From: a virus
Virus record (IMG/VR): IMGVR_UViG_3300045999_008996
Location: 62,001-126,000 of that record
Direction: 5' to 3' (one strand)
Length of the DNA stretch: 64,000 nt
In this document: piece by piece, positions 1 to 64,000 of the stretch
Layout of the letters: the number at the start of each line of letters is the position of its first letter
Position numbering within the stretch: the stretch's first letter is position 1
Notes under the pieces: generated by a model
Databases searched by the model: none
Told to the model about the DNA's origin: nothing
Seen by the model: only the letters and a program-made list of their open reading frames with translations
Made by a program: the position numbers and the translations under genes

Positions 1-686
1 GCAAGACCGCCAATCATACTACCATCAATATAATCGCACCCCCATTGATTGTTGTAAATTGGATAAAGAAAGTCTACTGCTTGTTTTGAGTTACTAATCT
101 TCCATTTGTTGATAGACTCAACTGCTTTGGCAAATCCATTTATCTCAGGACCATTCTTGTACCCAATACCTTCTGCTTTGACACCGATAGCGATGAAGTT
201 GTTTTCAAACTGAACAGAATCTTCATCCCCGTAAGACAGTCCAGCGCGAACTTTATCAAGTGTGCTTGTGTTTTTACGGGTAGTGTTTAGGTCTTCAAAG
301 AGTTTTGCTTCCTTTGCAATACAATCAGACAGACTTGCATCTTCATCGTGAATATAAACGAAACAAGGAATTTCAAAGTCTTCAGGCAGTTCTGCCAGAT
401 GTGCCATAATTGCTTTGTGTTGCCCGTCCACGATTACATAAATCCCATCTGGACGCAGAGCAACAAACAAAGGTTGACATAGTTCGTTATTAAACTGCTT
501 TGCTTTCTTCAGAGTAGCAGTTTGAATAAATCTTTGGTAATCTGAACTAACACAGAGTTGGGAAACTTTCAGATAAACCAGTTTTAATTGTTTTCCTATT
601 GCACCTTTAGCAAATTTAATTTTACCTAAAGTTGCAGCGATTTCTCCCAAAGTTTTTAACTTTGGATCTTGAATATATGATGTCAT
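1..686 (-). CDS. ParB-like / DGQHR-type protein, 3' end outside window
   Basis: An open frame runs from ATG at 684-686 to the left edge; 228 codons are visible. The start has a good ribosome site (AGGAG about 6 nt upstream). Around residues 70-85 it reads LRPDGIYVIVDGQHKAIMAH, the VDGQH core of ParB/Srx-fold proteins of the DGQHR/DUF6551 kind, followed by a motif like FEDLNTTRKN. Family members include nucleases and DNA-binding regulators; whether this one cuts DNA cannot be told. It follows the promoter at 755-782 and is probably expressed early. Confidence 0.7.
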   Translation of the reverse strand, partial: MTSYIQDPKLKTLGEIAATLGKIKFAKGAIGKQLKLVYLKVSQLCVSSDYQRFIQTATLKKAKQFNNELCQPLFVALRPDGIYVIVDGQHKAIMAHLAELPEDFEIPCFVYIHDEDASLSDCIAKEAKLFEDLNTTRKNTSTLDKVRAGLSYGDEDSVQFENNFIAIGVKAEGIGYKNGPEINGFAKAVESINKWKISNSKQAVDFLYPIYNNQWGCDYIDGSMIGGL

Positions 687-754
687 TTTGTCTCCTCTGG
701 AGTTTAGAAAATAGGACTTGAGTTTATAGTCATCGTCTGATTTGGACTATAATA

Positions 755-789
755 ATTATAGCATAAAAAAGAGGGTTGTCAACCCTCCA
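755..789 (-). promoter_or_regulatory. Terminator-promoter cassette 1 (PeSL-like)
   Basis: On the minus strand a 7-bp stem (arms 771-777 and 781-787) is followed by six T's, a textbook intrinsic terminator for the small gene at 795-959. The same DNA holds a consensus sigma70 promoter: TTGACA at 777-782 inside the hairpin, a 16-nt spacer and TATAAT at 755-760, reading into the ParB-like gene. Overlap of stem-loop and early promoter is the arrangement described as PeSL mobile regulatory cassettes in T4-type phages. Confidence 0.8.
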
Positions 790-794
790 GAAAC

Positions 795-959
795 TTAACC
801 ACCTTTTTCTCGCAAACTTCGCACAAGATACTCAGTAAACTCTTCCATTTTTTCAGGAATGACAGCAGCAGGTCTTTCATTGATAGCATTTTTAAGTGCT
901 GTCATTTCTTTCCACTCATCATCTGTAAGTTTTTGATGTTTGCCTGACGAAAGAGTCAT
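795..959 (-). CDS. Small conserved phage protein, 54 aa
   Basis: ATG at 957-959 with GGGAG upstream; encodes a charged 54-residue protein beginning MTLSSGKHQKLTDDEWKEM, predicted helical, with no Cys and no membrane segment. It ends a few bases before the terminator in cassette 1. The style resembles small conserved proteins of T4-like cyanophages; function unknown. Confidence 0.65.
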   Translation of the reverse strand: MTLSSGKHQKLTDDEWKEMTALKNAINERPAAVIPEKMEEFTEYLVRSLREKGG

Positions 960-1048
960 AATTTTGCTCCCGAATACTATGATATGTTAGCATATCCATA
1001 TAAATTATCTAGACACTTAACAATCTCTTCGGGATTGCTTTACATATG

Positions 1049-1276
1049 TTAATCTTCATCATTAAAGAATGAACTAAAAGAACCTCTACTTCCTGGATTG
1101 CGAGTGTCCAGCATATCCATCAGTTCTTCAAACTTTTTGCATTGTTCAATACTCAATAGAATCTTAGAGAGTTGTTGAACTACTGTTGCCTTCTCATTGA
1201 TTGCTGCAGATTTAATTGCGGCACGAAGATGTGATTCTGCCTCCAAAAGATGATCAAGAGTTTGTTTACTCAGCAT
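1049..1276 (-). CDS. Helical hypothetical protein, 75 aa
   Basis: 75 residues, mostly helical and probably coiled-coil (residues 5-55, many Leu/Ala/Glu), with an acidic tail FFNDED. The start ATG overlaps the end of the upstream gene by 11 nt (AATGCTGAGTAA), which suggests translational coupling. The 89 bases between this stop and the next ATG show no clear terminator. Function unknown. Confidence 0.7.
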   Translation of the reverse strand: MLSKQTLDHLLEAESHLRAAIKSAAINEKATVVQQLSKILLSIEQCKKFEELMDMLDTRNPGSRGSFSSFFNDED

Positions 1277-1817
1277 TTACTTTCCTCATTTCAAAACTAC
1301 CATCATTGCGATCAATCCATTCTACAACATCACCTTCTTTAAGTCCAGCAACCTCAAGCAAATCATCAGGAAACTGAACATAACATTCGCCAGTCAGTCC
1401 ATCCATTTCAACAGGAAGTTGCCACTTTACAATTTTATCTTTCACTGGATATATGTCTCCGTCTTCACTTACAAATACCTCTTTATTATAATACTCTGCC
1501 TCTCTCAATTCATATTCAGTATCACTACCACTTTTCCAAAAATCATTCCAGGCACCTTTACATTCTGGTGAAGAATCATCTTTATCACAACTCAAGATTT
1601 CATTTAGATAATCTTGATATTTGTTATTATCAACGCCACTATGCAACAGTCCAAGAAGTTCATATGCTTCAGATGTTTTCTGTTTATATGTGTAGTAGTT
1701 TTCTTTTACCACACCCAAAATAGTGTCATAAATCTCCTTGGGTGTTGCTTCACCTGCAGACATCGCATCGTGAATCCAATTCTCAAGATTCTCAAGAGAA
1801 TACTTTTTATAATCCAT
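1266..1817 (-). CDS. Hypothetical protein with AbrB/SpoVT-like C-terminus
   Basis: 183 aa from ATG at 1815-1817; an in-frame TTG two codons upstream is less likely. Residues 1-60 are helical and acidic. The last ~45 residues (YVQFPDDLLEVAGLKEGDVV, then EWIDRNDGSFEMRKV) look like the swapped-hairpin AbrB/MazE fold: a 'LP..LLE..GLKEGD.V' strand-turn pattern ending in a short beta-strand. In cellular proteins this fold binds DNA; here that is inference. Linked in one overlapping run with its neighbours. Confidence 0.65.
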   Translation of the reverse strand: MDYKKYSLENLENWIHDAMSAGEATPKEIYDTILGVVKENYYTYKQKTSEAYELLGLLHSGVDNNKYQDYLNEILSCDKDDSSPECKGAWNDFWKSGSDTEYELREAEYYNKEVFVSEDGDIYPVKDKIVKWQLPVEMDGLTGECYVQFPDDLLEVAGLKEGDVVEWIDRNDGSFEMRKVNAE

Positions 1818-1819
1818 AA

Positions 1820-2050
1820 TCAATCTTTAGGTTTGGGTTTAGAGCAGTCGTGGCAGTAATAAGAAAAACCATCACGAAAATACTTTACCACCTGATAGTG
1901 GTCTTTGTCAAGTGGTTTTTCGACTCCACATTTATCACAAATCCTTGTCTTTCTTGATGGATTTTCGGATTCGTTTGAGTTCCTTGAGTTCCATTTTAAT
2001 ATTTTTGTAAGCAGTGTCAGCATCAATCTTATCTCCAAGTTCAAGTGCAA
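1820..2050 (-). CDS. Small zinc-ribbon protein (start uncertain)
   Basis: The C-terminal 40 residues hold two CxxC pairs (CDKCGVEKPL near residue 38 and CHDC near residue 67), a compact zinc ribbon as seen in many phage proteins. The N-terminal half of the open frame lies inside the preceding gene and looks like a shadow of it, so the true start is probably later. No ATG exists near the CDKC motif; an in-frame ATG at 2021-2023 or a rare ATT just before the first Cys are the options. Confidence 0.5.
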   Translation of the reverse strand: MHLNLEIRLMLTLLTKILKWNSRNSNESENPSRKTRICDKCGVEKPLDKDHYQVVKYFRDGFSYYCHDCSKPKPKD

Positions 2051-2114
2051 TAATAATTTCTACTCTTGTACCAAAGTGTGCTAGTGCGCGTTCGAATGAA
2101 TCTAATTCATACAT
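1935..2114 (-). CDS. Small helical protein, 59 aa
   Basis: Start chosen at ATG 2112-2114, which overlaps the preceding stop (GATGTATGA); an ATG further upstream would lie well inside the previous gene. The protein starts MYELDSFERALAHFGTRVEI and ends in a Lys/Arg-rich helix. No known domain. The end overlaps the zinc-ribbon frame. Confidence 0.6.
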   Translation of the reverse strand: MYELDSFERALAHFGTRVEIIIALELGDKIDADTAYKNIKMELKELKRIRKSIKKDKDL

Positions 2115-2328
2115 CTTTTTTACACCAATTCTCAAGAGTTAGAATATCTATACGTGCATCAACTGCATCAATAGAATTGGAGAGTTCATAGAAACAATTA
2201 CTATTCTCTACACTTTCTGCTTCAAGAATTTCGATACGTTCTTGCAATTCAATTAGTTTAGAATAGACATCATCAGCATTTTGTTTTTCATTTGGTGAGA
2301 TAAACCACTTAATAAATTTTTTAATCAT
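2107..2328 (-). CDS. Coiled-coil protein, 73 aa
   Basis: ATG at 2326-2328 sits in ATGATTAA, overlapping the stop of the upstream 59-aa gene. A short hydrophobic amphipathic N-terminus (MIKKFIKWF) is followed by an acidic coiled coil (residues 20-70, ELQERIEILEAE). It could associate with membranes through the N-terminal helix. No assigned function. Confidence 0.6.
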   Translation of the reverse strand: MIKKFIKWFISPNEKQNADDVYSKLIELQERIEILEAESVENSNCFYELSNSIDAVDARIDILTLENWCKKDV

Positions 2329-2500
2329 TATCAAGAAGTCCAACAGATTTCAAATAACGCCTGTATGACATAAAACGCCCCAGAGATGGTTGTCCTGGAG
2401 CATTTAATTGATAGCAAATCTCACAGTAGCATAACCACTCATACCAAGGAGTAGTTTTATCAAGAACGTGATAGGGATATTCTACAGTAGTTCTTTCCAA
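2321..2500 (-). CDS. Hypothetical protein, 59 aa, TTG start
   Basis: No ATG is available; TTG at 2498-2500 lies 6-7 nt after GGAGAGG and gives a 59-residue protein (LERTTVEYPYHVLDKTTPWY at the start). It has an aromatic-rich middle with two Cys (YEWLCYCEICYQL). The coding quality, the ribosome site and the tight packing with both neighbours support it. Function unknown. Confidence 0.55.
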   Translation of the reverse strand: MERTTVEYPYHVLDKTTPWYEWLCYCEICYQLNAPGQPSLGRFMSYRRYLKSVGLLDND

Positions 2501-2649
2501 AATTCCTCTCCTTTTTGAAGTGCTAATACTACAGTTGTATGTTCTCTTGCGTGCCGTTCAAGGTCTTTATTTTCAAAATAAAGATTAGACCTCTCTACAG
2601 CACAGCGAAAGATATTTGCCCAAAACTGTTGATTAGGTGTCAGACGCAT
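2482..2649 (-). CDS. Hypothetical protein, 55 aa
   Basis: Starts at ATG 2647-2649 and reads MRLTPNQQFWANIFRCAVER, with a charged helix following. Its last codons (EEFWKELL) carry the ribosome site of the next gene. Conserved-type phage small ORF; function unknown. Confidence 0.6.
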   Translation of the reverse strand: MRLTPNQQFWANIFRCAVERSNLYFENKDLERHAREHTTVVLALQKGEEFWKELL

Positions 2650-2764
2650 TTTCATTTACTTTTTTTACAGTATTATGCAATTCTTTAAGTGCTTCAATGG
2701 TTTCAGGAGTCTCTTCCCAACTCCACTCATTTCCATTCTTATCAGTAAAAGTTCTCTGTGTCAT
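2633..2764 (-). CDS. Small protein, 43 aa
   Basis: Start at ATG 2762-2764 (MTQRTFTDKNGNEWSWEETP), directly after the upstream TAA; the longer frame is a shadow. A beta-hairpin with two Trp is followed by a helix. Resembles small proteins seen repeatedly in T4-like cyanophages (recall, not checked). Function unknown. Confidence 0.6.
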   Translation of the reverse strand: MTQRTFTDKNGNEWSWEETPETIEALKELHNTVKKVNENASDT

Positions 2765-2765
2765 A

Positions 2766-2984
2766 TTAGAGTTTATAATTATCTTTTGTAGAATAAGTCT
2801 TTTCGGTAGATTTGTCAAACTCACCCTCTTGTTTTGCTTTCAAATACCAACGAGTAGCAGTTACACATTGGTCTTCAGTCAGTGAGGTAATGATGCCTTT
2901 ACCATCAGGATAATGTGATTGCCAAGTTCCCCAACTTTTATGCTCCACATAGAAAGCATCATCGTCATAAAATTGTTTACTCAT
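2766..2984 (-). CDS. Hypothetical protein, 72 aa
   Basis: Starts MSKQFYDDDAFYVEHKSWGT; its ATG is inside the stop of the upstream gene (ATGAGTAA). Rich in aromatic and charged residues, with an N-terminal beta-rich part, a helix around residues 40-55, and no membrane segment. Function unknown. Confidence 0.65.
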   Translation of the reverse strand: MSKQFYDDDAFYVEHKSWGTWQSHYPDGKGIITSLTEDQCVTATRWYLKAKQEGEFDKSTEKTYSTKDNYKL

Positions 2985-3126
2985 AATGACTCAATTGCCT
3001 CTTCAATTCTACTTTTGCGCTGGTCAAATTTCTATATAAGAATTGCTGATACTCATTACCTTCCAAGAGTTTTGTAAGGTTATCAATCTGCATTAGAGCA
3101 AGAATGAGTTTAGTCTTGTCGTTCAT
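2977..3126 (-). CDS. Small helical protein, 49 aa
   Basis: ATG at 3124-3126, overlapping the end of the preceding gene. Reads MNDKTKLILALMQIDNLTKL and continues as one long amphipathic helix. No family recognised; supported by frame, overlap and codon use only. Confidence 0.55.
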   Translation of the reverse strand: MNDKTKLILALMQIDNLTKLLEGNEYQQFLYRNLTSAKVELKRQLSHYE

Positions 3127-3268
3127 TGTTTTTCAGTTCTTCAATACGTTCCATAATGACTTTGATGAAGTCATCTTCAGTCCAGGTATTGAGAATACTT
3201 TCCGTAGGAGAAGTCTCGTCCCAACTGATGGTAAATGATTTGTCTTCATTTTCAGTTACCTCTATCAT
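3110..3268 (-). CDS. Conserved small acidic protein, 52 aa
   Basis: ATG at 3266-3268, inside the overlapping stop of the upstream gene (ATGA). The pattern 'V.ENEDKSFTISWDE..P.ESILN.WTEDDFI..I...IEEL' matches a small protein I recall as very common in T4-like cyanophages: a beta-hairpin followed by an acidic helix. Function unknown. Confidence 0.7.
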   Translation of the reverse strand: MIEVTENEDKSFTISWDETSPTESILNTWTEDDFIKVIMERIEELKNNERQD

Positions 3269-3576
3269 TTTTTGCGTTTTGTAGGGCGAGTAGTGTTTCG
3301 AGTGGAATCCACGCTGGGTTTTCGTCCTTTACTTGTACTAGAACTTCCTTTACTTTTTGGTTTAGGTTTTTGTTCCACACTTCCCTTACGTTTTTTACTG
3401 GTGTCAATGGGTTCTCCATCTCTATAGTCAATTTTCAGGTTCTTCTTATCTAGTTTATATCGGTCTAGGTGTTTTTGCAAGTCAACCGTGTCCTTAAACC
3501 AACAAATACGGTTCTCTGCTTTAACTTCCAAACGAACGCCAAAGGATTCATAAGGAAATAGTTCTGTACTAATCAT
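3265..3576 (-). CDS. Hypothetical protein with basic low-complexity tail, 103 aa
   Basis: Residues 1-55 look folded (MISTELFPYESFGVRLEVKA, mixed alpha/beta). Residues 58-103 are a Lys/Arg/Ser/Pro-rich disordered tail, so the protein could bind nucleic acid or acidic partners (inference). It overlaps both neighbours by 4 nt (ATGA). No family assigned. Confidence 0.65.
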   Translation of the reverse strand: MISTELFPYESFGVRLEVKAENRICWFKDTVDLQKHLDRYKLDKKNLKIDYRDGEPIDTSKKRKGSVEQKPKPKSKGSSSTSKGRKPSVDSTRNTTRPTKRKK

Positions 3577-3956
3577 CTTCCCGTCACATCCTCATAGTCT
3601 TGTACTTTTCCGTGTTTGAAATGTATTCTACACCGGGGCCAGTAATCACATTTTCCTTCCAAAGTTGCAGGATAAACCTCAACATAATCAGTCACATCAC
3701 AAGGTTCTACTTTACCGTGCTTTCCTGTAGGTATCCATTCATAATTCAAAAACAAACGTTTAGGGTCATAACGCTCATCATCTTCCTTAATGTCTTCAAA
3801 GGTATGAGTTTCTCTATAGGTGATTTCATACAAACACCCATCAGGTGCAATCCAATAATGACACATTGCACAAGCAAGGTCCTTAGTTTGCATTTTTACA
3901 TTTGTGAAGTTAGGTCCCAAATAATATGAAGACTTTATCTCATCAAATAATCCCAT
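3573..3956 (-). CDS. Hypothetical protein, 127 aa
   Basis: ATG at 3954-3956 preceded by a strong GGAGG at 8 nt; the in-frame ATG 13 codons upstream lacks one. Starts MGLFDEIKSSYYLGPNFTNV. Contains CAMCHYW (residues 30-36) and later CDYWPRCR, possibly a metal site. The 'YWIAPDGCLYEI' stretch suggests a beta-sheet domain. Similar proteins occur in other tailed phages (recall); role unknown. Confidence 0.7.
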   Translation of the reverse strand: MGLFDEIKSSYYLGPNFTNVKMQTKDLACAMCHYWIAPDGCLYEITYRETHTFEDIKEDDERYDPKRLFLNYEWIPTGKHGKVEPCDVTDYVEVYPATLEGKCDYWPRCRIHFKHGKVQDYEDVTGR

Positions 3957-4119
3957 CGTCTTTTCCTCCAAGTTTAACAGGAAATTCCTCATCACTCAAG
4001 TCATTATACAACAGTTTTGCAAAGATTTCATATGCAGGTTGTCTGGTTTCAATCGCAGATGAGGTTGCAACAGACCACATAATTCTCAACTGAAACTTAT
4101 CAGGTAAGGTCTTCATCAT
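3943..4119 (-). CDS. Small hypothetical protein, 58 aa
   Basis: Starts at tandem ATGs (4117-4119 and 4114-4116) that overlap the upstream stop. Reads MKTLPDKFQLRIMWSVATSS, with helices throughout. Its 3' end contains the GGAGG ribosome site of the next gene. Function unknown. Confidence 0.55.
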   Translation of the reverse strand: MMKTLPDKFQLRIMWSVATSSAIETRQPAYEIFAKLLYNDLSDEEFPVKLGGKDDGII

Positions 4120-4480
4120 TCAATTCCACATCTTTTACAAGGTCTTGCAATCGGTTCACCATAACTTCATCCATCGGAATGACCTTCTCTTTACCAGTAT
4201 CAATATCGTGAGACATTTGAAGCAAACTATCTAAGAAATATTTGGGATAAATGTCGTCTTCTAAAGAGTCCCAGAAGTATAAGATACATTGCTCCAATGG
4301 GTCATCAGAGACAAGAAGTGCATAATCTCGGTAGTTATTACCCATCAAGTCCGCCCAGTTCTTAAAGGCATACCAACAATCGTACCACCCCTGAACAATA
4401 CAGGAGTGCCAGTAGTATTCAACCCAAGACAGTTTAGTTTTCTTGGTATTAGTTCCTAGAAGTGATCTTGAGAATGTCAT
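4100..4480 (-). CDS. Hypothetical protein, 126 aa
   Basis: Starts MTFSRSLLGTNTKKTKLSWV. The centre is unusually rich in Trp, Tyr and Cys (VEYYWHSCIVQGWYDCWYAF), followed by an acidic helical half. No clear membrane helix or family. Overlaps both neighbours. Confidence 0.65.
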   Translation of the reverse strand: MTFSRSLLGTNTKKTKLSWVEYYWHSCIVQGWYDCWYAFKNWADLMGNNYRDYALLVSDDPLEQCILYFWDSLEDDIYPKYFLDSLLQMSHDIDTGKEKVIPMDEVMVNRLQDLVKDVELNDEDLT

Positions 4481-4656
4481 TAGAGATAATGCGGTTTTTC
4501 TGTATCAAATTGGTAGAACTTCACGTCTTTCATATTGAGACACATACGAACAGTTTCGTGCTCTCTGTGTTCTCTATCTGTGCCTTTATATAGTCCTCTG
4601 CGTTGATAAGCACAGCACCAGACATTATAGTAGATTTTAGATTTATCGGTCATCAT
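4480..4656 (-). CDS. Small hypothetical protein, 57-58 aa
   Basis: Tandem ATGs at 4654-4656 and 4651-4653 overlap the preceding gene. Reads MTDKSKIYYNVWCCAYQRRG, with an alpha/beta pattern. No domain recognised; accepted because it fills the gap in the overlapping series exactly. Confidence 0.55.
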   Translation of the reverse strand: MMTDKSKIYYNVWCCAYQRRGLYKGTDREHREHETVRMCLNMKDVKFYQFDTEKPHYL

Positions 4657-4852
4657 CCCAAGGTGCTCTGCGACTCAATACTCTAGCGATCTTTTCGTTG
4701 TATTGTGGTGGTTTGTTGATTGCTTCTATGAGAGTATCATATGCTTCTTGACTCACATACATCTTTGTAGGTTTCATTCCAAGATGCTTGATGCACTTTC
4801 GTTCCCATCTCCATTCTTTATACTTATGCCATAATGACATTAGAAAGTTCAT
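4643..4852 (-). CDS. Protein with TacA/DUF1778 antitoxin-like C-terminus
   Basis: 69 aa. The last ~40 residues (YVSQEAYDTLIEAINKPPQY, then NEKIARVLSRRAPWDDD) match the C-terminal toxin-neutralising segment of DUF1778/TacA antitoxins: a helix, 'PPxxNxxL..LLxRxAPWD'. The N-terminal ribbon-helix-helix DNA-binding part is replaced by a short basic aromatic helix (WHKYKEWRWERKCIKHLG). It might neutralise a GNAT-type host toxin (inference), or the likeness may be superficial. No toxin gene is adjacent. Confidence 0.55.
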   Translation of the reverse strand: MNFLMSLWHKYKEWRWERKCIKHLGMKPTKMYVSQEAYDTLIEAINKPPQYNEKIARVLSRRAPWDDDR

Positions 4853-5079
4853 CTTTTGAATACCTCAGAATAGTATGGGTCTCTGCCTGATAGATTATAT
4901 GGGTCAAACCCTGGTCGAGTCATAATCCATTCATCTTCCATTTGCATATAACCCCATGAAAGTTCTTCAAAAAATGCAAGTCTATCAATATTATCTTCTA
5001 ATTGCAAACGAAAGTCAATGCAGTTTCTCCAAGACCAGAGGGCATTTTCAATCCACTGTTTCATCTGAGTAATTAACAT
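4849..5079 (-). CDS. Hypothetical protein, 76 aa
   Basis: Start set at ATG 5077-5079 (MLITQMKQWIENALWSWRNC); an ATG five codons on and another upstream are alternatives. Trp-rich helical N-terminal half, acidic middle (EELSWGYMQMEDEW). Overlaps the next gene by 4 nt. Function unknown. Confidence 0.6.
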   Translation of the reverse strand: MLITQMKQWIENALWSWRNCIDFRLQLEDNIDRLAFFEELSWGYMQMEDEWIMTRPGFDPYNLSGRDPYYSEVFKR

Positions 5080-5236
5080 AGAGATTGTCCCCACCAATGT
5101 TTAGATGAAAAATTTGACCATTGTTGAGATAGATTCCCAACCACACAGCACGACCTTCCTCCATTACCTCATAATGAAAAAGTTTTACATTCTCTAAAAT
5201 TATTTCGTCTGGATTCTTTATAAATTTTGAGGACAT
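5048..5236 (-). CDS. Hypothetical protein, 62 aa
   Basis: Start ATG 5234-5236 (MSSKFIKNPDEIILENVKLF), the second of two possible in-frame Met codons. Predicted small beta-sheet protein. It is the first gene after promoter cassette 2, so it is probably expressed early. Confidence 0.6.
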   Translation of the reverse strand: MSSKFIKNPDEIILENVKLFHYEVMEEGRAVWLGIYLNNGQIFHLNIGGDNLYVNYSDETVD

Positions 5237-5251
5237 CAAGGTTTTCTCAAT

Positions 5252-6166
5252 TCATAAGTGTATTATACCAGAGAGGGCACCCGATTTCAAGTTCCCCTGT
5301 GCCAGTTTTTCAACTGCCACAATGTCCTTATGTCTTTTATATTTTCCTATGTAAATCCTATAGATAGAACTTTGGTCATAACCATTTTCTTTTGACCAAT
5401 TACTTAATCCACATTGAGTAATAATTTTTCCATCAGCAAAAGTAATTTTCCAATAGTTTGATTTATGATGGTTTTTTCCAATTTTTATTTTATTCTTTTT
5501 TCCTCTTCCCAAAACCCAACCTTCTCCAGGACATTTTTTGGAAAATTTGTTATTTCCATTTTCATCATTCCACCAATACTTACCTGTATTTGATTCACTT
5601 TGTTTTCTTTTTGTTTTTTCAGAATGTGATTTGCCATAAAGTGGATGATTTTCTTTTGCCATTTTACCTTTAAGAGATTCACTTATTTTTTTTCTGTGTT
5701 CTTCTGAAAGTGGTTTTCCATAAAGTATGCTATTCTCTCCTTTATGTGCATTACTTTGTTTTCTTTTGGTTTCTTCGCTATGTTTTCTTCCTAAATTATT
5801 TTCTTTTATTTTTTGTCTATGCTCTGCCGAAAGAATTTTGCCCGTATGTGCTATTCTCAATTTTTCTCTTGTTTCTTCACTTCTAATACTACCAGAAAGA
5901 CCCTCACCACCATCAGTTTTATTTCTCAAAATACCAGTTCCTAAATCTTTCCTACCAAACACGGCAATCATATACTTCTCGTGCTTAAATGCTTCTTCCT
6001 CTGTTAGGTTTTGTTTTAGAAGTATTATTCGGGATTTATCTTTTGGTGGATAAACTTCACCTCTTCCTTTTCTATATACTCTATTATCTTTACCTTTACC
6101 TATGTAATAAGGAGTTCTATCCTCTCGCAAATATGCATAGGTATAAAATCTGTTAGGATTTACCAT
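5252..6166 (-). CDS. GIY-YIG homing endonuclease with NUMOD3 repeats
   Basis: 304 aa from ATG 6164-6166 (MVNPNRFYTYAYLREDRTPY). The N-terminus holds YTYAYLRED..PYYIGKGK, the GIY-YIG nuclease core, with Arg and Glu further on (residues ~50-75). Residues ~90-190 carry at least four NUMOD3-type DNA-binding motifs (pattern SEETRRK.S.AHKG...YGKPLSEEH). Then comes KKCPGEGWVLGR and a C-terminal helical segment (residues ~235-290) like intron-encoded endonuclease repeats. It sits between unrelated small genes, as mobile endonucleases do. Its last ~20 codons run through the stem and -35 region of promoter cassette 2, giving an unusual tail (QGNLKSGALSGIIHL). A late promoter and paired arms lie just upstream. 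Confidence 0.9.
   Translation of the reverse strand: MVNPNRFYTYAYLREDRTPYYIGKGKDNRVYRKGRGEVYPPKDKSRIILLKQNLTEEEAFKHEKYMIAVFGRKDLGTGILRNKTDGGEGLSGSIRSEETREKLRIAHTGKILSAEHRQKIKENNLGRKHSEETKRKQSNAHKGENSILYGKPLSEEHRKKISESLKGKMAKENHPLYGKSHSEKTKRKQSESNTGKYWWNDENGNNKFSKKCPGEGWVLGRGKKNKIKIGKNHHKSNYWKITFADGKIITQCGLSNWSKENGYDQSSIYRIYIGKYKRHKDIVAVEKLAQGNLKSGALSGIIHL
5256..5318 (-). promoter_or_regulatory. Terminator-promoter cassette 2 (stem degraded)
   Basis: Minus-strand TTGAAA at 5285-5290, a 17-nt spacer and TATAAT at 5262-5267 give a good sigma70 promoter for the genes at 5236 and below. The surrounding sequence (AACTGGCACAGGGG...CTGGTATAAT) is clearly related to cassettes 4 and 5. Here the stem has lost pairing (GGGGAACTTG against CGGGTGCCC), so the terminator is doubtful, and the endonuclease frame reads right through it. 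Confidence 0.75.
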
Positions 6167-6177
6167 TTCTACTCTTA

Positions 6178-6271
6178 AATTGGTTCGCAATACTATTTAT
6201 ACAAGAAAAGGAGCATTTCTGCTCCTCTCCCACCTTAAAGATGCGAACCAATTAAGGTATTATTATTTATG
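6178..6271 (-). promoter_or_regulatory. Endonuclease 5' regulatory element, copy 1
   Basis: In minus-strand order: CATAAATA box (6264-6271), 10-nt spacer, arm A (6242-6253), terminator hairpin with 7-bp stem and GAAA loop followed by TTTTCTT (6209-6226), late promoter TATAAATA (6194-6201), 4-nt spacer, arm B (6178-6189), then 11 nt to the endonuclease ATG. Arms A and B are perfect 12-nt inverted complements. A second 7-bp helix (6232-6238 with 6252-6258) would enclose most of arm A in its loop. A read-through RNA can pair arm A with arm B next to the start codon; a transcript from the inner promoter lacks arm A. Confidence 0.75.
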
Positions 6272-6274
6272 TAA

Positions 6275-6571
6275 TTATTTTAAAATATCATCAACAGAAA
6301 CATAATCATAATCATCAATACAAAGTTTGAATCTTACAAAATCTAAAAAGTCCAATTCATCACACTCTGGAATATAATATTCTCCATCACCATCTCTATG
6401 AGTAAAATTAGCAAGATAATCCTCAAATACTACCATAATGGCAAGGGCACGAGAATGATCATGTTCTGTGATGGTTTTATGTGGGTGTGCCACAATTTTG
6501 GTGATACACTCAAAGAGTTCTTCACGGGTGTAAGAGAATGCTTTTGCTTCTTGGTTGAGTGTATAAGTCAT
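6275..6571 (-). CDS. Hypothetical protein, 98 aa
   Basis: Starts MTYTLNQEAKAFSYTREELF; helical N-terminal half with a conserved-looking 'HPHKTITEHDHSRAL' segment and a strongly acidic C-terminus. It precedes the endonuclease element, whose hairpin at 6209-6226 probably ends this transcript. Function unknown. Confidence 0.65.
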   Translation of the reverse strand: MTYTLNQEAKAFSYTREELFECITKIVAHPHKTITEHDHSRALAIMVVFEDYLANFTHRDGDGEYYIPECDELDFLDFVRFKLCIDDYDYVSVDDILK

Positions 6572-6810
6572 TTCAATCTTTCAAATACATTACGAATATG
6601 AGATACTGAAAGATAAAACTCTCTGGTGTTTTGTCCTCCCAATACGATTGCGTTGAGTTCTTCAAGTGCTTCGTTGATGAGTTCTTGTCGTTCTGCCACA
6701 TTCATAACTTTCTGATAATCTTCTTCAGATACTTTAGCAACAATTACTTCATTTGTTGCCTCTCGTTCGGAAGCAATCTCTAGCATTTCTTCAAGTGTTG
6801 GGTCAGTCAT
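6568..6810 (-). CDS. Acidic helical protein, 80 aa
   Basis: Start at ATG 6808-6810 (MTDPTLEEMLEIASEREATN) rather than the ATG four codons upstream, which lies inside the previous gene. Glu-rich helices, then a conserved-looking LGGQNTREFYLSVSHIRNVF segment at the C-terminus. Overlaps the next gene by ATGA. Unknown function. Confidence 0.6.
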   Translation of the reverse strand: MTDPTLEEMLEIASEREATNEVIVAKVSEEDYQKVMNVAERQELINEALEELNAIVLGGQNTREFYLSVSHIRNVFERLK

Positions 6811-7012
6811 TTTTTGCATCAAGTGTTTGCTTTACAATTCTGGCGGACTTTTGTGCTTTTGATTTCCATTCTTCAAGTTTTTCAATTCTATCACACAACT
6901 CGGTGATAATACCAATCAGACAATCATAATCAATATGCTCAATATCTTCACCATATTCTGGGTCATTATAGACATAGTAATTCAGTTCTTTCTTGAAGTT
7001 TCGGTCAGTCAT
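6803..7012 (-). CDS. Hypothetical protein, 69 aa
   Basis: Start ATG 7010-7012 (MTDRNFKKELNYYVYNDPEY). Acidic middle, then a coiled-coil C-terminus (ELCDRIEKLEEWKSKAQKSA). Probably oligomeric; no known family. Confidence 0.6.
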   Translation of the reverse strand: MTDRNFKKELNYYVYNDPEYGEDIEHIDYDCLIGIITELCDRIEKLEEWKSKAQKSARIVKQTLDAKND

Positions 7013-7014
7013 AA

Positions 7015-7197
7015 TCAATAGTTCTCATCAACATATAGTTCTGCCTCATCATCTTTTCCTTTATCATACATTACTTTGGCAAACTTCACAAAGGCATCAG
7101 GTTTTCCAGCAAACTCAGTCCATCCACAACCATCTTCTTCACACCATTCTTCGGTAAAGTATTCTTTTACCATTTGGAGGATTTCTTCAGTAGTCAT
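7015..7197 (-). CDS. Small acidic protein, paralogue of 7356-7574
   Basis: 60 aa (MTTEEILQMVKEYFTEEWCE). It shares with the gene at 7356-7574 the pattern 'T.EQI.Q....Y..E.W......W......ALLKFA+V+Y..G', so the two look like diverged copies. Overlaps the neighbour at 7187. Function unknown. Confidence 0.6.
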   Translation of the reverse strand: MTTEEILQMVKEYFTEEWCEEDGCGWTEFAGKPDAFVKFAKVMYDKGKDDEAELYVDENY

Positions 7198-7363
7198 TTA
7201 GAATACCAAGAGCATAAAGTTGTCGTTCAATTCTCTCACTTGGAGTTCCAGTAAAAGCACCAACAAGTTCGGGATTGAGAGTATCAAGTTTCTGTGCGAT
7301 GTTCCAGCACTTATCTACTTCATCTTGATAGTGATTTAGAAGTTCCGTTAGAGGTTCAGTCAT
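7187..7363 (-). CDS. Small helical protein, 58 aa
   Basis: ATG at 7361-7363 (another ATG directly before it) overlaps the end of the upstream gene. Reads MTEPLTELLNHYQDEVDKCW and ends TPSERIERQLYALGILNDY. Helical and acidic; no domain recognised. Confidence 0.55.
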   Translation of the reverse strand: MTEPLTELLNHYQDEVDKCWNIAQKLDTLNPELVGAFTGTPSERIERQLYALGILNDY

Positions 7364-7574
7364 CATCAGAACTCCAAGTATTCATTTCGGTGCTTACATT
7401 ATTACTTTCCCAACCTTCATCATAACCCACTTTGAAACCTTCTGTGTAGATTACTCGGGCAAACTTCAAGAGTGCATCTTCTTCTAAAGGTTGCCATACA
7501 GCATCACCAATATCACCAGACCACAATTCTCTCAAATATGAGGAAGCAATTTGAATAATTTGTTCGTCAGTCAT
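7356..7574 (-). CDS. Small acidic protein, paralogue of 7015-7197
   Basis: Start ATG 7572-7574 (MTDEQIIQIASSYLRELWSG), 72 aa. Shares the LKFARV+Y core with the gene at 7015-7197 but adds an acidic tail of ~25 residues. Overlaps both neighbours. Function unknown. Confidence 0.6.
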   Translation of the reverse strand: MTDEQIIQIASSYLRELWSGDIGDAVWQPLEEDALLKFARVIYTEGFKVGYDEGWESNNVSTEMNTWSSDDD

Positions 7575-7812
7575 CGTATTCAGTAATAAAAGCAAATGCT
7601 AAACAAAACCTTCGTTGTTGAAAATCTACACTCATAAGAGAATTACCAAAGAAAGAAAACAAGAGGTTGATACCACCAGCAGAATGAATTATTTTACCGG
7701 GAGTTTCACAATTCACCCAAAGTAATGATTTGTTTTTGATGATACCAAACTGCCAGGTGTGAGATACTTCACCATCCTGATAAGTTTGTTTGGAGTGTTC
7801 GTAGATTTTCAT
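7567..7812 (-). CDS. Hypothetical protein, 81 aa
   Basis: Starts MKIYEHSKQTYQDGEVSHTW; beta-rich first half, and a hydrophobic stretch around residues 47-60 (GINLLFSFFGNSLM) too short and polar to be a sure membrane helix. Overlaps neighbours by 4-8 nt. Function unknown. Confidence 0.6.
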   Translation of the reverse strand: MKIYEHSKQTYQDGEVSHTWQFGIIKNKSLLWVNCETPGKIIHSAGGINLLFSFFGNSLMSVDFQQRRFCLAFAFITEYDD

Positions 7813-8006
7813 TTTTCAAGAACAAACAGAGTGTCAGAAATCATTTGTTTGGTGAAGTAAATTTCACCTTTATCAGTTACGAAAGAAAAGTATTTGAGGT
7901 CAGAAACTTTTCCCAAAAACTCTCCAATCTCCGCATATTTCTTTTCATCATATTCATTTTCAACACCTTCAAAGACACCGTATTTTGTGTGTGCGATGAT
8001 TTTCAT
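7809..8006 (-). CDS. Small beta-rich protein, 65 aa
   Basis: Start ATG 8004-8006 (MKIIAHTKYGVFEGVENEYD) preceded by AAAGGA; this is the first gene after promoter cassette 3. Alternating hydrophobic strands and one acidic helix. No family assigned. Confidence 0.6.
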   Translation of the reverse strand: MKIIAHTKYGVFEGVENEYDEKKYAEIGEFLGKVSDLKYFSFVTDKGEIYFTKQMISDTLFVLEK

Positions 8007-8030
8007 TGGAGTTCCTTTGTGTATGAAGTC

Positions 8031-8083
8031 ATTATACGACAAAACCACCGACCACAGGAGGGTCAGTGTGCCAGTTCATCAAG
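8031..8083 (-). promoter_or_regulatory. Terminator-promoter cassette 3
   Basis: Minus-strand hairpin (8-bp stem, arms 8061-8068 and 8046-8053, one G-T pair) followed by GTTTTG, then TATAAT at 8031-8036. The -35 is poor (around CTGTGG). The flank CACTTGATGAACTGGCACA matches cassettes 4 and 5 and contains the stop codon of the upstream gene. Confidence 0.7.
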
Positions 8084-8390
8084 TGTACACCTGAACCTCA
8101 AAGGTGTATGATTTTCTAAAATGTTCCATATTCATATGCATACTCACCACTTTTGCATCACCTTTTTGAACTTTACCAGCAACATCCAAAAAAGTATCTT
8201 CTGTTGGTTCATAAGATATGAAGGCTTTTGTAGGGTCTACTGCTGTAATACCAGTATTTGAAGTTGCGACCGATAAAGTAGTTACACCAGATACATTCCA
8301 TTCTGGTGGCAATTCAATTTTTTCTTCTACTACTGGTTCTTCTTTCTTTCCGTAAAGTTCTTCGTATTTTGCGATTAAAGGATTAGTCAT
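8079..8390 (-). CDS. Hypothetical protein, 103 aa
   Basis: Starts MTNPLIAKYEELYGKKEEPV: a short helix, a Glu/Val linker (residues 17-28), then a beta-rich domain (VSGVTTLSVATSNTGITAVD). Ends with TACACTTGA inside cassette 3, so the cassette begins at its stop codon. Function unknown. Confidence 0.65.
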   Translation of the reverse strand: MTNPLIAKYEELYGKKEEPVVEEKIELPPEWNVSGVTTLSVATSNTGITAVDPTKAFISYEPTEDTFLDVAGKVQKGDAKVVSMHMNMEHFRKSYTFEVQVYT

Positions 8391-8620
8391 TATACCATAT
8401 CCTCAAAGTCTCTGGGTTCTACATAAGGGTCTTCACAACCAGTATAAGCATACATTTTATTATTCATCTTATACCAGTCGTGATTGAGAGCATACCAGAA
8501 GGTCATGCAATACCAATCATAAAATCCAAGTCCTTCATCATAAGAACCAAATACATTAGTTTCTTCTGGAACTCTCATCCAGATTTTCCAATAATCAAAG
8601 ATTAGTTTAGTGAGTTTCAT
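8390..8620 (-). CDS. Aromatic-rich hypothetical protein, 76 aa
   Basis: Start ATG 8618-8620 (MKLTKLIFDYWKIWMRVPEE), seven-nt spacing after AGGAGG. Many Trp, Tyr and Phe. The gene just upstream (8607-8783) has a similar 'W...F..WCY..TH' style, so the two may be distant relatives. Function unknown. Confidence 0.6.
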   Translation of the reverse strand: MKLTKLIFDYWKIWMRVPEETNVFGSYDEGLGFYDWYCMTFWYALNHDWYKMNNKMYAYTGCEDPYVEPRDFEDMV

Positions 8621-8783
8621 AATACATATCCTCCTCATATTTTACATAATCACTTTGAAGATAGTTGAAGAACTCTCCATCATCGTGGGTCATAGTATAG
8701 CACCATTCATCAAAACATTCACCAAACCACCACCAACCAGATTGGAGTTTCTCAAAGACATTCATAGGACGATTGTATTTCAT
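8607..8783 (-). CDS. Aromatic-rich small protein, 58 aa
   Basis: ATG 8781-8783; reads MKYNRPMNVFEKLQSGWWWF and contains FDEWCYTMTHDDGEFF. Overlaps the start of the following gene. Supported by frame, overlap and the AGGAGG it contains for the next gene. Confidence 0.55.
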   Translation of the reverse strand: MKYNRPMNVFEKLQSGWWWFGECFDEWCYTMTHDDGEFFNYLQSDYVKYEEDMYYETH

Positions 8784-8950
8784 CAGTCATACCTAATCTT
8801 CTTTGGATTGTTTTTGGTTCCACATACAGGACACTTTATACCATCCATCACCAGTTGTCTATCACAAGAATTACACCAAAAGAAACCATACTTTGCCTGT
8901 TTGGATTTCTCACGATTTCTTGGTGTATAGTCATCATCTATCTTTCTCAT
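8783..8950 (-). CDS. Zinc-ribbon protein, 55 aa
   Basis: Start ATG 8948-8950 (MRKIDDDYTPRNREKSKQAK). Two CxxC knuckles (CNSCDRQL and CPVCGTKNN) 16 residues apart form a classical zinc ribbon, used in other proteins for nucleic-acid or protein contact. Its stop overlaps the next ATG. Specific role unknown. Confidence 0.65.
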   Translation of the reverse strand: MRKIDDDYTPRNREKSKQAKYGFFWCNSCDRQLVMDGIKCPVCGTKNNPKKIRYD

Positions 8951-9578
8951 CCACCCAATAAAATCCAAGACAAGTTTTCATAAAGAACCGAACAATCATA
9001 CTCGGTTTATCAGGCATATAATACCTCAAATATCGTTGATTACCAATTGTATAATAACCTTTATGATTACTTCCCTGTTTGATTACAAAAGAGGTTTCAG
9101 TATAAGAACCAGCACTCAATCCAGTTGTTGTATAAGCAAGTTTTAGGTAAGGAAACTGTCCGTGCTCCTTTGCATATTCAAAGTTCTCAATAATTCTATC
9201 AAACTTTATGCTGTATAACTTTTCTGAAAGATATTTGGATTGATGGAACTTGTTTTTAGTATTCTCTATCTGGGCATCAATCTTCTCATCAAACTCTTGT
9301 GTGATTTCATCCAGAGTTTTAGGTTTCTCTGGGATAATAAGGAGATGTTTGACTTTATCAAAGTTTTCATTAGTTTCAGATACTTTCAATCCCATAGCAC
9401 AAAATACTGCCTCTACATCTTTGATAGAAGTTAGTTTAGTAGTATCTACATCATACCACTTACTTCCAATATGTAAAGTTCCTACTGGTGGAATATAAGT
9501 GTTGTTTTGAACGCTTGCTGGGTAAGTATCCAATACTGGTTGTCCTATGTTTTGTTCGGTTGGTTTCCAATCAGTCAT
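8934..9578 (-). CDS. Hypothetical protein, 214 aa
   Basis: Start ATG 9576-9578 (MTDWKPTEQNIGQPVLDTYP). Residues 1-50 are Pro/Thr-rich, 50-85 look folded, ~95-150 form a helical or coiled-coil stretch (DEITQEFDEKIDAQIENTKN), and the rest is a basic aromatic C-terminus. No known domain. It is the largest protein in this part of the small-gene region. Confidence 0.65.
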   Translation of the reverse strand: MTDWKPTEQNIGQPVLDTYPASVQNNTYIPPVGTLHIGSKWYDVDTTKLTSIKDVEAVFCAMGLKVSETNENFDKVKHLLIIPEKPKTLDEITQEFDEKIDAQIENTKNKFHQSKYLSEKLYSIKFDRIIENFEYAKEHGQFPYLKLAYTTTGLSAGSYTETSFVIKQGSNHKGYYTIGNQRYLRYYMPDKPSMIVRFFMKTCLGFYWVDEKDR

Positions 9579-9711
9579 AATTTTCAAGTTCCTCACACAA
9601 TTCTAACACATTATCATAAATCACAGGGAAATAGTCCAAAGAGTAAGAAGTGCTACCTCCATAAACATTATCAAACTCTACAAAAAGTTCTTGAAGTTTA
9701 TAATCAGTCAT
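9571..9711 (-). CDS. Small acidic protein, 46 aa
   Basis: ATG 9709-9711; reads MTDYKLQELFVEFDNVYGGS and ends ELCEELENYD. Overlaps both neighbours (ATGACTGA). No family; support comes from packing and codon pattern. Confidence 0.5.
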   Translation of the reverse strand: MTDYKLQELFVEFDNVYGGSTSYSLDYFPVIYDNVLELCEELENYD

Positions 9712-9884
9712 TTTGCCTCCATAGCATTAATCACAGCATCACGAGCACTTTTACCTTTTGCTCTATTCATAGGAAATCCAGTATTTATAAACACCCAATC
9801 ACTCTCACCATTCATTTTGAGAGAATGTGGTTTGAATTGATTGAGTAGAAACTCAAGGATTTCTGTGTCTGATGGTTCAGTCAT
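9708..9884 (-). CDS. Small hypothetical protein, 58 aa
   Basis: ATG 9882-9884 (MTEPSDTEILEFLLNQFKPH). A segment VFINTGFPMNRAKGKSARDA and a terminal helix suggest a folded alpha/beta protein. Overlaps both neighbours by ATGA. A TATAAATA at 9782-9789 lies inside the gene and may be chance. Function unknown. Confidence 0.55.
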   Translation of the reverse strand: MTEPSDTEILEFLLNQFKPHSLKMNGESDWVFINTGFPMNRAKGKSARDAVINAMEAK

Positions 9885-10057
9885 CGTATTCCAGTATCAA
9901 AGAGGTTTTTCAGTTCTTCATAAAGTGGTCGTAGTTCAACATATCTTCCATCATGTTTTAGATCACCAGTATCTTTTGTATATAATAGAAGTGTATAGAG
10001 TTGTCGTGCTTGGTCTTCTTGAAGTTCTACGACATAAGATTTTTTGATTTCAATCAT
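9881..10057 (-). CDS. Small hypothetical protein, 58 aa
   Basis: ATG 10055-10057 (MIEIKKSYVVELQEDQARQL). A strand followed by helices (YTLLLYTKDTGDLK, YEELKNLF). Same length as the next gene downstream but no evident sequence similarity. Function unknown. Confidence 0.55.
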   Translation of the reverse strand: MIEIKKSYVVELQEDQARQLYTLLLYTKDTGDLKHDGRYVELRPLYEELKNLFDTGIR

Positions 10058-10338
10058 TCTACATCCCCCAAATCCTTTTCGTCAATCAAAATCACAGTAT
10101 CAAAGGGGATTTCACGACCAAGACCACAATACTTACCAAGTTGATACATAAGGCTCCAAAGTTGGAACTTCACATAACCATCTTCATCTTCCTTTGGAGG
10201 TTCATAAGGATACTTATCAAGCATTCCACCAGCACCCTGAGCACTCCAAAAGTCATTATGGTCTTGTTCCAGCATTTTTTTGCCGTGTTCTGTGAGTTTC
10301 ACACGAACATTATAGTTGATGTTGAAGGATTTAGTCAT
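10054..10338 (-). CDS. Hypothetical protein, 94 aa
   Basis: Starts MTKSFNINYNVRVKLTEHGK. The opening 'YNVRVKLTEHGKKMLEQDH' strand-helix is reminiscent of small winged-helix-like phage proteins; an acidic central loop and FQLWSLMYQLGKYCG helix follow. The family is not certain. Overlaps both neighbours by 4 nt. Confidence 0.65.
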   Translation of the reverse strand: MTKSFNINYNVRVKLTEHGKKMLEQDHNDFWSAQGAGGMLDKYPYEPPKEDEDGYVKFQLWSLMYQLGKYCGLGREIPFDTVILIDEKDLGDVE

Positions 10339-10583
10339 AATTCAAGAAGTTTCTCAAGTTGTAGTTTTTGTTGGACGAGTTCAACACTTTTCACTCTTTC
10401 GTCATAAAATCTTTTCATATTCTCACGGATTTCTCTTTCTTCTGAGGTCAAATCCATTTGATATTGTAATTTCAAAAGAAGAATAGTTTCCAAATCTTTG
10501 AGGACACTTACTGGAATATCCAAAAACTCATCATAAGTCATTTTCCTATCCAAATAACAATGGACATAATCAACCAAATCCAT
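10335..10583 (-). CDS. Helical hypothetical protein, 82 aa
   Basis: Starts MDLVDYVHCYLDRKMTYDEF (a second Met at residue 15 is possible). Long charged helices with Leu repeats at the end (LVQQKLQLEKLLEL), probably coiled coil. Function unknown. Confidence 0.6.
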   Translation of the reverse strand: MDLVDYVHCYLDRKMTYDEFLDIPVSVLKDLETILLLKLQYQMDLTSEEREIRENMKRFYDERVKSVELVQQKLQLEKLLEL

Positions 10584-10678
10584 CCCGCAGTATATAAAAA
10601 TGTTTTTTTACCTTCAACAATAAGACCACCTACACAATAAATCTGTGAGATAATCAGGAAGACATCACTTTTTGTCAT
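10538..10678 (-). CDS. Small membrane protein, 46 aa
   Basis: ATG 10676-10678 (MTKSDVFLIISQIYCVGGLI). Two hydrophobic helices (residues 5-20 and 27-44) separated by a short charged loop EGKKT: a probable inner-membrane hairpin. Overlaps neighbours in the usual way. It may act in host takeover or lysis, but nothing shows which. Confidence 0.55.
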   Translation of the reverse strand: MTKSDVFLIISQIYCVGGLIVEGKKTFLYTAGWIWLIMSIVIWIGK

Positions 10679-10872
10679 TTGGAGTTCTCCAACTTGTAGA
10701 AATCATATTTGGTTTTACAAGCAGTTGGTTGTTTTATACAATACGAAATTGTTTTTTCTTGTGTTTCTTTTTGTGCTATTGATGTTCCATTAGTAAATCC
10801 CAGAGTAAAAAATAAACCAGCAGTAGCCATAAGAAGAATAAGAACTGGTGGGATGTCATTATCATCGTTCAT
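10675..10872 (-). CDS. Single-helix membrane protein, tandem copy A
   Basis: 65 aa: a short acidic N-terminus, one transmembrane helix (residues 9-28, PVLILLMATAGLFFTLGF), then an outside or inside domain ending TACKTKYDFYKLENSK. The final 15 residues are nearly identical to the neighbour at 10869-11054, so the pair is a tandem duplication. Two Cys (YCIKQPTAC) could form a disulfide. Function unknown. Confidence 0.65.
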   Translation of the reverse strand: MNDDNDIPPVLILLMATAGLFFTLGFTNGTSIAQKETQEKTISYCIKQPTACKTKYDFYKLENSK

Positions 10873-11054
10873 TTCTGGTTCTCCAACTTGTAGAAATCAT
10901 ACTTGGTTTTACAAGCAGTTGGTTTTTCTATGCAGTATGTAATTGTTTCTCTTCGTGTTGTTGATTCTGCGCCATTAAACCCCAACATAAAAAACAAACC
11001 AGCAATAGCAACAAAAAGAATAAGAAATGGGAAGAAATTATCGTCGTTGCTCAT
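10869..11054 (-). CDS. Single-helix membrane protein, tandem copy B
   Basis: Start ATG 11052-11054 (MSNDDNFFPFLILFVAIAGL), 61 aa; the earlier in-frame ATG is inside the previous gene. Same layout as copy A: acidic N-terminus, one membrane helix, then TYCIEKPTACKTKYDFYKLE. The nucleotide match to copy A is highest over the last ~50 bases, so the duplication is fairly recent or this end is under selection. Confidence 0.65.
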   Translation of the reverse strand: MSNDDNFFPFLILFVAIAGLFFMLGFNGAESTTRRETITYCIEKPTACKTKYDFYKLENQK

Positions 11055-11266
11055 TTCCGTGCCTCCCAATACTTACCTTCCATACCACATTCATAATACT
11101 TTCTCGCATGATCACAATACTTACCATTAGATCTTCCCGTCACAACATTTCCAGTCAAAGCAGGATGAAGGCATAAGTCAAATGTGTCTCCAAATCCAGT
11201 AATGCGAGCATTCCAATCTTTCTTATAAAAACGGCAGTCGCAACAGAGACGAATAGGTTCAGTCAT
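11051..11266 (-). CDS. Cys-rich small protein, 71 aa
   Basis: Starts MTEPIRLCCDCRFYKKDWNA; Cys at ~8, 9, 11, 32, 51 and 60 with His nearby (CLHP, CDHARKYYECG) suggest one or two zinc sites. It resembles small Cys-rich proteins in other phages and bacteria (recall). First gene after promoter cassette 4, with RBS-like GAAGTT... only weak. Confidence 0.65.
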   Translation of the reverse strand: MTEPIRLCCDCRFYKKDWNARITGFGDTFDLCLHPALTGNVVTGRSNGKYCDHARKYYECGMEGKYWEARK

Positions 11267-11289
11267 TTGAAGTTTTTATCTATGAAAGT

Positions 11290-11340
11290 ATCATACCAGA
11301 AAAGGCACCTGTTTTCAAGTGCCCCTGTTCCAGTTCGTCA
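11290..11340 (-). promoter_or_regulatory. Terminator-promoter cassette 4
   Basis: Minus-strand 8-bp hairpin (arms 11316-11323 and 11304-11311, loop AAAA) followed by TTTTCT: a good terminator for the gene ending at 11338. TTGAAA at 11313-11318 overlaps the stem, then a 17-nt spacer and TATGAT at 11290-11295. It shares the flanks GAACTGG and CTGGTAT with cassettes 2, 3 and 5. Confidence 0.8.
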
Positions 11341-11628
11341 AGTGTCCAACATCTTACGAATTTTATCACCAATCAATTCAAGAATACTTTTTTGTCTTGG
11401 AGACCAAGCACTATAATTCATACAAATGTGATTGTATAGTCGTGGAAACTGATTAACAAGATTACAATAATCACCCCCTGATTTCAAACATTTATCAAAT
11501 CCAGCGCCATTAGAACTTTTACAACAATGAATACAGTTACGGCAGTTGATAGCAAGACCAGAAGCAGAATCAACTTGAGTATCAATCAGTCCTTCCAGTT
11601 GTGCCCGTTTTTGTTCAAGATTGTTCAT
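11338..11628 (-). CDS. Cys-rich hypothetical protein, 96 aa
   Basis: Starts MNNLEQKRAQLEGLIDTQVD; a helix, then a Cys cluster in residues 29-70 (CRNCIHCC, CLKSGGDYC, HIC) likely to bind zinc, then a helical tail. Not the same as the 71-aa neighbour but of similar style. Its stop codon lies in cassette 4. Confidence 0.6.
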   Translation of the reverse strand: MNNLEQKRAQLEGLIDTQVDSASGLAINCRNCIHCCKSSNGAGFDKCLKSGGDYCNLVNQFPRLYNHICMNYSAWSPRQKSILELIGDKIRKMLDT

Positions 11629-11843
11629 AAGTTCTCCAATTCATCACATACATCAAGTATAGCACGGGCATCAAGCACCATATCTTCCACACCTTCCTCT
11701 TCACAACACTGATAGTATTGGAGTTGTTCTACTACCTCACGGAGAGCATTAGCAATCTCATATCCATCAACATTACAGGGATGTGGTTCATTCTTCCAGA
11801 ATGCTTCAAATACTTTTTGTGCTACTTCTTTTTTGTTAGTCAT
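11625..11843 (-). CDS. Acidic helical protein, 72 aa
   Basis: Start ATG 11841-11843 (MTNKKEVAQKVFEAFWKNEP), chosen over an upstream ATG inside the previous gene. Helical, with CC near residue 45 and an acidic C-terminus. Overlaps neighbours. Function unknown. Confidence 0.55.
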   Translation of the reverse strand: MTNKKEVAQKVFEAFWKNEPHPCNVDGYEIANALREVVEQLQYYQCCEEEGVEDMVLDARAILDVCDELENL

Positions 11844-11958
11844 ACCAACACATCCAAGTAATACCAAAAAATGAACCAAGCATAAATCCTACAGCAACAT
11901 TAGAAGGAACTAAAAAGGAAATAGCAATAATAACTGCCCAGAGTAGAAAGATTTTCAT
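11836..11958 (-). CDS. Tiny hydrophobic membrane protein, 40 aa
   Basis: ATG 11956-11958 (MKIFLLWAVIIAISFLVPSN). Almost wholly hydrophobic: one membrane helix or a signal-anchor followed by a second short one (VAVGFMLGSFFGITWMCW). The coding call rests on its exact fit between neighbours. Confidence 0.5.
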   Translation of the reverse strand: MKIFLLWAVIIAISFLVPSNVAVGFMLGSFFGITWMCWYD

Positions 11959-11963
11959 TTTAG

Positions 11964-12158
11964 TCAAATCGGATAAGGTTGTTGTGGGTCTTTATACCAC
12001 ACTTTCTTGTACAATAACCACGGTTCATCACTATTGATATTATGAACCATTTGTGCCATCCAGTGGAAACCACAAGAATCTACGGAATCCAAATAATGAA
12101 TGCCTGTTTTAGGACAGATAGTTCTTGTGACAGATACAAACTTAATTTTCTCAACCAT
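11964..12158 (-). CDS. Hypothetical protein, 64 aa
   Basis: Start ATG 12156-12158 (MVEKIKFVSVTRTICPKTGI). Beta-rich, with two Cys and a Trp-rich C-terminal half (EPWLLYKKVWYKDPQQPYPI). Unknown function. Confidence 0.6.
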   Translation of the reverse strand: MVEKIKFVSVTRTICPKTGIHYLDSVDSCGFHWMAQMVHNINSDEPWLLYKKVWYKDPQQPYPI

Positions 12159-12160
12159 AA

Positions 12161-12259
12161 TCAAACTCCGTCTGGTAGATTTCCTGTTACACAAAGAATA
12201 AAAGCAACAATAAAGAAAATCCCAAGTCCTACTGGAAGTGAGTAATCTGGGTCAGTCAT
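12161..12259 (-). CDS. Tiny membrane protein, 32 aa
   Basis: ATG 12257-12259 (MTDPDYSLPVGLGIFFIVAF); a single transmembrane helix (residues 9-26) with a short acidic N-terminus. Small size keeps confidence low, but the frame fits the overlapping series. Confidence 0.45.
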   Translation of the reverse strand: MTDPDYSLPVGLGIFFIVAFILCVTGNLPDGV

Positions 12260-12519
12260 TTGTGTTCTTTATACCAACTAAGGTCTCTTGGTCGTGTAGT
12301 AATTACATCCAAATAAAGTTGAAATCGTTTGTATCGGATATAAAATCCAAGCAAAAACCCCGAACTGATACACAAAGAAAATTCTGGGAGGATAGAATCG
12401 GAACCAAAATCATCCCACTGGACTGTAATATCAACTAGAGCAAACTTTTGGAATCTAAGGACTTGGAAAAACCATTCTTTTCCAAAATCTTCATAAGTTT
12501 CATAATCAAAGAGTTTCAT
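12256..12519 (-). CDS. Hypothetical protein, 87 aa, relative of 14020-14298
   Basis: Start ATG 12517-12519 (MKLFDYETYEDFGKEWFFQV). The layout 'F..E..EDFGKEW......R......ALVDI...W' and a central beta-rich part with FLLGFYIRYKR resembles the protein at 14020-14298, so the two are probably paralogues. No known domain. Confidence 0.55.
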   Translation of the reverse strand: MKLFDYETYEDFGKEWFFQVLRFQKFALVDITVQWDDFGSDSILPEFSLCISSGFLLGFYIRYKRFQLYLDVITTRPRDLSWYKEHK

Positions 12520-12793
12520 ACTTTGCCTCAACTTCTTTCACACGCTCCATGAAACTATCCTCTCCGTGGTCTCCACTATACAAATAGTCCACGTGCCTCA
12601 TAATTTCTGCCATCTTACGCATCTTGAGAAGTTGTTTCCTCAAATAATTGATAGTTTCAGGTGAGAAGTTGGGAGGAGCATACTCATACTCATCTGGTTT
12701 GTTGTTGTTTTGGATTTCTACTTCCAACTCATCAGCAAACTGTGCTACCTTGTAGTAATCATAACCGCAATCGCCAAAATGTCCGCCTGAAAT
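12506..12793 (-). CDS. Hypothetical protein, 95 aa, probable ATT start
   Basis: The coding pattern clearly extends upstream of the first ATG (12725-12727): residues preceding it read ISGGHFGDCGYDYYKVAQFA, like the N-terminus of a small phage protein family with GGHF..YDYYKV..FADELE. No ATG, GTG or TTG exists in frame, but ATT at 12791-12793 sits 7 nt after a perfect GGAGG. Promoter cassette 5 lies just upstream. Function unknown; helical, acidic. Confidence 0.6.
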   Translation of the reverse strand: MSGGHFGDCGYDYYKVAQFADELEVEIQNNNKPDEYEYAPPNFSPETINYLRKQLLKMRKMAEIMRHVDYLYSGDHGEDSFMERVKEVEAKYETL

Positions 12794-12820
12794 AGGATTT
12801 CCTCCTTTCTATCTGAACAT

Positions 12821-12872
12821 ATTATACCAGAGAAACACTTACTTCCAAGTGCCCTTGTGCCAGTTTCATAAG
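12821..12872 (-). promoter_or_regulatory. Terminator-promoter cassette 5
   Basis: Minus-strand TTGGAA at 12843-12848, 16-nt spacer, TATAAT at 12821-12826, reading into the 95-aa gene. A short stem (CACTT/AAGTG) followed by GTTTCT may still terminate the endonuclease transcript. The flank with CACTTATGAAACTGGCACA shows it belongs with cassettes 2-4. Confidence 0.75.
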
Positions 12873-12876
12873 TGGT

Positions 12877-13623
12877 CTAATTTAGTTTTCTTCCTAATAC
12901 CCATCCATCAGCAGGACATTCTTCACTTCTTTTACATTCTATTCCATTATTCCACCATTTTTTAGTTTTCATACTTTCACTTATTTTTCTTTTACATTCT
13001 TCAGATAATTCTTTTCCATAATTGGGATTATTTTTTCCAAGTTTAGATATTTTTATCTTGGATTTTGTTTCTTCAGAATGTTTTTTTCCTGTATTTGATT
13101 TGCGAAGTTTTTCTTTGTGTTCTTCTGTCAACGAAGGTTTATTTCTTCCTGTATGAGAAATGGAAATTTTTCTTTTATGCTCTTCAGAAAGAGATTTGCC
13201 GTAGTTGTGATGTTTATCTCCTTTTTGACTTTCGCTAAAATATCTTATCAACTCTTCAGGATGTTTTTTGCCATAAAATGGATTATTTTTTCCAGATAAT
13301 GATTTTCTCCACCTATTTTTTAGATTTTCATACAAAGTAGAATTATAATATCTATTGTGTTTTCCATCTTGAGATGCTCTCATCATCCAAAAAGCATAAG
13401 TCATTTTTCTGGATTTTTCATTATCAATACCATATCTTTTTATAAATGCCTTTTCTAATAATGCGTGAGCAATATAATGCTCCTTCCCAGTAAGAACAAC
13501 AACTCTATTATTCTTTCCAAAAATACTTATGGGAAATGTATGGTGTTTTTCTGTATAACCTTCAGGAGGAGTTCTGTTCTCTGCTTTCCTTATAAGGTTA
13601 CAATATATCTTTAGATAGTTCAT
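12877..13623 (-). CDS. HNH homing endonuclease with NUMOD3 repeats
   Basis: 248 aa from ATG 13621-13623 (MNYLKIYCNLIRKAENRTPP). Residues ~22-60 hold EKHHTFPISIFGKNNRVVVL and then TGKEHYIAHALLEKAF, an HNH nuclease core (HH, central Asn, EHxxxH). Residues ~105-215 carry about five NUMOD3-type motifs (GK..PxYGK..SEE...K.S...). The C-terminus EECPADGWVLGR matches the corresponding region of the GIY-YIG enzyme at 5252-6166, although the catalytic domains are unrelated. It stops just before cassette 5. Expected to be a free-standing mobile endonuclease cutting a related phage that lacks it. Confidence 0.9.
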   Translation of the reverse strand: MNYLKIYCNLIRKAENRTPPEGYTEKHHTFPISIFGKNNRVVVLTGKEHYIAHALLEKAFIKRYGIDNEKSRKMTYAFWMMRASQDGKHNRYYNSTLYENLKNRWRKSLSGKNNPFYGKKHPEELIRYFSESQKGDKHHNYGKSLSEEHKRKISISHTGRNKPSLTEEHKEKLRKSNTGKKHSEETKSKIKISKLGKNNPNYGKELSEECKRKISESMKTKKWWNNGIECKRSEECPADGWVLGRKLN

Positions 13624-13633
13624 TTCTATTCTA

Positions 13634-13730
13634 TTGAAACCGCATTAGTATTTATAATAGAAAAGGTGCCCAAAAGAGCACCCAATCTTATCTGTAGAGA
13701 TTGCGGTTTCAACAGATATTGTTATTTATC
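13634..13730 (-). promoter_or_regulatory. Endonuclease 5' regulatory element, copy 2
   Basis: Same order as copy 1: GATAAATA box (13723-13730), 10-nt spacer, arm A (13702-13712), terminator hairpin followed by TTTTCT (stem arms 13678-13682 and 13665-13669), late promoter TATAAATA (13649-13656), 4-nt spacer, arm B (13634-13644), then 10 nt to the ATG. Arms A and B are perfect 11-nt complements but differ in sequence from copy 1. A second 7-bp helix (13689-13695 with 13712-13718) again encloses arm A. Confidence 0.75.
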
Positions 13731-14016
13731 ATGGTTGTGTCTCCGTTGTTACTGGGGGTGGGGATGGTGCTACTGGAGGTACTATAACAGGTTGTGGGAT
13801 TGGTTGGACAGGAGGTTGTGCCACTTCTACAACTGGTTTCTGAGATTCTTCAATTTGTTTTTCAAGTTCGCTAATTTTTTCTTCAAATGCATTAATACTT
13901 GGTGTTTCTACTGGTGAAGGATTTTTACTTTCTTCAGCAAGTTTCCAACCAGTAATACCAGCACCAAAAATACTAGCAAGTGCAGCAAAAACAGAAATAG
14001 TCTTTGAAAAACTCAT
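13729..14016 (-). CDS. Membrane-anchored coiled-coil protein, 95 aa
   Basis: Starts MSFSKTISVFAALASIFGAG: an uncleaved or weakly cleaved N-terminal membrane helix (residues 5-25). A coiled coil (residues 45-58, EEKISELEKQIEE) and a Pro/Val/Gln-rich disordered tail (residues 60-95) follow. Could be a spanin-like or envelope-spanning component, but no defining motif is seen. Precedes the HNH endonuclease element. Confidence 0.6.
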   Translation of the reverse strand: MSFSKTISVFAALASIFGAGITGWKLAEESKNPSPVETPSINAFEEKISELEKQIEESQKPVVEVAQPPVQPIPQPVIVPPVAPSPPPVTTETQP

Positions 14017-14019
14017 AGT

Positions 14020-14298
14020 TTAGTCTTTAGTAATTTCGTTTGGTTGAATGTAAAAAAGTTCATCTCGCCAGTTTCGACCAGCAATATCAAAAGTAAATCC
14101 TATTCGCCCAATAGAAAAAAGGACTGATAAGAGTCTACCATACCCCATAGAGATTTGGAGATAAGGTAACTCAATCCATTTTCCATATTCACCATAATCA
14201 ATCGCAAATTGAAGGAGTGAATATCGTCTTCCAGTACAAAGAGTCACATAATACTCTTTACCATAATCTTCTCTTACACCAACTTGAAAGAACTTCAT
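14020..14298 (-). CDS. Hypothetical protein, 92 aa
   Basis: Start ATG 14296-14298 (MKFFQVGVREDYGKEYYVTL) with GGAGAG upstream. Beta-rich, with Gly/Tyr turns (YLQISMGYGRLLSVLFSIGR). Probably paralogous to the protein at 12256-12519. Function unknown. Confidence 0.65.
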   Translation of the reverse strand: MKFFQVGVREDYGKEYYVTLCTGRRYSLLQFAIDYGEYGKWIELPYLQISMGYGRLLSVLFSIGRIGFTFDIAGRNWRDELFYIQPNEITKD

Positions 14299-14756
14299 TC
14301 GGATGCTCTCCATTGTTTTCTCATTTTAACATACTCTGGATCATAGGCAACCTTGTCGCGTACTTCTTTAAATATGCTCGCAGACTGTGCTTTAATGGAA
14401 ACCAATGCATCTGCTTCTTGGGGTAATACGGCACCAGACGAATCGTATTTTTTTCCGTCCTTATGATTCGCATATCGTCGGCTGCGAGTGAATCCCATCT
14501 CAAGGAATTTCCGCGCCATATCCATTCCAATGAAATCCTTCTGTCGTTTGTAATCACAATACATTTCGTATATCTTATGAGAAGATTTACGAGCAGTAAC
14601 CACATCCTTGAACCTCCAATGAGCACAGATCTCATCAGTATATGGTCGAACAAGGAGCACTCCCTGTTCACCACGACCAATACGATAAAGTTTTCTGATA
14701 TTTATGTCAGTGAAGTTCAAGTTTTTATAATCTAAAGAGTAATCAAACTCCTTCAT
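14295..14756 (-). CDS. DUF4385 family protein
   Basis: Start ATG 14754-14756 (MKEFDYSLDYKNLNFTDINI), 153 aa. The signature blocks LYRIGRGEQGVLLVRPYTDE, HWRFKDVVTAR and FIGMDMARKFLEMGFTRSRR are those of DUF4385, a family shared by bacteria and large phages; biochemical role not known. A basic patch and 'RRYANHKDGKKY' could contact nucleic acid (inference). Length is normal for the family. Confidence 0.85.
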   Translation of the reverse strand: MKEFDYSLDYKNLNFTDINIRKLYRIGRGEQGVLLVRPYTDEICAHWRFKDVVTARKSSHKIYEMYCDYKRQKDFIGMDMARKFLEMGFTRSRRYANHKDGKKYDSSGAVLPQEADALVSIKAQSASIFKEVRDKVAYDPEYVKMRKQWRASE

Positions 14757-15321
14757 TAACTTTACCATGAAGAGGACAATCACCATTTACCCACTTACGA
14801 CCGTCTGGCATTTCTTCATTATCCATTACAGGACACTTACAACCTTTTTCAACTGCTTCAGTAGAACCAGGAACAAGACCTTTCCACCCTTTATAATATT
14901 CCTCCACAGTCATTGCTTCCATTTCTTCTTCAGTATAATTTGGATTATCAGGTTGCTGACAGCGTGACAGTTTTGCTTTCAGATCATAAATCTCATCTTC
15001 CAACTTCCGAAACTCTTTTGCATAATCTTCTGCCATTTTCAGTTCAAACTCTTCCGCAATCTTACACATATCTTCTTCACTACGCATATCATTAAATGCA
15101 AGTGAACAAGCACCATTCATAATACCGATTTCATTATGTCCCATTGTGCGGGCAACAGTTCCAAAGAAACGGAAGAGTTGAATGGTGTTAATGTCTTCAC
15201 AGGGAATTTCAAAAGTATAATGCTCCTCAGGAAGAGTTCCGTCGTCATACATTCCAGAACCTCCAAGATTAGGGGTCCATTCGGCGTCAAAATGCACACG
15301 AAGTTTTGCTTTGTAAGTCAT
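14743..15321 (-). CDS. Hypothetical protein with Cys-containing C-terminus, 192 aa
   Basis: Start ATG 15319-15321 (MTYKAKLRVHFDAEWTPNLG). An N-terminal beta-rich domain (~1-60) is followed by a helical/coiled-coil segment (~85-135) and a C-terminal region with CKCPVMDNE and CPLHG that may bind zinc. I recall similar proteins in T4-like cyanophages. First gene after promoter cassette 6. Confidence 0.7.
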   Translation of the reverse strand: MTYKAKLRVHFDAEWTPNLGGSGMYDDGTLPEEHYTFEIPCEDINTIQLFRFFGTVARTMGHNEIGIMNGACSLAFNDMRSEEDMCKIAEEFELKMAEDYAKEFRKLEDEIYDLKAKLSRCQQPDNPNYTEEEMEAMTVEEYYKGWKGLVPGSTEAVEKGCKCPVMDNEEMPDGRKWVNGDCPLHGKVNEGV

Positions 15322-15343
15322 TGATCTTGATTTGTATGCACAT

Positions 15344-15383
15344 ACTATAAGACCCCCTGACGGAAAAATCAAGGGGTGTTGTG
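15344..15383 (-). promoter_or_regulatory. Terminator-promoter cassette 6
   Basis: Minus-strand hairpin with 9-bp stem (arms 15369-15377 and 15352-15360, one G-T pair). TTGATT at 15367-15372 overlaps the stem; 17 nt later TATAGT at 15344-15349. The U-tract is short (TCTT). Sequence differs from cassettes 2-5, but the stem/-35 overlap and the trailing TATAGTA resemble cassette 7. Confidence 0.7.
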
Positions 15384-15401
15384 ACGGTTTTTGGATTGGT
15401 C

Positions 15402-15719
15402 TCAGTCCCGATTTCTCCAGTCACTTTCATTATCGCGACTGAAGAAATCAATGATGTCATCAGCACCATCAAATCCAGTTCTGTGATTTGATGGGTCTGG
15501 ATCACCCAAATCAAGTGCGTTCATAAAATCATCAAGACTTCCTTCTTGCATATTTGGATTCGCAGCGCGGCGTCTTGCTTGCCTTAACATTGTTGCAGCA
15601 GAGCGATTTGCTTTTGCTAATTTTTCACACCAAATCATATCACTTAACTCTACTGATTCACCTTTTACAATCTTATTACAAATCTCTTCTAATCTCAACC
15701 GATACTGCGTGGAGAGCAT
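15402..15719 (-). CDS. Hypothetical protein, 105 aa
   Basis: Starts MLSTQYRLRLEEICNKIVKG. A helical N-terminal two-thirds with a basic stretch (RQARRRAANP) and a strongly acidic C-terminus (DDIIDFFSRDNESDW). Conserved-looking in T4-like cyanophages (recall). An AATAAATA box at 15741-15748 upstream could drive late expression. Confidence 0.65.
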   Translation of the reverse strand: MLSTQYRLRLEEICNKIVKGESVELSDMIWCEKLAKANRSAATMLRQARRRAANPNMQEGSLDDFMNALDLGDPDPSNHRTGFDGADDIIDFFSRDNESDWRNRD

Positions 15720-15739
15720 ATGTATTATTCAGATAATTT

Positions 15740-15979
15740 TTATTTATTTCTTGATTCTAACTCTTCTTGCAGTTCTTTTGCAAGTTTATATGCGCGTCTC
15801 CACATCAAATACTTTACAATAGGATTTGCAGGATTATGCAATATCCACCATTTAACTTTTTCGTATTCTACTCTTGCAAGTTGAGTGAGCATATAAAACC
15901 CCCTAGCAACTGACTGGTCGGTAAGTATCAAATATGCAATACAAAAGAAAATAATAAAGTAGATATAAGAAACACTCAT
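15740..15979 (-). CDS. Single-pass membrane protein, 79 aa
   Basis: Starts MSVSYIYFIIFFCIAYLILT: one clear membrane helix (residues 3-20), then an amphipathic basic region (YEKVKWWILHNPANPIVKYL) and a charged helix. Probably inner membrane with a cytoplasmic C-terminus. Function unknown. Confidence 0.65.
   Translation of the reverse strand: MSVSYIYFIIFFCIAYLILTDQSVARGFYMLTQLARVEYEKVKWWILHNPANPIVKYLMWRRAYKLAKELQEELESRNK
15741..15748 (-). promoter_or_regulatory. Possible late promoter AATAAATA
   Basis: Fits the NATAAATA motif and lies 22 nt before the ATG of the 105-aa gene, overlapping the end of the preceding gene. The region is A/T rich, so this could be chance. Confidence 0.4.
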
Positions 15980-16149
15980 TGTCTTAAAGTCTTGATGTAT
16001 TGTAAAACTTGCTCACGAACTGCCATAAGTTCATGATAACAAAGTTGATTGTGAGCACAGTTACGAAGTTCAGGATCTGGTTTGAGTACACTTTCCTCAA
16101 AAAGAGTCACTCCACGATTCCACTTGTCGATTTGAGATTCTTCAGTCAT
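15976..16149 (-). CDS. Small hypothetical protein, 57 aa
   Basis: ATG 16147-16149 (MTEESQIDKWNRGVTLFEES); helical, two Cys and two His in the middle (LRNCAHNQLCYHEL). Overlaps neighbours by ATGA-type junctions. Function unknown. Confidence 0.55.
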   Translation of the reverse strand: MTEESQIDKWNRGVTLFEESVLKPDPELRNCAHNQLCYHELMAVREQVLQYIKTLRQ

Positions 16150-16310
16150 TTTTTTACTACTTTAATGGGACAGGAAGGAACAACTTTACGGACTTCTTGA
16201 ATGATTTCAGATTTTTGAACTTCGGTAAGTCCCGCAACACTTACAAGACGGTGAATAATACTCATAACTTGTGTGCATGATATGGTTGTTGTAAGTAACA
16301 GAGCAACCAT
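16146..16310 (-). CDS. Small exported or lipoprotein-like protein, 54 aa
   Basis: ATG 16308-16310 with AGGAG 6 nt upstream. Begins MVALLLTTTISCTQVMSIIH: a short hydrophobic stretch ending in Cys, weakly like a lipobox but without basic residues at the front. Helical remainder. The two downstream-facing neighbours are also exported proteins. Confidence 0.5.
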   Translation of the reverse strand: MVALLLTTTISCTQVMSIIHRLVSVAGLTEVQKSEIIQEVRKVVPSCPIKVVKK

Positions 16311-16361
16311 AGTTTTCTCCTATTCTACTACTATTTAAGGCAGTTTATAATTTTTTAATAT

Positions 16362-16715
16362 TCAATCCCAACTCACATTTTCCAGAAGCACGCCAGGCAT
16401 AATGTATGTCCAACCTGTCCCACCAAGTTTATATTCCCACTTATATTCATATTTGTTATGAGAATCCCAAGTTACAAATCCTTTTTCTTTATCAAATCGG
16501 GATTTAATCGTCAGTGCAAAGCGATTGGAAAAGATATTACGAGTGCGTAGAGCACCATTTGATTCTCGTGTTTCAATTACTACACAAGTATCATCATAAA
16601 ATTCTTGATCCTTTTCAATTCCACATGCAGTTTCATAACGGAATGGACGATGTGTTTCCTGAGCAAATACAGGAGAAGAGAACAGAAGTGCAGCAAGAAC
16701 AATCAGTTTTTTCAT
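16362..16715 (-). CDS. Secreted hypothetical protein, 117 aa
   Basis: Start ATG 16713-16715 gives a textbook signal peptide (MKKLIVLAALLFSSPVFAQE, cleavage after AFA or FAQ). The mature ~98 residues are beta-rich with two Cys (ETACGIEK and DDTCVV), suggesting a disulfide in the periplasm. Overlaps the RlpA-like gene by 4 nt, so the two are probably co-translated. Function unknown. Confidence 0.7.
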   Translation of the reverse strand: MKKLIVLAALLFSSPVFAQETHRPFRYETACGIEKDQEFYDDTCVVIETRESNGALRTRNIFSNRFALTIKSRFDKEKGFVTWDSHNKYEYKWEYKLGGTGWTYIMPGVLLENVSWD

Positions 16716-17023
16716 CCAACAACCCTCCAACAAACGACAGCGTTACCTTTTTTTACAGACTGAATGTGAGCAAAAGCAGCATAAGAAAGATCCAAATCAG
16801 CATGAGAATATGGACCTCTATCATTTACACGAACGATAACTTGTTTACCATTATCTTGATTCGTTACCCGTATTTTTGTACCCATAGGTAAATAAGGACT
16901 AGCTGCAGTCCAACGATAAGCGTCAAACCGCTCACCGTTTGCAGTAACTTTTCCATGAAATCCATCTCCTACTCCATAGTATGTAGAAATTCCGCATGTA
17001 AGTGCTGCAATCAATCCAATCAT
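16712..17023 (-). CDS. RlpA-like double-psi beta-barrel protein
   Basis: 103 aa with a short N-terminal signal sequence (MIGLIAALTCGISTYYGVGD). The core reads GFHGKVTANGERFDAYRWTA, then LPMGTKIRV and VRVNDRGPY: the RlpA/DPBB fold. Bacterial RlpA proteins cleave peptidoglycan strands lacking stem peptides. The usual His in 'TAAHxxLP' is Ser here (TAASPYLP), while the Glu, Asp and NDRGP motifs remain, so activity is open. No SPOR domain. A role in wall remodelling or lysis is inferred. Confidence 0.8.
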   Translation of the reverse strand: MIGLIAALTCGISTYYGVGDGFHGKVTANGERFDAYRWTAASPYLPMGTKIRVTNQDNGKQVIVRVNDRGPYSHADLDLSYAAFAHIQSVKKGNAVVCWRVVG

Positions 17024-17220
17024 TTAATTACTTCCCAATGAGGATCATTTTTTTTATCCATCCAAAAACAGTACTTACGATTAATAGAAACAACAAAGAG
17101 TTGAGTCTCAGTCTCCTGCTCTACCTCCATTGCATGAAGAGAATCCATTTGATTTACAAAGCGATTCTTTGCTTTTGAACTCTTGGGTTGAACGTTAATA
17201 AAGTTTTTCTTGAGTTTCAT
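17020..17220 (-). CDS. Hypothetical protein, 66 aa
   Basis: Starts MKLKKNFINVQPKSSKAKNR; a basic N-terminal half and a beta-rich second half (QLFVVSINRKYCFWMDKKND). Overlaps the RlpA-like gene by ATGA. Function unknown. Confidence 0.65.
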   Translation of the reverse strand: MKLKKNFINVQPKSSKAKNRFVNQMDSLHAMEVEQETETQLFVVSINRKYCFWMDKKNDPHWEVIK

Positions 17221-17251
17221 TGTGTTTTAAGAGTGTTTAGATGATAGTCAT

Positions 17252-17288
17252 CAAACCCAACAAAGGTAGTCTACATGGATTGTTGGGT
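17252..17288 (-). terminator. Possible terminator hairpin after SprT-like gene
   Basis: Perfect 9-bp stem (arms 17280-17288 and 17255-17263) with a 16-nt loop that contains the gene's stop codon; only TTTG follows. The long loop and short T-run make it a weak terminator or an mRNA-stability hairpin. Confidence 0.4.
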
Positions 17289-17699
17289 CTCTGTCAAGTA
17301 GTCTTCGTAATACATTTGTTCAAGTGAGTGTGCTTCTACTTCATGTGGTTGTTCCCAATAATCAAAATCATCACAATTGATATTCTTGTAATACATTTTA
17401 CCCTTACGTTCCTTGAGAATACCTTTTACCCATTGACGAAGATGAATGAGTTCATGTATGATAGTCTTTGTATAAAGTTCTATACTAAGTTTAGGATCAA
17501 TTTCAATCAAAAACTCACGAGGACGATAAATGTTACCAGACACTGAACAATAACCATAAGATTCTTCTCTTCTAAGACCCCTGTGAAGGACCTCTATGGC
17601 AATGTGATGTCTTGGTAGGTACTTGTGAAGGAACCAGGAAACAACGCCCTTACAGCGTCTCCTACGCGCACCATAACCAGTTATATTAAGGTAGTGCAT
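17271..17699 (-). CDS. SprT-like zinc metalloprotease
   Basis: 142 aa. Residues ~85-100 read IIHELIHLRQWVKG, the HExxH zinc-protease motif, with a downstream E/H region (PHEVEAHSLEQMY) that can supply the third ligand. This is the SprT/Wss1 arrangement. The N-terminus is basic (GARRRRCKGVVSWF). In cells SprT-like proteases clear DNA-protein crosslinks; a phage role in handling host nucleoid proteins is inference. Follows promoter cassette 7 and a tiny membrane protein. Confidence 0.75.
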   Translation of the reverse strand: MHYLNITGYGARRRRCKGVVSWFLHKYLPRHHIAIEVLHRGLRREESYGYCSVSGNIYRPREFLIEIDPKLSIELYTKTIIHELIHLRQWVKGILKERKGKMYYKNINCDDFDYWEQPHEVEAHSLEQMYYEDYLTETQQSM

Positions 17700-17705
17700 T
17701 AAGCA

Positions 17706-17810
17706 TTAAAAAATCAATTTTAGGACTACCTCAGAAAGTTTTGATGCCCAGTGAATAACCCACACAAAAGATCCAATAAAAATCAATCGGTCCAGACTAG
17801 AATACCTCAT
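17706..17810 (-). CDS. Tiny membrane protein, 34 aa
   Basis: ATG 17808-17810 (MRYSSLDRLIFIGSFVWVIH), one predicted membrane helix (residues 9-22) and an amphipathic end. It lies between promoter cassette 7 and the SprT-like gene, with its stop just before that start. The ribosome site is weak, so the call is tentative. Confidence 0.4.
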   Translation of the reverse strand: MRYSSLDRLIFIGSFVWVIHWASKLSEVVLKLIF

Positions 17811-17832
17811 TGGTTTCGTTCGGTATGTACCT

Positions 17833-17885
17833 ACTATAAAACCCCACAGGGTCTCTGTGGGGTACTGGTGGACGGTTTTAAAAGT
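17833..17885 (-). promoter_or_regulatory. Terminator-promoter cassette 7
   Basis: Minus-strand hairpin with a perfect 9-bp stem (arms 17855-17863 and 17841-17849, loop of 5 nt) followed by TTTTA, ending the sugar-cluster transcript. TATAGT at 17833-17838 follows directly; no good -35. It separates the late-type genes to the right from the small-gene region to the left. Confidence 0.75.
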
Positions 17886-17887
17886 GT

Positions 17888-19462
17888 CTACTCTGTATCA
17901 AAAAAGAACATTTGCCAGCAGCGGCTGTTTTGCTTAACAGTACCAAAATATTGTGACGCTGAATGAATAGCACTTGCATCAAAAATCACAAGACGATTAT
18001 AAACATTTCCGAGAACATCTACTGGTTCAAATGGTGTTCCATCTAAATGACATCCACCGGGAACATCTTTCCATGCAGCATCCCAACCTTTATCAAAATA
18101 AGTTCTTGCTCTTGTTTGTTTATGGGCATATAAAGTTGTTCCACACTGATAAGGTGCATCTGGAGTGAGATATAGCATTCCTCCCCACTTTTGACTATCA
18201 CAGTGATACACTAATGGTTCTCCAGACCAAGAGATTTGAAATCTTCCATTCATTCCATGTTCTTCCCAAGCAGTAATTTTTCTTCCCATAATCTCTTCAA
18301 ATCTTTGTTTGAGACCTGGAAATAAAAATTGTTGTTCGGTTCTTCTACCAATGAATCCTCTACCAAATCCACCTTCAATATACTCTTGCTTGAGTGCAAA
18401 CTCTCTTACCGCATCTGGATCCTCATAAAAATTATCTACAATCCATGCAGTTGGTTTTGTGATGGACATTAGATTTATTGAAAAAATATTTTTGTTAGAA
18501 TCTGAATCTGGTAGTAAAAATTCTTTAACTTTTGGTAATTTAAAAATTTCTTTCGGGAGATTATCAATAGGATATTTTTTTAAAATAGTATTTTCAAATC
18601 CAGATGGTGGAATTTTTCCTTCTTCTGGAATATCTTCCATCAATCTATCTTGAGTTGTTTGTGAATTATATTTTACATAATTTAAAGATTTAAACTCATC
18701 ATCATAATGAACAAATGATTTTATTTTTTCTACCCGTTTTTCCCCATTACCCATCCAACTAAAATGCCAACCAAGATCTTGTATAATATTTCCATCTTGC
18801 ATTAAATATGTTATTGGTAGTTTATTTAATACACATGATCTAATTTGGGTTGGAGTAGATATCTTTAACTGTTTTTTCGTAGCAAAAAACATTCCACCAT
18901 CCCAAGGTTTGGGTACATTTTCATTTTTTAAATAAACTCTAAGATCTGCTCTTCCTTCAAGATATACTAATGGAATTTTAATAATAAAATCTTGATTTTG
19001 TCTGCACATAGAAGAAATCCATTCAATAGATTCTGGTTTTACAATCTCATCGGAATCGCTATGAATAAAAACAGTATCATCATCATATTCTTCAATAACA
19101 GATAATAAAGAATCTTTTTGCATTCTTTCTCTTACTCTACCTCTCAAAGAATTTAAATTCTTTTCATTTATATTGGAGGTGAAATCATAGTTTTCTGAGC
19201 AATTATATCTGTCAATGTCCTCAATCACTAAATCAGAATCTTCTGGTATTTTTAAATCTATAATTTTAATTTTTTCTTTTGGCAAATTTAATTCTTCAAT
19301 TCTATTTCTTAAAGTATATTCAATTGGTATCCCACTTTGAGTTTTATTAGATTCGCAAATTATAAATTCATCTACATGATCTTTTAATATGTTAATTCTC
19401 AATTCAAGAAGTTCTTTTCCTGTAGGATCAAAATAAGGAAAAAAGTCTACAATTTTTTTCAT
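17888..19462 (-). CDS. GT17 glycosyltransferase fused to DUF6445 oxygenase-like domain
   Basis: 524 aa. Residues 1-~300 match glycosyltransferase family 17 (MKKIVDFFPYFDPTGKELLE; then ICESNKTQSG, HSDSDEIVKP as the DxD-type site, GWHFSWMG). Residues ~345-524 are a DUF6445 domain (AWIVDNFYEDPDAVREFALK; YHCDSQKWGGMLYLTP with an HxD; NRLVIFDASAIHSA with the distal His). DUF6445 has a cupin/2OG-Fe(II)-like pattern. A transferase joined to a putative hydroxylase suggests that hydroxylation and glycosylation act on the same substrate. Last gene of the sugar cluster, ended by cassette 7. Confidence 0.85.
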   Translation of the reverse strand: MKKIVDFFPYFDPTGKELLELRINILKDHVDEFIICESNKTQSGIPIEYTLRNRIEELNLPKEKIKIIDLKIPEDSDLVIEDIDRYNCSENYDFTSNINEKNLNSLRGRVRERMQKDSLLSVIEEYDDDTVFIHSDSDEIVKPESIEWISSMCRQNQDFIIKIPLVYLEGRADLRVYLKNENVPKPWDGGMFFATKKQLKISTPTQIRSCVLNKLPITYLMQDGNIIQDLGWHFSWMGNGEKRVEKIKSFVHYDDEFKSLNYVKYNSQTTQDRLMEDIPEEGKIPPSGFENTILKKYPIDNLPKEIFKLPKVKEFLLPDSDSNKNIFSINLMSITKPTAWIVDNFYEDPDAVREFALKQEYIEGGFGRGFIGRRTEQQFLFPGLKQRFEEIMGRKITAWEEHGMNGRFQISWSGEPLVYHCDSQKWGGMLYLTPDAPYQCGTTLYAHKQTRARTYFDKGWDAAWKDVPGGCHLDGTPFEPVDVLGNVYNRLVIFDASAIHSASQYFGTVKQNSRCWQMFFFDTE

Positions 19463-20577
19463 ACTCTTTCAATTACAGTGAGACCATTATTGTTTGTTTT
19501 GTGAATTTTAAATCTCCATTCTGGATTCTCAATTAGGAATTCAATAATTGCTGGAAGAAGTCCAATTGGTTTTTCTTTGTATCCATTTTCTGTTGTAATA
19601 GAATATGGTTCTCCGTCAATCCCAAAAGTATGAGTATCATGAAATGCAATATATTTTCTAACTTTTTGCGGATGAATTTTAAGTTCTTGTTTTAGTTGAT
19701 CATAACAATGCCAAGTATCAATAAACAAAAGATCAGTTTCTTCTATTTCAATATCTAAAACATTTGCTTGAATATAATTCACATCTTTTCCAAATTGTTT
19801 TGCTTTATTGAAAAGATCATTAACCTCATCATCAATATAAAGATCATAAGATCTTAAAATTGTATCAGTATTTAAGAATGCTCTAGTACTTACTCCAGTT
19901 CTAACTCCCATTTCAGTAACATGTTTACATTCTTTGGCGAGATTAAAAAGAATTGGAAGATTTTCGCTAATATCTGAAAATGTCTCACACGCTTTTTTAT
20001 ATTCTAATTCAAAATATTTACTATTTACAATATTAAGTTTATTCATATTTTCCAATATAATGTTTTTATGAGTTTCAGTAAAATTTAAAAATTCATTTTT
20101 GTACAAATAGTCGAATAAATCTCTACTTTCTTGACCTTTTCCCCAATTCCAAGATGAAGTTGCTTTTTGGAAAATCAGCAAATGTTTACCATCATACTCT
20201 GGAATATTGATTGATACTATATCTTTTTCGTAACATTTTATTCCGAGCGTAGAATAAATGTAACAGTTTTGCCATTCTCCTTTCTTTTCATAAAGTAAAG
20301 AAAGGAAATAATATGCTTCTGGTCTTTCTGGAAGAAGCACTAGTGCATTTTCTAGTAATATTTTTTCTGTCGTGTCTCTTGAACCCTGAGACTTATAACA
20401 GAATGAAGCATGAATTAATGCACGATAGACAAGAATATTGTCTTCTGCTCTTTCTGCTGCTCTTAAGTAATAGGTGTGAGCAGGAGCAGTGTGTCCTTGT
20501 CTTTCATACCATTGTGCAAGATTATAATTCTTCTCGCCGTTTTCAGTATCTAAACTAAATTCAATCAGTTCATTCAT
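19459..20577 (-). CDS. TPR protein with class I methyltransferase domain
   Basis: 372 aa. The first ~150 residues contain TPR-like helical pairs (NYNLAQWYERQGHTAPAHTY; PEAYYFLSLLYEKKGEW). Residues ~200-372 are a SAM-dependent methyltransferase of the Methyltransf_24 kind: motif I EMGVRTGVSTRAFL, then LRSYDLYID, LLFIDTWHCYDQLKQEL and IAFHDTHTFG. Such enzymes often modify sugars in glycan clusters. Overlaps neighbours by 4-8 nt. Confidence 0.8.
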   Translation of the reverse strand: MNELIEFSLDTENGEKNYNLAQWYERQGHTAPAHTYYLRAAERAEDNILVYRALIHASFCYKSQGSRDTTEKILLENALVLLPERPEAYYFLSLLYEKKGEWQNCYIYSTLGIKCYEKDIVSINIPEYDGKHLLIFQKATSSWNWGKGQESRDLFDYLYKNEFLNFTETHKNIILENMNKLNIVNSKYFELEYKKACETFSDISENLPILFNLAKECKHVTEMGVRTGVSTRAFLNTDTILRSYDLYIDDEVNDLFNKAKQFGKDVNYIQANVLDIEIEETDLLFIDTWHCYDQLKQELKIHPQKVRKYIAFHDTHTFGIDGEPYSITTENGYKEKPIGLLPAIIEFLIENPEWRFKIHKTNNNGLTVIERV

Positions 20578-21544
20578 TGATAAATTCCTCCACGAAAGAT
20601 TTTGAAATTCTTAAAATATAAGCAGTATTATCTTGTGCTCCGAAGGTGATTAGAAAATCATCTTTATGTCGTGCTAAACCACAAGAGAATTCGATTTTCA
20701 TATTCATAAATGAGAATAGAGGAGAGAACTTTTGGTTCTTAAAGTTCTTATCCCAAAAAACAAAACGATGGCGATATGTAGCGTCTTTTCTTCCTTGCTC
20801 ACTATTATATAAATCCGTCTCGTGAATAAGAGTTAAATAACCGCCATTATACTCAATAACTTGAGAACCTCCCCTCATATCATTGAAGTTTGGTTTGTAT
20901 TCTGTTGTTTCAAAAATTTCAGTTTCTCCACCATTTGGGTCGAATTTCATCAATGCAGTTGGATTTGTCCACTTTAGCAAATGAAAGGGTTTTCCTTCAA
21001 TTGGAGTGCAATTTTTCATACAATATTCATTGTCAGGTGGAGGTCCTGGAATTCTGTGCCTTGAAACTTCCTTGACTTCGGTGTCAGTGAAATCAAGACC
21101 CGAAAGTTCCATCCTCCCAGTCCCAATAGTATCTAAATCTCTTCTTACACCAATTCCATATATCTTACCTTCCCATTGAATAAGACGAACATCTTCTAAA
21201 CCAACAAATTCCCATTGAGGGGGATATGTATCAAATTGAGAAGTATCGATTTTTGTATAATGGACAACATCTAAATTATCATCCAATTCTGCAATATAAT
21301 TTGTAGTTCTCAAGTGCATATCATTCTCTGGGTGAATATATGATAGAGGTCCCCAGAGATGTTCAAATTTGTTGAGTTCTGAATGATAAAGAGTATAATT
21401 AACGTTTCGGATATTAACTAAAATCTTATCATTAACTACAAGAACTGATGGATTAGTAAGTGAAGGTCCAGAAAGATCTTGTGGATGTATGAGCAATGGT
21501 TTGATTAAACCACCATTTTCTAGTGCAAGTTTTACAAAATTCAT
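20570..21544 (-). CDS. GH130-like beta-propeller glycoside enzyme
   Basis: 324 aa with the look of a five-bladed glycosidase propeller: NPSVLVVNDKILVNIRNVNY, GLEDVRLIQWEGKIYGIGVR (the GxEDxR signature of GH130 mannoside phosphorylases), NPTALMKFDP, GGSQVIEYNGGYLTLIHE, FSCGLARHKDDFLITFGAQD. GH130 enzymes act on mannosides; related proteins in glycan loci may be transferases. Late promoter AATAAATA at 21588-21595 lies upstream. The substrate cannot be read from sequence. Confidence 0.65.
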   Translation of the reverse strand: MNFVKLALENGGLIKPLLIHPQDLSGPSLTNPSVLVVNDKILVNIRNVNYTLYHSELNKFEHLWGPLSYIHPENDMHLRTTNYIAELDDNLDVVHYTKIDTSQFDTYPPQWEFVGLEDVRLIQWEGKIYGIGVRRDLDTIGTGRMELSGLDFTDTEVKEVSRHRIPGPPPDNEYCMKNCTPIEGKPFHLLKWTNPTALMKFDPNGGETEIFETTEYKPNFNDMRGGSQVIEYNGGYLTLIHETDLYNSEQGRKDATYRHRFVFWDKNFKNQKFSPLFSFMNMKIEFSCGLARHKDDFLITFGAQDNTAYILRISKSFVEEFINE

Positions 21545-21586
21545 AGCAAAGATTTCTGTTTTATATGTTTAAATTGTTTGTTGATA

Positions 21587-21952
21587 CTATTTATTTTCCG
21601 TCAGAGAAGAGATATGCTCTTGACACATTTGAATGTCTTGCTCGATAAAACCTATCTGTTCTTGGATATTGGCATACTCTTTTGAATCTTCTTGATATTG
21701 AGAAAGTTGTTCTGTAAGAGATGTGATGTTTTGTTGATTATTTGCAATTCTTGCTTGGTGCTGCTCAATATCCCATTCTACTGTATATGGAGGTGGAGTT
21801 GGATGAGTGATAGTTGCTTCAATTTCAAAACTTCCACCTTTCTCGTCAATCAATGCCTGAACTTCTTCGAGAGTGTATCCAGTTTGATTATTAGAGTCAG
21901 CAGTTAAGTAATAAAGATGATTTAGTGGTAAAGTTAGTGTTGTAGTTTGCAT
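21587..21952 (-). CDS. Coiled-coil protein, 121 aa
   Basis: Start ATG 21950-21952 (MQTTTLTLPLNHLYYLTADS), which overlaps the upstream gene's TGA-type end. An N-terminal beta-rich part with TGYTLEEVQALIDEKGGSFE and PTPPPYTVEW, then a Gln-rich coiled coil (residues 60-115). It may be a small virion or assembly protein; no family recognised. Confidence 0.6.
   Translation of the reverse strand: MQTTTLTLPLNHLYYLTADSNNQTGYTLEEVQALIDEKGGSFEIEATITHPTPPPYTVEWDIEQHQARIANNQQNITSLTEQLSQYQEDSKEYANIQEQIGFIEQDIQMCQEHISSLTENK
21588..21595 (-). promoter_or_regulatory. Late promoter AATAAATA
   Basis: NATAAATA-type box overlapping the end of the coiled-coil gene, ~44 nt before the ATG of the GH130-like gene. 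It would serve the GH130-like, TPR-methyltransferase and GT17-DUF6445 genes. Confidence 0.5.
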
Positions 21953-22980
21953 CAAAATTTCCTCCAAAGTTCTTTTGAAAATTGTACCCAGTCTTCTACT
22001 CTGGTTTCCCAACTATAATATTTATTACAAATCTCCACTTGTTGATTATTGTCAAATTTACCTTCACGATACTCTGTGATTGTTCTTTTAAGTTCTCTAG
22101 TAAATCGTTCAATATGTTTATTACGATCTGGAACAAACCCATAATGTCTTGCAAATCCAAGACCTGTTTCGGGAAGTGCAGCAAGATTACTAGAAAGTAC
22201 AGAACACCCAGCACATAGTGCTTCAATCATACAAATACAAGATGTTTCCATAAAGTAAGTTGGATAAGCAAAGATATGAGTATTCAAGAGTTGTTCTCTA
22301 ATCTTGGAGTTATTAGTTCTTGTATGGCGCACAACTCTTTTATCTTCATTCGCAAGTTTTAGACAATACCGAAGAAACTGCTCTTCTTGTGGATTGATAT
22401 GGGAATATTCATAAGTCTGTAGTCCTTGATGATATTGTTTCTTTCTTTCATCAGGGTCAAGTTCATGAAAGATATGAAGTTCAAAGTCTTCTTCTGGAAT
22501 AAGTTTAATAGATTCAAGAAGAATATCCAAACCACGAATAGGATTTGAATGAAACATCAGTTGAAGTTTTCCTTCAGGTTTTTTATGAACAGGAAATGGT
22601 TGTGTCGCATTTTTAAGAACAAAACACTTTTCCATTGGAAGTTGAAGTCTTTCACCAAACCTTTCATATTGCCAGTTGGAAACAAAAACATATGCCTTGA
22701 AGTGCTTTTGAAATTCTTTATCCAGAAGTCTCTCAATACCCTCTTCCATATGATGAGGATGTAACCAGACAATATTAGAACTATCAGGAGACAGAGTATT
22801 ATCACCTGGAATCACACACCAGTGCCAGTCAGCAAGGTCTGGAGCAGCAGGAAGAACATAATCCTGCCAAGCACGTCCCATAATTTCAGTACCACCTACG
22901 CCATCAGGATTAAGAACTGCCTCAAGAAGAGGTGGCATATTGTTATGCAAGTATTCTAATTTTGTAATAACCTCTTTCAT
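21952..22980 (-). CDS. GT4-type glycosyltransferase (GT-B)
   Basis: 342 aa. It has a GT-B layout: an acceptor half with GVGGTEIMGR near residue 28, NIVWLHPHHME and AYVFVSNWQYERF; a donor half with LQLMFHSNPIRGLDILLESI; and the family 4 'E..C..MIEALCAGCSVLSS' motif (residues ~245-270). Likely retaining transfer from a nucleotide-sugar; sugar and acceptor unknown. Overlaps the next gene by 4 nt. Confidence 0.85.
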   Translation of the reverse strand: MKEVITKLEYLHNNMPPLLEAVLNPDGVGGTEIMGRAWQDYVLPAAPDLADWHWCVIPGDNTLSPDSSNIVWLHPHHMEEGIERLLDKEFQKHFKAYVFVSNWQYERFGERLQLPMEKCFVLKNATQPFPVHKKPEGKLQLMFHSNPIRGLDILLESIKLIPEEDFELHIFHELDPDERKKQYHQGLQTYEYSHINPQEEQFLRYCLKLANEDKRVVRHTRTNNSKIREQLLNTHIFAYPTYFMETSCICMIEALCAGCSVLSSNLAALPETGLGFARHYGFVPDRNKHIERFTRELKRTITEYREGKFDNNQQVEICNKYYSWETRVEDWVQFSKELWRKF

Positions 22981-23819
22981 AATACCTCTTTCAAAAAGTT
23001 TTCCATTGGAGATTTTTTAAATATTTCTAAACCTTTTTCTGCTTGAGCATCAAGTTCTTCTGGTTTTTTAAGAAGTTTGTATGCAGTATCAACAAAACGA
23101 TTATAGGTTGAAGTGAACGTTGTTCCTTCCATATAATCTGGAAAGTCCGTATCTGGATTTCTTTCGCAAAGAACAGGAACCTTATTTTGAATGAGATGTG
23201 TAATTCTTACCATTTCAAAGATTTGATTATCATGATTATGGAGATTAATCACTAACTTTGCCCTCTTAATCAGTTCATCTCTTGCATCACCATAAGTTGA
23301 TTGAACCGCAACAAAATTAATCTTTTTGTTGTCGGCAAACTGTTTCATAATATGCTCTCTCCTTGGAGATGGGGAGAGATAAGCAAGAATATCAATATCC
23401 CTATCCTCTGGTTTATTTCTTTCAAAATAAGAGATTTCAGGAACATATCCAATCTTGAAATGTTTAATGTTTTCTACACCCACTTTACGAAGAACTTCAA
23501 CGTTTCTCATAGAGTAGTCCCACACCTCAAGACCTCTATATTTTTTACACCATCTTAAACATTCTGGTTGTTCTTTCATTTGTTCCAAAGAATATACAAT
23601 TGTATTCTTTGGAATATCATGTCTCACTACATCTACAGGACAATGGTGCATTCCAAATACAATATTTCTTCGGTCTGGTACAAAATCATTTACACTATTC
23701 GTTACATCATATCCCAACCTTTGAAGAGAAAAGAATACTGCTGCTTCAATCTCATGAAAAACTTCTGCATGAACATTAAAATGATTATCAGGTACAATTC
23801 TTACCAAATTAAATTTCAT
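22977..23819 (-). CDS. GT-B-like glycosyltransferase
   Basis: Start ATG 23817-23819 (MKFNLVRIVPDNHFNVHAEV); 280 aa. Features: GMHHCPVDVVRHDIPKNTIV, EVWDYSMRNVEVLRKVG, FKIGYVPEISYFER, DIDILAYLSPSPRREHIMKQ, then LVINLHNHDNQIFEMVRITH. This is the pattern of a family seen in phage and giant-virus glycan loci with 'LN.H......E..R...L...K..V.SE'. Overlaps both neighbours. Confidence 0.7.
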   Translation of the reverse strand: MKFNLVRIVPDNHFNVHAEVFHEIEAAVFFSLQRLGYDVTNSVNDFVPDRRNIVFGMHHCPVDVVRHDIPKNTIVYSLEQMKEQPECLRWCKKYRGLEVWDYSMRNVEVLRKVGVENIKHFKIGYVPEISYFERNKPEDRDIDILAYLSPSPRREHIMKQFADNKKINFVAVQSTYGDARDELIKRAKLVINLHNHDNQIFEMVRITHLIQNKVPVLCERNPDTDFPDYMEGTTFTSTYNRFVDTAYKLLKKPEELDAQAEKGLEIFKKSPMENFLKEVL

Positions 23820-25242
23820 TAATGAATTCTCCAAAATTCTTTTTAATTTCACTTATAAGATTTATATCTTTAGAAACTACACCTAATCCGTTGCAATGAC
23901 CAAAGTTAGTTTTTGGTAACTTAATTTCTTTAAAAAATTTATTAACACCAAATTCTGAATTGTCAACCATTGTATCGTGCATAAGAACTATTCCATTTTC
24001 TTTTAAAAATGGAGTCCATTTTTCAAAATCATTCTTAACTGATTTGTAATCGTGCATTCCATCAATATGAAGAATATCAATTGGTTTATCCCAAGTCTTA
24101 ACTACATCATCAAAGTATCCCTTAATAAATGTAATGTTATTCAGTTCTAATTCTTTTTGTTTTTCTAAAACATAATCATAAGTATTTCTTACTCCCGCAA
24201 ATGGATCTCCTTCAAAACTATCAATTCCGAAGATTTGACCTTGATTTGAAAGAGCAAAGCAGAATGTGGAATAAGCATAATCAACACCTAAATCAACAAC
24301 TGTTTCTGGTTGAACTCTACGAACTAACCAGTCAGCAAACATCCTATGGTCTCTCCAATTAAAGTTATTTTGACTTCCAACTTCCATTAGAATATCTAAC
24401 TTATTTTTTACATAAGTATTTTCATCCTTTTCCACATCATTACGATACATTTCTGGTGGATAATATGTAAAATATCTTTCCAACCCCTGATTATCATATT
24501 GATGATGACGACGATAGTGAAAACAATATTGTTTTGGAATCCCTGTTGCCATCCAAAGTTCAAAGCAATAACGATAGTTTTGTAGTTCTCTCATCATTGC
24601 CTCTACATCCATATACTCTTCAATCTTGAGTGGATGCTTCAGTTTGCGGATGTAATCATTTCGTGCCCACCAGAAGTTTCCAGCATAATGCTGAACAACA
24701 AAATCAAGTTTAATATCGTGTCTTTCTACCCAATCAACACCACAACAATCGTAACCTTCATCTAATTTTGCAATGCAGTCTTCCCACTTTTCAATATTAT
24801 AATACTGCATGTAATGTCTCCAGTCCTTAATCGCACCAGGAATATGCGTTGAGTATGAACTTATTCCTTTATTATGAAAATAAAAAACATACCCATCATC
24901 TTCAAGGCAGTGCTCATAAATTTTGGCGAGAGTTTGACCCTCATAGAAGTTTGGTTGTTCACCTACATTTCTCATATCAATGATATTCACAAATGGAAAT
25001 CTATCTTTGATATATCCAGTCACCATTTGATCATATGAGTGACCTGTCTTGGAGTTATAAAGTCCAAGGGGCAAGGTGATACACATGTTGATGGTTGCTT
25101 TATCTGCAAGTCCTGCAGATTTAAGCAGTCCCATTTGTTCATCTATCCACCAAATCCACATATTATTTGTATCGGGAATAAACAAATGATAAAATACTGT
25201 TATGGTTTTTTTAATTTTCTTTTCGTTTTTATAGTTCAACAT
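23809..25242 (-). CDS. Glycosyltransferase-like domain fused to SAM methyltransferase
   Basis: 477 aa. Residues ~12-265 resemble a glycosyltransferase of surface-polysaccharide loci (ITVFYHLFIPDTNNMWIWWI; YVFYFHNKGISSYS; QHYAGNFWWARNDYIRKLKH). Residues ~290-477 are a Methyltransf_24-type methylase: ETVVDLGVDYAYSTFCFALS (motif I), GIDSFEGDPFAG, DILHIDGMHDYKSVKND, GIVLMHDTM. The join suggests transfer of a sugar and its methylation by one protein. Overlaps the GT-A gene at 25236. Confidence 0.75.
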   Translation of the reverse strand: MLNYKNEKKIKKTITVFYHLFIPDTNNMWIWWIDEQMGLLKSAGLADKATINMCITLPLGLYNSKTGHSYDQMVTGYIKDRFPFVNIIDMRNVGEQPNFYEGQTLAKIYEHCLEDDGYVFYFHNKGISSYSTHIPGAIKDWRHYMQYYNIEKWEDCIAKLDEGYDCCGVDWVERHDIKLDFVVQHYAGNFWWARNDYIRKLKHPLKIEEYMDVEAMMRELQNYRYCFELWMATGIPKQYCFHYRRHHQYDNQGLERYFTYYPPEMYRNDVEKDENTYVKNKLDILMEVGSQNNFNWRDHRMFADWLVRRVQPETVVDLGVDYAYSTFCFALSNQGQIFGIDSFEGDPFAGVRNTYDYVLEKQKELELNNITFIKGYFDDVVKTWDKPIDILHIDGMHDYKSVKNDFEKWTPFLKENGIVLMHDTMVDNSEFGVNKFFKEIKLPKTNFGHCNGLGVVSKDINLISEIKKNFGEFINEI

Positions 25243-25931
25243 ACAACATTACTCTTCATATGACCGACAATAATATTAGGGTCTACAAATACTTTATGAC
25301 CCTGCTCTGCAACTCTCTCACAGAAATATAAATCTTCTCCTAACGGAAGTTCATAAGTTTCTCCATCAACTTCTTGAACAACCTTACCAAGACCAAACCA
25401 AGGTCTTTTTAAACTTTCAAATACTCCAGATTTAATGCACATAAATCCCATACCAACTCCATAAACCTCAATAGGTTCTCCAAGTTTTTGTAAAATTTCA
25501 AGTTCCTCTCTTGAAGTTGGTCTAAAGTCATTTTTGTTTTTGTGTATCATCGCATCCATTCCTTGTGCTTCAAAATACACTGCAGAAATAACTGACTTAT
25601 CGCTCGCATAAAGTCTTAGAAACTGCTCTGGATTCCAAATAATATCACTATCAATACAGAAAATTTTATCATAAGTGTATTGCCCCTTTCCTGGTGAAGA
25701 ATTAAAGACTTCCAGACTTCTTGAACCAGTAATAGTTGCTTCTCTTGCATTTGTTACAAGTGAAGCATATTCGTTTTGATAAATCCAGGAAATCTTATTT
25801 GCTTCTAGTGTATGAATCGTTGCAAGCAGACACTTTACATAGTCTGCACACATTGAATTACCGGGAGTTGTAATCACCACATTGAAGTGTGGTTTTGTTT
25901 GCTGCTGCTGAGAATTAGAATAATTTAACAT
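25236..25931 (-). CDS. GT-A glycosyltransferase (paralogue 1)
   Basis: 231 aa. FNVVITTPGNSMCADYVKCL, then YDKIFCIDSDIIWNPEQFLR with the DSD metal/nucleotide site (residues ~85-100), VYGVGMGFMCIKSGVFE, and GEDLYFCERVAEQGHKVFVD. GT2-like fold of ~230 aa, paralogous to the genes at 25936 and 50465. The start MLNYSNSQQQQTKP resembles the neighbours' starts (MLNY/MPLNYTN), which points to duplication. Confidence 0.8.
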   Translation of the reverse strand: MLNYSNSQQQQTKPHFNVVITTPGNSMCADYVKCLLATIHTLEANKISWIYQNEYASLVTNAREATITGSRSLEVFNSSPGKGQYTYDKIFCIDSDIIWNPEQFLRLYASDKSVISAVYFEAQGMDAMIHKNKNDFRPTSREELEILQKLGEPIEVYGVGMGFMCIKSGVFESLKRPWFGLGKVVQEVDGETYELPLGEDLYFCERVAEQGHKVFVDPNIIVGHMKSNVVC

Positions 25932-25935
25932 AAGA

Positions 25936-26655
25936 TTAGATTGTAATCATTTTCTGGTGTCCTACACGAACTTTTGGATTTACCCAAATATCAAATCCAT
26001 ATTTGCGAAAGTCTTCGCACATTGAAATATCTTCTGAACAGACATCTTCGAGAATGGTTCCATCTGGTTTTTGAAGTTGAATGACTCTTGGAACAAACCA
26101 AGGATAAGGAATTTTTTCATAAACTCCTTTTTTAATTAATATCCAACCAAAACCACAATAATCTACTTTAAAGGGTTCTGTCCTGCGAGACATGTCCTCA
26201 ATAGTTTCATATTTGTTAGACCCTTTTTCATAAAGTTCTTGCTTACTCATATGCTCTACAACAGTAGTTTGGTTGGAAAGAACTCCACCATTTGATTGTG
26301 CATACCAACCAGCAGCAATATCCTTATTCATCTTCAGAAGTTCAATCAGGTCTTCTGTCTTGAAAATAATATCACTATCAATCCACATAATGTAATCATA
26401 AGGAACCTGTCCCCTAAAAGGAGTGAGCATTGTTCCTGCATAATTATCTGCTTGCAAACAATCAGTTCGTGCGTGATTCACCATTGAACTGTATTGTTGA
26501 GAGATATAAAAATTAATACCTTGTTGATTGAGGTCAAAGAGCAGTCTTACAAACTGCGTCATAAAAGTTCCAGAGTACATTAATCCAGGAAGACAAAAAG
26601 CAATAGTCTTTCCTTTTAAGTCTGTACTTGATTTATTTGTATAATTTAGAGGCAT
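25936..26655 (-). CDS. GT-A glycosyltransferase (paralogue 2)
   Basis: Start ATG 26653-26655 (MPLNYTNKSSTDLKGKTIAF), 239 aa; the frame's earlier TTG is not needed. IAFCLPGLMYSGTFMTQFVR; YDYIMWIDSDIIFKTEDLIE (DSD site); VDYCGFGWILIKKGVYEKIP; CSEDISMCEDFRKYGFDIWV. Same fold and spacing as the neighbour. Likely Mn/Mg-dependent nucleotide-sugar transferase. Confidence 0.8.
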   Translation of the reverse strand: MPLNYTNKSSTDLKGKTIAFCLPGLMYSGTFMTQFVRLLFDLNQQGINFYISQQYSSMVNHARTDCLQADNYAGTMLTPFRGQVPYDYIMWIDSDIIFKTEDLIELLKMNKDIAAGWYAQSNGGVLSNQTTVVEHMSKQELYEKGSNKYETIEDMSRRTEPFKVDYCGFGWILIKKGVYEKIPYPWFVPRVIQLQKPDGTILEDVCSEDISMCEDFRKYGFDIWVNPKVRVGHQKMITI

Positions 26656-26698
26656 ATAGTGCAAATAATAAATTCATTCTAACATATCTAGGTAGGTT

Positions 26699-29419
26699 TT
26701 ACCACCAGGTTATTTTCACATATCCATTTCCACCATCACCACCAGTACCAAATCTATTTTGTTCTATGGAGTATCCACCACCACCTCCGCCACCTCCACG
26801 GGTTCCAGAACCTCCGTGTCCTGCTGCTGATGCAGATTCTGTAGATGATGATGTAACTCCACCTCCACTGCCACCAGCAACATAAGTATTATTTCCAAAA
26901 GTAAGAGCGTTAAAACTGCTAATGGTATTAGAAGTTCTAGAACTCCAAATAATTGCATCAGTTGAAGTTCTTATTATTGCTCCACTATCAGCAGCGACAT
27001 AAGTATTGTTTGCTAAAATGACAGAACGAATAGAGTTGGAATTAGTCCCAGAGGTTCTTAGAGTCCAAACTATATTATTTGTTGATGTATTTAAAACTCC
27101 GCTGTTTCCACATGTAATATAAATACCATTTCCGAAAGTAAGAGAAAGTAAAATGCTAGTAGTACCAGAAGTTCTTACAGTCCATATAATTGTGTCAGTT
27201 GAAGATATCAATGCACCACTATCACCACCTGAAACATAATTGGCATTTCCAAACGTAAGTGAACGGAGAGTACTAGTAGTACCAGAAGTTCTTAGTTGCC
27301 AAATGATTGTATTTGTTGATGTGTGTAATCTTCCCCCAGTTCCACAAATTACATATAAACTTCCCGCAAAAATAGATGCAATTACATCACTAGTTCCAAA
27401 TGCAGTAGTTCTTAAAGTCCATTGAATTGAATTTGTTGAAATTGCAAATCCACCACTAATTCCAGAATAAAAATAATTTCCACTTTCGTAATTTAAAGAT
27501 CTCAATTCAAGTGTATACCCAGAAGTTCTTAAGGTCCAGTTAATTGTATCTGTTGAAGTATTTAATAATCCATTTCCGCCACCTGCAATATAAACATTGT
27601 TACCAAAAGTCAAAGAATAGATATCAATAGCACCAAAACTAGAAGTTCTAGAATACCAACTACCAATCCCAGAACTTAAAGCACCTCCACCACCTCCACC
27701 GATACCATAAGAACCGGTATAAGTTCCATAAGCACTATCGGCATCTGTACCATTTCCGCCAGTATTACTTCCACCATTTGTTGTAGTGGTATTTCCATAA
27801 TAATAAGAAACTGAATTTCCTCCCGCATTGGTATTATATGCTCCTCCTCCACCACCAGAAACTTGAAAACTGTTTGTTTGCGTAGAGGAATTTGATGTTG
27901 CGAGTGCTGATAAACCTGTACCCCCAGCAAGACCAGCAGTTCCATAAAGAGGATTAAGTGTCGATGCTGCTACTGCACCACCTGCACCACCTGCAATTCC
28001 TGTATTAGATCCGGCATTTCCAAAAGAAGAAGTAAGTGTATAAGTTGCAGTGCCCGTTGGAGTGTTTCCAGTCCAAGTAACTGTAGTATTTCCTCCATTA
28101 CTTCCTCCACCAGAAGTTGCACCTCCTGCAATAAAGACAGTTCCATATGTCAGTGCTGATATTGATGATGCCTTAAAAAGTGATGTTCTTTGAGTCCAGG
28201 TGATTGCATCTGTAGATGATGAGAGAATTCCAGAAGAACCTGCTACTATGTAAAAGTTATTTGCGTAAGTAACGGCATTAAGAATATCAGTAGAACCAGA
28301 AGTTCTTAAAGTCCATTGAATTGCATTTGTTGATGTTATTAATGTTCCAGTATCACCAGCAACAACATAAGCATTTGTTTGTCCTGATGCATAAGTAAGA
28401 GCACGAAGAATATTACCGGCACCAGAAGTCCTTAAAGTCCATTGAATTGCATTTGTTGAAGTAATTAATGTTCCAGAAGTACCACCACCAGCAACATAAG
28501 GTTCTGCTTGTCCTGATGCATACGCAAGAATAAGCATAGAAGCAGATGTGCCTGCAGTTCTTAAAGTCCAAGTAATTGAATCTGTTGAGGTGTTTAATAC
28601 TCCAGAAGCACCACCGGCAACATAGATATTATTTCCAAAAGTAAGAGAATTAATAGAATTACCAGAACCAAAACCAGAAGTTCTTAAAGACCAAGTGATT
28701 GTATCTGTTGAAGTGTTTAATACTCCAGAAGCACCGGCGACAACATAATTATTGTTTCCAAAAGTAAGTGCATTAAGACCACTAGTAGTACCAGAAGTTC
28801 TTGCAGTCCAAGTGATTGCATCTGTTGAAGAACTTATTACTCCGGAAGCACCACCAGCAACATAAGTATTGTTTGCAAAAGTAAGAGAATTAATAGAAGT
28901 AGTACCAAATTTAGAACCACCCGGAACAGTCTCCCATACAATTCCATCAGTACTGGTACTCATTCCACGATTGTTTCCACCACGACCACCAACACCAACA
29001 GTCACAGTCATCGTAGAGGCACTTCCAAGTTCTCCACGACGAATCAACCAGGAGTTATAAGCACCAGAACCACCTCCACCACCAGAACCTAATGTTCCCG
29101 TGTATCGTCCTGATGCTCCCCCTCCCCCCGCACCGATTGCTTCAATATAAAACTGTGTTGCTGTTGGGGGAATATAGAATGTTCCAGAAGAAGTGAATTC
29201 TTGTGAACCTTTGTATGTTGTATCTCCTATAGAAGTTAATGCGGAATTTATAGGTTTCCAAGAAATACTACCATTTCCTAATGATGCTAAAAATCTTCCA
29301 GCATTTCCAGTTGTACTTGGAAGAGTAGAACTATTATCAATATATTGGCGATTTACAGCATCAGTTGCATTCGATACTACACTAACACCAGTAACTTTAT
29401 TGCTGTCTAATGTTGCCAT
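26699..29419 (-). CDS. Glycine-rich adhesin-like protein with two 7-bladed propellers
   Basis: 906 aa. N-terminus MATLDSNKVTGVSVVSNATD with VNRQYIDN (fibre-joining segment shared by the two following genes). Gly-rich strands (GAGGGGASGRYTG, VGVGGRGGNN, GGGGGGAYN, GIGGGGGGALS) end in GGGGGGGGYSIEQ...GNGYVKITWW. Between them are two blocks of ~40-residue repeats (residues ~150-440 and ~590-870), seven per block, of the form ITWTLRTSG...L..LTFGNN.YV.GG.SG.L..STD, an Asp-box-like propeller blade. This looks like a polyglycine receptor-binding tip with propellers in its loops. Late promoter at 29441-29448. Confidence 0.8.
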   Translation of the reverse strand: MATLDSNKVTGVSVVSNATDAVNRQYIDNSSTLPSTTGNAGRFLASLGNGSISWKPINSALTSIGDTTYKGSQEFTSSGTFYIPPTATQFYIEAIGAGGGGASGRYTGTLGSGGGGGSGAYNSWLIRRGELGSASTMTVTVGVGGRGGNNRGMSTSTDGIVWETVPGGSKFGTTSINSLTFANNTYVAGGASGVISSSTDAITWTARTSGTTSGLNALTFGNNNYVVAGASGVLNTSTDTITWSLRTSGFGSGNSINSLTFGNNIYVAGGASGVLNTSTDSITWTLRTAGTSASMLILAYASGQAEPYVAGGGTSGTLITSTNAIQWTLRTSGAGNILRALTYASGQTNAYVVAGDTGTLITSTNAIQWTLRTSGSTDILNAVTYANNFYIVAGSSGILSSSTDAITWTQRTSLFKASSISALTYGTVFIAGGATSGGGSNGGNTTVTWTGNTPTGTATYTLTSSFGNAGSNTGIAGGAGGAVAASTLNPLYGTAGLAGGTGLSALATSNSSTQTNSFQVSGGGGGAYNTNAGGNSVSYYYGNTTTTNGGSNTGGNGTDADSAYGTYTGSYGIGGGGGGALSSGIGSWYSRTSSFGAIDIYSLTFGNNVYIAGGGNGLLNTSTDTINWTLRTSGYTLELRSLNYESGNYFYSGISGGFAISTNSIQWTLRTTAFGTSDVIASIFAGSLYVICGTGGRLHTSTNTIIWQLRTSGTTSTLRSLTFGNANYVSGGDSGALISSTDTIIWTVRTSGTTSILLSLTFGNGIYITCGNSGVLNTSTNNIVWTLRTSGTNSNSIRSVILANNTYVAADSGAIIRTSTDAIIWSSRTSNTISSFNALTFGNNTYVAGGSGGGVTSSSTESASAAGHGGSGTRGGGGGGGGYSIEQNRFGTGGDGGNGYVKITWW

Positions 29420-29440
29420 TTACTTATACCTTCCTTTGGA

Positions 29441-29448
29441 TATTTATT
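29441..29448 (-). promoter_or_regulatory. Late promoter AATAAATA
   Basis: Lies in the 30-nt gap before the 906-aa adhesin-like gene, followed by AAAGGAAGG as ribosome site. Fits the NATAAATA late motif. Confidence 0.6.
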
Positions 29449-29449
29449 T

Positions 29450-31249
29450 TTACCACCACGAAATTTTCACATAACCATTTCCACCATTACCACCTCTACC
29501 AAAAGTGGAACCAATAGAGGCACCACCACCCCCACCACCTCCACGAACTCCATTACCACCAGTTGCAGCAATCGAAACACTTGCACCTCCACCACCTCCA
29601 CCATAACCATAAGGAATTCCAGTATAAGTAGTTCCATTAGAACCATTTGTTCCACTATCAGCACCACCAGATGCTGATGTAGAGATTCCATAAACATTAA
29701 TTGTACCACCAGAACCCCCTGACGATATTGTGGAACCAGCACCACTTCCACCACCTGTTGGTTGATACTGATTGGTTTGTGTGGTTGCTGTGAGTCCCGA
29801 ACCGCTTAGAGTTTGTAATGCTCCAGAAAGTCCAGCAGTGGTATAAAAGGAACTTGATTGACTTGCGAGTTGTGCTGATCCTGCAACTCCACCATCACCT
29901 CCACCATTTGCAGTGATTGTATAAGTTCCTCCGGGTCCTGTCCAAGATACTGTGGTTCCTGCTCCTGCCGAACCTATACCAGCATCTGTAGTTGCACCTG
30001 CACCACCGACACCGGGATTGACTGTAAGATTTGAAGAAACAATATTCTTTGGGATATACCAAGAAGTATAAGAACCTGAAGAACCTCCTGCTCCTGATGC
30101 TTGTGCGTATGAGGTTGCTAAAAACGAACTATCTCCAGTAGCAACATAAGTATTATTTCCGTATCTGAGGCTTCTGATAGCTTGTGTAGTGTTGACTGTT
30201 CTTAAAGTCCAAGTAATTGCATCTGTTGATGATGCAATTAATCCAGCAGAACTTCCAACAATAATATAATTACCTCCATACTTAACTCCAACGATAGAAT
30301 TTGATCCAAAACCAGAAGTTCTTAAACTCCAAACAATCGCATCTGTTGAGGTATTTAATCTTCCACTATCACCAGCAGCAACATAAAGATTATTTCCAAA
30401 AGTAATACTATTAATAGAAATAGTACCAAAACCAGAAGTTCTCCGAGTCCAAACAATAGCATCTGTTGATGATATTAAATTAGATTCTAAAGATAGAGTA
30501 CCACTGCAAGCAATATAAGAATTATTTTGAAAGATTATTTCCTTTATTTCTTTTCCTGATCCGAGAGTTGAAGTTCTTAAAGTCCAAGTAATTGCATCTG
30601 TAGAAGTAATTATTTGCCCATTCAATCCACCAAATATATAAGTGTTATTATCAAAAATGGAAGCCATCATTGAATTTCCACCAATACCTGATGTTCTTAA
30701 AGTCCAAGTGATTGCATCCGTAGAACTTCCAAATACTCCATTTAACCCACCTGCTACATATGTTCCATTTCCAAAAGTGATCGTATTAAACCCGTAATTT
30801 GAATTTGAAACCCAATTAATACCATCTGTAGATGACCTAAAAGCATTTAATCCTCCAAAACCAAAAAAAAGATTGTTTGTAAATGATGTGAAATTATAAT
30901 TAGCACCTACTCCACCTGTTCTTAAAGTCCAAGTAACACCTGCTTGTTCTGTAGTTTGCCCTGCACTTCCCCCACCACCAGCACCAACTGCTTCAATAAA
31001 CAAAAGATTAGAATAACTTGGAACTGTAAAGGTCTGCGCTCCAGTTGCTGTGAATTCCTGATAGTTGGAAACGAAATCCCAAGAAGTGCTTGTTCCATCA
31101 GTTGTTGTTAGGAACTTACCAGCATTTCCGGTTTGTGATGGAAAACCACCGCCACCATAATTGTCCACATAATCTTTATTGACTACATCAGTTGATGCAA
31201 AAACTGTTGTAGTAATACCAGAAATAAAATTAGAACCTGCCGTGGTCAT
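29450..31249 (-). CDS. Glycine-rich adhesin-like protein with one 7-bladed propeller
   Basis: 599 aa, paralogue of its neighbours. N-terminal segment MTTAGSNFISGITTTVFAST with DVVNKDYVDNYGG; a beta strand region (QEFTATGAQTFTVPSYSNLL); Gly-rich motif GAGGGGSAG. Then one block of seven propeller blades (residues ~105-390), here inserted at the first Gly-rich loop. The second half is Gly/Ser/Thr-rich and ends GNGGNGYVKISWW. Probably a virion receptor-binding or decorating protein. Confidence 0.8.
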   Translation of the reverse strand: MTTAGSNFISGITTTVFASTDVVNKDYVDNYGGGGFPSQTGNAGKFLTTTDGTSTSWDFVSNYQEFTATGAQTFTVPSYSNLLFIEAVGAGGGGSAGQTTEQAGVTWTLRTGGVGANYNFTSFTNNLFFGFGGLNAFRSSTDGINWVSNSNYGFNTITFGNGTYVAGGLNGVFGSSTDAITWTLRTSGIGGNSMMASIFDNNTYIFGGLNGQIITSTDAITWTLRTSTLGSGKEIKEIIFQNNSYIACSGTLSLESNLISSTDAIVWTRRTSGFGTISINSITFGNNLYVAAGDSGRLNTSTDAIVWSLRTSGFGSNSIVGVKYGGNYIIVGSSAGLIASSTDAITWTLRTVNTTQAIRSLRYGNNTYVATGDSSFLATSYAQASGAGGSSGSYTSWYIPKNIVSSNLTVNPGVGGAGATTDAGIGSAGAGTTVSWTGPGGTYTITANGGGDGGVAGSAQLASQSSSFYTTAGLSGALQTLSGSGLTATTQTNQYQPTGGGSGAGSTISSGGSGGTINVYGISTSASGGADSGTNGSNGTTYTGIPYGYGGGGGGASVSIAATGGNGVRGGGGGGGASIGSTFGRGGNGGNGYVKISWW

Positions 31250-31261
31250 TTACTTATCCTC

Positions 31262-33958
31262 CTAGTACCAACTAATACGAACATAACCATCACCACCAGT
31301 TCCTCCAGTACCTGCAGTATCTGTAGATTCTTCATAACCGCCACCACCACCTCCTCCACCCTTGGAACCGTTTCCTCCATTACCTACTGTTCCTGCGATT
31401 GGTGATGTTGCTATTAAACCAGTACCGCCCCCAAGAACATAGAGATTATTTGCATATGCAAGAGCATTATAATTAGTAGCAACACTTAGGGTTTGAGTTA
31501 CCCAAGTGATTGCATCTGTTGAAGTTCTTAAAGTTGGACTGGCACCACTAACTACATAAGTATTATTTTCAAAAATAATATCATAAAGATTACTAGTAGT
31601 ACCGGAAGTTCTTAAGGTCCATTCGATTGCATTGGTTGAAGTATTTAATACTCCACTATCGCCAACAACAAGATAAGGTTCTGTTTGTCCTGGTGCATAT
31701 CTAAGAGTAGTAAGAGCAGTGATAGTACCAGAAGTTCTTAAAGTCCAAACAATTGCATTCGTTGAGGTATTTAATCTTCCACTGTCACCTGCAACAACAT
31801 AAGGTTCACTTTGCCCTGATGCATATGTAAGGTCATTAAGGTTAGTAATAGTTCCGGAAGTTCTTGCAGTCCAAACAATTGCATCTGTTGAAGTTCTTAA
31901 AATTCCGGAAACAGTAGCAAAAACATAAGCATCTGTTTGTCCTGGTGCATAAAGAACAGAATTAATAGCATTACCAATTCCAGATGTTCTCAAAGTCCAA
32001 CTAACTGCATCTGTTGAAGTGATTAAAATTCCATTAGTGGCACTAGCAAGATAAGTATTATTTCCAAAAATAATTGAATTAAAACTATCGACATTACTGA
32101 TTCCCGAAGTTCTTAAAGTCCAACGAATTGCGTCAGTTGAAGTGACTATAGAACCACTGTTGTTGCAAGAAGTATAAAATGTCGAATAGACAATATCATT
32201 AAAAGTATTTGTGGTTCCTGAAGTTCTTATAGACCATAAGACCGCATTGCTACTAGAACCACCTCCACCACTCCCACCGCCACCATAAGATAGTCCCGTA
32301 ATATTTACGCCTCTATTTCCATTCACTTCAATTGATATATTTGCTGCAGTATTATTATAATAATTAATTGTTCCTCCAGCACCTCCAAGAGAAGACTCAG
32401 AAGAACTATAACCACCTCCTCCACCACCAGAAGTTTGGAATGCCGTTGTGGTCGTTGGTGCAGTGTTTCCTACAACTGATACTACCCTTCCTTGTGCTCC
32501 ATTACCACCCGCAGATGCTTGAAGGAAATTTGTATTATTTGCTGGTACTGTTCCTCCAGCACCTCCAAGTAAAAGTCCAGTATTACTTCCAGGACTCCCG
32601 CCATTCACAGTGATACTATGAGTTCCTAATGGTCCAGTCCAGGATACAGTGGTTCCTGCTCCTGCAGTTGCAATAGTTCCACCAGCACCAACATTTACTG
32701 TTAATGAAGAACCTGTGATTTGGTCTTTAGAAAGTATCCAAGATACTGATGCACCTCCACCTCCAGAACCACCAGACATTCCTGTGATTGTTCCTGGGGA
32801 TACTGTGAGAGTTCCTGATGCTCCTCCTACAACGAAAAGATTGTTTCCATAAGTGAGAGCATTTATTTGATTTGTGGTAGTTGAACTTCTTAAAGTCCAG
32901 GTGATTAAATTTGTGGAGGATAAAAGAACTCCTGATGCTCCTCCCACAACATAAGTATTATTTCCATAAGTAAGAGCAAGGAGATTACTAGTAGTTCCAG
33001 AAGTTCTTAAGGTCCATTCAATTGCATTAGTTGAAGTTAATAATCTTCCACCATCACCAGAAACAACATAAGGTTCTGTTTGTCCTGATACATATGTAAT
33101 AGCACGAAGAATACCACCGGCACCAGAAGTCCTTAAAGTCCATTGAATTGCATTTGTTGAAGTAATTAATGTTCCAGAAGTACCGCCACCCGCAACATAA
33201 GCATTTGTTTGTCCTGATGCATAAGCAAGAATAAGTATAGAAGCAGATGTGCCTGTAGTTCTTGCCGTCCAAACAATTGCATCCGTTGAGGTATTTAAAA
33301 TTCCAGAACCACCGGCAGCAATATAAGGATTTGTTTGACCTGATGCATAAGTAAGGGCATTAATAGTATCACTAGAAGAAAAACCAGAAGTTCTTAAAGT
33401 CCAAGTGATTGTATCTGTTGAAGTGTTTAATACTCCAGAACCACCGGCAGCAATATAAGCATTGTTTCCAAAAGTAAGTGCATTAAGAGTACTAGTAGTA
33501 CCAGAAGTTCTTGCAGTCCAAGTGATTGCGTCTGTTGAGGTATTTAATCTTCCAGAAGCACCGGCGACAACATAATTATTGTTTCCAAAAGTAAGTGCAT
33601 TAAGAGTAGTAGTAGTACCAGAAGTTCTTAAGGTCCAAATACTTGCTGTTTCATAAGAACTTCCATCAGTGTTTCCACTTGCTCCTCCGCCACCAGCACC
33701 AATTGCCTCTATCAGCAATTCTTTTGCTTGTGTTGGTAAGTTAAAAGTGTAAGACCCTGCTGTTGTGTATTCTTGACTTGCCTGAATTGGTTCCCAAGAT
33801 ACAGTACTTCCATTTGTAAATAGAAACTCATTCTCATTTCCCGAAGTGGTTGGAAGTGTTCCACCTTTATTATCTACATATTGTTTGTAAGCAGCATCTG
33901 TACCACTTGTTGCTGTTGAAACTCCAGTAATTTGATTAGAACCAACTTCGACTGGCAT
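31262..33958 (-). CDS. Glycine-rich adhesin-like protein with two 7-bladed propellers
   Basis: 898 aa. N-terminus MPVEVGSNQITGVSTATSGT with AAYKQYVDNKGG; first propeller of seven blades (residues ~105-395) directly after GAGGGGASG; Gly-rich middle (GGSGGGGASVSW, GGGGGYSSS, GGGGSGGGGSSS); second propeller of seven blades (~575-845); end GGGGGGGGYEEST...GDGYVRISWY. Start overlaps the stop of the collagen-like gene (TGATATG), so expression is coupled. Blade sequences are close to those of the two downstream paralogues at DNA level. Confidence 0.8.
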   Translation of the reverse strand: MPVEVGSNQITGVSTATSGTDAAYKQYVDNKGGTLPTTSGNENEFLFTNGSTVSWEPIQASQEYTTAGSYTFNLPTQAKELLIEAIGAGGGGASGNTDGSSYETASIWTLRTSGTTTTLNALTFGNNNYVVAGASGRLNTSTDAITWTARTSGTTSTLNALTFGNNAYIAAGGSGVLNTSTDTITWTLRTSGFSSSDTINALTYASGQTNPYIAAGGSGILNTSTDAIVWTARTTGTSASILILAYASGQTNAYVAGGGTSGTLITSTNAIQWTLRTSGAGGILRAITYVSGQTEPYVVSGDGGRLLTSTNAIEWTLRTSGTTSNLLALTYGNNTYVVGGASGVLLSSTNLITWTLRSSTTTNQINALTYGNNLFVVGGASGTLTVSPGTITGMSGGSGGGGASVSWILSKDQITGSSLTVNVGAGGTIATAGAGTTVSWTGPLGTHSITVNGGSPGSNTGLLLGGAGGTVPANNTNFLQASAGGNGAQGRVVSVVGNTAPTTTTAFQTSGGGGGGYSSSESSLGGAGGTINYYNNTAANISIEVNGNRGVNITGLSYGGGGSGGGGSSSNAVLWSIRTSGTTNTFNDIVYSTFYTSCNNSGSIVTSTDAIRWTLRTSGISNVDSFNSIIFGNNTYLASATNGILITSTDAVSWTLRTSGIGNAINSVLYAPGQTDAYVFATVSGILRTSTDAIVWTARTSGTITNLNDLTYASGQSEPYVVAGDSGRLNTSTNAIVWTLRTSGTITALTTLRYAPGQTEPYLVVGDSGVLNTSTNAIEWTLRTSGTTSNLYDIIFENNTYVVSGASPTLRTSTDAITWVTQTLSVATNYNALAYANNLYVLGGGTGLIATSPIAGTVGNGGNGSKGGGGGGGGYEESTDTAGTGGTGGDGYVRISWY

Positions 33959-33959
33959 A

Positions 33960-36900
33960 TCAAATCTCCTCTAATCTTTTCTCTAAATTATCAATTCTTT
34001 GATTTTGCTCTTTGATTGCTTCCACTAAAATTGCAACAAAGTTTTGATAAGCAACAGATTTAGGATCAGTTCCAAAAACAAGTTCTGGGAAAATTTCTTC
34101 TACCTCTTGTGCTATAAAACCAAGAGAATGAACACCGTTTTCCTTATAATCGAATTCAACACCACGAAGAGATAATACTTTTTTCAGTGCATTTTCTATA
34201 GTTTTAATATTTTCTTTGAGTTTCTTATCAGAGTTTGCAGTGATTGTTCCTCCAACAACAACATTTCCAGTTGATGGGGTGAATGTGAATTTTGTAGAGG
34301 ACACATTTGATGTTGTGGTAACCCCGGATGTTGAACTATTGAATAAAACATAAAGGGGAGTAGATGTTGTAGTGTCATCTACTATTGCAAATCCTCCATT
34401 GTTATTTCCTTGAATACCTTGAGTTCCTTGAGAACCTGCAGTTCCAGTAGTTCCTTGAGTTCCTGTAGTTCCTTGAGTTCCGATGGTTCCCTGAATACCT
34501 TGAGTTCCTTGAGAACCTGCAGTTCCAGTAGTTCCTTGAGTTCCAGTAGTTCCTTGAGTTCCTGTAGTTCCTTGAGTTCCGATGGTTCCCTGAATACCTT
34601 GAGTTCCTTGAGAACCTGCAGTTCCAGTAGTTCCTTGAGTTCCAGTAGTTCCTTGAGTTCCTGTAGTTCCTTGAGTTCCGATGGTTCCCTGAATACCTTG
34701 AGATCCGGTAGTTCCCTGAATACCTTGAGAACCTGTAGTTCCAGTAGTTCCTTGAGTTCCAGTAATTCCCTGAATACCTTGAGAACCTGTAGTTCCAGTA
34801 GTTCCAGTAGTTCCTTGAGTTCCAGTAGTTCCTTGAGTTCCAGTGGTTCCTTGAGTTCCAGTGGTTCCTTGAGAACCTTGAATACCTTGAGAACCTGTAG
34901 TTCCTTGGGCACCTCCCGACAAAAGATTAGTTGCAACACCAGCACCTAATGCTGATACATCCCAATATCCACCTCTATTAGTTCCGCCAGTTTCAAATAA
35001 TCTAACTCTATTTTGAAAGACATCAATTGTAACTCCGGTGTTCAATACCGTATTAGTTGTTGCCTTATTCAGTTTAATTTCTCCTCCCTCATCTCCAGAT
35101 GATTGAGTTGATTCCAAAAGCGGTGCTTTTAGAGTTGACCCATCAAAAGTGAGGTTTGCTTCTCCATTAAATGGCGTTGAACTGTTTCCAGTAGCAGTAA
35201 CCACATAATTATCTGTATTATTTGTAATTGAAGTTGCTGCCGATGTTCCCTGAATACCTTGAGTTCCTGTAGTTCCCTGAGTTCCAGTAGTTCCTGTAGT
35301 ACCTTGAGTTCCTGTAGTACCTTGAGTTCCTGTAGTTCCCTGAGAACCTGCAGTTCCTATAGTACCTTGAGTTCCAGTGGTTCCTTGAGTTCCAGTGGTT
35401 CCTTGAGTTCCAGTGGTTCCTTGAGTTCCAGTGGTTCCTTGAGTTCCAGTGGTTCCTTGAGAACCTGCAGTTCCTGTAGTACCTGTAGTACCTTGAGTTC
35501 CTGTAGTTCCTTGAGAACCTGCAGTTCCTGTAGTACCTTGAGTTCCAGTGGTTCCTTGAGAACCTGCAGTTCCTGTAGTACCTTGAGTTCCAGTGGTTCC
35601 TTGAATGCCTGCAGCAAAAGGAGTAGTCCAACTTACACCAACACCAGTTGAAACTAATATTGATCCCGCAACTCCAACATTATTCTCTCTCTCTTTAAGT
35701 CCTGCGCGAAGTCTTAAGTTGCCATCAACATCTAATTTTTCAGTCGGATTTGTAGTTCCAATACCAACGTCATTGTTAAGATTAATTCTTATAGAATTTC
35801 CACCGTTTGCGCCTAATCCAAGTTGTATAGTTCCAGCAGCACGAATATTAGATACTAAATTTGAGTGATTAATAATCAAGTCACCTTGACCACCACTTAC
35901 AAATCTTACATCTCCACCATTACCATTACCATCGACTTCTAACTTATAATTTGTACTAACACCTGCAGCAGGAACACCTATTGCAATTCTTCCATCACCT
36001 GTAACAACAAATGGTGTCACGTCGGGATTTGTTGAATCTTCAACAACTAGTGCATTTCCAGACCCAGTTTGAGTAATTCTTAATGCATCACCAGAACTAT
36101 TAACTGATATTGTAGAAACACCAGAAATATTAAGTTGTGGAACACTTAAAGTACTATCGGTGACTTGCATTCCACCAGCAGCAAGTCTTACTCCATTAGG
36201 TACTTGGGTGCTGCCAATACCCACGCCATAGTTAAACAACCAAGCATCAGTAATGCCTGCACCAATATCACCGCCCCTAAACCACATAATTTTCTTATAT
36301 GTGTTGGGATTAGTTTCCCCTGCAATATTAAGATTTACAAGAGGAGTTCCTTCAGTTGATGCAATAGCAATACCACCGTGACTTGCTGTCGCATCAGTTG
36401 GAGAGAATGAAGTTCCAATACCAAGAACAATGTCTGGGTCTGATATTGTTAATTGTTGGGTATTGAGTTGTGCTGCGGTTCCCCCAATTGTAATAGTTCC
36501 ATCAACATTTAAATTGCCATTAATGTCTGTATTGTTGAGAACAGTTAATGTATGAGCAACTAATTCTGTACCATCAAAAGTTAAATTTGACGATCCAGTT
36601 GGATTATTAGATCCGTCTTTATAAACAACTTGATTTGCAGATCCTGCAACAGGTCCAAAAATACCTTGAATACCTTGGACACCTTGAGTTCCTGTAGTTC
36701 CTTGGGAACCAGTGGTTCCTTGAATGCCTTGGATACCCTGAATACCTTGAGTCCCAGTAGTTCCTTGAGAACCTGTAATACCCTGAGTGCCTGTGGTTCC
36801 TTGAATGCCTTGAATGCCTTGGATACCTTGAGTTCCAGTAGTTCCCTGAGAACCTGTAATACCCTGAGTTCCAGTGGTTCCTTGAGAACCTATAGTTCCT

Positions 36901-38240
36901 TGTATTCCTAAAGAACCCTGAATTCCTTGTATTCCATCTATTCCTTGAATACCTTGAGTTCCAGTAGTTCCTTGAGAACCGGTAGTTCCTTGTATTCCTA
37001 AAGAACCTTGGATGCCCTGTATTCCATCTACTCCTTGAGAACCAGTGATTCCTTGAATTCCTTGAGAACCGGTAGTTCCTTGTATTCCTAAAGAACCTTG
37101 AATACCTTGAGTTCCTGTAGTTCCTTGAGAACCTGTGATTCCTTGAATACCCTGAATGCCCTGGATACCTTGGATTCCATCTGTTCCTTGAACACCTTGA
37201 ACACCTTGAGTTCCTTGAACGCCTTGAATTCCTAAAGATCCTTGAACTCCTTGAATACCCTGAGTGCCTTGAGTTCCTTGAATACCTTGAGTTCCCTGAA
37301 CACCCTGAATACCTAAGAGTCCCTGAATACCTTGAACACCCTGAACACCTTGGGTTCCTTGGGAACCCGTATCTCCTTTATCACCAGTTCTAGCAAATGT
37401 TATGAGTACATCTTCATTATTAGAAAAAAATGAAGCTGATCCAGATACATAGGAACAATTGACTTCAAAATAACCAGAATTTTCGGTTAATCCAGATATA
37501 GGAAATAAAGCAAAATCGTCAGGATTTAAACGATTTGATACTCTAAAGTGTCCCTTTATCGTTGATGTTGAATCATCAATAGTTCTGAGAAAAGATTGTA
37601 TGTCAGTTCCATTGTCATCTTCATCATCAATATAAAGTTTTGTAGCAGAAGTTAATATTACATTATTGAACTTTAATTTACCAACACCTGGATCTGTATT
37701 ATTTGTATTAATATCAAAAGTATAATTAAAAGTTGCTCCTCCAAAACTCCCCTCTGATCCTTGTACGCCAATAACACCTTGGGTACCTTGAATACCTTGT
37801 GCAACAAAAGCACCAGAAAGTCCTTGTGTTCCTTGTGAACCTATTGTCCCTTGAACTCCACCAAAACCTTGAGTTCCTGTAGTTCCTTGAGATCCAGTAG
37901 TTCCCTGAAGACCAGTGGTTCCTTGAGATCCAGTTCCAGAACTTCCTTGGATTCCATTAGATCCTTGAGTACCAGTTATCCCTTGAGTTCCTTGAGCACC
38001 TTGCCCAACAAATGCACCATCAATTCCCTGAATACCTTGAGGTCCTATGATTCCTTGAGAACCGACAGTTCCTTGAGATCCAGTGGTTCCCTGAGGACCA
38101 TTTGCTGAACCTTGAGCACCTAAAATTCCTTGAGTGCCTTGAATTCCCTGTAAACTACCAGCTTCCCTTGCAACCTTAAGAGAAGGAGAATATCCTACAG
38201 TGACGCTATAACTTGTGCTTCCTACTGAAACTGAAGGCAT
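33960..38240 (-). CDS. Collagen-like tail fibre with S74 chaperone C-terminus
   Basis: 1426 aa. Four blocks of Gly-X-Y triplets (roughly residues 30-165, 285-525, 875-995 and 1100-1280), mostly GTQ/GTT/GIQ with almost no Pro, separated by beta-rich segments (e.g. the Asp-rich '[14 protein letters not shown]' domain and a '[20 protein letters not shown]' triple-helix-like region). The last ~80 residues are Peptidase_S74: [20 protein letters not shown], then [20 protein letters not shown] and [11 protein letters not shown], with the Ser and Lys (S..xxxK) of the self-cleaving chaperone. Such proteins trimerise and release the domain. Likely a tail or side fibre. Confidence 0.9.
34420..35610 (-). 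repeat. Tandem Gly-X-Y coding repeats
   Basis: Dense 9- and 18-nt repeats encode GTQGTT-type triplets. The clearest run is five perfect 18-nt units at 35371-35460; larger units (about 117 nt) recur near 34435-34700. On the other strand they give Ser/Leu-rich shadow frames that are not genes. Similar repeats occupy 36660-37370. Confidence 0.85.
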
Positions 38241-38572
38241 TAGATTGACTCACTAGGGTTTACCAGCACCATTCCATCAACAACTTTTGTTTTCTTACCT
38301 GTTGATGATGTAATAATTACATCATAGTAGTATCTTCCTGCCTTTAAGTCATCAGTGACTGTATTTGCAAGAGATACAACAACTTGTCCTGCAGCAGACA
38401 CAATTCCTACACCAAATGGAGTAGAAGTTGCAGACTCTGGAAATTTGCGAATTTTTGCAACCCCTGTATGTCCCGTTAAATCCAAAGGACTGCCATCAGG
38501 ATTATTTACAGTAAAAACTTCCTGATAATCTGTTCCTTGTTCAATAACAATATTAACTGCAGCGACAGCCAT
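38240..38572 (-). CDS. Small beta-sandwich structural protein, 110 aa
   Basis: [70 protein letters not shown]: a BppU-N/Ig-like layout common beside tail-fibre genes in T4-like cyanophages. Its stop overlaps the start of the collagen-like fibre gene (same base), so the pair is co-expressed. Late promoter AATAAATA at 38592-38599. May be a fibre attachment or assembly component (inference). Confidence 0.7.
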
Positions 38573-38591
38573 ATTTCTCTAATATTTTAAG

Positions 38592-38599
38592 TATTTATT
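38592..38599 (-). promoter_or_regulatory. Late promoter AATAAATA
   Basis: NATAAATA box 20 nt before the ATG of the 110-aa structural gene, in an 86-nt gap after the oxygenase gene. Probably drives that gene and the collagen-like fibre. Confidence 0.6.
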
Positions 38600-38658
38600 A
38601 AAAAACTAGACACTATTAATGCCTAGTAATTTTACTTATAAAAATTCAAATAAGTCAG

Positions 38659-39324
38659 TCAGTTATTTATCTCAATTCCATATTTTTGAGAAAGTTGTTT
38701 ATTTTGCTCTTTCATTGTTAGAAATCCTTTGACTTGAGCCCAACAAACAATACTGTATCTATTTCCTTTAGTGACAGGTTCTACACCGTGTCGATAGTGG
38801 TGATTGGAAGGAAAACAAACCATCATTCCTGGTTCTGGGCGAATTCTAACCTTAAGTTCTGGAAAAACAAAGTCTCCACCTTCAAAATCATCATTGAGGA
38901 ACATAACAATAGATAAGTCGCGGTCAATAGATTTTTTCCATATCAATTCTCCGTCTGGTGTTTGCCATAAACTCTCGCCATCAATATGGGGTCTATAGTG
39001 TCCACCAATTCCATAAGAAAGCATTTGGGGCATTTCGCTTTCGGAAACTTCAATTCCGTAAAAAGGATTGATAACTTCTTTAACTGCTTTTTTGAAAAGA
39101 TCTATGATTTTTTCTCTAATTGGTGCATAATCCACAAATTGAGTATCTCTCATTTTTTTATCAACAATCCATTCAGTGGTTCCATTATTATTGGATTTTT
39201 CTGGATCAAAAACAGAGAGATCTATTGCTTCTGACGAACGAACATGATTCAGAATTTCTTGAATTCCTTGCTCATTAATCACGTTAGGTTTAATTAAAAT
39301 ATAAGAAAGTGGGTTGTCAATCAT
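38659..39324 (-). CDS. 2OG-Fe(II) oxygenase, prolyl 4-hydroxylase-like
   Basis: 221 aa. SYGIGGHYRPHIDGESLW supplies the HxD pair (residues ~105-120). DRDLSIVMFLNDDFEGGDFV and FPELKVRIRPEPGMMVCFPS follow, then HYRHGVEPVTKGNRYSIVCW gives the distal His and the Arg that binds 2-oxoglutarate. This is the P4Hc domain in full. The family hydroxylates Pro or other residues in proteins. It lies next to the collagen-like fibre gene, although those triplets contain hardly any Pro, so the target may be Lys, Thr or another protein. Confidence 0.85.
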   Translation of the reverse strand: MIDNPLSYILIKPNVINEQGIQEILNHVRSSEAIDLSVFDPEKSNNNGTTEWIVDKKMRDTQFVDYAPIREKIIDLFKKAVKEVINPFYGIEVSESEMPQMLSYGIGGHYRPHIDGESLWQTPDGELIWKKSIDRDLSIVMFLNDDFEGGDFVFPELKVRIRPEPGMMVCFPSNHHYRHGVEPVTKGNRYSIVCWAQVKGFLTMKEQNKQLSQKYGIEINN

Positions 39325-39325
39325 A

Positions 39326-40147
39326 TTAATAATACTTGTGATTTGGATTTTTCCAATATTCTAAATTGCTGTACCTATTTAGAATTTCATCAGAAAGAAT
39401 TGTTTTTGGATCTTTTGATACCTTTTTAAGTTCTTTACGAACATGATGCATATCTTTGAGGTACCATTGATCATCTATTTCTCTGTGTGCATTTTCAATA
39501 TGATCAAATGAATGTTGATATGGTGTAAGTTCTAGAAACTCATAGATTTTGTTTAGAGTTTCATTTGGAGAGTTAATTAGATCATCATACTCGACCATCA
39601 GTAAGTGCTTCTTATCGTCACCGCGAATGAATGCTTGCGACTGTGCCCAAAGTGCTTGTTCTACAATTCCATCTTTACTCATCAAATAATGACAGCGATT
39701 ATCATCATTAATTGGAAGTCCTTTTTCAATTAAATGTTGATCAATGAAAGAGACTTGATCCGAATTGCGACGTATCATTGAAATAAAAGACGTTAGAACC
39801 TCTGTAATGTCTCTAACTGGACAAATAATCTTTGGATTTGGTGTGATATAAGTTTTAATTCTTTCAATATTATTGCTCCATGCTCTGCAATGATCAATAA
39901 TAACTGGTTTTTCTATGTCAAAATAATAGTCCTTAATGATTGATGAGATGACTTTATGTGCTGATTTTGGTTTTGGATACCCAAGATATTGTTCACTGTT
40001 AGAAAAGTAATGGTCATTCCAATACATTAATTCCATTACTGGACTGACTGGTTCTGTATGAAGTTCTGGATTTTGATTGAGAATACTTTTCAATAAAGTA
40101 CTGCCAGACCTCGGAAGACCTGCCATAAAGAAATAAGTTTTATTCAT
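39326..40147 (-). CDS. Sulfotransferase family protein
   Basis: 273 aa. N-terminus FFMAGLPRSGSTLLKSILNQ is the 5'-phosphosulfate loop of PAPS-dependent sulfotransferases; the 3'-phosphate-binding region is around IICPVRDITEVLTSFISMIR (PVRD..). LMVEYDDLINSPNETLNKIY is the later family motif. It would transfer sulfate from PAPS to a sugar or Tyr. One base separates it from the oxygenase gene. Length normal for Sulfotransfer_3. The acceptor is unknown; virion glycans are plausible. Confidence 0.85.
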   Translation of the reverse strand: MNKTYFFMAGLPRSGSTLLKSILNQNPELHTEPVSPVMELMYWNDHYFSNSEQYLGYPKPKSAHKVISSIIKDYYFDIEKPVIIDHCRAWSNNIERIKTYITPNPKIICPVRDITEVLTSFISMIRRNSDQVSFIDQHLIEKGLPINDDNRCHYLMSKDGIVEQALWAQSQAFIRGDDKKHLLMVEYDDLINSPNETLNKIYEFLELTPYQHSFDHIENAHREIDDQWYLKDMHHVRKELKKVSKDPKTILSDEILNRYSNLEYWKNPNHKYY

Positions 40148-40148
40148 A

Positions 40149-40763
40149 TCACCAATCAGTTGGATTAAAGAAGAATAATTGAACTAGACGACCATTTTCC
40201 AGTGTATCTCCAAAATTATAATTATGTGAATGCCAAAGATTAGCATTGAAAATCACCAAACGATTATACTTCATTGGCGATAAAAAGTAACGTGTCCATT
40301 GAGAACGGTCTAGACCTTCTCCATAAACTGTTGTCCACCATGCTTCTTTTGCAGATGAATATCCCCAGACACTTGCTTCAATGTCATGTGTTGGGCAAGT
40401 ATCCATTTTGGTTTTATTATGCATCCAAAATGAAGTGCCACCTTCATCAATCACTTGCTCTGGTGGATTGAGATAACAAACTGCCCCATATTCCCAAACA
40501 GGGTCTACGTGAACATCCTGACGATAAGTATTATTCTCATAAGAAATTCTAAAATATCCATTTGGATTTGCTGGAGTAAGTTTCTTATTCAGAATACTCT
40601 CAAATCTTTGATGAAGTTCTTGAGGATAATAATATTCATCTGAATTTCTTCCTGGATATGTGTATCCTTCTACTGGTTCTGGATATGTGGATTGAAGTGC
40701 AAACTGACGGACTTCATCTGGATTGGAATGAAAGTCATCAATTACAATAATATTGCGGTTCAT
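40149..40763 (-). CDS. DUF6445 oxygenase-like protein
   Basis: 204 aa. IIVIDDFHSNPDEVRQFALQ is the typical DUF6445 opening; RQDVHVDPVWEYGAVCYLNP gives an HxD; GGTSFWMHNKT; NRLVIFNANLWHSHNYNFGD gives the distal His. Pattern of a cupin-type Fe(II) dioxygenase, activity not established. Second of three DUF6445-type domains in the window. Late box at 40774-40781. Confidence 0.8.
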   Translation of the reverse strand: MNRNIIVIDDFHSNPDEVRQFALQSTYPEPVEGYTYPGRNSDEYYYPQELHQRFESILNKKLTPANPNGYFRISYENNTYRQDVHVDPVWEYGAVCYLNPPEQVIDEGGTSFWMHNKTKMDTCPTHDIEASVWGYSSAKEAWWTTVYGEGLDRSQWTRYFLSPMKYNRLVIFNANLWHSHNYNFGDTLENGRLVQLFFFNPTDW

Positions 40764-40773
40764 ATTGGAGCTT

Positions 40774-40781
40774 TATTTATT
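40774..40781 (-). promoter_or_regulatory. Late promoter AATAAATA
   Basis: In the 24-nt gap before the DUF6445 gene, followed by TTGGAG as ribosome site. Would drive DUF6445, sulfotransferase and prolyl-hydroxylase-like genes together. Confidence 0.6.
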
Positions 40782-40787
40782 ATTATA

Positions 40788-43649
40788 TCACACTATAAAA
40801 GACTGTAGTGCTGATGATAAAGCATTTGCTGCAGAACTCGTTGCAGCAAGATAACTACGAGGAGAACTTAATGGTGCGCTTGATGTAATAGTTTCTGTAG
40901 AGTAGTCTAACTTTTCAACTGTTGCTACTGGACCTGGATCACCACCACCAAAGTATCCTGCAATTGAATTACCTGTTGCAGCAAGAGCAATACGTGCAGC
41001 ACTTAATGGTGCACCAGGAACTGTTGATCTTGTATCAGTTGAATAAGTAATTTTATCCATTCTCGAAGATACATTAAGGTCTGGTTCATAACCCCCACCA
41101 AAATATCCTGCCGTAGAGTTTCCTGTTGCAGCAAGATACGCCCGATTAGAACTTAGAAAAGCCCCAGGGACAGTTGTTCTTGTATCAGTTGAATAAGTAA
41201 TTTTATCCATTGTTGAAAAAAGTGCTAATGCATCATTAGTACCACCACCAAAATATCCTGCCGTTGAGTTTCCTGTTGCAGCAAGTTGATAACGATTAGA
41301 ACTTAAGACTGCAGCAATTGGGGCAGCAGTTTCTGTAGAGTAGGTTAATTTTTGTATTGATGAAAATAGTACTACACCATTAGTTCCACCACCAAAGTAT
41401 CCTGCTAAAGAATTTCCTGTTGCAGCAAGTTGAGTACTTGTTGGATTTAATAAAGCGCCAGGAACTTGTGCTGTGGTATCAACAGAATAAGAAAGCTTAT
41501 CAATTGTTGATCTTGCGGGGTCAAAACTCAAACTAGGAGAACCACCACCAAAATATCCTGCTATTGAAGACGTCGTTGCATCAAGATTATAACTTGCAAC
41601 ACTTAATGATGCACCAGGAACTGCTACTGTTGTATCAGTGGAATAAGAAACCTTATCCATTGTTGCTGTTGCTCCACCCGGAGAAAATCCACCCCCAAAG
41701 TACCCAGCATTTGCTTGAACTGGAGCTGCAGTGATATTTTGTTGGGGTAATGCGTTTGCAGTAGAACTTGATGCCGCAAGAAAACTACGACCTGAACTTA
41801 GCGATGCGCTGGAAATTGTGGTTGTCGTATCAGTAGAATAATCAACCTTATCCATTGCAGAATGATATAATGGAGTAGGTCCAGGAGTAAAACCACCACC
41901 AAAGTATCCTGCTGTTGAGTTTCCTGTTGCAGCAAGACGACTGCGAGAAAAACCTAATGAGGTTGATGTTCTTGTATCGGTAGAATATTCAATCCTATCT
42001 ATAGTTGCTACTGGACCTGGAATACTAGGTTGAAAACCACCACCAAAATATCCTGCCACTTGGTTTCCTGTTGCAGCAAGATCATAACGTGCAGCACTTA
42101 ATGATGCACCAGGAACTGTTGATCTTGTATCGGTAGAATATTCAATCCTATCTATAGTTAATCCTGGACCAGGAAAACCACCACCAAAGTATCCTGATGT
42201 TGAGTTGCCCGTTGCAGCAAGACGACTACGTGCACTACTTAATGATGCACTAGGAACTGTTGTTCTTGTATCAGTGGAATAAGTGACCTTATCCATTGTT
42301 GCTACGTCAACAGCAGTAGGAGTACTAGGTTGAAGACCACCACCAAAATATCCTGCCACTTGGGTTCCTGTTGCAGCAAGGTAAAAACGCGAACCATTTA
42401 ATGTCGCCCCAGGAACTGTTGCTATCGTATCATTGGAATAAGTGACCTTATCCATTGTTGCGACACCTCCACCCCCAAAGTACCCATCAGTTGAGTTACC
42501 TGTTGCAGCAAGATATGCCCGAGCAGGAAAAATATTTGCCCCAGGAACTGGCGATGTGGTGTCAGTAGAATAAATTACTTTATCCATTGTTGACCGAACG
42601 CCGGGAGATCCTGGACCAAAACCACCCCCAAAGTATCCTAAGTTAAATGAAGATCTTCCTGATATAAAGTTTCTTGATTTTGCTAAGTTTGGTAGTGGTA
42701 TTGAAGGAAGTCCGTTTGCTCTGAGACTTGATGCCGCAGCACCGTAAACAGCAGCAAACAAAGATGCATTGGGAACTGATGCGGTTGTATCGATGGAATA
42801 ATTGATCTTATCAATTGAAGATAAATACCATCCACCACCAAAATATCCTGCTATTGAATTTCCTGTTGCAGTTGGTCCTCGGCGAGCATCCCTTAAGTTT
42901 GTTGATTGAGTAACAGGTATTCTTGTGTCATTGGAGTAAGTAATCTTATCTACTGTTGAATAATATCCAGGAGAACCAGGACCATCACCACCACCAAAAT
43001 ATCCTGATGTTGAGTTGCCAGTTGCCGCAAGATCTCTGCGGTTAATACTTAATGTTGTTGTGGGAAGTAATGCTGACGTATCATTGGAATAAGTGACCTT
43101 ATCCATTGTTGACACTGAACCAAAAATACTACCACCACCAAAATATCCTGCTACTTGGTTTCCTGTTGCAGCAAGTCTATCTCGATTAGAACTTAAGTTT
43201 GCACCAGGAACTGTTGAACTTGTATCAGTTGAATAAGTAATCTTATTCAGTATCGAAAACCAATTAAAATATCCTGCTATTGAATTTCCCGTTGCCGCAG
43301 TTGTTGATTCTAAGTTTGCACTAGGAACTGCTGTTCTTGTATCAGTTGAATAAGTTAATTTATCCGTTTTTAAATAACCACTAAAGTATCCCGCTATTGA
43401 GTTTCCTGTTGCAGAAATATAACTATTACTGAAACTTAGGTTTGCCCCAGGAACTGGTGATGTAGTGTCATTTGAATAAGTTATCTTAGTTATCGACGAA
43501 TAAACTAAGGGGTAAACCCCACCACCTGCAAAATATCCAGTGTTTGCCGCCGGTTCATTAATAAAAACCTCATCTGAATTAGTCCAGATTTTCTTTTTTA
43601 TTCTGCTACGAGCATCAAGTAACCTAAAAACACCTCTGGTATCAGACAT
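40788..43649 (-). CDS. Kelch-like repeat protein, 18 blades (3 x 6)
   Basis: 953 aa. N-terminus MSDTRGVFRLLDARSRIKKK, then SDEVFINEPAANTGYFAGG. I count 18 repeats of ~40-50 residues with GYFGGG, a short loop, MDKVTYSTDT.. and an LAATGN linker. They fall into three sets of six, separated by ANGLPSIPL... and ANALPQQNIT... linkers, and end in ANALSSALQ. GG followed by an aromatic strand fits kelch-type propeller blades, so three six-bladed propellers are likely. Blades 2 and 3 have lost GGG. Paralogue of the next gene upstream; probably a virion surface protein. Late box at 43682-43689. Confidence 0.8.
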   Translation of the reverse strand: MSDTRGVFRLLDARSRIKKKIWTNSDEVFINEPAANTGYFAGGGVYPLVYSSITKITYSNDTTSPVPGANLSFSNSYISATGNSIAGYFSGYLKTDKLTYSTDTRTAVPSANLESTTAATGNSIAGYFNWFSILNKITYSTDTSSTVPGANLSSNRDRLAATGNQVAGYFGGGSIFGSVSTMDKVTYSNDTSALLPTTTLSINRRDLAATGNSTSGYFGGGDGPGSPGYYSTVDKITYSNDTRIPVTQSTNLRDARRGPTATGNSIAGYFGGGWYLSSIDKINYSIDTTASVPNASLFAAVYGAAASSLRANGLPSIPLPNLAKSRNFISGRSSFNLGYFGGGFGPGSPGVRSTMDKVIYSTDTTSPVPGANIFPARAYLAATGNSTDGYFGGGGVATMDKVTYSNDTIATVPGATLNGSRFYLAATGTQVAGYFGGGLQPSTPTAVDVATMDKVTYSTDTRTTVPSASLSSARSRLAATGNSTSGYFGGGFPGPGLTIDRIEYSTDTRSTVPGASLSAARYDLAATGNQVAGYFGGGFQPSIPGPVATIDRIEYSTDTRTSTSLGFSRSRLAATGNSTAGYFGGGFTPGPTPLYHSAMDKVDYSTDTTTTISSASLSSGRSFLAASSSTANALPQQNITAAPVQANAGYFGGGFSPGGATATMDKVSYSTDTTVAVPGASLSVASYNLDATTSSIAGYFGGGSPSLSFDPARSTIDKLSYSVDTTAQVPGALLNPTSTQLAATGNSLAGYFGGGTNGVVLFSSIQKLTYSTETAAPIAAVLSSNRYQLAATGNSTAGYFGGGTNDALALFSTMDKITYSTDTRTTVPGAFLSSNRAYLAATGNSTAGYFGGGYEPDLNVSSRMDKITYSTDTRSTVPGAPLSAARIALAATGNSIAGYFGGGDPGPVATVEKLDYSTETITSSAPLSSPRSYLAATSSAANALSSALQSFIV

Positions 43650-43681
43650 TTTTTATAATTGGTTTCCTACAAGCATAATAT

Positions 43682-43689
43682 TATTTATT
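43682..43689 (-). promoter_or_regulatory. Late promoter AATAAATA
   Basis: In the 41-nt gap between the two kelch-like genes, 33 nt before the downstream ATG; TAGGAAACC follows as a ribosome site. Matches the NATAAATA motif. Confidence 0.6.
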
Positions 43690-43690
43690 C

Positions 43691-46528
43691 TTAAATAATT
43701 GATGCTTGTAGTGCTGATGATAAAGCATTTGCTGCAGAACTCGTTGCAGCAGAACTAATGCGAGGGGCAGTTAAGTTTGCACCAGGAACTGCTGTAATAG
43801 TTTCTGTAGAGTAGTCTAACTTTTCCATTAATGATGGACCAGGAGAACCACCACCAAAATATCCTGCTCTTGAGTTACTTGTTGCGGACAAAAGTGAACG
43901 CTGTACTATTGCACCAGGAACTGCTGTTCTTGTATCAGTCGAATAAGTAATCTTATCCATTGTTGACACAATACCACCAGGACCACCTCCACCTCCAAAG
44001 TATCCATCATTTGAGTTACCTGTTGCGGCGTGAGCAGAACGGGGAATACTTAATGTAGCAGGAAGTAATGTTCTCGTATCAGTTGAATAAGTTAATTTAT
44101 CTATTGTTGAAAAAAGTGCTGATGCATCATTAGTACCACCACCAAAATATCCTGCTGCAGAGTTTCCTGTTGCAGCAAGAGTATTACGATTAGAACTTAA
44201 GACTGCAGCAATTGGTGCAGCGGTCTCTGTAGAGTAGGTTAATTTTTGTATCGTTGAAACTGCTGCTCCACTATTATTTCCACTACCAAAGTATCCTGCT
44301 AAAGAATTTCCTGTTGCTGAAAATCGAGAACTTATTGCTCTTAATGGAGCACCCGGAACTTGTGCTGTGGTATCAACAGAATAAGAAACCCTATCAATTG
44401 TTGATGGATTATTAATACCTCCTCCAAAATATCCTGCTATTGAAGAAGATGTTGCAGCAAAATCATAACGTGCATTACTTAATGATGCACCAGGAACTGC
44501 TACTGTTGTATCAGTGGAATAAGAAACCTTGTCCATTGTTGCTAATGGACCAGTAGAACTACCCCCAAAGTACCCAGCATTTGCTTGAACTGGAGATGTA
44601 GTAATATTTTGTTGGGGTAATGCGTTTGCTGTAGAACTTGAGGCAGCAAGGAGACTACGAGGAAAACTTAAAGATGCACTAGAAATTGCGGTTGTCGTAT
44701 CAGTAGAATAATCGACTTTATCCATTGTAGAATAATATGCTAGTGGACTAGGGGCAAAACCACCACCAAAATATCCCGCTGTTGAGTTGCCTGTTGCAGC
44801 AAGACGACTGCGAGAAAAACCTAATGAGGTTGATGTTCTTGTATCAGTGGAATATTCAATCCTATCTATAGTTGCTACTGGACCAGGAGAACCGCCACCA
44901 AAGTATCCTGATGTTGAGTTGCCCGTTGCGGCAAGAACATAACGTGAACCACTTAATGATGCGCCAGGAACTGTTGATCTTGTATCAGTGGAATAATTGA
45001 TCTTATCAATTGTTGTTACTGCACCGGGAGCACCACCACCAAAATATCCTGCAGTTGAATTTCCTGTTGCAGCAAGACCAAAACGACTAGAACTTAATGT
45101 AGTAGGAAGTAATGTTCTTGTATCAGTGGAATAAGTGACCTTATCCATAGTTGCTACTGGACCGCCAGGAGTACTTCCACCCCCAAAGTATCCTGCTGTT
45201 GAAGACGATGTTGCGGCAAGATAACTACGAGAACCACTTAACGCTGCTGTGGAGACTGTTGCTATCGTATCGGTTGAATAAGTGACCTTATCCATTGTTG
45301 CTACTGGACCAGGAAGACCACCACCAAAATATCCTGCTGTTGAAGACGATGTTGCAGCAAGACCATAACGTGCAGGAAAAATATTTGCCCCAGGAACTGG
45401 TGTTGTTGTATCAGTGGAATAAGAAACCTTGTCCATTGTTGACCGAACGCCGGGGGATCCTGGACCAAAACCACCCCCAAAATATCCTGAGTTAAATGAA
45501 GATCTTCCTGATATAAAGTTTCTTGAGGTTGTTAAATTTATTGCTGGTAATGCATTTGCTCTTGCACTTGAGGCAGCAAGACGATTACGAGGAACAGTTA
45601 AGTTTGCACCAGCAACTGTTGTTCTTGTATCAGTGGAATACGAGACTTTATCCATTGTTGCTACTGGACCTGGATCACCACCACCAAAGTATCCTGCAAT
45701 TGAATTACCTGTTGCGGCAGCGTTTTCGCGACCAGAACTTAAGTTTGCAGTAGGAACTGCTGCTGTTGTATCAGTAGAATAGGAGACTTTATCCATAGTT
45801 GCTACTGGACCAGGAGAACCACCTCCAAAATATCCAGAAGATAAATTACCTGTTGCAGCAAGTTCTTGACGAGCAGAACTTAAGTTTGCACCAGGAACTG
45901 CAAATGTTGTATCAGTGGAATATGCAACCTTATCCATAGTTGCAAGATCAATTCCACCAAGACCCCCACCAAAATATCCTACTACTTGGTTTCCTGCCGC
46001 AGCAAGATTACTACGTGAGGCAATTAAGTTTGCACCAGGAACTGCCGCTGTTGTATCTGTTGAATAAGAAACCTTATCCATAGTCACCACAGGACCAGAA
46101 CCCCCACCAAAATATCCTGCCGCAGAGTTTCCTGTTGCAGCAAGATAACCACGAGCAGCACTTAATGAGCCAGGAATCGGAGAGACAGTATCGGTTGAAT
46201 AAGTCACCTTATCCATTGTCGCTACTACTCCAGGAGATCCAGGACCACGACCACCACCAAAATATCCTGCCACAGAGTTACCTGTTGCAGCAAGACCATA
46301 ACGAGGAACACTTAAAAATGTAGCAGGAAGTGGTGACGTGGTATCAGTTGAATAAAATACTTTATCCATCAATGAAAACAAAGATAGACTAGTATTAGTG
46401 CCTCCAACAAAATATCCAGTGTTCAGTGCTGGTTCATTAATGAAAACTTCATCTGGACTAATCCAGTTATTATCTTTAATTTCTAAAAGTATTTCAGATA
46501 AAGCAAAAGTCCCCCTAGTTTCAGCCAT
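43691..46528 (-). CDS. Kelch-like repeat protein, 18 blades (3 x 6)
   Basis: 945 aa. MAETRGTFALSEILLEIKDN, then SPDEVFINEPALNTGYFVGG. The 18 repeats of the form GYFGGG.PGPVATMDKVTYSTDTTTAVPGA.LS.ARY.LAATGN are again in three sets of six. The separators ANALPAINLTTSRNFISGRS and ANALPQQNITTSPVQA match those of the downstream paralogue. Three six-bladed propellers are inferred. Repeats are rich in Ser/Thr/Ala and would expose many hydroxyls. Overlaps the DUF6445-like gene by 8 nt, so they are co-expressed. Confidence 0.8.
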   Translation of the reverse strand: MAETRGTFALSEILLEIKDNNWISPDEVFINEPALNTGYFVGGTNTSLSLFSLMDKVFYSTDTTSPLPATFLSVPRYGLAATGNSVAGYFGGGRGPGSPGVVATMDKVTYSTDTVSPIPGSLSAARGYLAATGNSAAGYFGGGSGPVVTMDKVSYSTDTTAAVPGANLIASRSNLAAAGNQVVGYFGGGLGGIDLATMDKVAYSTDTTFAVPGANLSSARQELAATGNLSSGYFGGGSPGPVATMDKVSYSTDTTAAVPTANLSSGRENAAATGNSIAGYFGGGDPGPVATMDKVSYSTDTRTTVAGANLTVPRNRLAASSARANALPAINLTTSRNFISGRSSFNSGYFGGGFGPGSPGVRSTMDKVSYSTDTTTPVPGANIFPARYGLAATSSSTAGYFGGGLPGPVATMDKVTYSTDTIATVSTAALSGSRSYLAATSSSTAGYFGGGSTPGGPVATMDKVTYSTDTRTLLPTTLSSSRFGLAATGNSTAGYFGGGAPGAVTTIDKINYSTDTRSTVPGASLSGSRYVLAATGNSTSGYFGGGSPGPVATIDRIEYSTDTRTSTSLGFSRSRLAATGNSTAGYFGGGFAPSPLAYYSTMDKVDYSTDTTTAISSASLSFPRSLLAASSSTANALPQQNITTSPVQANAGYFGGSSTGPLATMDKVSYSTDTTVAVPGASLSNARYDFAATSSSIAGYFGGGINNPSTIDRVSYSVDTTAQVPGAPLRAISSRFSATGNSLAGYFGSGNNSGAAVSTIQKLTYSTETAAPIAAVLSSNRNTLAATGNSAAGYFGGGTNDASALFSTIDKLTYSTDTRTLLPATLSIPRSAHAATGNSNDGYFGGGGGPGGIVSTMDKITYSTDTRTAVPGAIVQRSLLSATSNSRAGYFGGGSPGPSLMEKLDYSTETITAVPGANLTAPRISSAATSSAANALSSALQASII

Positions 46529-47027
46529 TTTTTATGATTATTTTCTGAAAGAGCATAGAGTTATTTAGATTAGTAGCATAAGAATGCCATAAATTACTTC
46601 TAAATAAAACCATTCTATTATACTTTGCAGTAATATTCCCATACTCTTTCCATAAACTCAAATCAGACTTAAAAACTTCTACAAGATTGTTTTCGTTGAT
46701 TTGATATTGATTCATTTCGTCTAAAGTTGGAAATGCTTCTAGTCCTGTTGCAAGATGCGAATAAAACTTAATTCCGGTCTCACCAAACGATTGCATTGGT
46801 AATGTCAGATAAATGACTGCAATCCAATCAGAACTAAGATGAGCAACAACATTAGAATCACCACCAACTTCATTCGTTGCTGAAATGATTTCAATAGGAT
46901 TACCAATAATCTCTGCAATTTTATTTACTGTTTCATTGGTAATCACACATTGATTCTCAAAAAAACCTTTATGATATTGGTGTGGAATATCATAAAGGTT
47001 ATCAACTATAACGATATGTTCTCTCAT
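46521..47027 (-). CDS. DUF6445-like protein with altered metal site
   Basis: 168 aa. HIVIVDNLYDIPHQYHKGFF opens like DUF6445; VVAHLSSDWIAVIYLTLPMQ; GETGIKFYSHLATGLEA; YNRMVLFRSNLWHSYATNLN with the distal His. At the HxD position it reads HLS rather than HCD or HVD as in the other two copies, so the iron site may be changed or inactive. It follows the coiled-coil gene with a 4-nt overlap and leads into the kelch-like gene. Confidence 0.7.
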   Translation of the reverse strand: MREHIVIVDNLYDIPHQYHKGFFENQCVITNETVNKIAEIIGNPIEIISATNEVGGDSNVVAHLSSDWIAVIYLTLPMQSFGETGIKFYSHLATGLEAFPTLDEMNQYQINENNLVEVFKSDLSLWKEYGNITAKYNRMVLFRSNLWHSYATNLNNSMLFQKIIIKNG

Positions 47028-47875
47028 TCTGGAGTGTTATTACCTTCAATTTGCTTTTGTTCTGCTGCAGGTTTGATTGCCGCACCATAACCTAAATCAG
47101 CACCAGTGAGTTTCTCATAACCTCTCATGACCTTACTCTGAAGGTCATTAATAAACTCAAGTCTCCCTCTTGGATCCAGAAGTTTATCCATTGGTAGATA
47201 ACCTTCTTTGAATTGATTACGTGGATCAACCATTGAAGGAGCAGAAGCACGACGCATTGCCTGGAGATTGGCACCAGAAATACCTGTTTGTGCTGCCATT
47301 AAGTCATCAAGTGCTTGTTCTGCAAGACGAGTATCCCAGTATTCTTGATTTTCTTCGAGGAATTGTTGTCTTGTAGGAGGTGTACCGCCATTTTGCTCTA
47401 CCAGTTTTTCGAGCATCTTATCCAAGTGTTCAAGTTGATAAAGACGATCGCGAATTTCCATCTCACTGCCTTTAATGTAGTGTGTCATTTCAAGTTCTTC
47501 AAGGTCATACCAGCAGAGTTTTTTACCTCCACCAGGACCACCAAATTCCCACATAATAGGTTGAGATTTATCCTTCCCTTCCCACTTATATTCAAACTCA
47601 CGAATTCTTTCTTTCATTTCGATAAGTTTGCTCATAAATCCACCTGCCATAATACGACGTTCTTTGAGAATATGCTCAAAAGAAACAGAGATGTTATGAG
47701 TGTTCAATCCAATGAACTTTTCAATTTGGAAGTTAGTTCTTCCTTGTGCCATTTCTTTATCACTTTCTTCCCAAGCAAAAACATTTTGAGATGCTTGCAT
47801 CAAAAATTCATCTTCTATCGCTACTTTCTTTGCATTTGTTGGCGTATAAGTCAACGCAAAATTTCCTTCAGACAT
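47024..47875 (-). CDS. Coiled-coil phage protein, 283 aa
   Basis: Start ATG 47873-47875 (MSEGNFALTYTPTNAKKVAI). A charged N-terminal half with EKFIGLNTHNISVSFEHILK, a long coiled coil (residues ~80-160, LIEMKERIREFEYKWEGKDK ... YQLEHLDKMLEKLVEQ), and a C-terminal part with ASAPSMVDPRNQFKEGYLPM. I recall similar proteins in cyanophages but no assigned function; it may be a virion or packaging-related protein. Late-type region. Confidence 0.6.
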   Translation of the reverse strand: MSEGNFALTYTPTNAKKVAIEDEFLMQASQNVFAWEESDKEMAQGRTNFQIEKFIGLNTHNISVSFEHILKERRIMAGGFMSKLIEMKERIREFEYKWEGKDKSQPIMWEFGGPGGGKKLCWYDLEELEMTHYIKGSEMEIRDRLYQLEHLDKMLEKLVEQNGGTPPTRQQFLEENQEYWDTRLAEQALDDLMAAQTGISGANLQAMRRASAPSMVDPRNQFKEGYLPMDKLLDPRGRLEFINDLQSKVMRGYEKLTGADLGYGAAIKPAAEQKQIEGNNTPE

Positions 47876-47923
47876 AATCCTTTTCAATTTATGAAAATGT
47901 GTACTACTATATAGTTGCTCTAA

Positions 47924-50458
47924 TCAGACCAAACTTTGTGCTAGAAGTTCGGTTGCCACTTGCTTACCCCACTTTTTCTCAAAGTGCTTACGGTAATTCT
48001 TTTCTCTTGTTAGAGTCTTTTCTTTTTTCTCACCACTTCTCCATGTTGATTTCCCAAAGAAATGAATGAGATAAGAATTATAATTCAGATCAACATTAAA
48101 TCCAAGTTGATGAACTCTCAAACGATAATCAACGTCTTCTCCACCATTCTCAAATCTTTCATCTAAAAATCCAGCAGTTGATAGAATTTCGTGAGGAATA
48201 TAGAAGCAATAGAAACCAATAATTGATTTGTTGATTTGTTCCGGTTGTACATTGAGTGTCTTAACAAACTCATTCAACTCACTTTCTTTTCCTTGGATGT
48301 CTTCAAGATCCATTGCTGGTTGTACCTTGAGACTTCCATAATCACCAACTAGTTTTTGATTGCAGAGAGGAACCAGAACAGTATTTTTAGAATTGAAGTC
48401 TTGATTCCAATTTTCAGTGAAAACAACGTCATTATTTAACCCAAAGAAATCAACTCCATCAATCAGAGCAAGTTTCATCACAAAGTTCATATTAGATGCA
48501 AATGGTTTTGGAGTATTATTTGCAATCAGAGTAATGTGCTCTCGATAATCTGTTAGAGAATACTGCCCATCATTATCGATTAGAAAGAATCTATCTTGCT
48601 CTCTCAATTCAGTATTTTGAAAGAAAGACCTAAGTGCAAGTTCAGTATATTTTTCAGTGCTCTTTGTACTCGTCATACAATAATACACTGGTCTCTTTTC
48701 TACCTTATTGCTCTGAACCGTATTAATTACTTGCTTCCATTGTTCTGCAATCTTCTTCCAATCATACTTTTCAGTCACATAATCTGAAATGAGTTTGGAA
48801 ACTTCCTGATAAAACTTTGGTTCTTTATCATAATAATCAAGTGCTAAACAACAAGCATCAGCAAACTGACAAATGAAGTTATCAGTAACTTTCCAACCTT
48901 TGGAAGTATTCTCACCTTCAATCGGAACTACTGTTGCATTCTTTTCACCAGCAACTTCTGCAAGTGCTCCAATGTTTGTAATGATTGGATATGCACCACA
49001 CTTCATTGCTTCAATCATCGAAACACCAAAGGTTTCTTCCCAGATGTTTGGATGAATAAAGAATGCTGACTCTTGATATTGTTTCACCAATTCTTCACGA
49101 TCAATGGCAGGAGAGTATTCCACATTTGGAAGAGTCTTTAGATATTCATAGAGTTCAATAAATTGATCATTTAATGGTCCATAAAGAGACATTGAAGAGA
49201 AGATTTTAAACTTCACGTTAGGATGTACTTTAGAAATCAGAGGAATGATTTTGGATAATACTTCAAGACCTTTATAAGGAATTGAAGTGAAAATCATTGT
49301 CTTTGTTTTTTGAGTGGAATGCTTAAACATTTCAGCAACTCCATTTGGAATCACTGTAATTTTATGCTCAGGAATATTCAAAAATTTTACAAGTTGATCT
49401 TTGTTCCACTGCGAAGGTGAAACAATATGATTCACGGTGTTATGATCAAAGTTTAGAAAGACTGGTTGATCATAAGCGTGATGTGCCCAGAGAATTTTAT
49501 ATTGGTGATTTGATTTTTTAATTTCTTCAGGTAAATGAGAAACAAAAACATTTTCTGGAAATGTATAATGTTCTTGCAAATACACATAGGATGTTTCAGT
49601 TGCTCCACTAGGACTTTTCATGTTGGTTTCTTTCATTTTATAAAATTCTTTTGGAAATATTTTAACAATTAACTTACGAAGATTATCTGGATAGCATTGA
49701 AATTGATATTCTTTAAAATCTTCTCCTCTATGAAGAAGATCTTTTTTATTTTTTATGGCATCAAGAATATTATCTTCCTTAATGTATTTTTCTTTATTAA
49801 ATTCTTGATGTGCGAATGATTGCAGTTTAGTCTTAATTTTTTCAATATTACCAAAATAAGTGAAATGCCATCCACCATCTTCAATAGGACTTAACTGAAA
49901 TCTTCTATTACGAAAATAATCACACCCATACTTAAGAGTTGTTCGAACATTTGAAAAAACAGTTCCTGCCCAATCACTTGTAGAAAAAGTAGAAAAATTA
50001 TAGTAAAACATATCGCATTTTGCGACATACATAAATTCTTCTTGAAAAGATTTATAATTTAAAATTATAGTTTGAATGATTTCTTTTCTTGGAATTTCAT
50101 CAACATCACTAATCATGAAAAAATCACTCGAAGAAAATGATTTTAAATGTTCAGTAATATAATCTCTTTGCAATCTTTCTAACTTCCAATTACCATTATC
50201 AAAGTCACACTCTATTACATTATTTAAAAAGTTAAATTTATTAATATCTGGTTCATATTTTAAGCGAATAATTTTATTTTTAATTTCTTGTGGTATATCA
50301 TCAAGAATTTCATCTAAATGATAAGGTTTTGGTTTTCCAGAATGAGTATAGTTACACTCACTAATTACAAAGTGATCGACAACATCATTTAAATATTCTA
50401 AACGGAGTTTGAGAATATCAAACTCATTAAAAAACATAAAACTATCAATAACTTTCAT
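47924..50458 (-). CDS. Three-domain glycosyltransferase GT17-GT4-GT2
   Basis: 844 aa. Residues 1-~275: GT17 (MKVIDSFMFFNEFDILKLRL, VISECNYTHSGKPKPYH, MISDVDEIPRKE as DxD-type site, GWHFTYFGN). Residues ~285-600: GT4 GT-B domain (HYTFPENVFVSHLPEE; IVSPSQWNKDQL; PNGVAEMF; TSIPYKGLEVLSKIIPL; WEETFGVSMIEAMKCGAYPI with the E..... E pair). Residues ~610-844: GT2-like GT-A (YYCMTSTKSTEKYTELALRS; FFGLNNDVVFTENW; ENGGEDVDYRLRVHQLGFNV with the ED base motif). One chain could build a short glycan. The N-terminal domain is related to that at 17888-19462. Confidence 0.85.
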   Translation of the reverse strand: MKVIDSFMFFNEFDILKLRLEYLNDVVDHFVISECNYTHSGKPKPYHLDEILDDIPQEIKNKIIRLKYEPDINKFNFLNNVIECDFDNGNWKLERLQRDYITEHLKSFSSSDFFMISDVDEIPRKEIIQTIILNYKSFQEEFMYVAKCDMFYYNFSTFSTSDWAGTVFSNVRTTLKYGCDYFRNRRFQLSPIEDGGWHFTYFGNIEKIKTKLQSFAHQEFNKEKYIKEDNILDAIKNKKDLLHRGEDFKEYQFQCYPDNLRKLIVKIFPKEFYKMKETNMKSPSGATETSYVYLQEHYTFPENVFVSHLPEEIKKSNHQYKILWAHHAYDQPVFLNFDHNTVNHIVSPSQWNKDQLVKFLNIPEHKITVIPNGVAEMFKHSTQKTKTMIFTSIPYKGLEVLSKIIPLISKVHPNVKFKIFSSMSLYGPLNDQFIELYEYLKTLPNVEYSPAIDREELVKQYQESAFFIHPNIWEETFGVSMIEAMKCGAYPIITNIGALAEVAGEKNATVVPIEGENTSKGWKVTDNFICQFADACCLALDYYDKEPKFYQEVSKLISDYVTEKYDWKKIAEQWKQVINTVQSNKVEKRPVYYCMTSTKSTEKYTELALRSFFQNTELREQDRFFLIDNDGQYSLTDYREHITLIANNTPKPFASNMNFVMKLALIDGVDFFGLNNDVVFTENWNQDFNSKNTVLVPLCNQKLVGDYGSLKVQPAMDLEDIQGKESELNEFVKTLNVQPEQINKSIIGFYCFYIPHEILSTAGFLDERFENGGEDVDYRLRVHQLGFNVDLNYNSYLIHFFGKSTWRSGEKKEKTLTREKNYRKHFEKKWGKQVATELLAQSLV

Positions 50459-50464
50459 ATAATA

Positions 50465-51118
50465 CTAACCTTGATAAATGTGATAACCAGTGTGACTAAG
50501 TTTAATTGTTGGATCTAACCAAATATTATAACCAACTTGTTGTGCTCTATGGAAGAAACTTTTATCTTCCGACATAAACCCATTTTGAGTCCGATATTCT
50601 GCAAAGTAATGATATGAATTATTAAACTCTGCAGAAGTATGTGGAGTATCTGAATGATAGTCCGAAGGAATATATTTGAGTCCAGGATTTTGTTTTGCAA
50701 TATCAAGAAACACTTGACGGTGTATCAAAACAAAACCCATTCCATTTCCGTTAATCCTCACCAAATCTCCGTGTCTTTGTTCTGGTTGAACAATATCGAC
50801 ACAGTACCTTTCTGGAATAATCTTCATTGGATAAGCGCCAGAAACAATCGGAACTTGATGTGCAATCAATTTTATCACGTCCTCTGGATCAAATCCAATG
50901 TCACTGTCCAAAAAGAACAGGTACTCGTGTTCTGTGTTGTTAATGAAAAAATTAGCAATCTTTGAACGTGCTTGAGTAATCAAAGAAGAGTTCGTCAGAG
51001 TTAATAGTCCGTGAGGAATATCATTTCTGACGAATGCTTTACCAAGATTAAAAAGTCCAAGAGTGGTTTTTTCACTCACAATTCCTCCCATACAGGGAAG
51101 TCCAATCATTATACTCAT
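50465..51118 (-). CDS. GT-A glycosyltransferase (paralogue 3)
   Basis: 217 aa. MSIMIGLPCMGGIVSEKTTL; TNSSLITQARSKIANFFI; YLFFLDSDIGFDPEDVIKLI with the DSD site; GNGMGFVLIHRQVF; EDKSFFHRAQQVGYNIWLDP. Same architecture as the two genes at 25236 and 25936. A TATAAT-like box lies at about 51132-51137 upstream (minus TATAAT), similar to that of cassette 1, but without hairpin. Confidence 0.8.
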   Translation of the reverse strand: MSIMIGLPCMGGIVSEKTTLGLFNLGKAFVRNDIPHGLLTLTNSSLITQARSKIANFFINNTEHEYLFFLDSDIGFDPEDVIKLIAHQVPIVSGAYPMKIIPERYCVDIVQPEQRHGDLVRINGNGMGFVLIHRQVFLDIAKQNPGLKYIPSDYHSDTPHTSAEFNNSYHYFAEYRTQNGFMSEDKSFFHRAQQVGYNIWLDPTIKLSHTGYHIYQG

Positions 51119-51148
51119 ATCAGTTTTTTAATAATTATAGCACGAAAA

Positions 51149-51970
51149 TTATGAAGTCTTTACCTTTCCCGAAATCTGAACATCAATTGTTGAAAGTTGA
51201 TCGACTTGAATATTCAGAACATCATTTACATTTAGTCTCTTTGGAGTTTCTAGAAGTTCTACGCTAGCATACTTTGGAATAATTAAATCCGATACAAGAC
51301 TTCTGGTTGTAACTCCACTTGTAACTGTAACTGAAATTGGAAATCCTCCAAGATCAGTTGTATTTGTTAATCGAATGGATTGAAGAATAGCGGGATTAGT
51401 TGTTGCAGTATAGATTCCAATTGGAGCAGTTGTGGTAATACCACTAATAGGACCAAATCCTAATCCAAAGTAATCTGGTGAAATTTTTTCCTCATAAGTA
51501 ATATAAACCTGAACAGCATTATTAGCACCGACGCGATTAATATCCGTTCCCCTCATTACAATCTTATCTGAGGGATTGAGAACTTGTGGTTGATGTAAGA
51601 GTTCTACTGCCATCCCTGCTGGAATTGGAATATTATATGCAAAATAACTTCTTTCGCCCCCATTAAAATCAAATGCACCAATAACATTTGTTTCGGTATT
51701 TATTCCAACGTTTGTGGCATGAATTGAATGAACAACATATTCTCTACCCGCAGTGGAGGGAAGTGTGAGAACCGTTGTCCCAATTCCCGTTAATGTTGCA
51801 GAAAATGCACTTGTAATGCCAGTGTTAAATTCTCCACCATCAACAACAATACCAGTTAATTTACTGCCATCACCATAGAATGTAGTGACCCCTGTGCTAC
51901 CTACACCAACTACATTGACAACATTTCTATTATTATCAATAACATTAATGCTATTAATTTGGATTGCCAT
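51149..51970 (-). CDS. Virion structural protein, 273 aa
   Basis: MAIQINSINVIDNNRNVVNV, then GVTTFYGDGSKLTGIVVDGG: the N-terminal joining segment typical of T4-like cyanophage fibre and structural proteins. Two beta-rich repeats follow, each of ~100 residues (TLTGIGTTVLTLPSTAGREY ... PAGMAVELLHQPQVLNPSDK; and AILQSIRLTNTTDLGGFPIS ... PKYASVELLETPKRLNVNDV), so it is a tandem duplication of one beta-sandwich. Late box CATAAATA at 52001-52008. Confidence 0.75.
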   Translation of the reverse strand: MAIQINSINVIDNNRNVVNVVGVGSTGVTTFYGDGSKLTGIVVDGGEFNTGITSAFSATLTGIGTTVLTLPSTAGREYVVHSIHATNVGINTETNVIGAFDFNGGERSYFAYNIPIPAGMAVELLHQPQVLNPSDKIVMRGTDINRVGANNAVQVYITYEEKISPDYFGLGFGPISGITTTAPIGIYTATTNPAILQSIRLTNTTDLGGFPISVTVTSGVTTRSLVSDLIIPKYASVELLETPKRLNVNDVLNIQVDQLSTIDVQISGKVKTS

Positions 51971-52000
51971 CGTCGTGTCTCCACTCGGCTATGCTTTCTC

Positions 52001-52008
52001 TATTTATG
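52001..52008 (-). promoter_or_regulatory. Late promoter CATAAATA
   Basis: NATAAATA-type box overlapping the stop of the S74 fibre gene, 31 nt before the ATG of the 273-aa structural gene, with GTGGAGAC as ribosome site. Confidence 0.55.
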
Positions 52009-53401
52009 AAACCTTCTTTTTAAGTTCCTCAACTTCTGCGGAAAGTTCTTTTACTGCTTGAATTAGCACTCCAACAAGTCCATTATAGTTTACCGATTTA
52101 TTTTCTTTAGTTGTAACAAGATCGGGAAGAATTTCTTCAAGTTCTTGAGCGATGACGCCATAAGATTTTTTATCATTTATCTTCCAATCAAAAGAAACTC
52201 CTCTTAAAGAATTGACGATATCTAAAGAATTTTCAATCGTACTGACGTTCTTCTTAAGATTGCAGTCACTGGTTGAGTTAATGTCTGCCGCAGTAACAGT
52301 AAATGACGCTGTTAAATTAGAGCAATTTATTGATCCTGCAGTAAAGTCACCTGAAGAATCGCGAGCAACAATTGGAAAGTTTATTGGATCTGCATTTGAT
52401 GAACTTGCATTAACTGCAATAGTTCTAGCAATAGACCCATTATAAGTTGTTCCAGAATCGAAACTGATATATGCGCCTGCTGATAAACTATTTAAATTAT
52501 TACCTAAAGTAATACCAGAAATTGTTGATGCTGCTAATTTAGAAACTGCAATTCCAGCTGATGCATTGATATCTCCATCTACAATAGTTCCATCCAATAT
52601 CATTCCAGAAGTCACAGCACCAACACTTGCAGTGCTAACAAGAGTGCCTGTTCCTGTAGGAAGTGTTAATGTTCCAGATGCTACAGAAGAAGCGCGAAGA
52701 TTTGTTGAACCAGAAGAACTGCCATTAAAATTAACTCCACCACCTCCAAAAGTAGGTGAAGTGAGAGTTTTATTTATTAATGTTTGAGTGTCTGTCGTAC
52801 CAACAATATCTCCCGTTGGGGGTGTTTTTCCTCTTAAAAAGTCCGCGTTGAGATTTGTAACCAGAGTATTTGACGATACTACAAGTGGTGCGGTACCTGA
52901 TGCAACGGTTGAAATGAGACGATTTGCTGAAACATTACCATTTACAGTTAGTCTTTCAGTAATTCCAAGTGAAGTACCTATTCCAACATTGCCTATACGA
53001 TAAACTGTACTTCCTACTCCAGGTAACCAGGTTGCAAGTTCTGGATTAATGAGTAAAGTATTATTAACATAAAAAGCAGAAGCAGTAATAATACCACTCG
53101 TATTAAGATTACTTGTAGGTTCAATTCCTGAAGTAATGGTAGATATTCCAGCAACTAATGCATAGTCTGCAATAGTAGCGTTAGTTGCTGTTCCTATAAA
53201 TCCACCATAGAAATTAGATGCTGTTACTACACCAGATATATTAACATTACCACCAACATCAAGTTTTGCTACTGGTATTGTAGTTCCTATGCCAACATTT
53301 TGAGAAATTCCTGTGGTAATTGCAACACTTTTCGTTGTATCATCAACGAAAATAAAAGTTCCAAACTGAGAAAGTTCTCTATTTCTTGTTACTGCTGACA
53401 T
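52004..53401 (-). CDS. Tail fibre protein with S74 chaperone C-terminus
   Basis: 465 aa. N-terminus MSAVTRNRELSQFGTFIFVD; middle is beta-rich triple-helix-like repeats (VGIGTTIPVAKLDVGGNVNI; VNGNVSANRLISTVAS; SGTLTLPTGTGTLVSTAS). C-terminus is Peptidase_S74: SDCNLKKNVSTIENSLDIVN, LRGVSFDWKINDKKSYGVIA, QELEEILPDLV, with Ser and Lys spaced as in the cleaving dyad, then a coiled coil. Trimeric fibre with a removable folding domain is expected. Confidence 0.85.
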   Translation of the reverse strand: MSAVTRNRELSQFGTFIFVDDTTKSVAITTGISQNVGIGTTIPVAKLDVGGNVNISGVVTASNFYGGFIGTATNATIADYALVAGISTITSGIEPTSNLNTSGIITASAFYVNNTLLINPELATWLPGVGSTVYRIGNVGIGTSLGITERLTVNGNVSANRLISTVASGTAPLVVSSNTLVTNLNADFLRGKTPPTGDIVGTTDTQTLINKTLTSPTFGGGGVNFNGSSSGSTNLRASSVASGTLTLPTGTGTLVSTASVGAVTSGMILDGTIVDGDINASAGIAVSKLAASTISGITLGNNLNSLSAGAYISFDSGTTYNGSIARTIAVNASSSNADPINFPIVARDSSGDFTAGSINCSNLTASFTVTAADINSTSDCNLKKNVSTIENSLDIVNSLRGVSFDWKINDKKSYGVIAQELEEILPDLVTTKENKSVNYNGLVGVLIQAVKELSAEVEELKKKVS

Positions 53402-53419
53402 TGGATACTCCTTATATTC

Positions 53420-56400
53420 TTATTTAGAATTTGCTTCAAGAACTTCAACTCTTATCTTAAGTTCTTTCAATGCTTCAATAAGAACACCTATCACACCGTT
53501 ATAATTAACAGTTTTATTTTCATCACCGTTGACGAGTTCAGGAAGAACAGTCTCAAGTTCCTGTGCAATAACACCGATTGATGGATTTCCACTCAATTTC
53601 CAATTAAATCTTACACCACGGATACTTTCAATAGTTTGAAGTGCATTTTCAAAAGTTCTAATGTCAATTTTACGTCTAATATCAGATCCAGAATTTATAT
53701 CTCCTCCAACCGTGAGGTTTCCAGACGTAGGATTAAAAGTAAATGCTGTTGCTATAGTTCTTATTCTTGGTGTTTGGTCTCCAACGTTTGCAACAAATAC
53801 TGGATAATGATCTCCTCCACTAGAAACTGCAGTAGCATTAATAAGTGTTGAAGGTCCAGAAGTTCCCTGAATTCCAAGATCACCTTGAATACCCTGAAGA
53901 CCTTGAGGACCCCTAATTCCCTGACTACCTTGGTTGCCTTGAATACCAACACCAGTACCACCAATTAAACCTTGAGATCCAGTAGTACCTTGGGTGCCTT
54001 GAGAACCTGCTCCGGGATTACCCTGAACACCTTGGAGACCTTGAGCACCTGTTGAACCTATTCCAGTTGTACCTTGAGTTCCTTGAGAACCTTGAGTTCC
54101 CTGAGAACCTGTTATTTTAGAAAGTAATGATGTAGCGGCCCAAGTATCAACACCGGTTCCAGATGCAGAATTTTGAACATATCTTAAGTAAACGCCATCA
54201 AAGGTTTTTGCGCCTGAGGGAACTACAATTGTCTTAAGTGTCCAAACATTACTGGAAAGATCACCAGGTGCAGTAGTGTCTAATGTAATCCAAGTAGATG
54301 CATCCTTTGAATACTGAACATCAACGTTTTCACCAGCGTCGGGAACCTCTCCCCATCCACCACCACCTTTATTTACATAAAAATACAATTCATCCACATA
54401 AGTAAGATATACTTTGTTGTTAGTTCTTACATTTCTTGTAGTGCTTGTATTAAATACAACAATTCCTGTTGTTGATGGAACTTCAGTAGACGCTGATAGA
54501 CCTGCTACTCCACTTACATCTGATAAGACTGAATTTGTAAGCGTAATGCCACCAGAACTTTGTAAGTCCAATAATGCATAACTATTTGCTGAAGTTGCAC
54601 CAGTAATACCCTGAACCCCCAAAGATCCTTGTACACCTTGTACACCTTGTACACCTTGTCTTCCTTGAATACCTTGAATACCTGTGGTCCCTTGAGGACC
54701 ACTGATTCCCTGAACACCTTGAGAACCTGTTAAACCTTGAAGACCTTGAATACCAGTTGAACCTAATCCAATAGAACCTTGAATACCTTGAGAACCTGTT
54801 AAACCTTGAGGTCCTTTAATAGTCCCAACATCGTTCCAAATTGATCCATCAAATACCCACAGGCGGCCCGTATCTTGAGCAATGACACCATCACCGGTTG
54901 ATGGTGGATACCAAGGATATATGGTATCATTTGAAGTTAATACTGTAGAACCAATTCCAGAAGTTTTTGATGGTACTGATCCAACAATTGTAACTGAGGT
55001 TCCATCTTGACCGGTGGTACCCTGAGAACCATTAAAACCTTGGATACCTTGTCTTCCTTGAATACCCTGAACCGAAGTTCCTTGAATACCTTGAGCACCT
55101 TGAAGACCTTGAATACCTGTTGAACCTATTCCAGTTGTACCTTGGGGACCACTAAAACCTTGGATACCTTGTCTTCCTTGAATACCCTGAACCGAAGTTC
55201 CTTGAATACCCTGAAGACCTTGAATACCTGGACTTCCAACACTTCCCAGATTACCTTGAATACCTTGAATACCCTGAGGTCCAATAACACCTTGAATACC
55301 CTGAAGACCCAAAATACCCTGAATACCTGTTGAACCTACTCCAACAGAACCTTGAATACCCTGCCTTCCTTGAATACCTTGAGGTCCAATAACACCTTGA
55401 GTACCCTGAAGACCTTGGATACCTGTTGAACCTACTCCAACGGAACCTTGAATACCCTGCCTTCCTTGAACTCCTTGAATTCCTTGGGGTCCAATAACAC
55501 CTTGAATACCCTGAAGGCCTTGAATACCTGTCGATCCCAATCCAATAGAACCTTGTATACCTTGAGAACCTGTTAATCCTTGAGGTCCCCTAACTTCACC
55601 TACGTCGTTCCAAATTGATCCATCAAATACCCACAGGCGGCCCGTATCTTGTGCAACAACACCATTACCTGTTGATGGTGGATACCAAGGATATATTGTA
55701 TCATTCGCAGTTAATACTGTAGAACCAATTCCAGAAGTTTTTGATGGTACTGATCCAACAATTGTAACTGAGGTTCCATCTTGACCGGTGGTACCCTGAG
55801 AACCATTAAAACCTTGGATACCTTGAGAACCACTAGTTCCCTGAATACCTTGAATAGAGATTCCTTGAATACCCTGAAGACCTTGAGATCCTTGAATTGA
55901 GATTCCTTGAGTACCCTGAAGACCTTGAGAACCATTAGTTCCTTGGATACCTTGAACTGAGATTCCTTGAATACCCTGAAGACCCTGAAGACCTTGAAGA
56001 CCCGTCGAACCTACTCCAATCGAACCTTGAATACCTTGAGTACCTTGAACTGAGATTCCTTGAATACCCTGAAGACCTTGAATACCTGTCGAACCCACCC
56101 CAACGGAACCTTGAATACCCTGCCTTCCTTGAATACCTTGAGTTCCTTGAGGACCTATCAAACCCTGAGAACCTGTTAATCCTTGAGGTCCTCTAATTTG
56201 ACCTACATTATCCCAATCATTAGATCCTATATAAACCCACAAATCCCCTGTATTAGAATTAATTACTCCATTTCCAATTGATGCTGATGGAAATGCAGCA
56301 TTCAACTCAGAATCTTCATTGCCAGGTGTTAGTGCTGCTGATCCAATAATTGTAACAGAGGTCCCGTCTTGACCAGTTATACCTTGAATACCCTGAACCG

Positions 56401-56734
56401 AAGTTCCTTGGATACCCTGAACACCTTGAGAACCTATAGGACCTTCATTTCCAGTGCTTCCAAGATTACCCTGAATACCCTGAATACCTTGGATACCTTG
56501 GATACCTTGTCTTCCTTGAATACCCTGAGAACCTGTTCCATCATTACCCTGAATACCTTGGGTTCCTTGAATACCTTGCGTTCCACCGGCAATAGTCCAA
56601 AACCTTGTTCCATCTGTTTTAGACGCTAAAACTTTATCATCTACATCTGGTTTGCCAAGATATCTCTCCGTATCTTCGAGGGAAATAAATTGACCGTCTT
56701 GGCCTACAACAGAACCGCTATTTAATCTTGACAT
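53420..56734 (-). CDS. Collagen-like tail fibre with S74 C-terminus
   Basis: 1104 aa. N-terminal ~50 residues (MSRLNSGSVVGQDGQFISLE ... DGTRFWTIAGG) act as a joining segment. Gly-X-Y blocks of GIQ/GLQ/GTQ type are interrupted three times by a ~65-residue domain starting GQDGTSVTI and ending LWVFDGSIWNDVGEVRGPQG. A beta-sandwich follows (~residues 745-900). The last ~80 residues are S74 (GSDIRRKIDIRTFENALQTI, LRG-like SIRGVRFNWKLSGNPSIGVI, QELETVLPELV). Repeats contain some Pro (GPQG) unlike the other collagen-like gene. Confidence 0.9.
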   Translation of the reverse strand: MSRLNSGSVVGQDGQFISLEDTERYLGKPDVDDKVLASKTDGTRFWTIAGGTQGIQGTQGIQGNDGTGSQGIQGRQGIQGIQGIQGIQGNLGSTGNEGPIGSQGVQGIQGTSVQGIQGITGQDGTSVTIIGSAALTPGNEDSELNAAFPSASIGNGVINSNTGDLWVYIGSNDWDNVGQIRGPQGLTGSQGLIGPQGTQGIQGRQGIQGSVGVGSTGIQGLQGIQGISVQGTQGIQGSIGVGSTGLQGLQGLQGIQGISVQGIQGTNGSQGLQGTQGISIQGSQGLQGIQGISIQGIQGTSGSQGIQGFNGSQGTTGQDGTSVTIVGSVPSKTSGIGSTVLTANDTIYPWYPPSTGNGVVAQDTGRLWVFDGSIWNDVGEVRGPQGLTGSQGIQGSIGLGSTGIQGLQGIQGVIGPQGIQGVQGRQGIQGSVGVGSTGIQGLQGTQGVIGPQGIQGRQGIQGSVGVGSTGIQGILGLQGIQGVIGPQGIQGIQGNLGSVGSPGIQGLQGIQGTSVQGIQGRQGIQGFSGPQGTTGIGSTGIQGLQGAQGIQGTSVQGIQGRQGIQGFNGSQGTTGQDGTSVTIVGSVPSKTSGIGSTVLTSNDTIYPWYPPSTGDGVIAQDTGRLWVFDGSIWNDVGTIKGPQGLTGSQGIQGSIGLGSTGIQGLQGLTGSQGVQGISGPQGTTGIQGIQGRQGVQGVQGVQGSLGVQGITGATSANSYALLDLQSSGGITLTNSVLSDVSGVAGLSASTEVPSTTGIVVFNTSTTRNVRTNNKVYLTYVDELYFYVNKGGGGWGEVPDAGENVDVQYSKDASTWITLDTTAPGDLSSNVWTLKTIVVPSGAKTFDGVYLRYVQNSASGTGVDTWAATSLLSKITGSQGTQGSQGTQGTTGIGSTGAQGLQGVQGNPGAGSQGTQGTTGSQGLIGGTGVGIQGNQGSQGIRGPQGLQGIQGDLGIQGTSGPSTLINATAVSSGGDHYPVFVANVGDQTPRIRTIATAFTFNPTSGNLTVGGDINSGSDIRRKIDIRTFENALQTIESIRGVRFNWKLSGNPSIGVIAQELETVLPELVNGDENKTVNYNGVIGVLIEALKELKIRVEVLEANSK
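54831..55051 (-). repeat. 221-bp direct repeat, copy 1
   Basis: Nearly identical to 55605-55825 (same orientation, offset 774). Encodes one of the inserted domains SVPSKTSGIGSTVLTSNDTI plus flanks in the collagen-like fibre. It could mediate deletion or duplication by recombination. Confidence 0.85.
55605..55825 (-). repeat. 221-bp direct repeat, copy 2
   Basis: Partner of 54831-55051, differing at only about ten positions by eye. A third, more diverged version of the encoded domain lies around 56200-56400. Confidence 0.85.
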
Positions 56735-56738
56735 TTAC

Positions 56739-57074
56739 TTACTTTGCAGATTCTAAAATACTGAGTGTATACTTCATTGTACTATCAGTTGATCCTTGAA
56801 TTTCAATTTTGTCGCCAGTTTCAAGGACTAAACTTCCCGAAATTGGATTAAGGGCATCAGTCGCTGGAATTTTTGCGTTCTTAATTAGTTCATATTGAGT
56901 TCCTGACTTATTATAAAAAATTGTTACAGTAGAAACTCCTGAAGAAATATTTGATACTACAGAAAACAAATGGATAGAAGCAACTCCATTAGGTGCAGTA
57001 TAAACTGTTGTTACACCCGTCGTTACTGCTATACTGACTGTTTTATATGTATTAAGTGCTAGTGCTCCAGCCAT
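56739..57074 (-). CDS. Small beta-sandwich structural protein, 111 aa
   Basis: MAGALALNTYKTVSIAVTTG, VYTAPNGVASIHLFSVVSNI, YELIKNAKIPATDALNPISG, LVLETGDKIEIQGS. One Ig/jelly-roll-like domain, related in pattern to the repeated units of the 273-aa structural protein (the 'G..LVL..GD.I...G' end). Four nt precede the start of the collagen-like fibre gene. Probable virion component. Confidence 0.7.
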   Translation of the reverse strand: MAGALALNTYKTVSIAVTTGVTTVYTAPNGVASIHLFSVVSNISSGVSTVTIFYNKSGTQYELIKNAKIPATDALNPISGSLVLETGDKIEIQGSTDSTMKYTLSILESAK

Positions 57075-57077
57075 TTT

Positions 57078-59780
57078 TTATTTTGCCCCTAATGCGATAA
57101 TAAATGGTGTTACTGTATTTAGCAGACTACGCTCAAACGCTCTTCCGCGAATTGTGCCAGTTGCCTGATCGATGATCATATCCTCACCAATAGCAAAATT
57201 CCCATCCTGATCGGTGCTAGTATAAACGACTTCGCCACCATTCATTTTGACAACTTCATTTGCTTGAATTGTTACTCCACCCTTTGAAGGTCTAGCAATT
57301 TCAATAGTATTTCCTGCACCAATGTATTCAAAAGAGTGTGAGGAAACAATTTGCAAACTCTGTCGTTGAAGATATGCAGTAGTTCCAATTCCAACATCAT
57401 TATTTAAAGGTTGGGCGAGAGTAACTGTTGATACTCCCGCAACAGGAGTAGTCGCAGAACGTACTTGATAATAAATTGGTCTAACATTTGGAACAGCTAC
57501 AACTCCAGATCCACCACCACCAGAAAATGTGACTGCTACCGGTAAATCACTGAAACGATAATTTCTTCCATTACCAATCACATTGATTCTTACTACCTTT
57601 CCATTTTCAACTTCTGCAACTGCTTCGGCAGCAATGTTAGAAGGTCCTGTTGGAGATGTTGTAAATATAACTGCAGGTGGTTCAGTATATCCAGATCCAC
57701 CATCAAAAATAGTAACACTTTCAATTTGATAATATAATTCATCAAAGTAAAGTGCTTGACCAGAATATGGTTTCTCTTGGCCCACACCACCAATAACAAT
57801 ACTTAAATCACCTTCACTTGCATTTGAAGAAGTGATACCAGTGTATCGATAATTGGATAATGTTGTTGGAGAACTAACACCATTCGAAACAAGTCCTTTT
57901 GTTCCAAATGAAGAGTTTGAATTGGTGATATCACATTGCCCACCACTTTCAGTTATGATTGCTTGATCGTTGCAAATTGTGAATATTGAAACTAATTGGG
58001 CATATGCGCCATTAGAAATTTTAACCCCAATACCACCCTGATTATATTGAGTATAAGAGTCAACACTCATCATACCCGTGATTCCCATATCTTCTTTATC
58101 GCCGGGGTCAGCGTCAAATCCATCAACTTTCATCCCAATGCTGTTAGGAATAAAGTTAGTGCAGTTACGAATATAAGGTCCCTTCGTGACATTACCTACA
58201 CCCTGTGATGGAATTGTATTTGGATTGGTTGTCCCAATACCAGCGTTTCCGGGATAAGTTAAATTAAATACAGTTCCCACTGCAGTTGTTCCAACACCAA
58301 TGATTGTTGTAACAACTCCTACACACGAATAAAGTGCAGAGACAACATTTGTACAAGAGTTGATATCAATATTTGATCCTGTACTTGGATCTGCTTGAAT
58401 GCTTACATCTCTTAGTTGAGTATATTGATTTTGATAATTACCAGTCCAATAAACATTATTAATACAAGATTTTGCAATTCCTGCAGCATAATTTAATGCG
58501 TCAATAGTTGTGGTTCCAATACCAGCATTAATCACGCCACCAGTGAAGAAGGATAAACCAACACCGACACATTTGGAATTTCCCCCTCTTGTTATATCGT
58601 GACAGGCTGCAAGACAAGTTGATTTAATGTAATTTCTATAATTTGCAGTATTAATTGCTACCACAGGATTTTGGTATGCAGTACTACTGATGTAACCAAC
58701 AGTTTCTTCTGCAATATAATTCAGATTATAACGAATCATCCTAGCAGCATCAAAGAAGCGATCACTTGAAACTCCAGTAGGATCAAGTGGTTTAAAAGCA
58801 ACTACTGCGGCATTATTGGATGCAGATTGTCCCTGAAAAGATAAATCAGTAAGATGAGTTCCATTAGTAACATGAAATAGATCACTTGCAGGATCGTTCG
58901 GAATAACAATACAATTTCTTAATTCAGCTCCTTCAATAGAGACGTTTTCTGAGAGAACTATAGGATTTAATTCAGTGTATGTTCCAGGTGAAACTTTAAC
59001 AGTATCTCCAGAACTTGCAATACCAACTGCCGCTTTAACAGTTGCCTTTGGATAATCTAAAGTTAATCCGTTGTTTGCATCGCTACCATTTTTTGCGACA
59101 TATATTGTTTTTCCGGGTGGATTAGAAGTAACAACTCCAACTGCAGTAACAGCAATATCTACAGCATTACTTCCAGAACTCGTTACGGTTACGCCCGCTC
59201 CAGTAAAGTTAAGAGTTGTAATTGAACTTGCAGATCCAATTATAGACCCATCCTTTTTAACCGTAATTCCAATAGCAACTACTTCACCAATACCAGCAGG
59301 TATAACATCTGTTGCAAGAATTTCAACTGTTTCTCCACCAAAACAAGCTTCATTTAAAATTACAACAGTCCCACTACTAGCATCAAATTCATCTGGTGCT
59401 AAACGAACACCATTAATGTAAACTTCAGCAGACCCTACTGCATACGTAAGAAAAAATTGAATTTGTCCAGGACTAGCAACCGAGTATGATGAGTTTCTAG
59501 TAAGTCTGGACCAAGTAACGCCAGTTCCAGTGGATGTTAAATAAAACTTATCTTTTCCCGTTGTCCCACCAATGCTAACATACCCATCAAGAACCAAATT
59601 CTTAATGGTCGTAATTCCTGAGACAGTTAAACTAGTAGCACCAATTCCTCCATTGACATGAAGAGTATGACTTGGATTAGTAGTTGCAATGCCAACTTTA
59701 TTGGTACCAGCATCTGCTACAAGTAAACTTGTATCGACCTCTAATCCGTTTTTTATAACGAATGATTTATTGATAGCCAT
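57078..59780 (-). CDS. Large virion structural protein with beta-helix-like segment
   Basis: 900 aa. MAINKSFVIKNGLEVDTSLL, VGIATTNPSHTLHVNGGIG (fibre-joining and triple-helix-like). Residues ~225-330 (KTIYVAKNGSDANNGLTLDY, PGTYTELNPIVLSENVSIEG) are a right-handed beta-helix/pectate-lyase-like start; long beta-rich parts follow, including DGGSGYTEPPAVIFTTSPTG. The C-terminus has YTSTDQDGNFAIGEDMIIDQ, similar to a part of the gene at 60264. Likely baseplate- or fibre-linked. Late promoter at 59807-59814. Confidence 0.75.
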   Translation of the reverse strand: MAINKSFVIKNGLEVDTSLLVADAGTNKVGIATTNPSHTLHVNGGIGATSLTVSGITTIKNLVLDGYVSIGGTTGKDKFYLTSTGTGVTWSRLTRNSSYSVASPGQIQFFLTYAVGSAEVYINGVRLAPDEFDASSGTVVILNEACFGGETVEILATDVIPAGIGEVVAIGITVKKDGSIIGSASSITTLNFTGAGVTVTSSGSNAVDIAVTAVGVVTSNPPGKTIYVAKNGSDANNGLTLDYPKATVKAAVGIASSGDTVKVSPGTYTELNPIVLSENVSIEGAELRNCIVIPNDPASDLFHVTNGTHLTDLSFQGQSASNNAAVVAFKPLDPTGVSSDRFFDAARMIRYNLNYIAEETVGYISSTAYQNPVVAINTANYRNYIKSTCLAACHDITRGGNSKCVGVGLSFFTGGVINAGIGTTTIDALNYAAGIAKSCINNVYWTGNYQNQYTQLRDVSIQADPSTGSNIDINSCTNVVSALYSCVGVVTTIIGVGTTAVGTVFNLTYPGNAGIGTTNPNTIPSQGVGNVTKGPYIRNCTNFIPNSIGMKVDGFDADPGDKEDMGITGMMSVDSYTQYNQGGIGVKISNGAYAQLVSIFTICNDQAIITESGGQCDITNSNSSFGTKGLVSNGVSSPTTLSNYRYTGITSSNASEGDLSIVIGGVGQEKPYSGQALYFDELYYQIESVTIFDGGSGYTEPPAVIFTTSPTGPSNIAAEAVAEVENGKVVRINVIGNGRNYRFSDLPVAVTFSGGGGSGVVAVPNVRPIYYQVRSATTPVAGVSTVTLAQPLNNDVGIGTTAYLQRQSLQIVSSHSFEYIGAGNTIEIARPSKGGVTIQANEVVKMNGGEVVYTSTDQDGNFAIGEDMIIDQATGTIRGRAFERSLLNTVTPFIIALGAK

Positions 59781-59806
59781 AGGTGGAGAGCGCCAACCTT
59801 TTTACT

Positions 59807-59818
59807 TATTTATAAATA
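59807..59818. promoter_or_regulatory. Palindromic bidirectional late promoter
   Basis: The 12-bp perfect palindrome TATTTATAAATA contains TATAAATA on both strands (plus 59811-59818, minus 59807-59814). It sits in the 63-nt gap between the divergent genes at 57078-59780 (minus) and 59844-60263 (plus). Confidence 0.75.
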
Positions 59819-59843
59819 CTAAAAAATACTTTTAGGAAATCAT

Positions 59844-60263
59844 ATGTCTTCGCAAGTATTGAGTGGTGCTTCCAACCCTTCTTATACAAATAATACTGGT
59901 CAGAATGTGAGAATTGTGATTAACTTCATGAGAAATGTAACTGCAATTAACTGGGCAGGAGTTAGTGCAACTGCATCTAGTTGTACTATTGGTAGGAATC
60001 TTGCTTATACACAATCAGTTACTGAAGGTACCACTGTAGATTCTACAATAGTTACTTCAAAAAGTGCATTTATATATAGTGCTGGTTTTGGTCCGAATGA
60101 TATAGTAAACACAATAAAAATACCAAGTAGTACGGTGGTATCCTCCGGAAATAATATGGGCGGAAATAACTCTCTTCCAACAGAATTGATGCTTGCTTCA
60201 GGTCAAACTTTCAGTGCTATCTGCAGTGCATATAATATAGTAGTCATCCCCGAAGCAGGTTAA
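59844..60263 (+). CDS. Small virion-type protein, only plus-strand gene
   Basis: 139 aa: MSSQVLSGASNPSYTNNTGQ, NVRIVINFMRNVTAINWAGV, then Ser/Thr-rich beta strands and GQTFSAICSAYNIVVIPEAG. Looks like a small jelly-roll structural protein of cyanophages. AGGA lies 8 nt upstream and a plus-strand TATAAATA 26 nt upstream. Its TAA is directly followed by the TGA of the opposing gene, so the two are convergent with no gap and no terminator visible between them. Confidence 0.75.
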   Translation: MSSQVLSGASNPSYTNNTGQNVRIVINFMRNVTAINWAGVSATASSCTIGRNLAYTQSVTEGTTVDSTIVTSKSAFIYSAGFGPNDIVNTIKIPSSTVVSSGNNMGGNNSLPTELMLASGQTFSAICSAYNIVVIPEAG

Positions 60264-63200
60264 TCAGATAGGCATACTGAATCCACGAGTGGTGAATGGA
60301 TAGAGATTTGCAGAACCTCCACCACTCGCACTAATTGTAACTTCACCAGTTCCACTTGTTGGAGTTACTAAAACACCTGCTCCTGCAATAATCTTGGTGA
60401 CTCCACTGTTACTAATAGTCGCAAGGGTAATACCAGAACCAACAGTGGCATAAGAAATATTAATACCAGTTCCTGCGGCAACCTCTTGATTTGATACTTG
60501 TTTCCAAGCAAGAGTTCCAGTTCCATCAGTGTAAAGAACCTGTCCACTTGTTCCATAAGAAGTCGGAAGTGTAAAGATTAAATTAGAAGACAGTGACCCT
60601 ACCTGAAGTCCAACATAGTTGGTTCTATCAGACTCATAGATTCTTACTGCTCCAGTAACAGCAGCATTTCCAACGACATCAAGAGCAGCAAGAGTTGTTC
60701 CAGTTTTAATGCCAACATTACCTGCACCATCAATAATAAATGGTGTATTATCACTAGCGCCATTTTCAACTCTTACAATATCAGTTCCTGCAGAAGTTTT
60801 GATATAAAGTGAGATTTCATTATCTGCAACAATCTCAACCTTTGCTGTCGGTTGAGTGGAACCAAAACCAACTGAACCAGTGTTAGTAAAGAAAGTTGAA
60901 TCTGGAATGTTAGTAGCACTTCCAAATCTTAACTGGGAAAGATTGGGATCGTAGAATCCAATTGGAACACCAGCAAACATATCATTATCATTCCACTGAA
61001 GTGAATTGTAAGGTGCTCCAGGGAAACTTCCACCAAGACTTACTTTTTCAACAAAAATTGTTGCAATACCAACATCTGCAGATCCTACAACGCTAACAGC
61101 AGCACCAACAAAGTTAAGTGACTTAACTCTTCCCAAGAAGTTTGCTGCATTTGCTCCTGTATAAATTCCAATTCTTGGATCTCCATCAAAAGTTAAAGTG
61201 CTAATACCAGAATTTGCATCATAAGTTACGCCAAAAGTAAATCCAGTTGCAACAAGATTGAGTAAAGTTGAAAACCCAACATAAGTTCCTGCTGATGCAA
61301 TTCCAACACCAGGACCACCAACAAATCCAAATGGTTCCCACTTGTTTTCAGTCACATAAGTCCAACCAGCAAATTCATATTTACTTGGTTCTGAGTTGAA
61401 GGAAATATCACCATAGTTTCCTGGAGTCGTTGGTTTTGCCTTGGTGATGCTCAACTTTCTAGAAATTTGCTCATCACCTTGAATAAACAACGAATTTGCT
61501 TCAATATCGGCATTTGTAGTAACTTTATTATTAAAGACTACGGGACCATCAAACTCGGACACAACATTCTTATCTCTTCCACCTTCAACTCTTACAGAAC
61601 CTTCAACAAATAATTTTTGAGTATCTGTAATATTAACAATTTCTGAAGTATTCTTTTCTCCAGTATTTGTAGGAACTGGGGTATCGAAGGTTTCTTCTTT
61701 ACCTGTTGCCGAATTGATCTTTTTATTGCCGGCAAAGAAATCCCCGTCACTGTTCATACCAGTATAAACGATCAAACCACCATCAGTTTTAGTAGATTGT
61801 GCTAAGAAAGTTTCTTCCTTACTTAAGTTACGGTCTTGTTTATCTGGTAAAGATGTCGAATAATTACCAGGACCAAATCCAAGATATTCAAAAGTATGAC
61901 CAGATGCACGAATAATTGAGTTGCGACGAAGTTCAACAGGAGTTACTTTAATTCTACGAACAAGTGAACCTGCAAGGTGAGTCTCTCTTGGAGAACCCAA
62001 AACAGATCTAAAGATTTCTAAAGAATTTGAAGTAACTGCTTGCTTGATTCTAAAGATTTCATTATTAATTAACAGATAATCGCCAAGATTTAATCCAAGA
62101 GAGACCGCATTTGGAACATTCAATGTAGTTGAATCCAAATCAGTTGCAAGAATTGAAGTTCCAAGAGTTGTTGTAATTCCAGCATACTGATAATCTAAAC
62201 GACCTGAACTATTTTCAGTATCTTTATCTAAGTTACCACCATAAGAAGTTAACGTAGGACGATAAGCATATAGAGTTCCTGTAGGTGAGATAGAAGTTGT
62301 TGCACCAATACCAATATTAATATCTACAAGTGAATTTCCAACAGGACTATAAAGTTTTTTAACAATAAAATCTCCATTAAATGCAGATTGGTTTGCACCT
62401 CTAATAACAACTTTATTATCAACTCTAAATCCATGACTGGTTGTAAATCCAACAGTTGCAAGTCCGGTTACAGAGTTATAAACAAACGTAGACACTCCTA
62501 CGGTTTTCCCCGTAAATACATATCCAGAAGAAGCAGTTACTGTTGATCCTAATCCTACAGTTGAAAATCCGGAAATTGTCTCACTAGAAATTACATTAAT
62601 TTCTTTTGTTTTACCTGTAGAAATTCCAGAAACTCTGTAAATTGTGTTATATTCAGAGTTTGATGTAGAGGGAATTCCAAAAATTTTAAGAGTGTCCTCA
62701 ACATTATTAGAAATAGATTCAACTCTTACAACACCTATGGTGTGACTTGCAGTAGTTGCGACACCAACAACCGTAAGAGTATTTCCAATACCATATGCAG
62801 AACCACCATCAATAATCTGAACTCCAGTGATTGCACCTGCAGTAACAGAAATTCTTGCAGTTGCATTTGCTCCTGTAGTCGATCCAGCAAAACCTACCAA
62901 TCTAGCATTATAAAGATTTCCAGTAAAACTACCAGTCGATCCATAATTGCTACCACTACTTACAATACTAACTGTGGTGATTCCAGAAAGTCCATGATCA
63001 ATTGCAGTATAAATTGTGTGGGCGGTTCCGCTAGATGATTGAATATTCGTAATACCATACCCAACAATATAGGATTCTAAAGTCTCTTTAGTAATACTTT
63101 TTCGTGGATCATTTACTACAACTTTTCCAATAATGTCCGGAAGAGCATGAGAATCTGAAGCATCTAAATCAGATTCTGGATTGTCATTATTCGATTGTGG

Positions 63201-64000
63201 ATAAAGATTATCAATTGGTTGAGCGAATGATTCATCCCTAAATGGAGTAACTGTTGGTTTGTTTGAATAGTTAATTAGAGTCAAATAGTAAACACCATCT
63301 TGCACATTGGCAATGTATGGTTGAACTACTTGGGTTCTATAGACTTGATAGGTTTTTGTATATCTCTTTCTTCTAAAGTATGGAAGACTTGAAGTTCTGC
63401 TAGAAGTATCGTTTACAAAAGAACCAAGAGATGTTGTCACCGTATAAGTGAATTCCTTTGCACTTGGAATTGATGTTACGGTATATGTACCATTGTACCC
63501 TGAAGGAGATACATTAACGACTTCAATTTCTTCACCAACTTTTAAATTATGCGGAATTTCTGCACGAATTGTAACAGTGCCTGAAGAGTAAGAAGCATTT
63601 GCAATAAACTTAGGATTTCTAAGTAAAGTTGAATTTGAAATTGCACCAGAACTATTATAAAGTTGTCCAATTTCAGTAGTACCAGTTCCTATGATGTTGT
63701 TAGATTCTTGAAGAATAAATCCATCAGTCGGTGGTTTTGCTGTAGTAGAAGAATTTTTTGGAAGAACATAACGAACTCGATAGAGAGTATCAACTAAACT
63801 TCTAGAGTCTGGTTTACGTGTTACATAAGATCTTGTAGTTGCATCACCAAGACCCGAAACTCCTGAAGAATTAATTATGTTATAAATTCCATTATCTGTA
63901 GTATCTACGTTTACATACCACTGATTATCAAATTGAACTGGATGACCAATATCTCCTGGATTCTTATCAGAAACTCTACTTACAATACTTAAAGTTCCCC
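60264..64000 (-). CDS. Large virion structural protein, 5' end outside window
   Basis: The frame stays open to the right edge (1245 codons visible); the first start-like codon at 63438-63440 is an internal GTG, since coding continues upstream with segments such as PGDIGHPVQFDNQWYVNVDT and VDTLYRVRYVLPKNSS. Inside: VYYLTLINYSNKPTVTPFRD, YPQSNNDNPESDLDASDSHA, LPDIIGKVVVNDPRKSITKE, then beta-rich repeats and IVYTGMNSDGDFFAGNKKIN. It matches the type of large structural protein found near the baseplate/fibre genes of T4-like cyanophages (recall). Exact position in the virion unknown. Confidence 0.75.
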   Translation of the reverse strand, partial: GTLSIVSRVSDKNPGDIGHPVQFDNQWYVNVDTTDNGIYNIINSSGVSGLGDATTRSYVTRKPDSRSLVDTLYRVRYVLPKNSSTTAKPPTDGFILQESNNIIGTGTTEIGQLYNSSGAISNSTLLRNPKFIANASYSSGTVTIRAEIPHNLKVGEEIEVVNVSPSGYNGTYTVTSIPSAKEFTYTVTTSLGSFVNDTSSRTSSLPYFRRKRYTKTYQVYRTQVVQPYIANVQDGVYYLTLINYSNKPTVTPFRDESFAQPIDNLYPQSNNDNPESDLDASDSHALPDIIGKVVVNDPRKSITKETLESYIVGYGITNIQSSSGTAHTIYTAIDHGLSGITTVSIVSSGSNYGSTGSFTGNLYNARLVGFAGSTTGANATARISVTAGAITGVQIIDGGSAYGIGNTLTVVGVATTASHTIGVVRVESISNNVEDTLKIFGIPSTSNSEYNTIYRVSGISTGKTKEINVISSETISGFSTVGLGSTVTASSGYVFTGKTVGVSTFVYNSVTGLATVGFTTSHGFRVDNKVVIRGANQSAFNGDFIVKKLYSPVGNSLVDINIGIGATTSISPTGTLYAYRPTLTSYGGNLDKDTENSSGRLDYQYAGITTTLGTSILATDLDSTTLNVPNAVSLGLNLGDYLLINNEIFRIKQAVTSNSLEIFRSVLGSPRETHLAGSLVRRIKVTPVELRRNSIIRASGHTFEYLGFGPGNYSTSLPDKQDRNLSKEETFLAQSTKTDGGLIVYTGMNSDGDFFAGNKKINSATGKEETFDTPVPTNTGEKNTSEIVNITDTQKLFVEGSVRVEGGRDKNVVSEFDGPVVFNNKVTTNADIEANSLFIQGDEQISRKLSITKAKPTTPGNYGDISFNSEPSKYEFAGWTYVTENKWEPFGFVGGPGVGIASAGTYVGFSTLLNLVATGFTFGVTYDANSGISTLTFDGDPRIGIYTGANAANFLGRVKSLNFVGAAVSVVGSADVGIATIFVEKVSLGGSFPGAPYNSLQWNDNDMFAGVPIGFYDPNLSQLRFGSATNIPDSTFFTNTGSVGFGSTQPTAKVEIVADNEISLYIKTSAGTDIVRVENGASDNTPFIIDGAGNVGIKTGTTLAALDVVGNAAVTGAVRIYESDRTNYVGLQVGSLSSNLIFTLPTSYGTSGQVLYTDGTGTLAWKQVSNQEVAAGTGINISYATVGSGITLATISNSGVTKIIAGAGVLVTPTSGTGEVTISASGGGSANLYPFTTRGFSMPI

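Follow-up and report, generated by a model that had tools for sequence, protein, structure and literature searches.

Gene 49 of bacteriophage T4, which encodes endonuclease VII, has a simple hairpin built around its late promoter. Hairpins of the same simple kind are found at T4 soc and e, and control by a hairpin combined with a late promoter is known for I-TevI, I-TevII, I-TevIII (an HNH enzyme) and segB of T-even phages, as well as for mobE (HNH) of phage Aeh1 (PMC2988022). Here, we analyzed a stretch of cyanophage DNA of 64,000 nucleotides (the window), in which a module of roughly 100 bases lies upstream of each of two nuclease genes. As in the hairpin-gated genes of T4 and Aeh1, a late promoter sits within an inverted repeat, the late transcript would lack the upstream arm, the read-through RNA is predicted by folding to hide the start region, and both GIY-YIG and HNH nucleases make use of the arrangement. 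The first-pass annotation had presented the sharing of such a gate by these two nuclease kinds as a novelty—an overstatement in view of the T-even and Aeh1 precedents (PMC2988022). Unlike those systems, the module has between its arms both an intrinsic terminator and another hairpin, itself covarying, opens with a second late-type box, and keeps one layout in many copies across many phages, where it also serves TnpB and other nucleases. The hairpins of T4 soc, e and gene 49 share the inverted repeat around TATAAATA with the window elements, but have no counterpart of the box 1, P1 and terminator described below. No description of the element was found in the literature searched, a coverage that leaves out most subscription journals.

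Both window elements are located on the minus strand. The 5' boundary of element 1 is box 1 (CATAAATA, 6264-6271), an upstream late-promoter-like box read from the sequence, followed by the P1 5' strand ACCTTAA (6252-6258), whose last two bases overlap arm A (AATTGGTTCGCA, 6242-6253), and by the P1 3' strand TTAAGGT (6232-6238). An intrinsic-terminator-like hairpin (GGAGC/GCTCC, 6225-6210) ending in TTTTCTT (6203-6225 as a whole) precedes box 2 (TATAAATA, 6194-6201), which lies between the arms and is, by motif, the late promoter of the GIY-YIG gene. Arm B (TGCGAACCAATT, 6178-6189) is where the late mRNA is predicted to begin for a GIY-YIG/NUMOD3 homing endonuclease of 304 aa (5252-6166, ATG at 6166-6164). 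Element 2 comprises box 1 (GATAAATA, 13723-13730), which overlaps the upstream gene's TGA stop; the P1 5' strand TATCTGT (13712-13718), sharing its last base with arm A (TTGAAACCGCA, 13702-13712); the P1 3' strand ACAGATA (13689-13695); a terminator-like hairpin (GGTGC/GCACC, 13682-13665) with TTTTCT (13659-13682 as a whole); box 2 (TATAAATA, 13649-13656), by motif the late promoter of the HNH gene; and arm B (TGCGGTTTCAA, 13634-13644), where the late mRNA is again predicted to start, ahead of an HNH/NUMOD3 homing-endonuclease gene of 248 aa (12877-13623, ATG at 13623-13621). The common order is box 1 (NATAAATA), 10 nt, arm A, terminator, TATAAATA, 4 nt, arm B, 10-11 nt and ATG, the spacers of 10 nt (box 1 to arm A) and 4 nt (box 2 to arm B) being present in both elements and the last one measuring 11 nt in element 1 and 10 nt in element 2. 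Direct reading of the minus strand reproduced to the base the layout given in the first-pass annotation, together with its arms of perfect complementarity within each copy and different sequence between copies, and its compensated second helix of 7 bp, P1. Within the window, complementary arms of at least 11 nt occur at only 2 of the 21 NATAAATA boxes on both strands, namely those of elements 1 and 2. Neither leader (AAGAGTAGAAATG and AATAGAATAGAAATG) contains AGGAG, i.e., a consensus Shine-Dalgarno sequence, and early-promoter-like sequences lie downstream of both nuclease genes. Neither the window nor 11 further loci bearing the element gave a relevant match to a curated covariance model of a known Rfam family.

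The homing-endonuclease identity of the two ORFs is indicated by matches to NUMOD3 and to PHROG homing endonucleases, with a weaker NCBIfam match below the cut-off. They had been described as unrelated enzymes, which is accurate for their N-terminal catalytic regions; the NUMOD3 repeats found in both mean that they are not wholly unrelated. In related phages, the module was found upstream of many unrelated nuclease genes, of the GIY-YIG, HNH, EndoVII-like and TnpB kinds. The first-pass annotation had missed that the element is widespread and modular, occurring in many cyanophage-like contigs, and that TnpB genes carry it too. The isolate Synechococcus phage S-SRM01 has seven copies, counting one variant, with an arm B at gp030, gp066, gp075, gp091, gp114 and gp297. 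A second class of elements (S-SRM01 gp152; G000:C1:147193-147235) resembles the window elements: arm A occupies a hairpin loop, a late promoter is present, the mRNA would begin with arm B, and the gene is of the GIY-YIG or HNH kind. It differs in its conserved GTGGGCAGCAAC...GTTGCGTAAGTCCCAC hairpin, in the absence of box 1 and of a consistent terminator, and in an arm B that adjoins or stands close to the ATG. The upstream half seldom stands alone; a single orphan and a single remnant were found, before the same kind of baseplate gene.

The pairing was examined among protein homologues picked regardless of their arms, comparing self with non-self arm partners at a threshold of at least 9 bp. 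Self-complementary arms were present at 49 of 93 homologue starts (53%), as opposed to 2.4% for mismatched partners, and 43 of the 49 arm-bearing homologues had (A/C)TAAATA 13-20 nt upstream of arm A. Because a plain MAFFT alignment misplaced the variable arms, this comparison and an anchor-only test took the place of a formal R-scape-type run. In the anchor-only register, 58% of positions were Watson-Crick pairs versus 38% after shuffling (maximum 45%), and every neighboring register scored lower. A blind DNA pattern retrieved arms of at least 8 bp at 106 of 127 viral matches, against 2 of 96 cellular ones. The complementary arms are not due to chance. P1 covaries as well, its own complement being present in 78% of cases versus 15% for the complements of other groups; a covarying RNA element in front of catalytically different nucleases, as first proposed from two copies, is thereby borne out in further homologues for both helices. 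Altogether, 101 distinct arm pairs amount to 1,244 bp—1,181 Watson-Crick and 63 G-U, the latter suggesting that RNA, not DNA, is what pairs. Arm B starts 4-5 nt after box 2, the expected +1, in 148 of 172 elements, and a terminator-like hairpin is found in 125 of 160. At the level of sequence, the unit is shown to be cassette-borne and to run from box 1 through a P1 hairpin, whose loop contains arm A, to the terminator, box 2, arm B and the start codon; its layout is conserved while the arms and P1 covary.

On the combined basis of sequence, folding models and analogy, we consider it fairly likely that mobile nuclease cassettes carry the element as their 5' control module, hairpin-gated and late-only in the manner of T4 I-TevI and mobE; the terminator, the arm-presenting hairpin and the putative second late promoter are best read as elaborations on that gate. 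The cassettes would lie in or beside early genes, and the terminator would stop most transcription arriving from upstream. RNA that reads through would refold: arm A and the P1 5' strand would pair with arm B plus a few bases beyond it, forming a helix (15-18 bp for the copies in the window) that denies ribosomes access to the stretch immediately before the start codon. Late in infection, a gp55-type promoter, box 2, would initiate RNA synthesis at or near the first base of arm B, and this mRNA, free of arm A, would be translated—so that the nuclease would be made only late, whatever genes the cassette lands among. Box 1, a probable second late promoter, would give a transcript of ~60 nt running from P1 to the terminator. 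In folding predictions, the arm A-arm B helix reaches a pair probability of 0.98 in the read-through RNA. The I-TevI parallel drawn by the first-pass annotation holds for the late promoter inside the pairing arms and for the predicted hiding of the start region (unpaired 0.28 in read-through RNA versus 0.62 in late mRNA, 160 elements), but not for a consensus Shine-Dalgarno sequence; since the leaders contain none, sequestration would concern the start region in general, and the module is a variant working like the I-TevI/mobE family rather than a strict member. With pairing that changes in sequence yet remains matched, the module most likely restricts production of the nuclease to late infection. 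Simple late-promoter hairpins devoid of terminator, P1 or box 1 exist in the same phages, e.g., a 20-bp version around TATAAATA at S-SRM01 gp207 (endonuclease VII); the extra parts are therefore unneeded for simple gating, and the gating model does not explain box 1.

TAAATA is absent from all 11 empty sites found, so box 1 is brought in by the cassette; that it could be a late promoter already present at the target was rejected on the same ground. Its first variable base is A in 77% of cases, C in 17%, and T or G in 2% each, an A/C tolerance matching the late promoters of this phage group, in which ATAAATA (58x) and CTAAATA (19x) are enriched upstream of ORFs and GTAAATA and TTAAATA are not. 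Box 1 supplies the stop of the upstream gene in many copies and persists, too, immediately behind tRNA-like 3' ends; a role as mere stop codon was rejected, as the A/C preference is unchanged where no stop is supplied. A leader peptide starting at an ATG or GTG after box 1 was likewise rejected, given the immediate stop in CCTTA variants. Moreover, box 1 and P1 are 4-5 nt apart, just as box 2 and arm B are. Box 1 accordingly looks like a second late promoter, and the upstream half like a complete small-RNA gene, features that the first-pass annotation had missed; its transcript, ~60 nt long, should be antisense to the nuclease mRNA at its 5' end. On this alternative, box 1, P1 with arm A and the terminator would form a stand-alone late gene whose RNA loop pairs with arm B in trans, dampening the nuclease in a dose-dependent way. 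In its favor, by motif a promoter and a terminator of its own (the latter in the 125 elements mentioned) bracket the antisense stretch, arm A is presented in a hairpin loop with a median self duplex of -23 kcal/mol, and the simple cis hairpins of the same phages have none of these parts. The cyanophage S-PM2 offers a partial likeness in CfrI, an RNA of ~225 nt that is antisense to a nuclease gene and psbA and joins both, overlaps a homing-endonuclease gene and is a suspected regulator (PMC2984593); it is not a tandem unit, unlike the window elements. However, arms are shared within genomes (5/92) as often as between them (95/1738; permutation P(<= observed) 0.62), with two identical arms in one contig, which indicates no selection for separate specificities and led us to reject arms as incompatibility specificities. 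Accessibility of arm A is 0.66 in real sequences versus 0.65 in shuffled and 0.65 in arm-swapped ones, so that selection for loop accessibility was rejected too, and the second element class presents arm A in a hairpin loop without a promoter. With two trans predictions failing, arm orthogonality and selected accessibility, the trans role ranks as a rival that we regard as unlikely; equally doubtful is its fuller form, an autonomous late antisense RNA gene placed upstream of its own target within a module swapped among GIY-YIG, HNH and TnpB nucleases.

A function at the DNA level, with the arms as protein-binding half-sites (an operator, as in I-TevI) or as recombination or homing sites, appears very improbable and was already disfavored by the sequence comparisons. 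The arms do flank a late promoter, which resembles the overlap of operator and promoter in I-TevI (PMC2988022), and arm classes recur at similar upstream flanks, a comparison from which some rows labelled 'proteins unrelated', made unreliable by a slip in pair ordering, were left out; yet the arms do not track the protein, with at least 44 arm-class changes on a tree of 69 proteins and one arm class preceding unrelated nucleases, TnpB among them, and the 63 G-U pairs break DNA palindromes while RNA pairing is kept. The module, judging from these comparisons, travels independently of protein ancestry, and an autorepressor operator of the I-TevI type was rejected because the promoter-overlapping site is not specific to the downstream protein. 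As for an ordinary gene junction, in which functionless arms happen to surround the upstream gene's terminator and a late promoter—a common combination, and at the single empty site studied closely the cassette terminator takes the place of the upstream gene's own—the fixed spacings, the 101 different complementary arm pairs, the P1 covariation and the occurrence of the same pattern without arms in cellular genomes make it highly implausible, and the covariation seen refutes it.

The hairpins of T4 are known gene by gene, while a single portable promoter/RNA module is seen here in front of several unrelated kinds of nuclease gene, among them that of TnpB, a transposon-type RNA-guided nuclease. 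The seven copies in the isolate S-SRM01 open the timing, the translation and the possible small RNA to direct testing; if such an RNA is real and acts in trans, the module would give phage mobile elements self-limiting expression through RNA. For the hairpin-gated, late-only reading that we favor, the module suggests that selfish nucleases in general must be expressed only late if they are to persist in lytic phages, and that such nucleases acquire this control as a ready-made part.

The window lies within a 222,563-base IMG/VR virus record (G000:C1:62001-126000) whose nearest annotated relatives are cyanophages, e.g., Synechococcus phage S-SRM01. The first-pass annotation had assigned one layout to two minus-strand elements, located upstream of a GIY-YIG gene (6178-6271) and an HNH gene (13634-13730), and the window sequence matched it exactly—box 1, a P1 hairpin with arm A in its loop, a terminator, the late-promoter box 2, arm B and the start codon (hereafter, class I). 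Complementary arms of at least 11 nt occurred at only two of the 21 NATAAATA boxes in the window, i.e., at these elements. Both nucleases contain NUMOD3 repeats and matched PHROG homing-endonuclease families, with a GIY-YIG motif (FYTYAYL...PYYIGKG) discernible in one sequence and an HNH-like N-terminus in the other. NC_070963.1 gp114 and MN695335.1 gp45 are annotated as 'translation initiation factor 2', yet they are homologous to the GIY-YIG/NUMOD3 enzyme. We also observed that the ends of both nuclease genes share an early-promoter-like sequence, CTGGCACA..ACTTG..GGTATAAT (5262-5305 and 12821-12863, minus strand), positioned within or immediately after the gene end; the C-terminus of the GIY-YIG ORF, EKLAQGNLKSGALSGIIHL, is the translation of that promoter.

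To set the arms against chance, late-promoter/start regions were extracted from IMG/VR homologues of both proteins without arms as a condition. In 49 of 93 distinct starts (53%), the two arms of the locus were complementary to each other over 9 bp or more; the share was 2.4% after arm windows had been swapped among loci. With the register set by box 1 and box 2 alone, 58% of arm cells were Watson-Crick (shuffle mean 38%, maximum 45%), and all register shifts of this anchor-only alignment gave a lower share. An independent DNA-pattern scan, blind to arms, recovered arms of at least 8 bp at 106 of 127 viral places; in the control, 257 Gb of cellular genomes scanned with this pattern, 2 of 96 places had arms. 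Moreover, the proposal that pairing is kept while sequence changes was borne out over 101 distinct arm pairs, whose 1,244 base pairs include 63 G-U alongside 1,181 Watson-Crick. Direction is skewed among the G-U pairs (arm-A G with arm-B U, 54; the reverse, 9), and several of them are located where the arm helix runs on into the P1 5' strand. P1 variants covary as well (CCTG/CAGG, CCTT/AAGG, TCTG/CAGA, CTCT/AGAG and CCTA/TAGG), with the own complement present in 78% vs. 15% for the complement of other groups. Because P1 has bases in common with the extended arm A-arm B helix, the two are predicted from the folds to be alternative structures. A tree of 69 proteins requires at least 44 changes of arm identity; some of these will reflect exchange of the whole module instead of stepwise compensation, and both routes alike demand that matched arms be kept.

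Class I copies number six in S-SRM01 (gp030, gp066, gp075, gp091, gp114 and gp297), which also has a class II copy (gp152); a single copy occurs in B23, and the phage of the window carries a third class I copy beyond it (locus L004) and one class II copy. BLAST linkage divided the downstream genes into eleven N-terminal groups, including three large GIY-YIG-like groups, HNH, EndoVII-like, PD-(D/E)XK (a weak match), DUF7487/homing-endonuclease-like and TnpB (OrfB_IS605 and Cas12f1-like_TNB; NCBIfam guided_TnpB). The TnpB genes with a class I module were found at viral locus L286 (5141-6340) and in three more elements of the same protein group. Two loci 5' of a baseplate-type gene (L040 and L285) are remnants that retain box 1, P1/arm A and the terminator, having lost arm B and the nuclease gene. 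Class II elements consist of a GTGGGCAGCAAC-armA-GTTGCGTAAGTCCCAC hairpin followed by a late promoter, with arm B at or near the start codon; members occur at L290 47550-47700, G000:C1:147193-147235 and viral loci L030, L126, L224, L326, L394 and L403. The strong conservation of their internal loop suggests an RNA structure that is recognised, and the element had no match in Rfam. Additionally, S-SRM01 gp207 (L292 47040-47190) has a 20-bp perfect inverted repeat around ATATAAATA, 5' of an endonuclease VII gene—a simple gate that, unlike class I, has neither terminator nor box 1. At 43649-43715 (minus strand) of the window, 10-bp arms CTACAAGCAT/ATGCTTGTAG flank AATAAATA upstream of an ORF of 953 aa, which may be a late gene gated by a simple hairpin.

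Terminators and promoters were assigned by motif throughout. Conservation sets in exactly at box 1, with none upstream. By motif calls, TAAATA is missing from the empty S-SRM01 site for the HNH cassette, where a terminator and an early promoter accompany the upstream gene. At a second site, flanked on one side by a DUF1825 gene and on the other by a gene-32-like gene for a single-stranded-DNA-binding protein, it was likewise absent from ten short intergenic regions, including that of the window phage itself (L007); nine other loci at this site have longer, cassette-sized gaps. Since the empty sites lack TAAATA, box 1 arrives with the cassette. The late motif published for cyanophages is NATAAATA (PMC2984593). 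In S-SRM01 and the phage of the window, ATAAATA and CTAAATA are enriched 58-fold and 19-fold upstream of ORFs, and GTAAATA and TTAAATA hardly so; the variable base of box 1 (A 77, C 17, T 2 and G 2%) displays the same tolerance as these ORF-upstream late-type motifs. Spacing is alike, with 4-5 nt both from box 1 to P1 and from box 2 to arm B. We infer from these motifs that box 1 genuinely acts as a late promoter, whose transcript of ~60 nt would stop at the terminator.

As an alternative, the anatomy of this upstream half suggests a stand-alone gene for a small antisense RNA. However, the arms within one genome are not kept different and arm A accessibility showed nothing unusual—two failed predictions of a trans role—and class II elements hold an arm in a loop with no promoter, so we consider this reading unlikely. 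That the ~60-nt RNA is made, provided box 1 fires, is more probable than that it has a dedicated role in trans.

Late-only gating of the nuclease is supported by the predicted folds, in which the arm A-arm B helix has a probability of 0.98 in the read-through RNA and the start region is unpaired at 0.28, vs. 0.62 in the late mRNA. The predicted gating agrees with the documented control of I-TevI, I-TevII, I-TevIII, segB and mobE (PMC2988022). Early-promoter-like sequence lies 3' of both window cassettes, which thus seem to be located among early transcription units—a setting in which a late-only gate would be needed.
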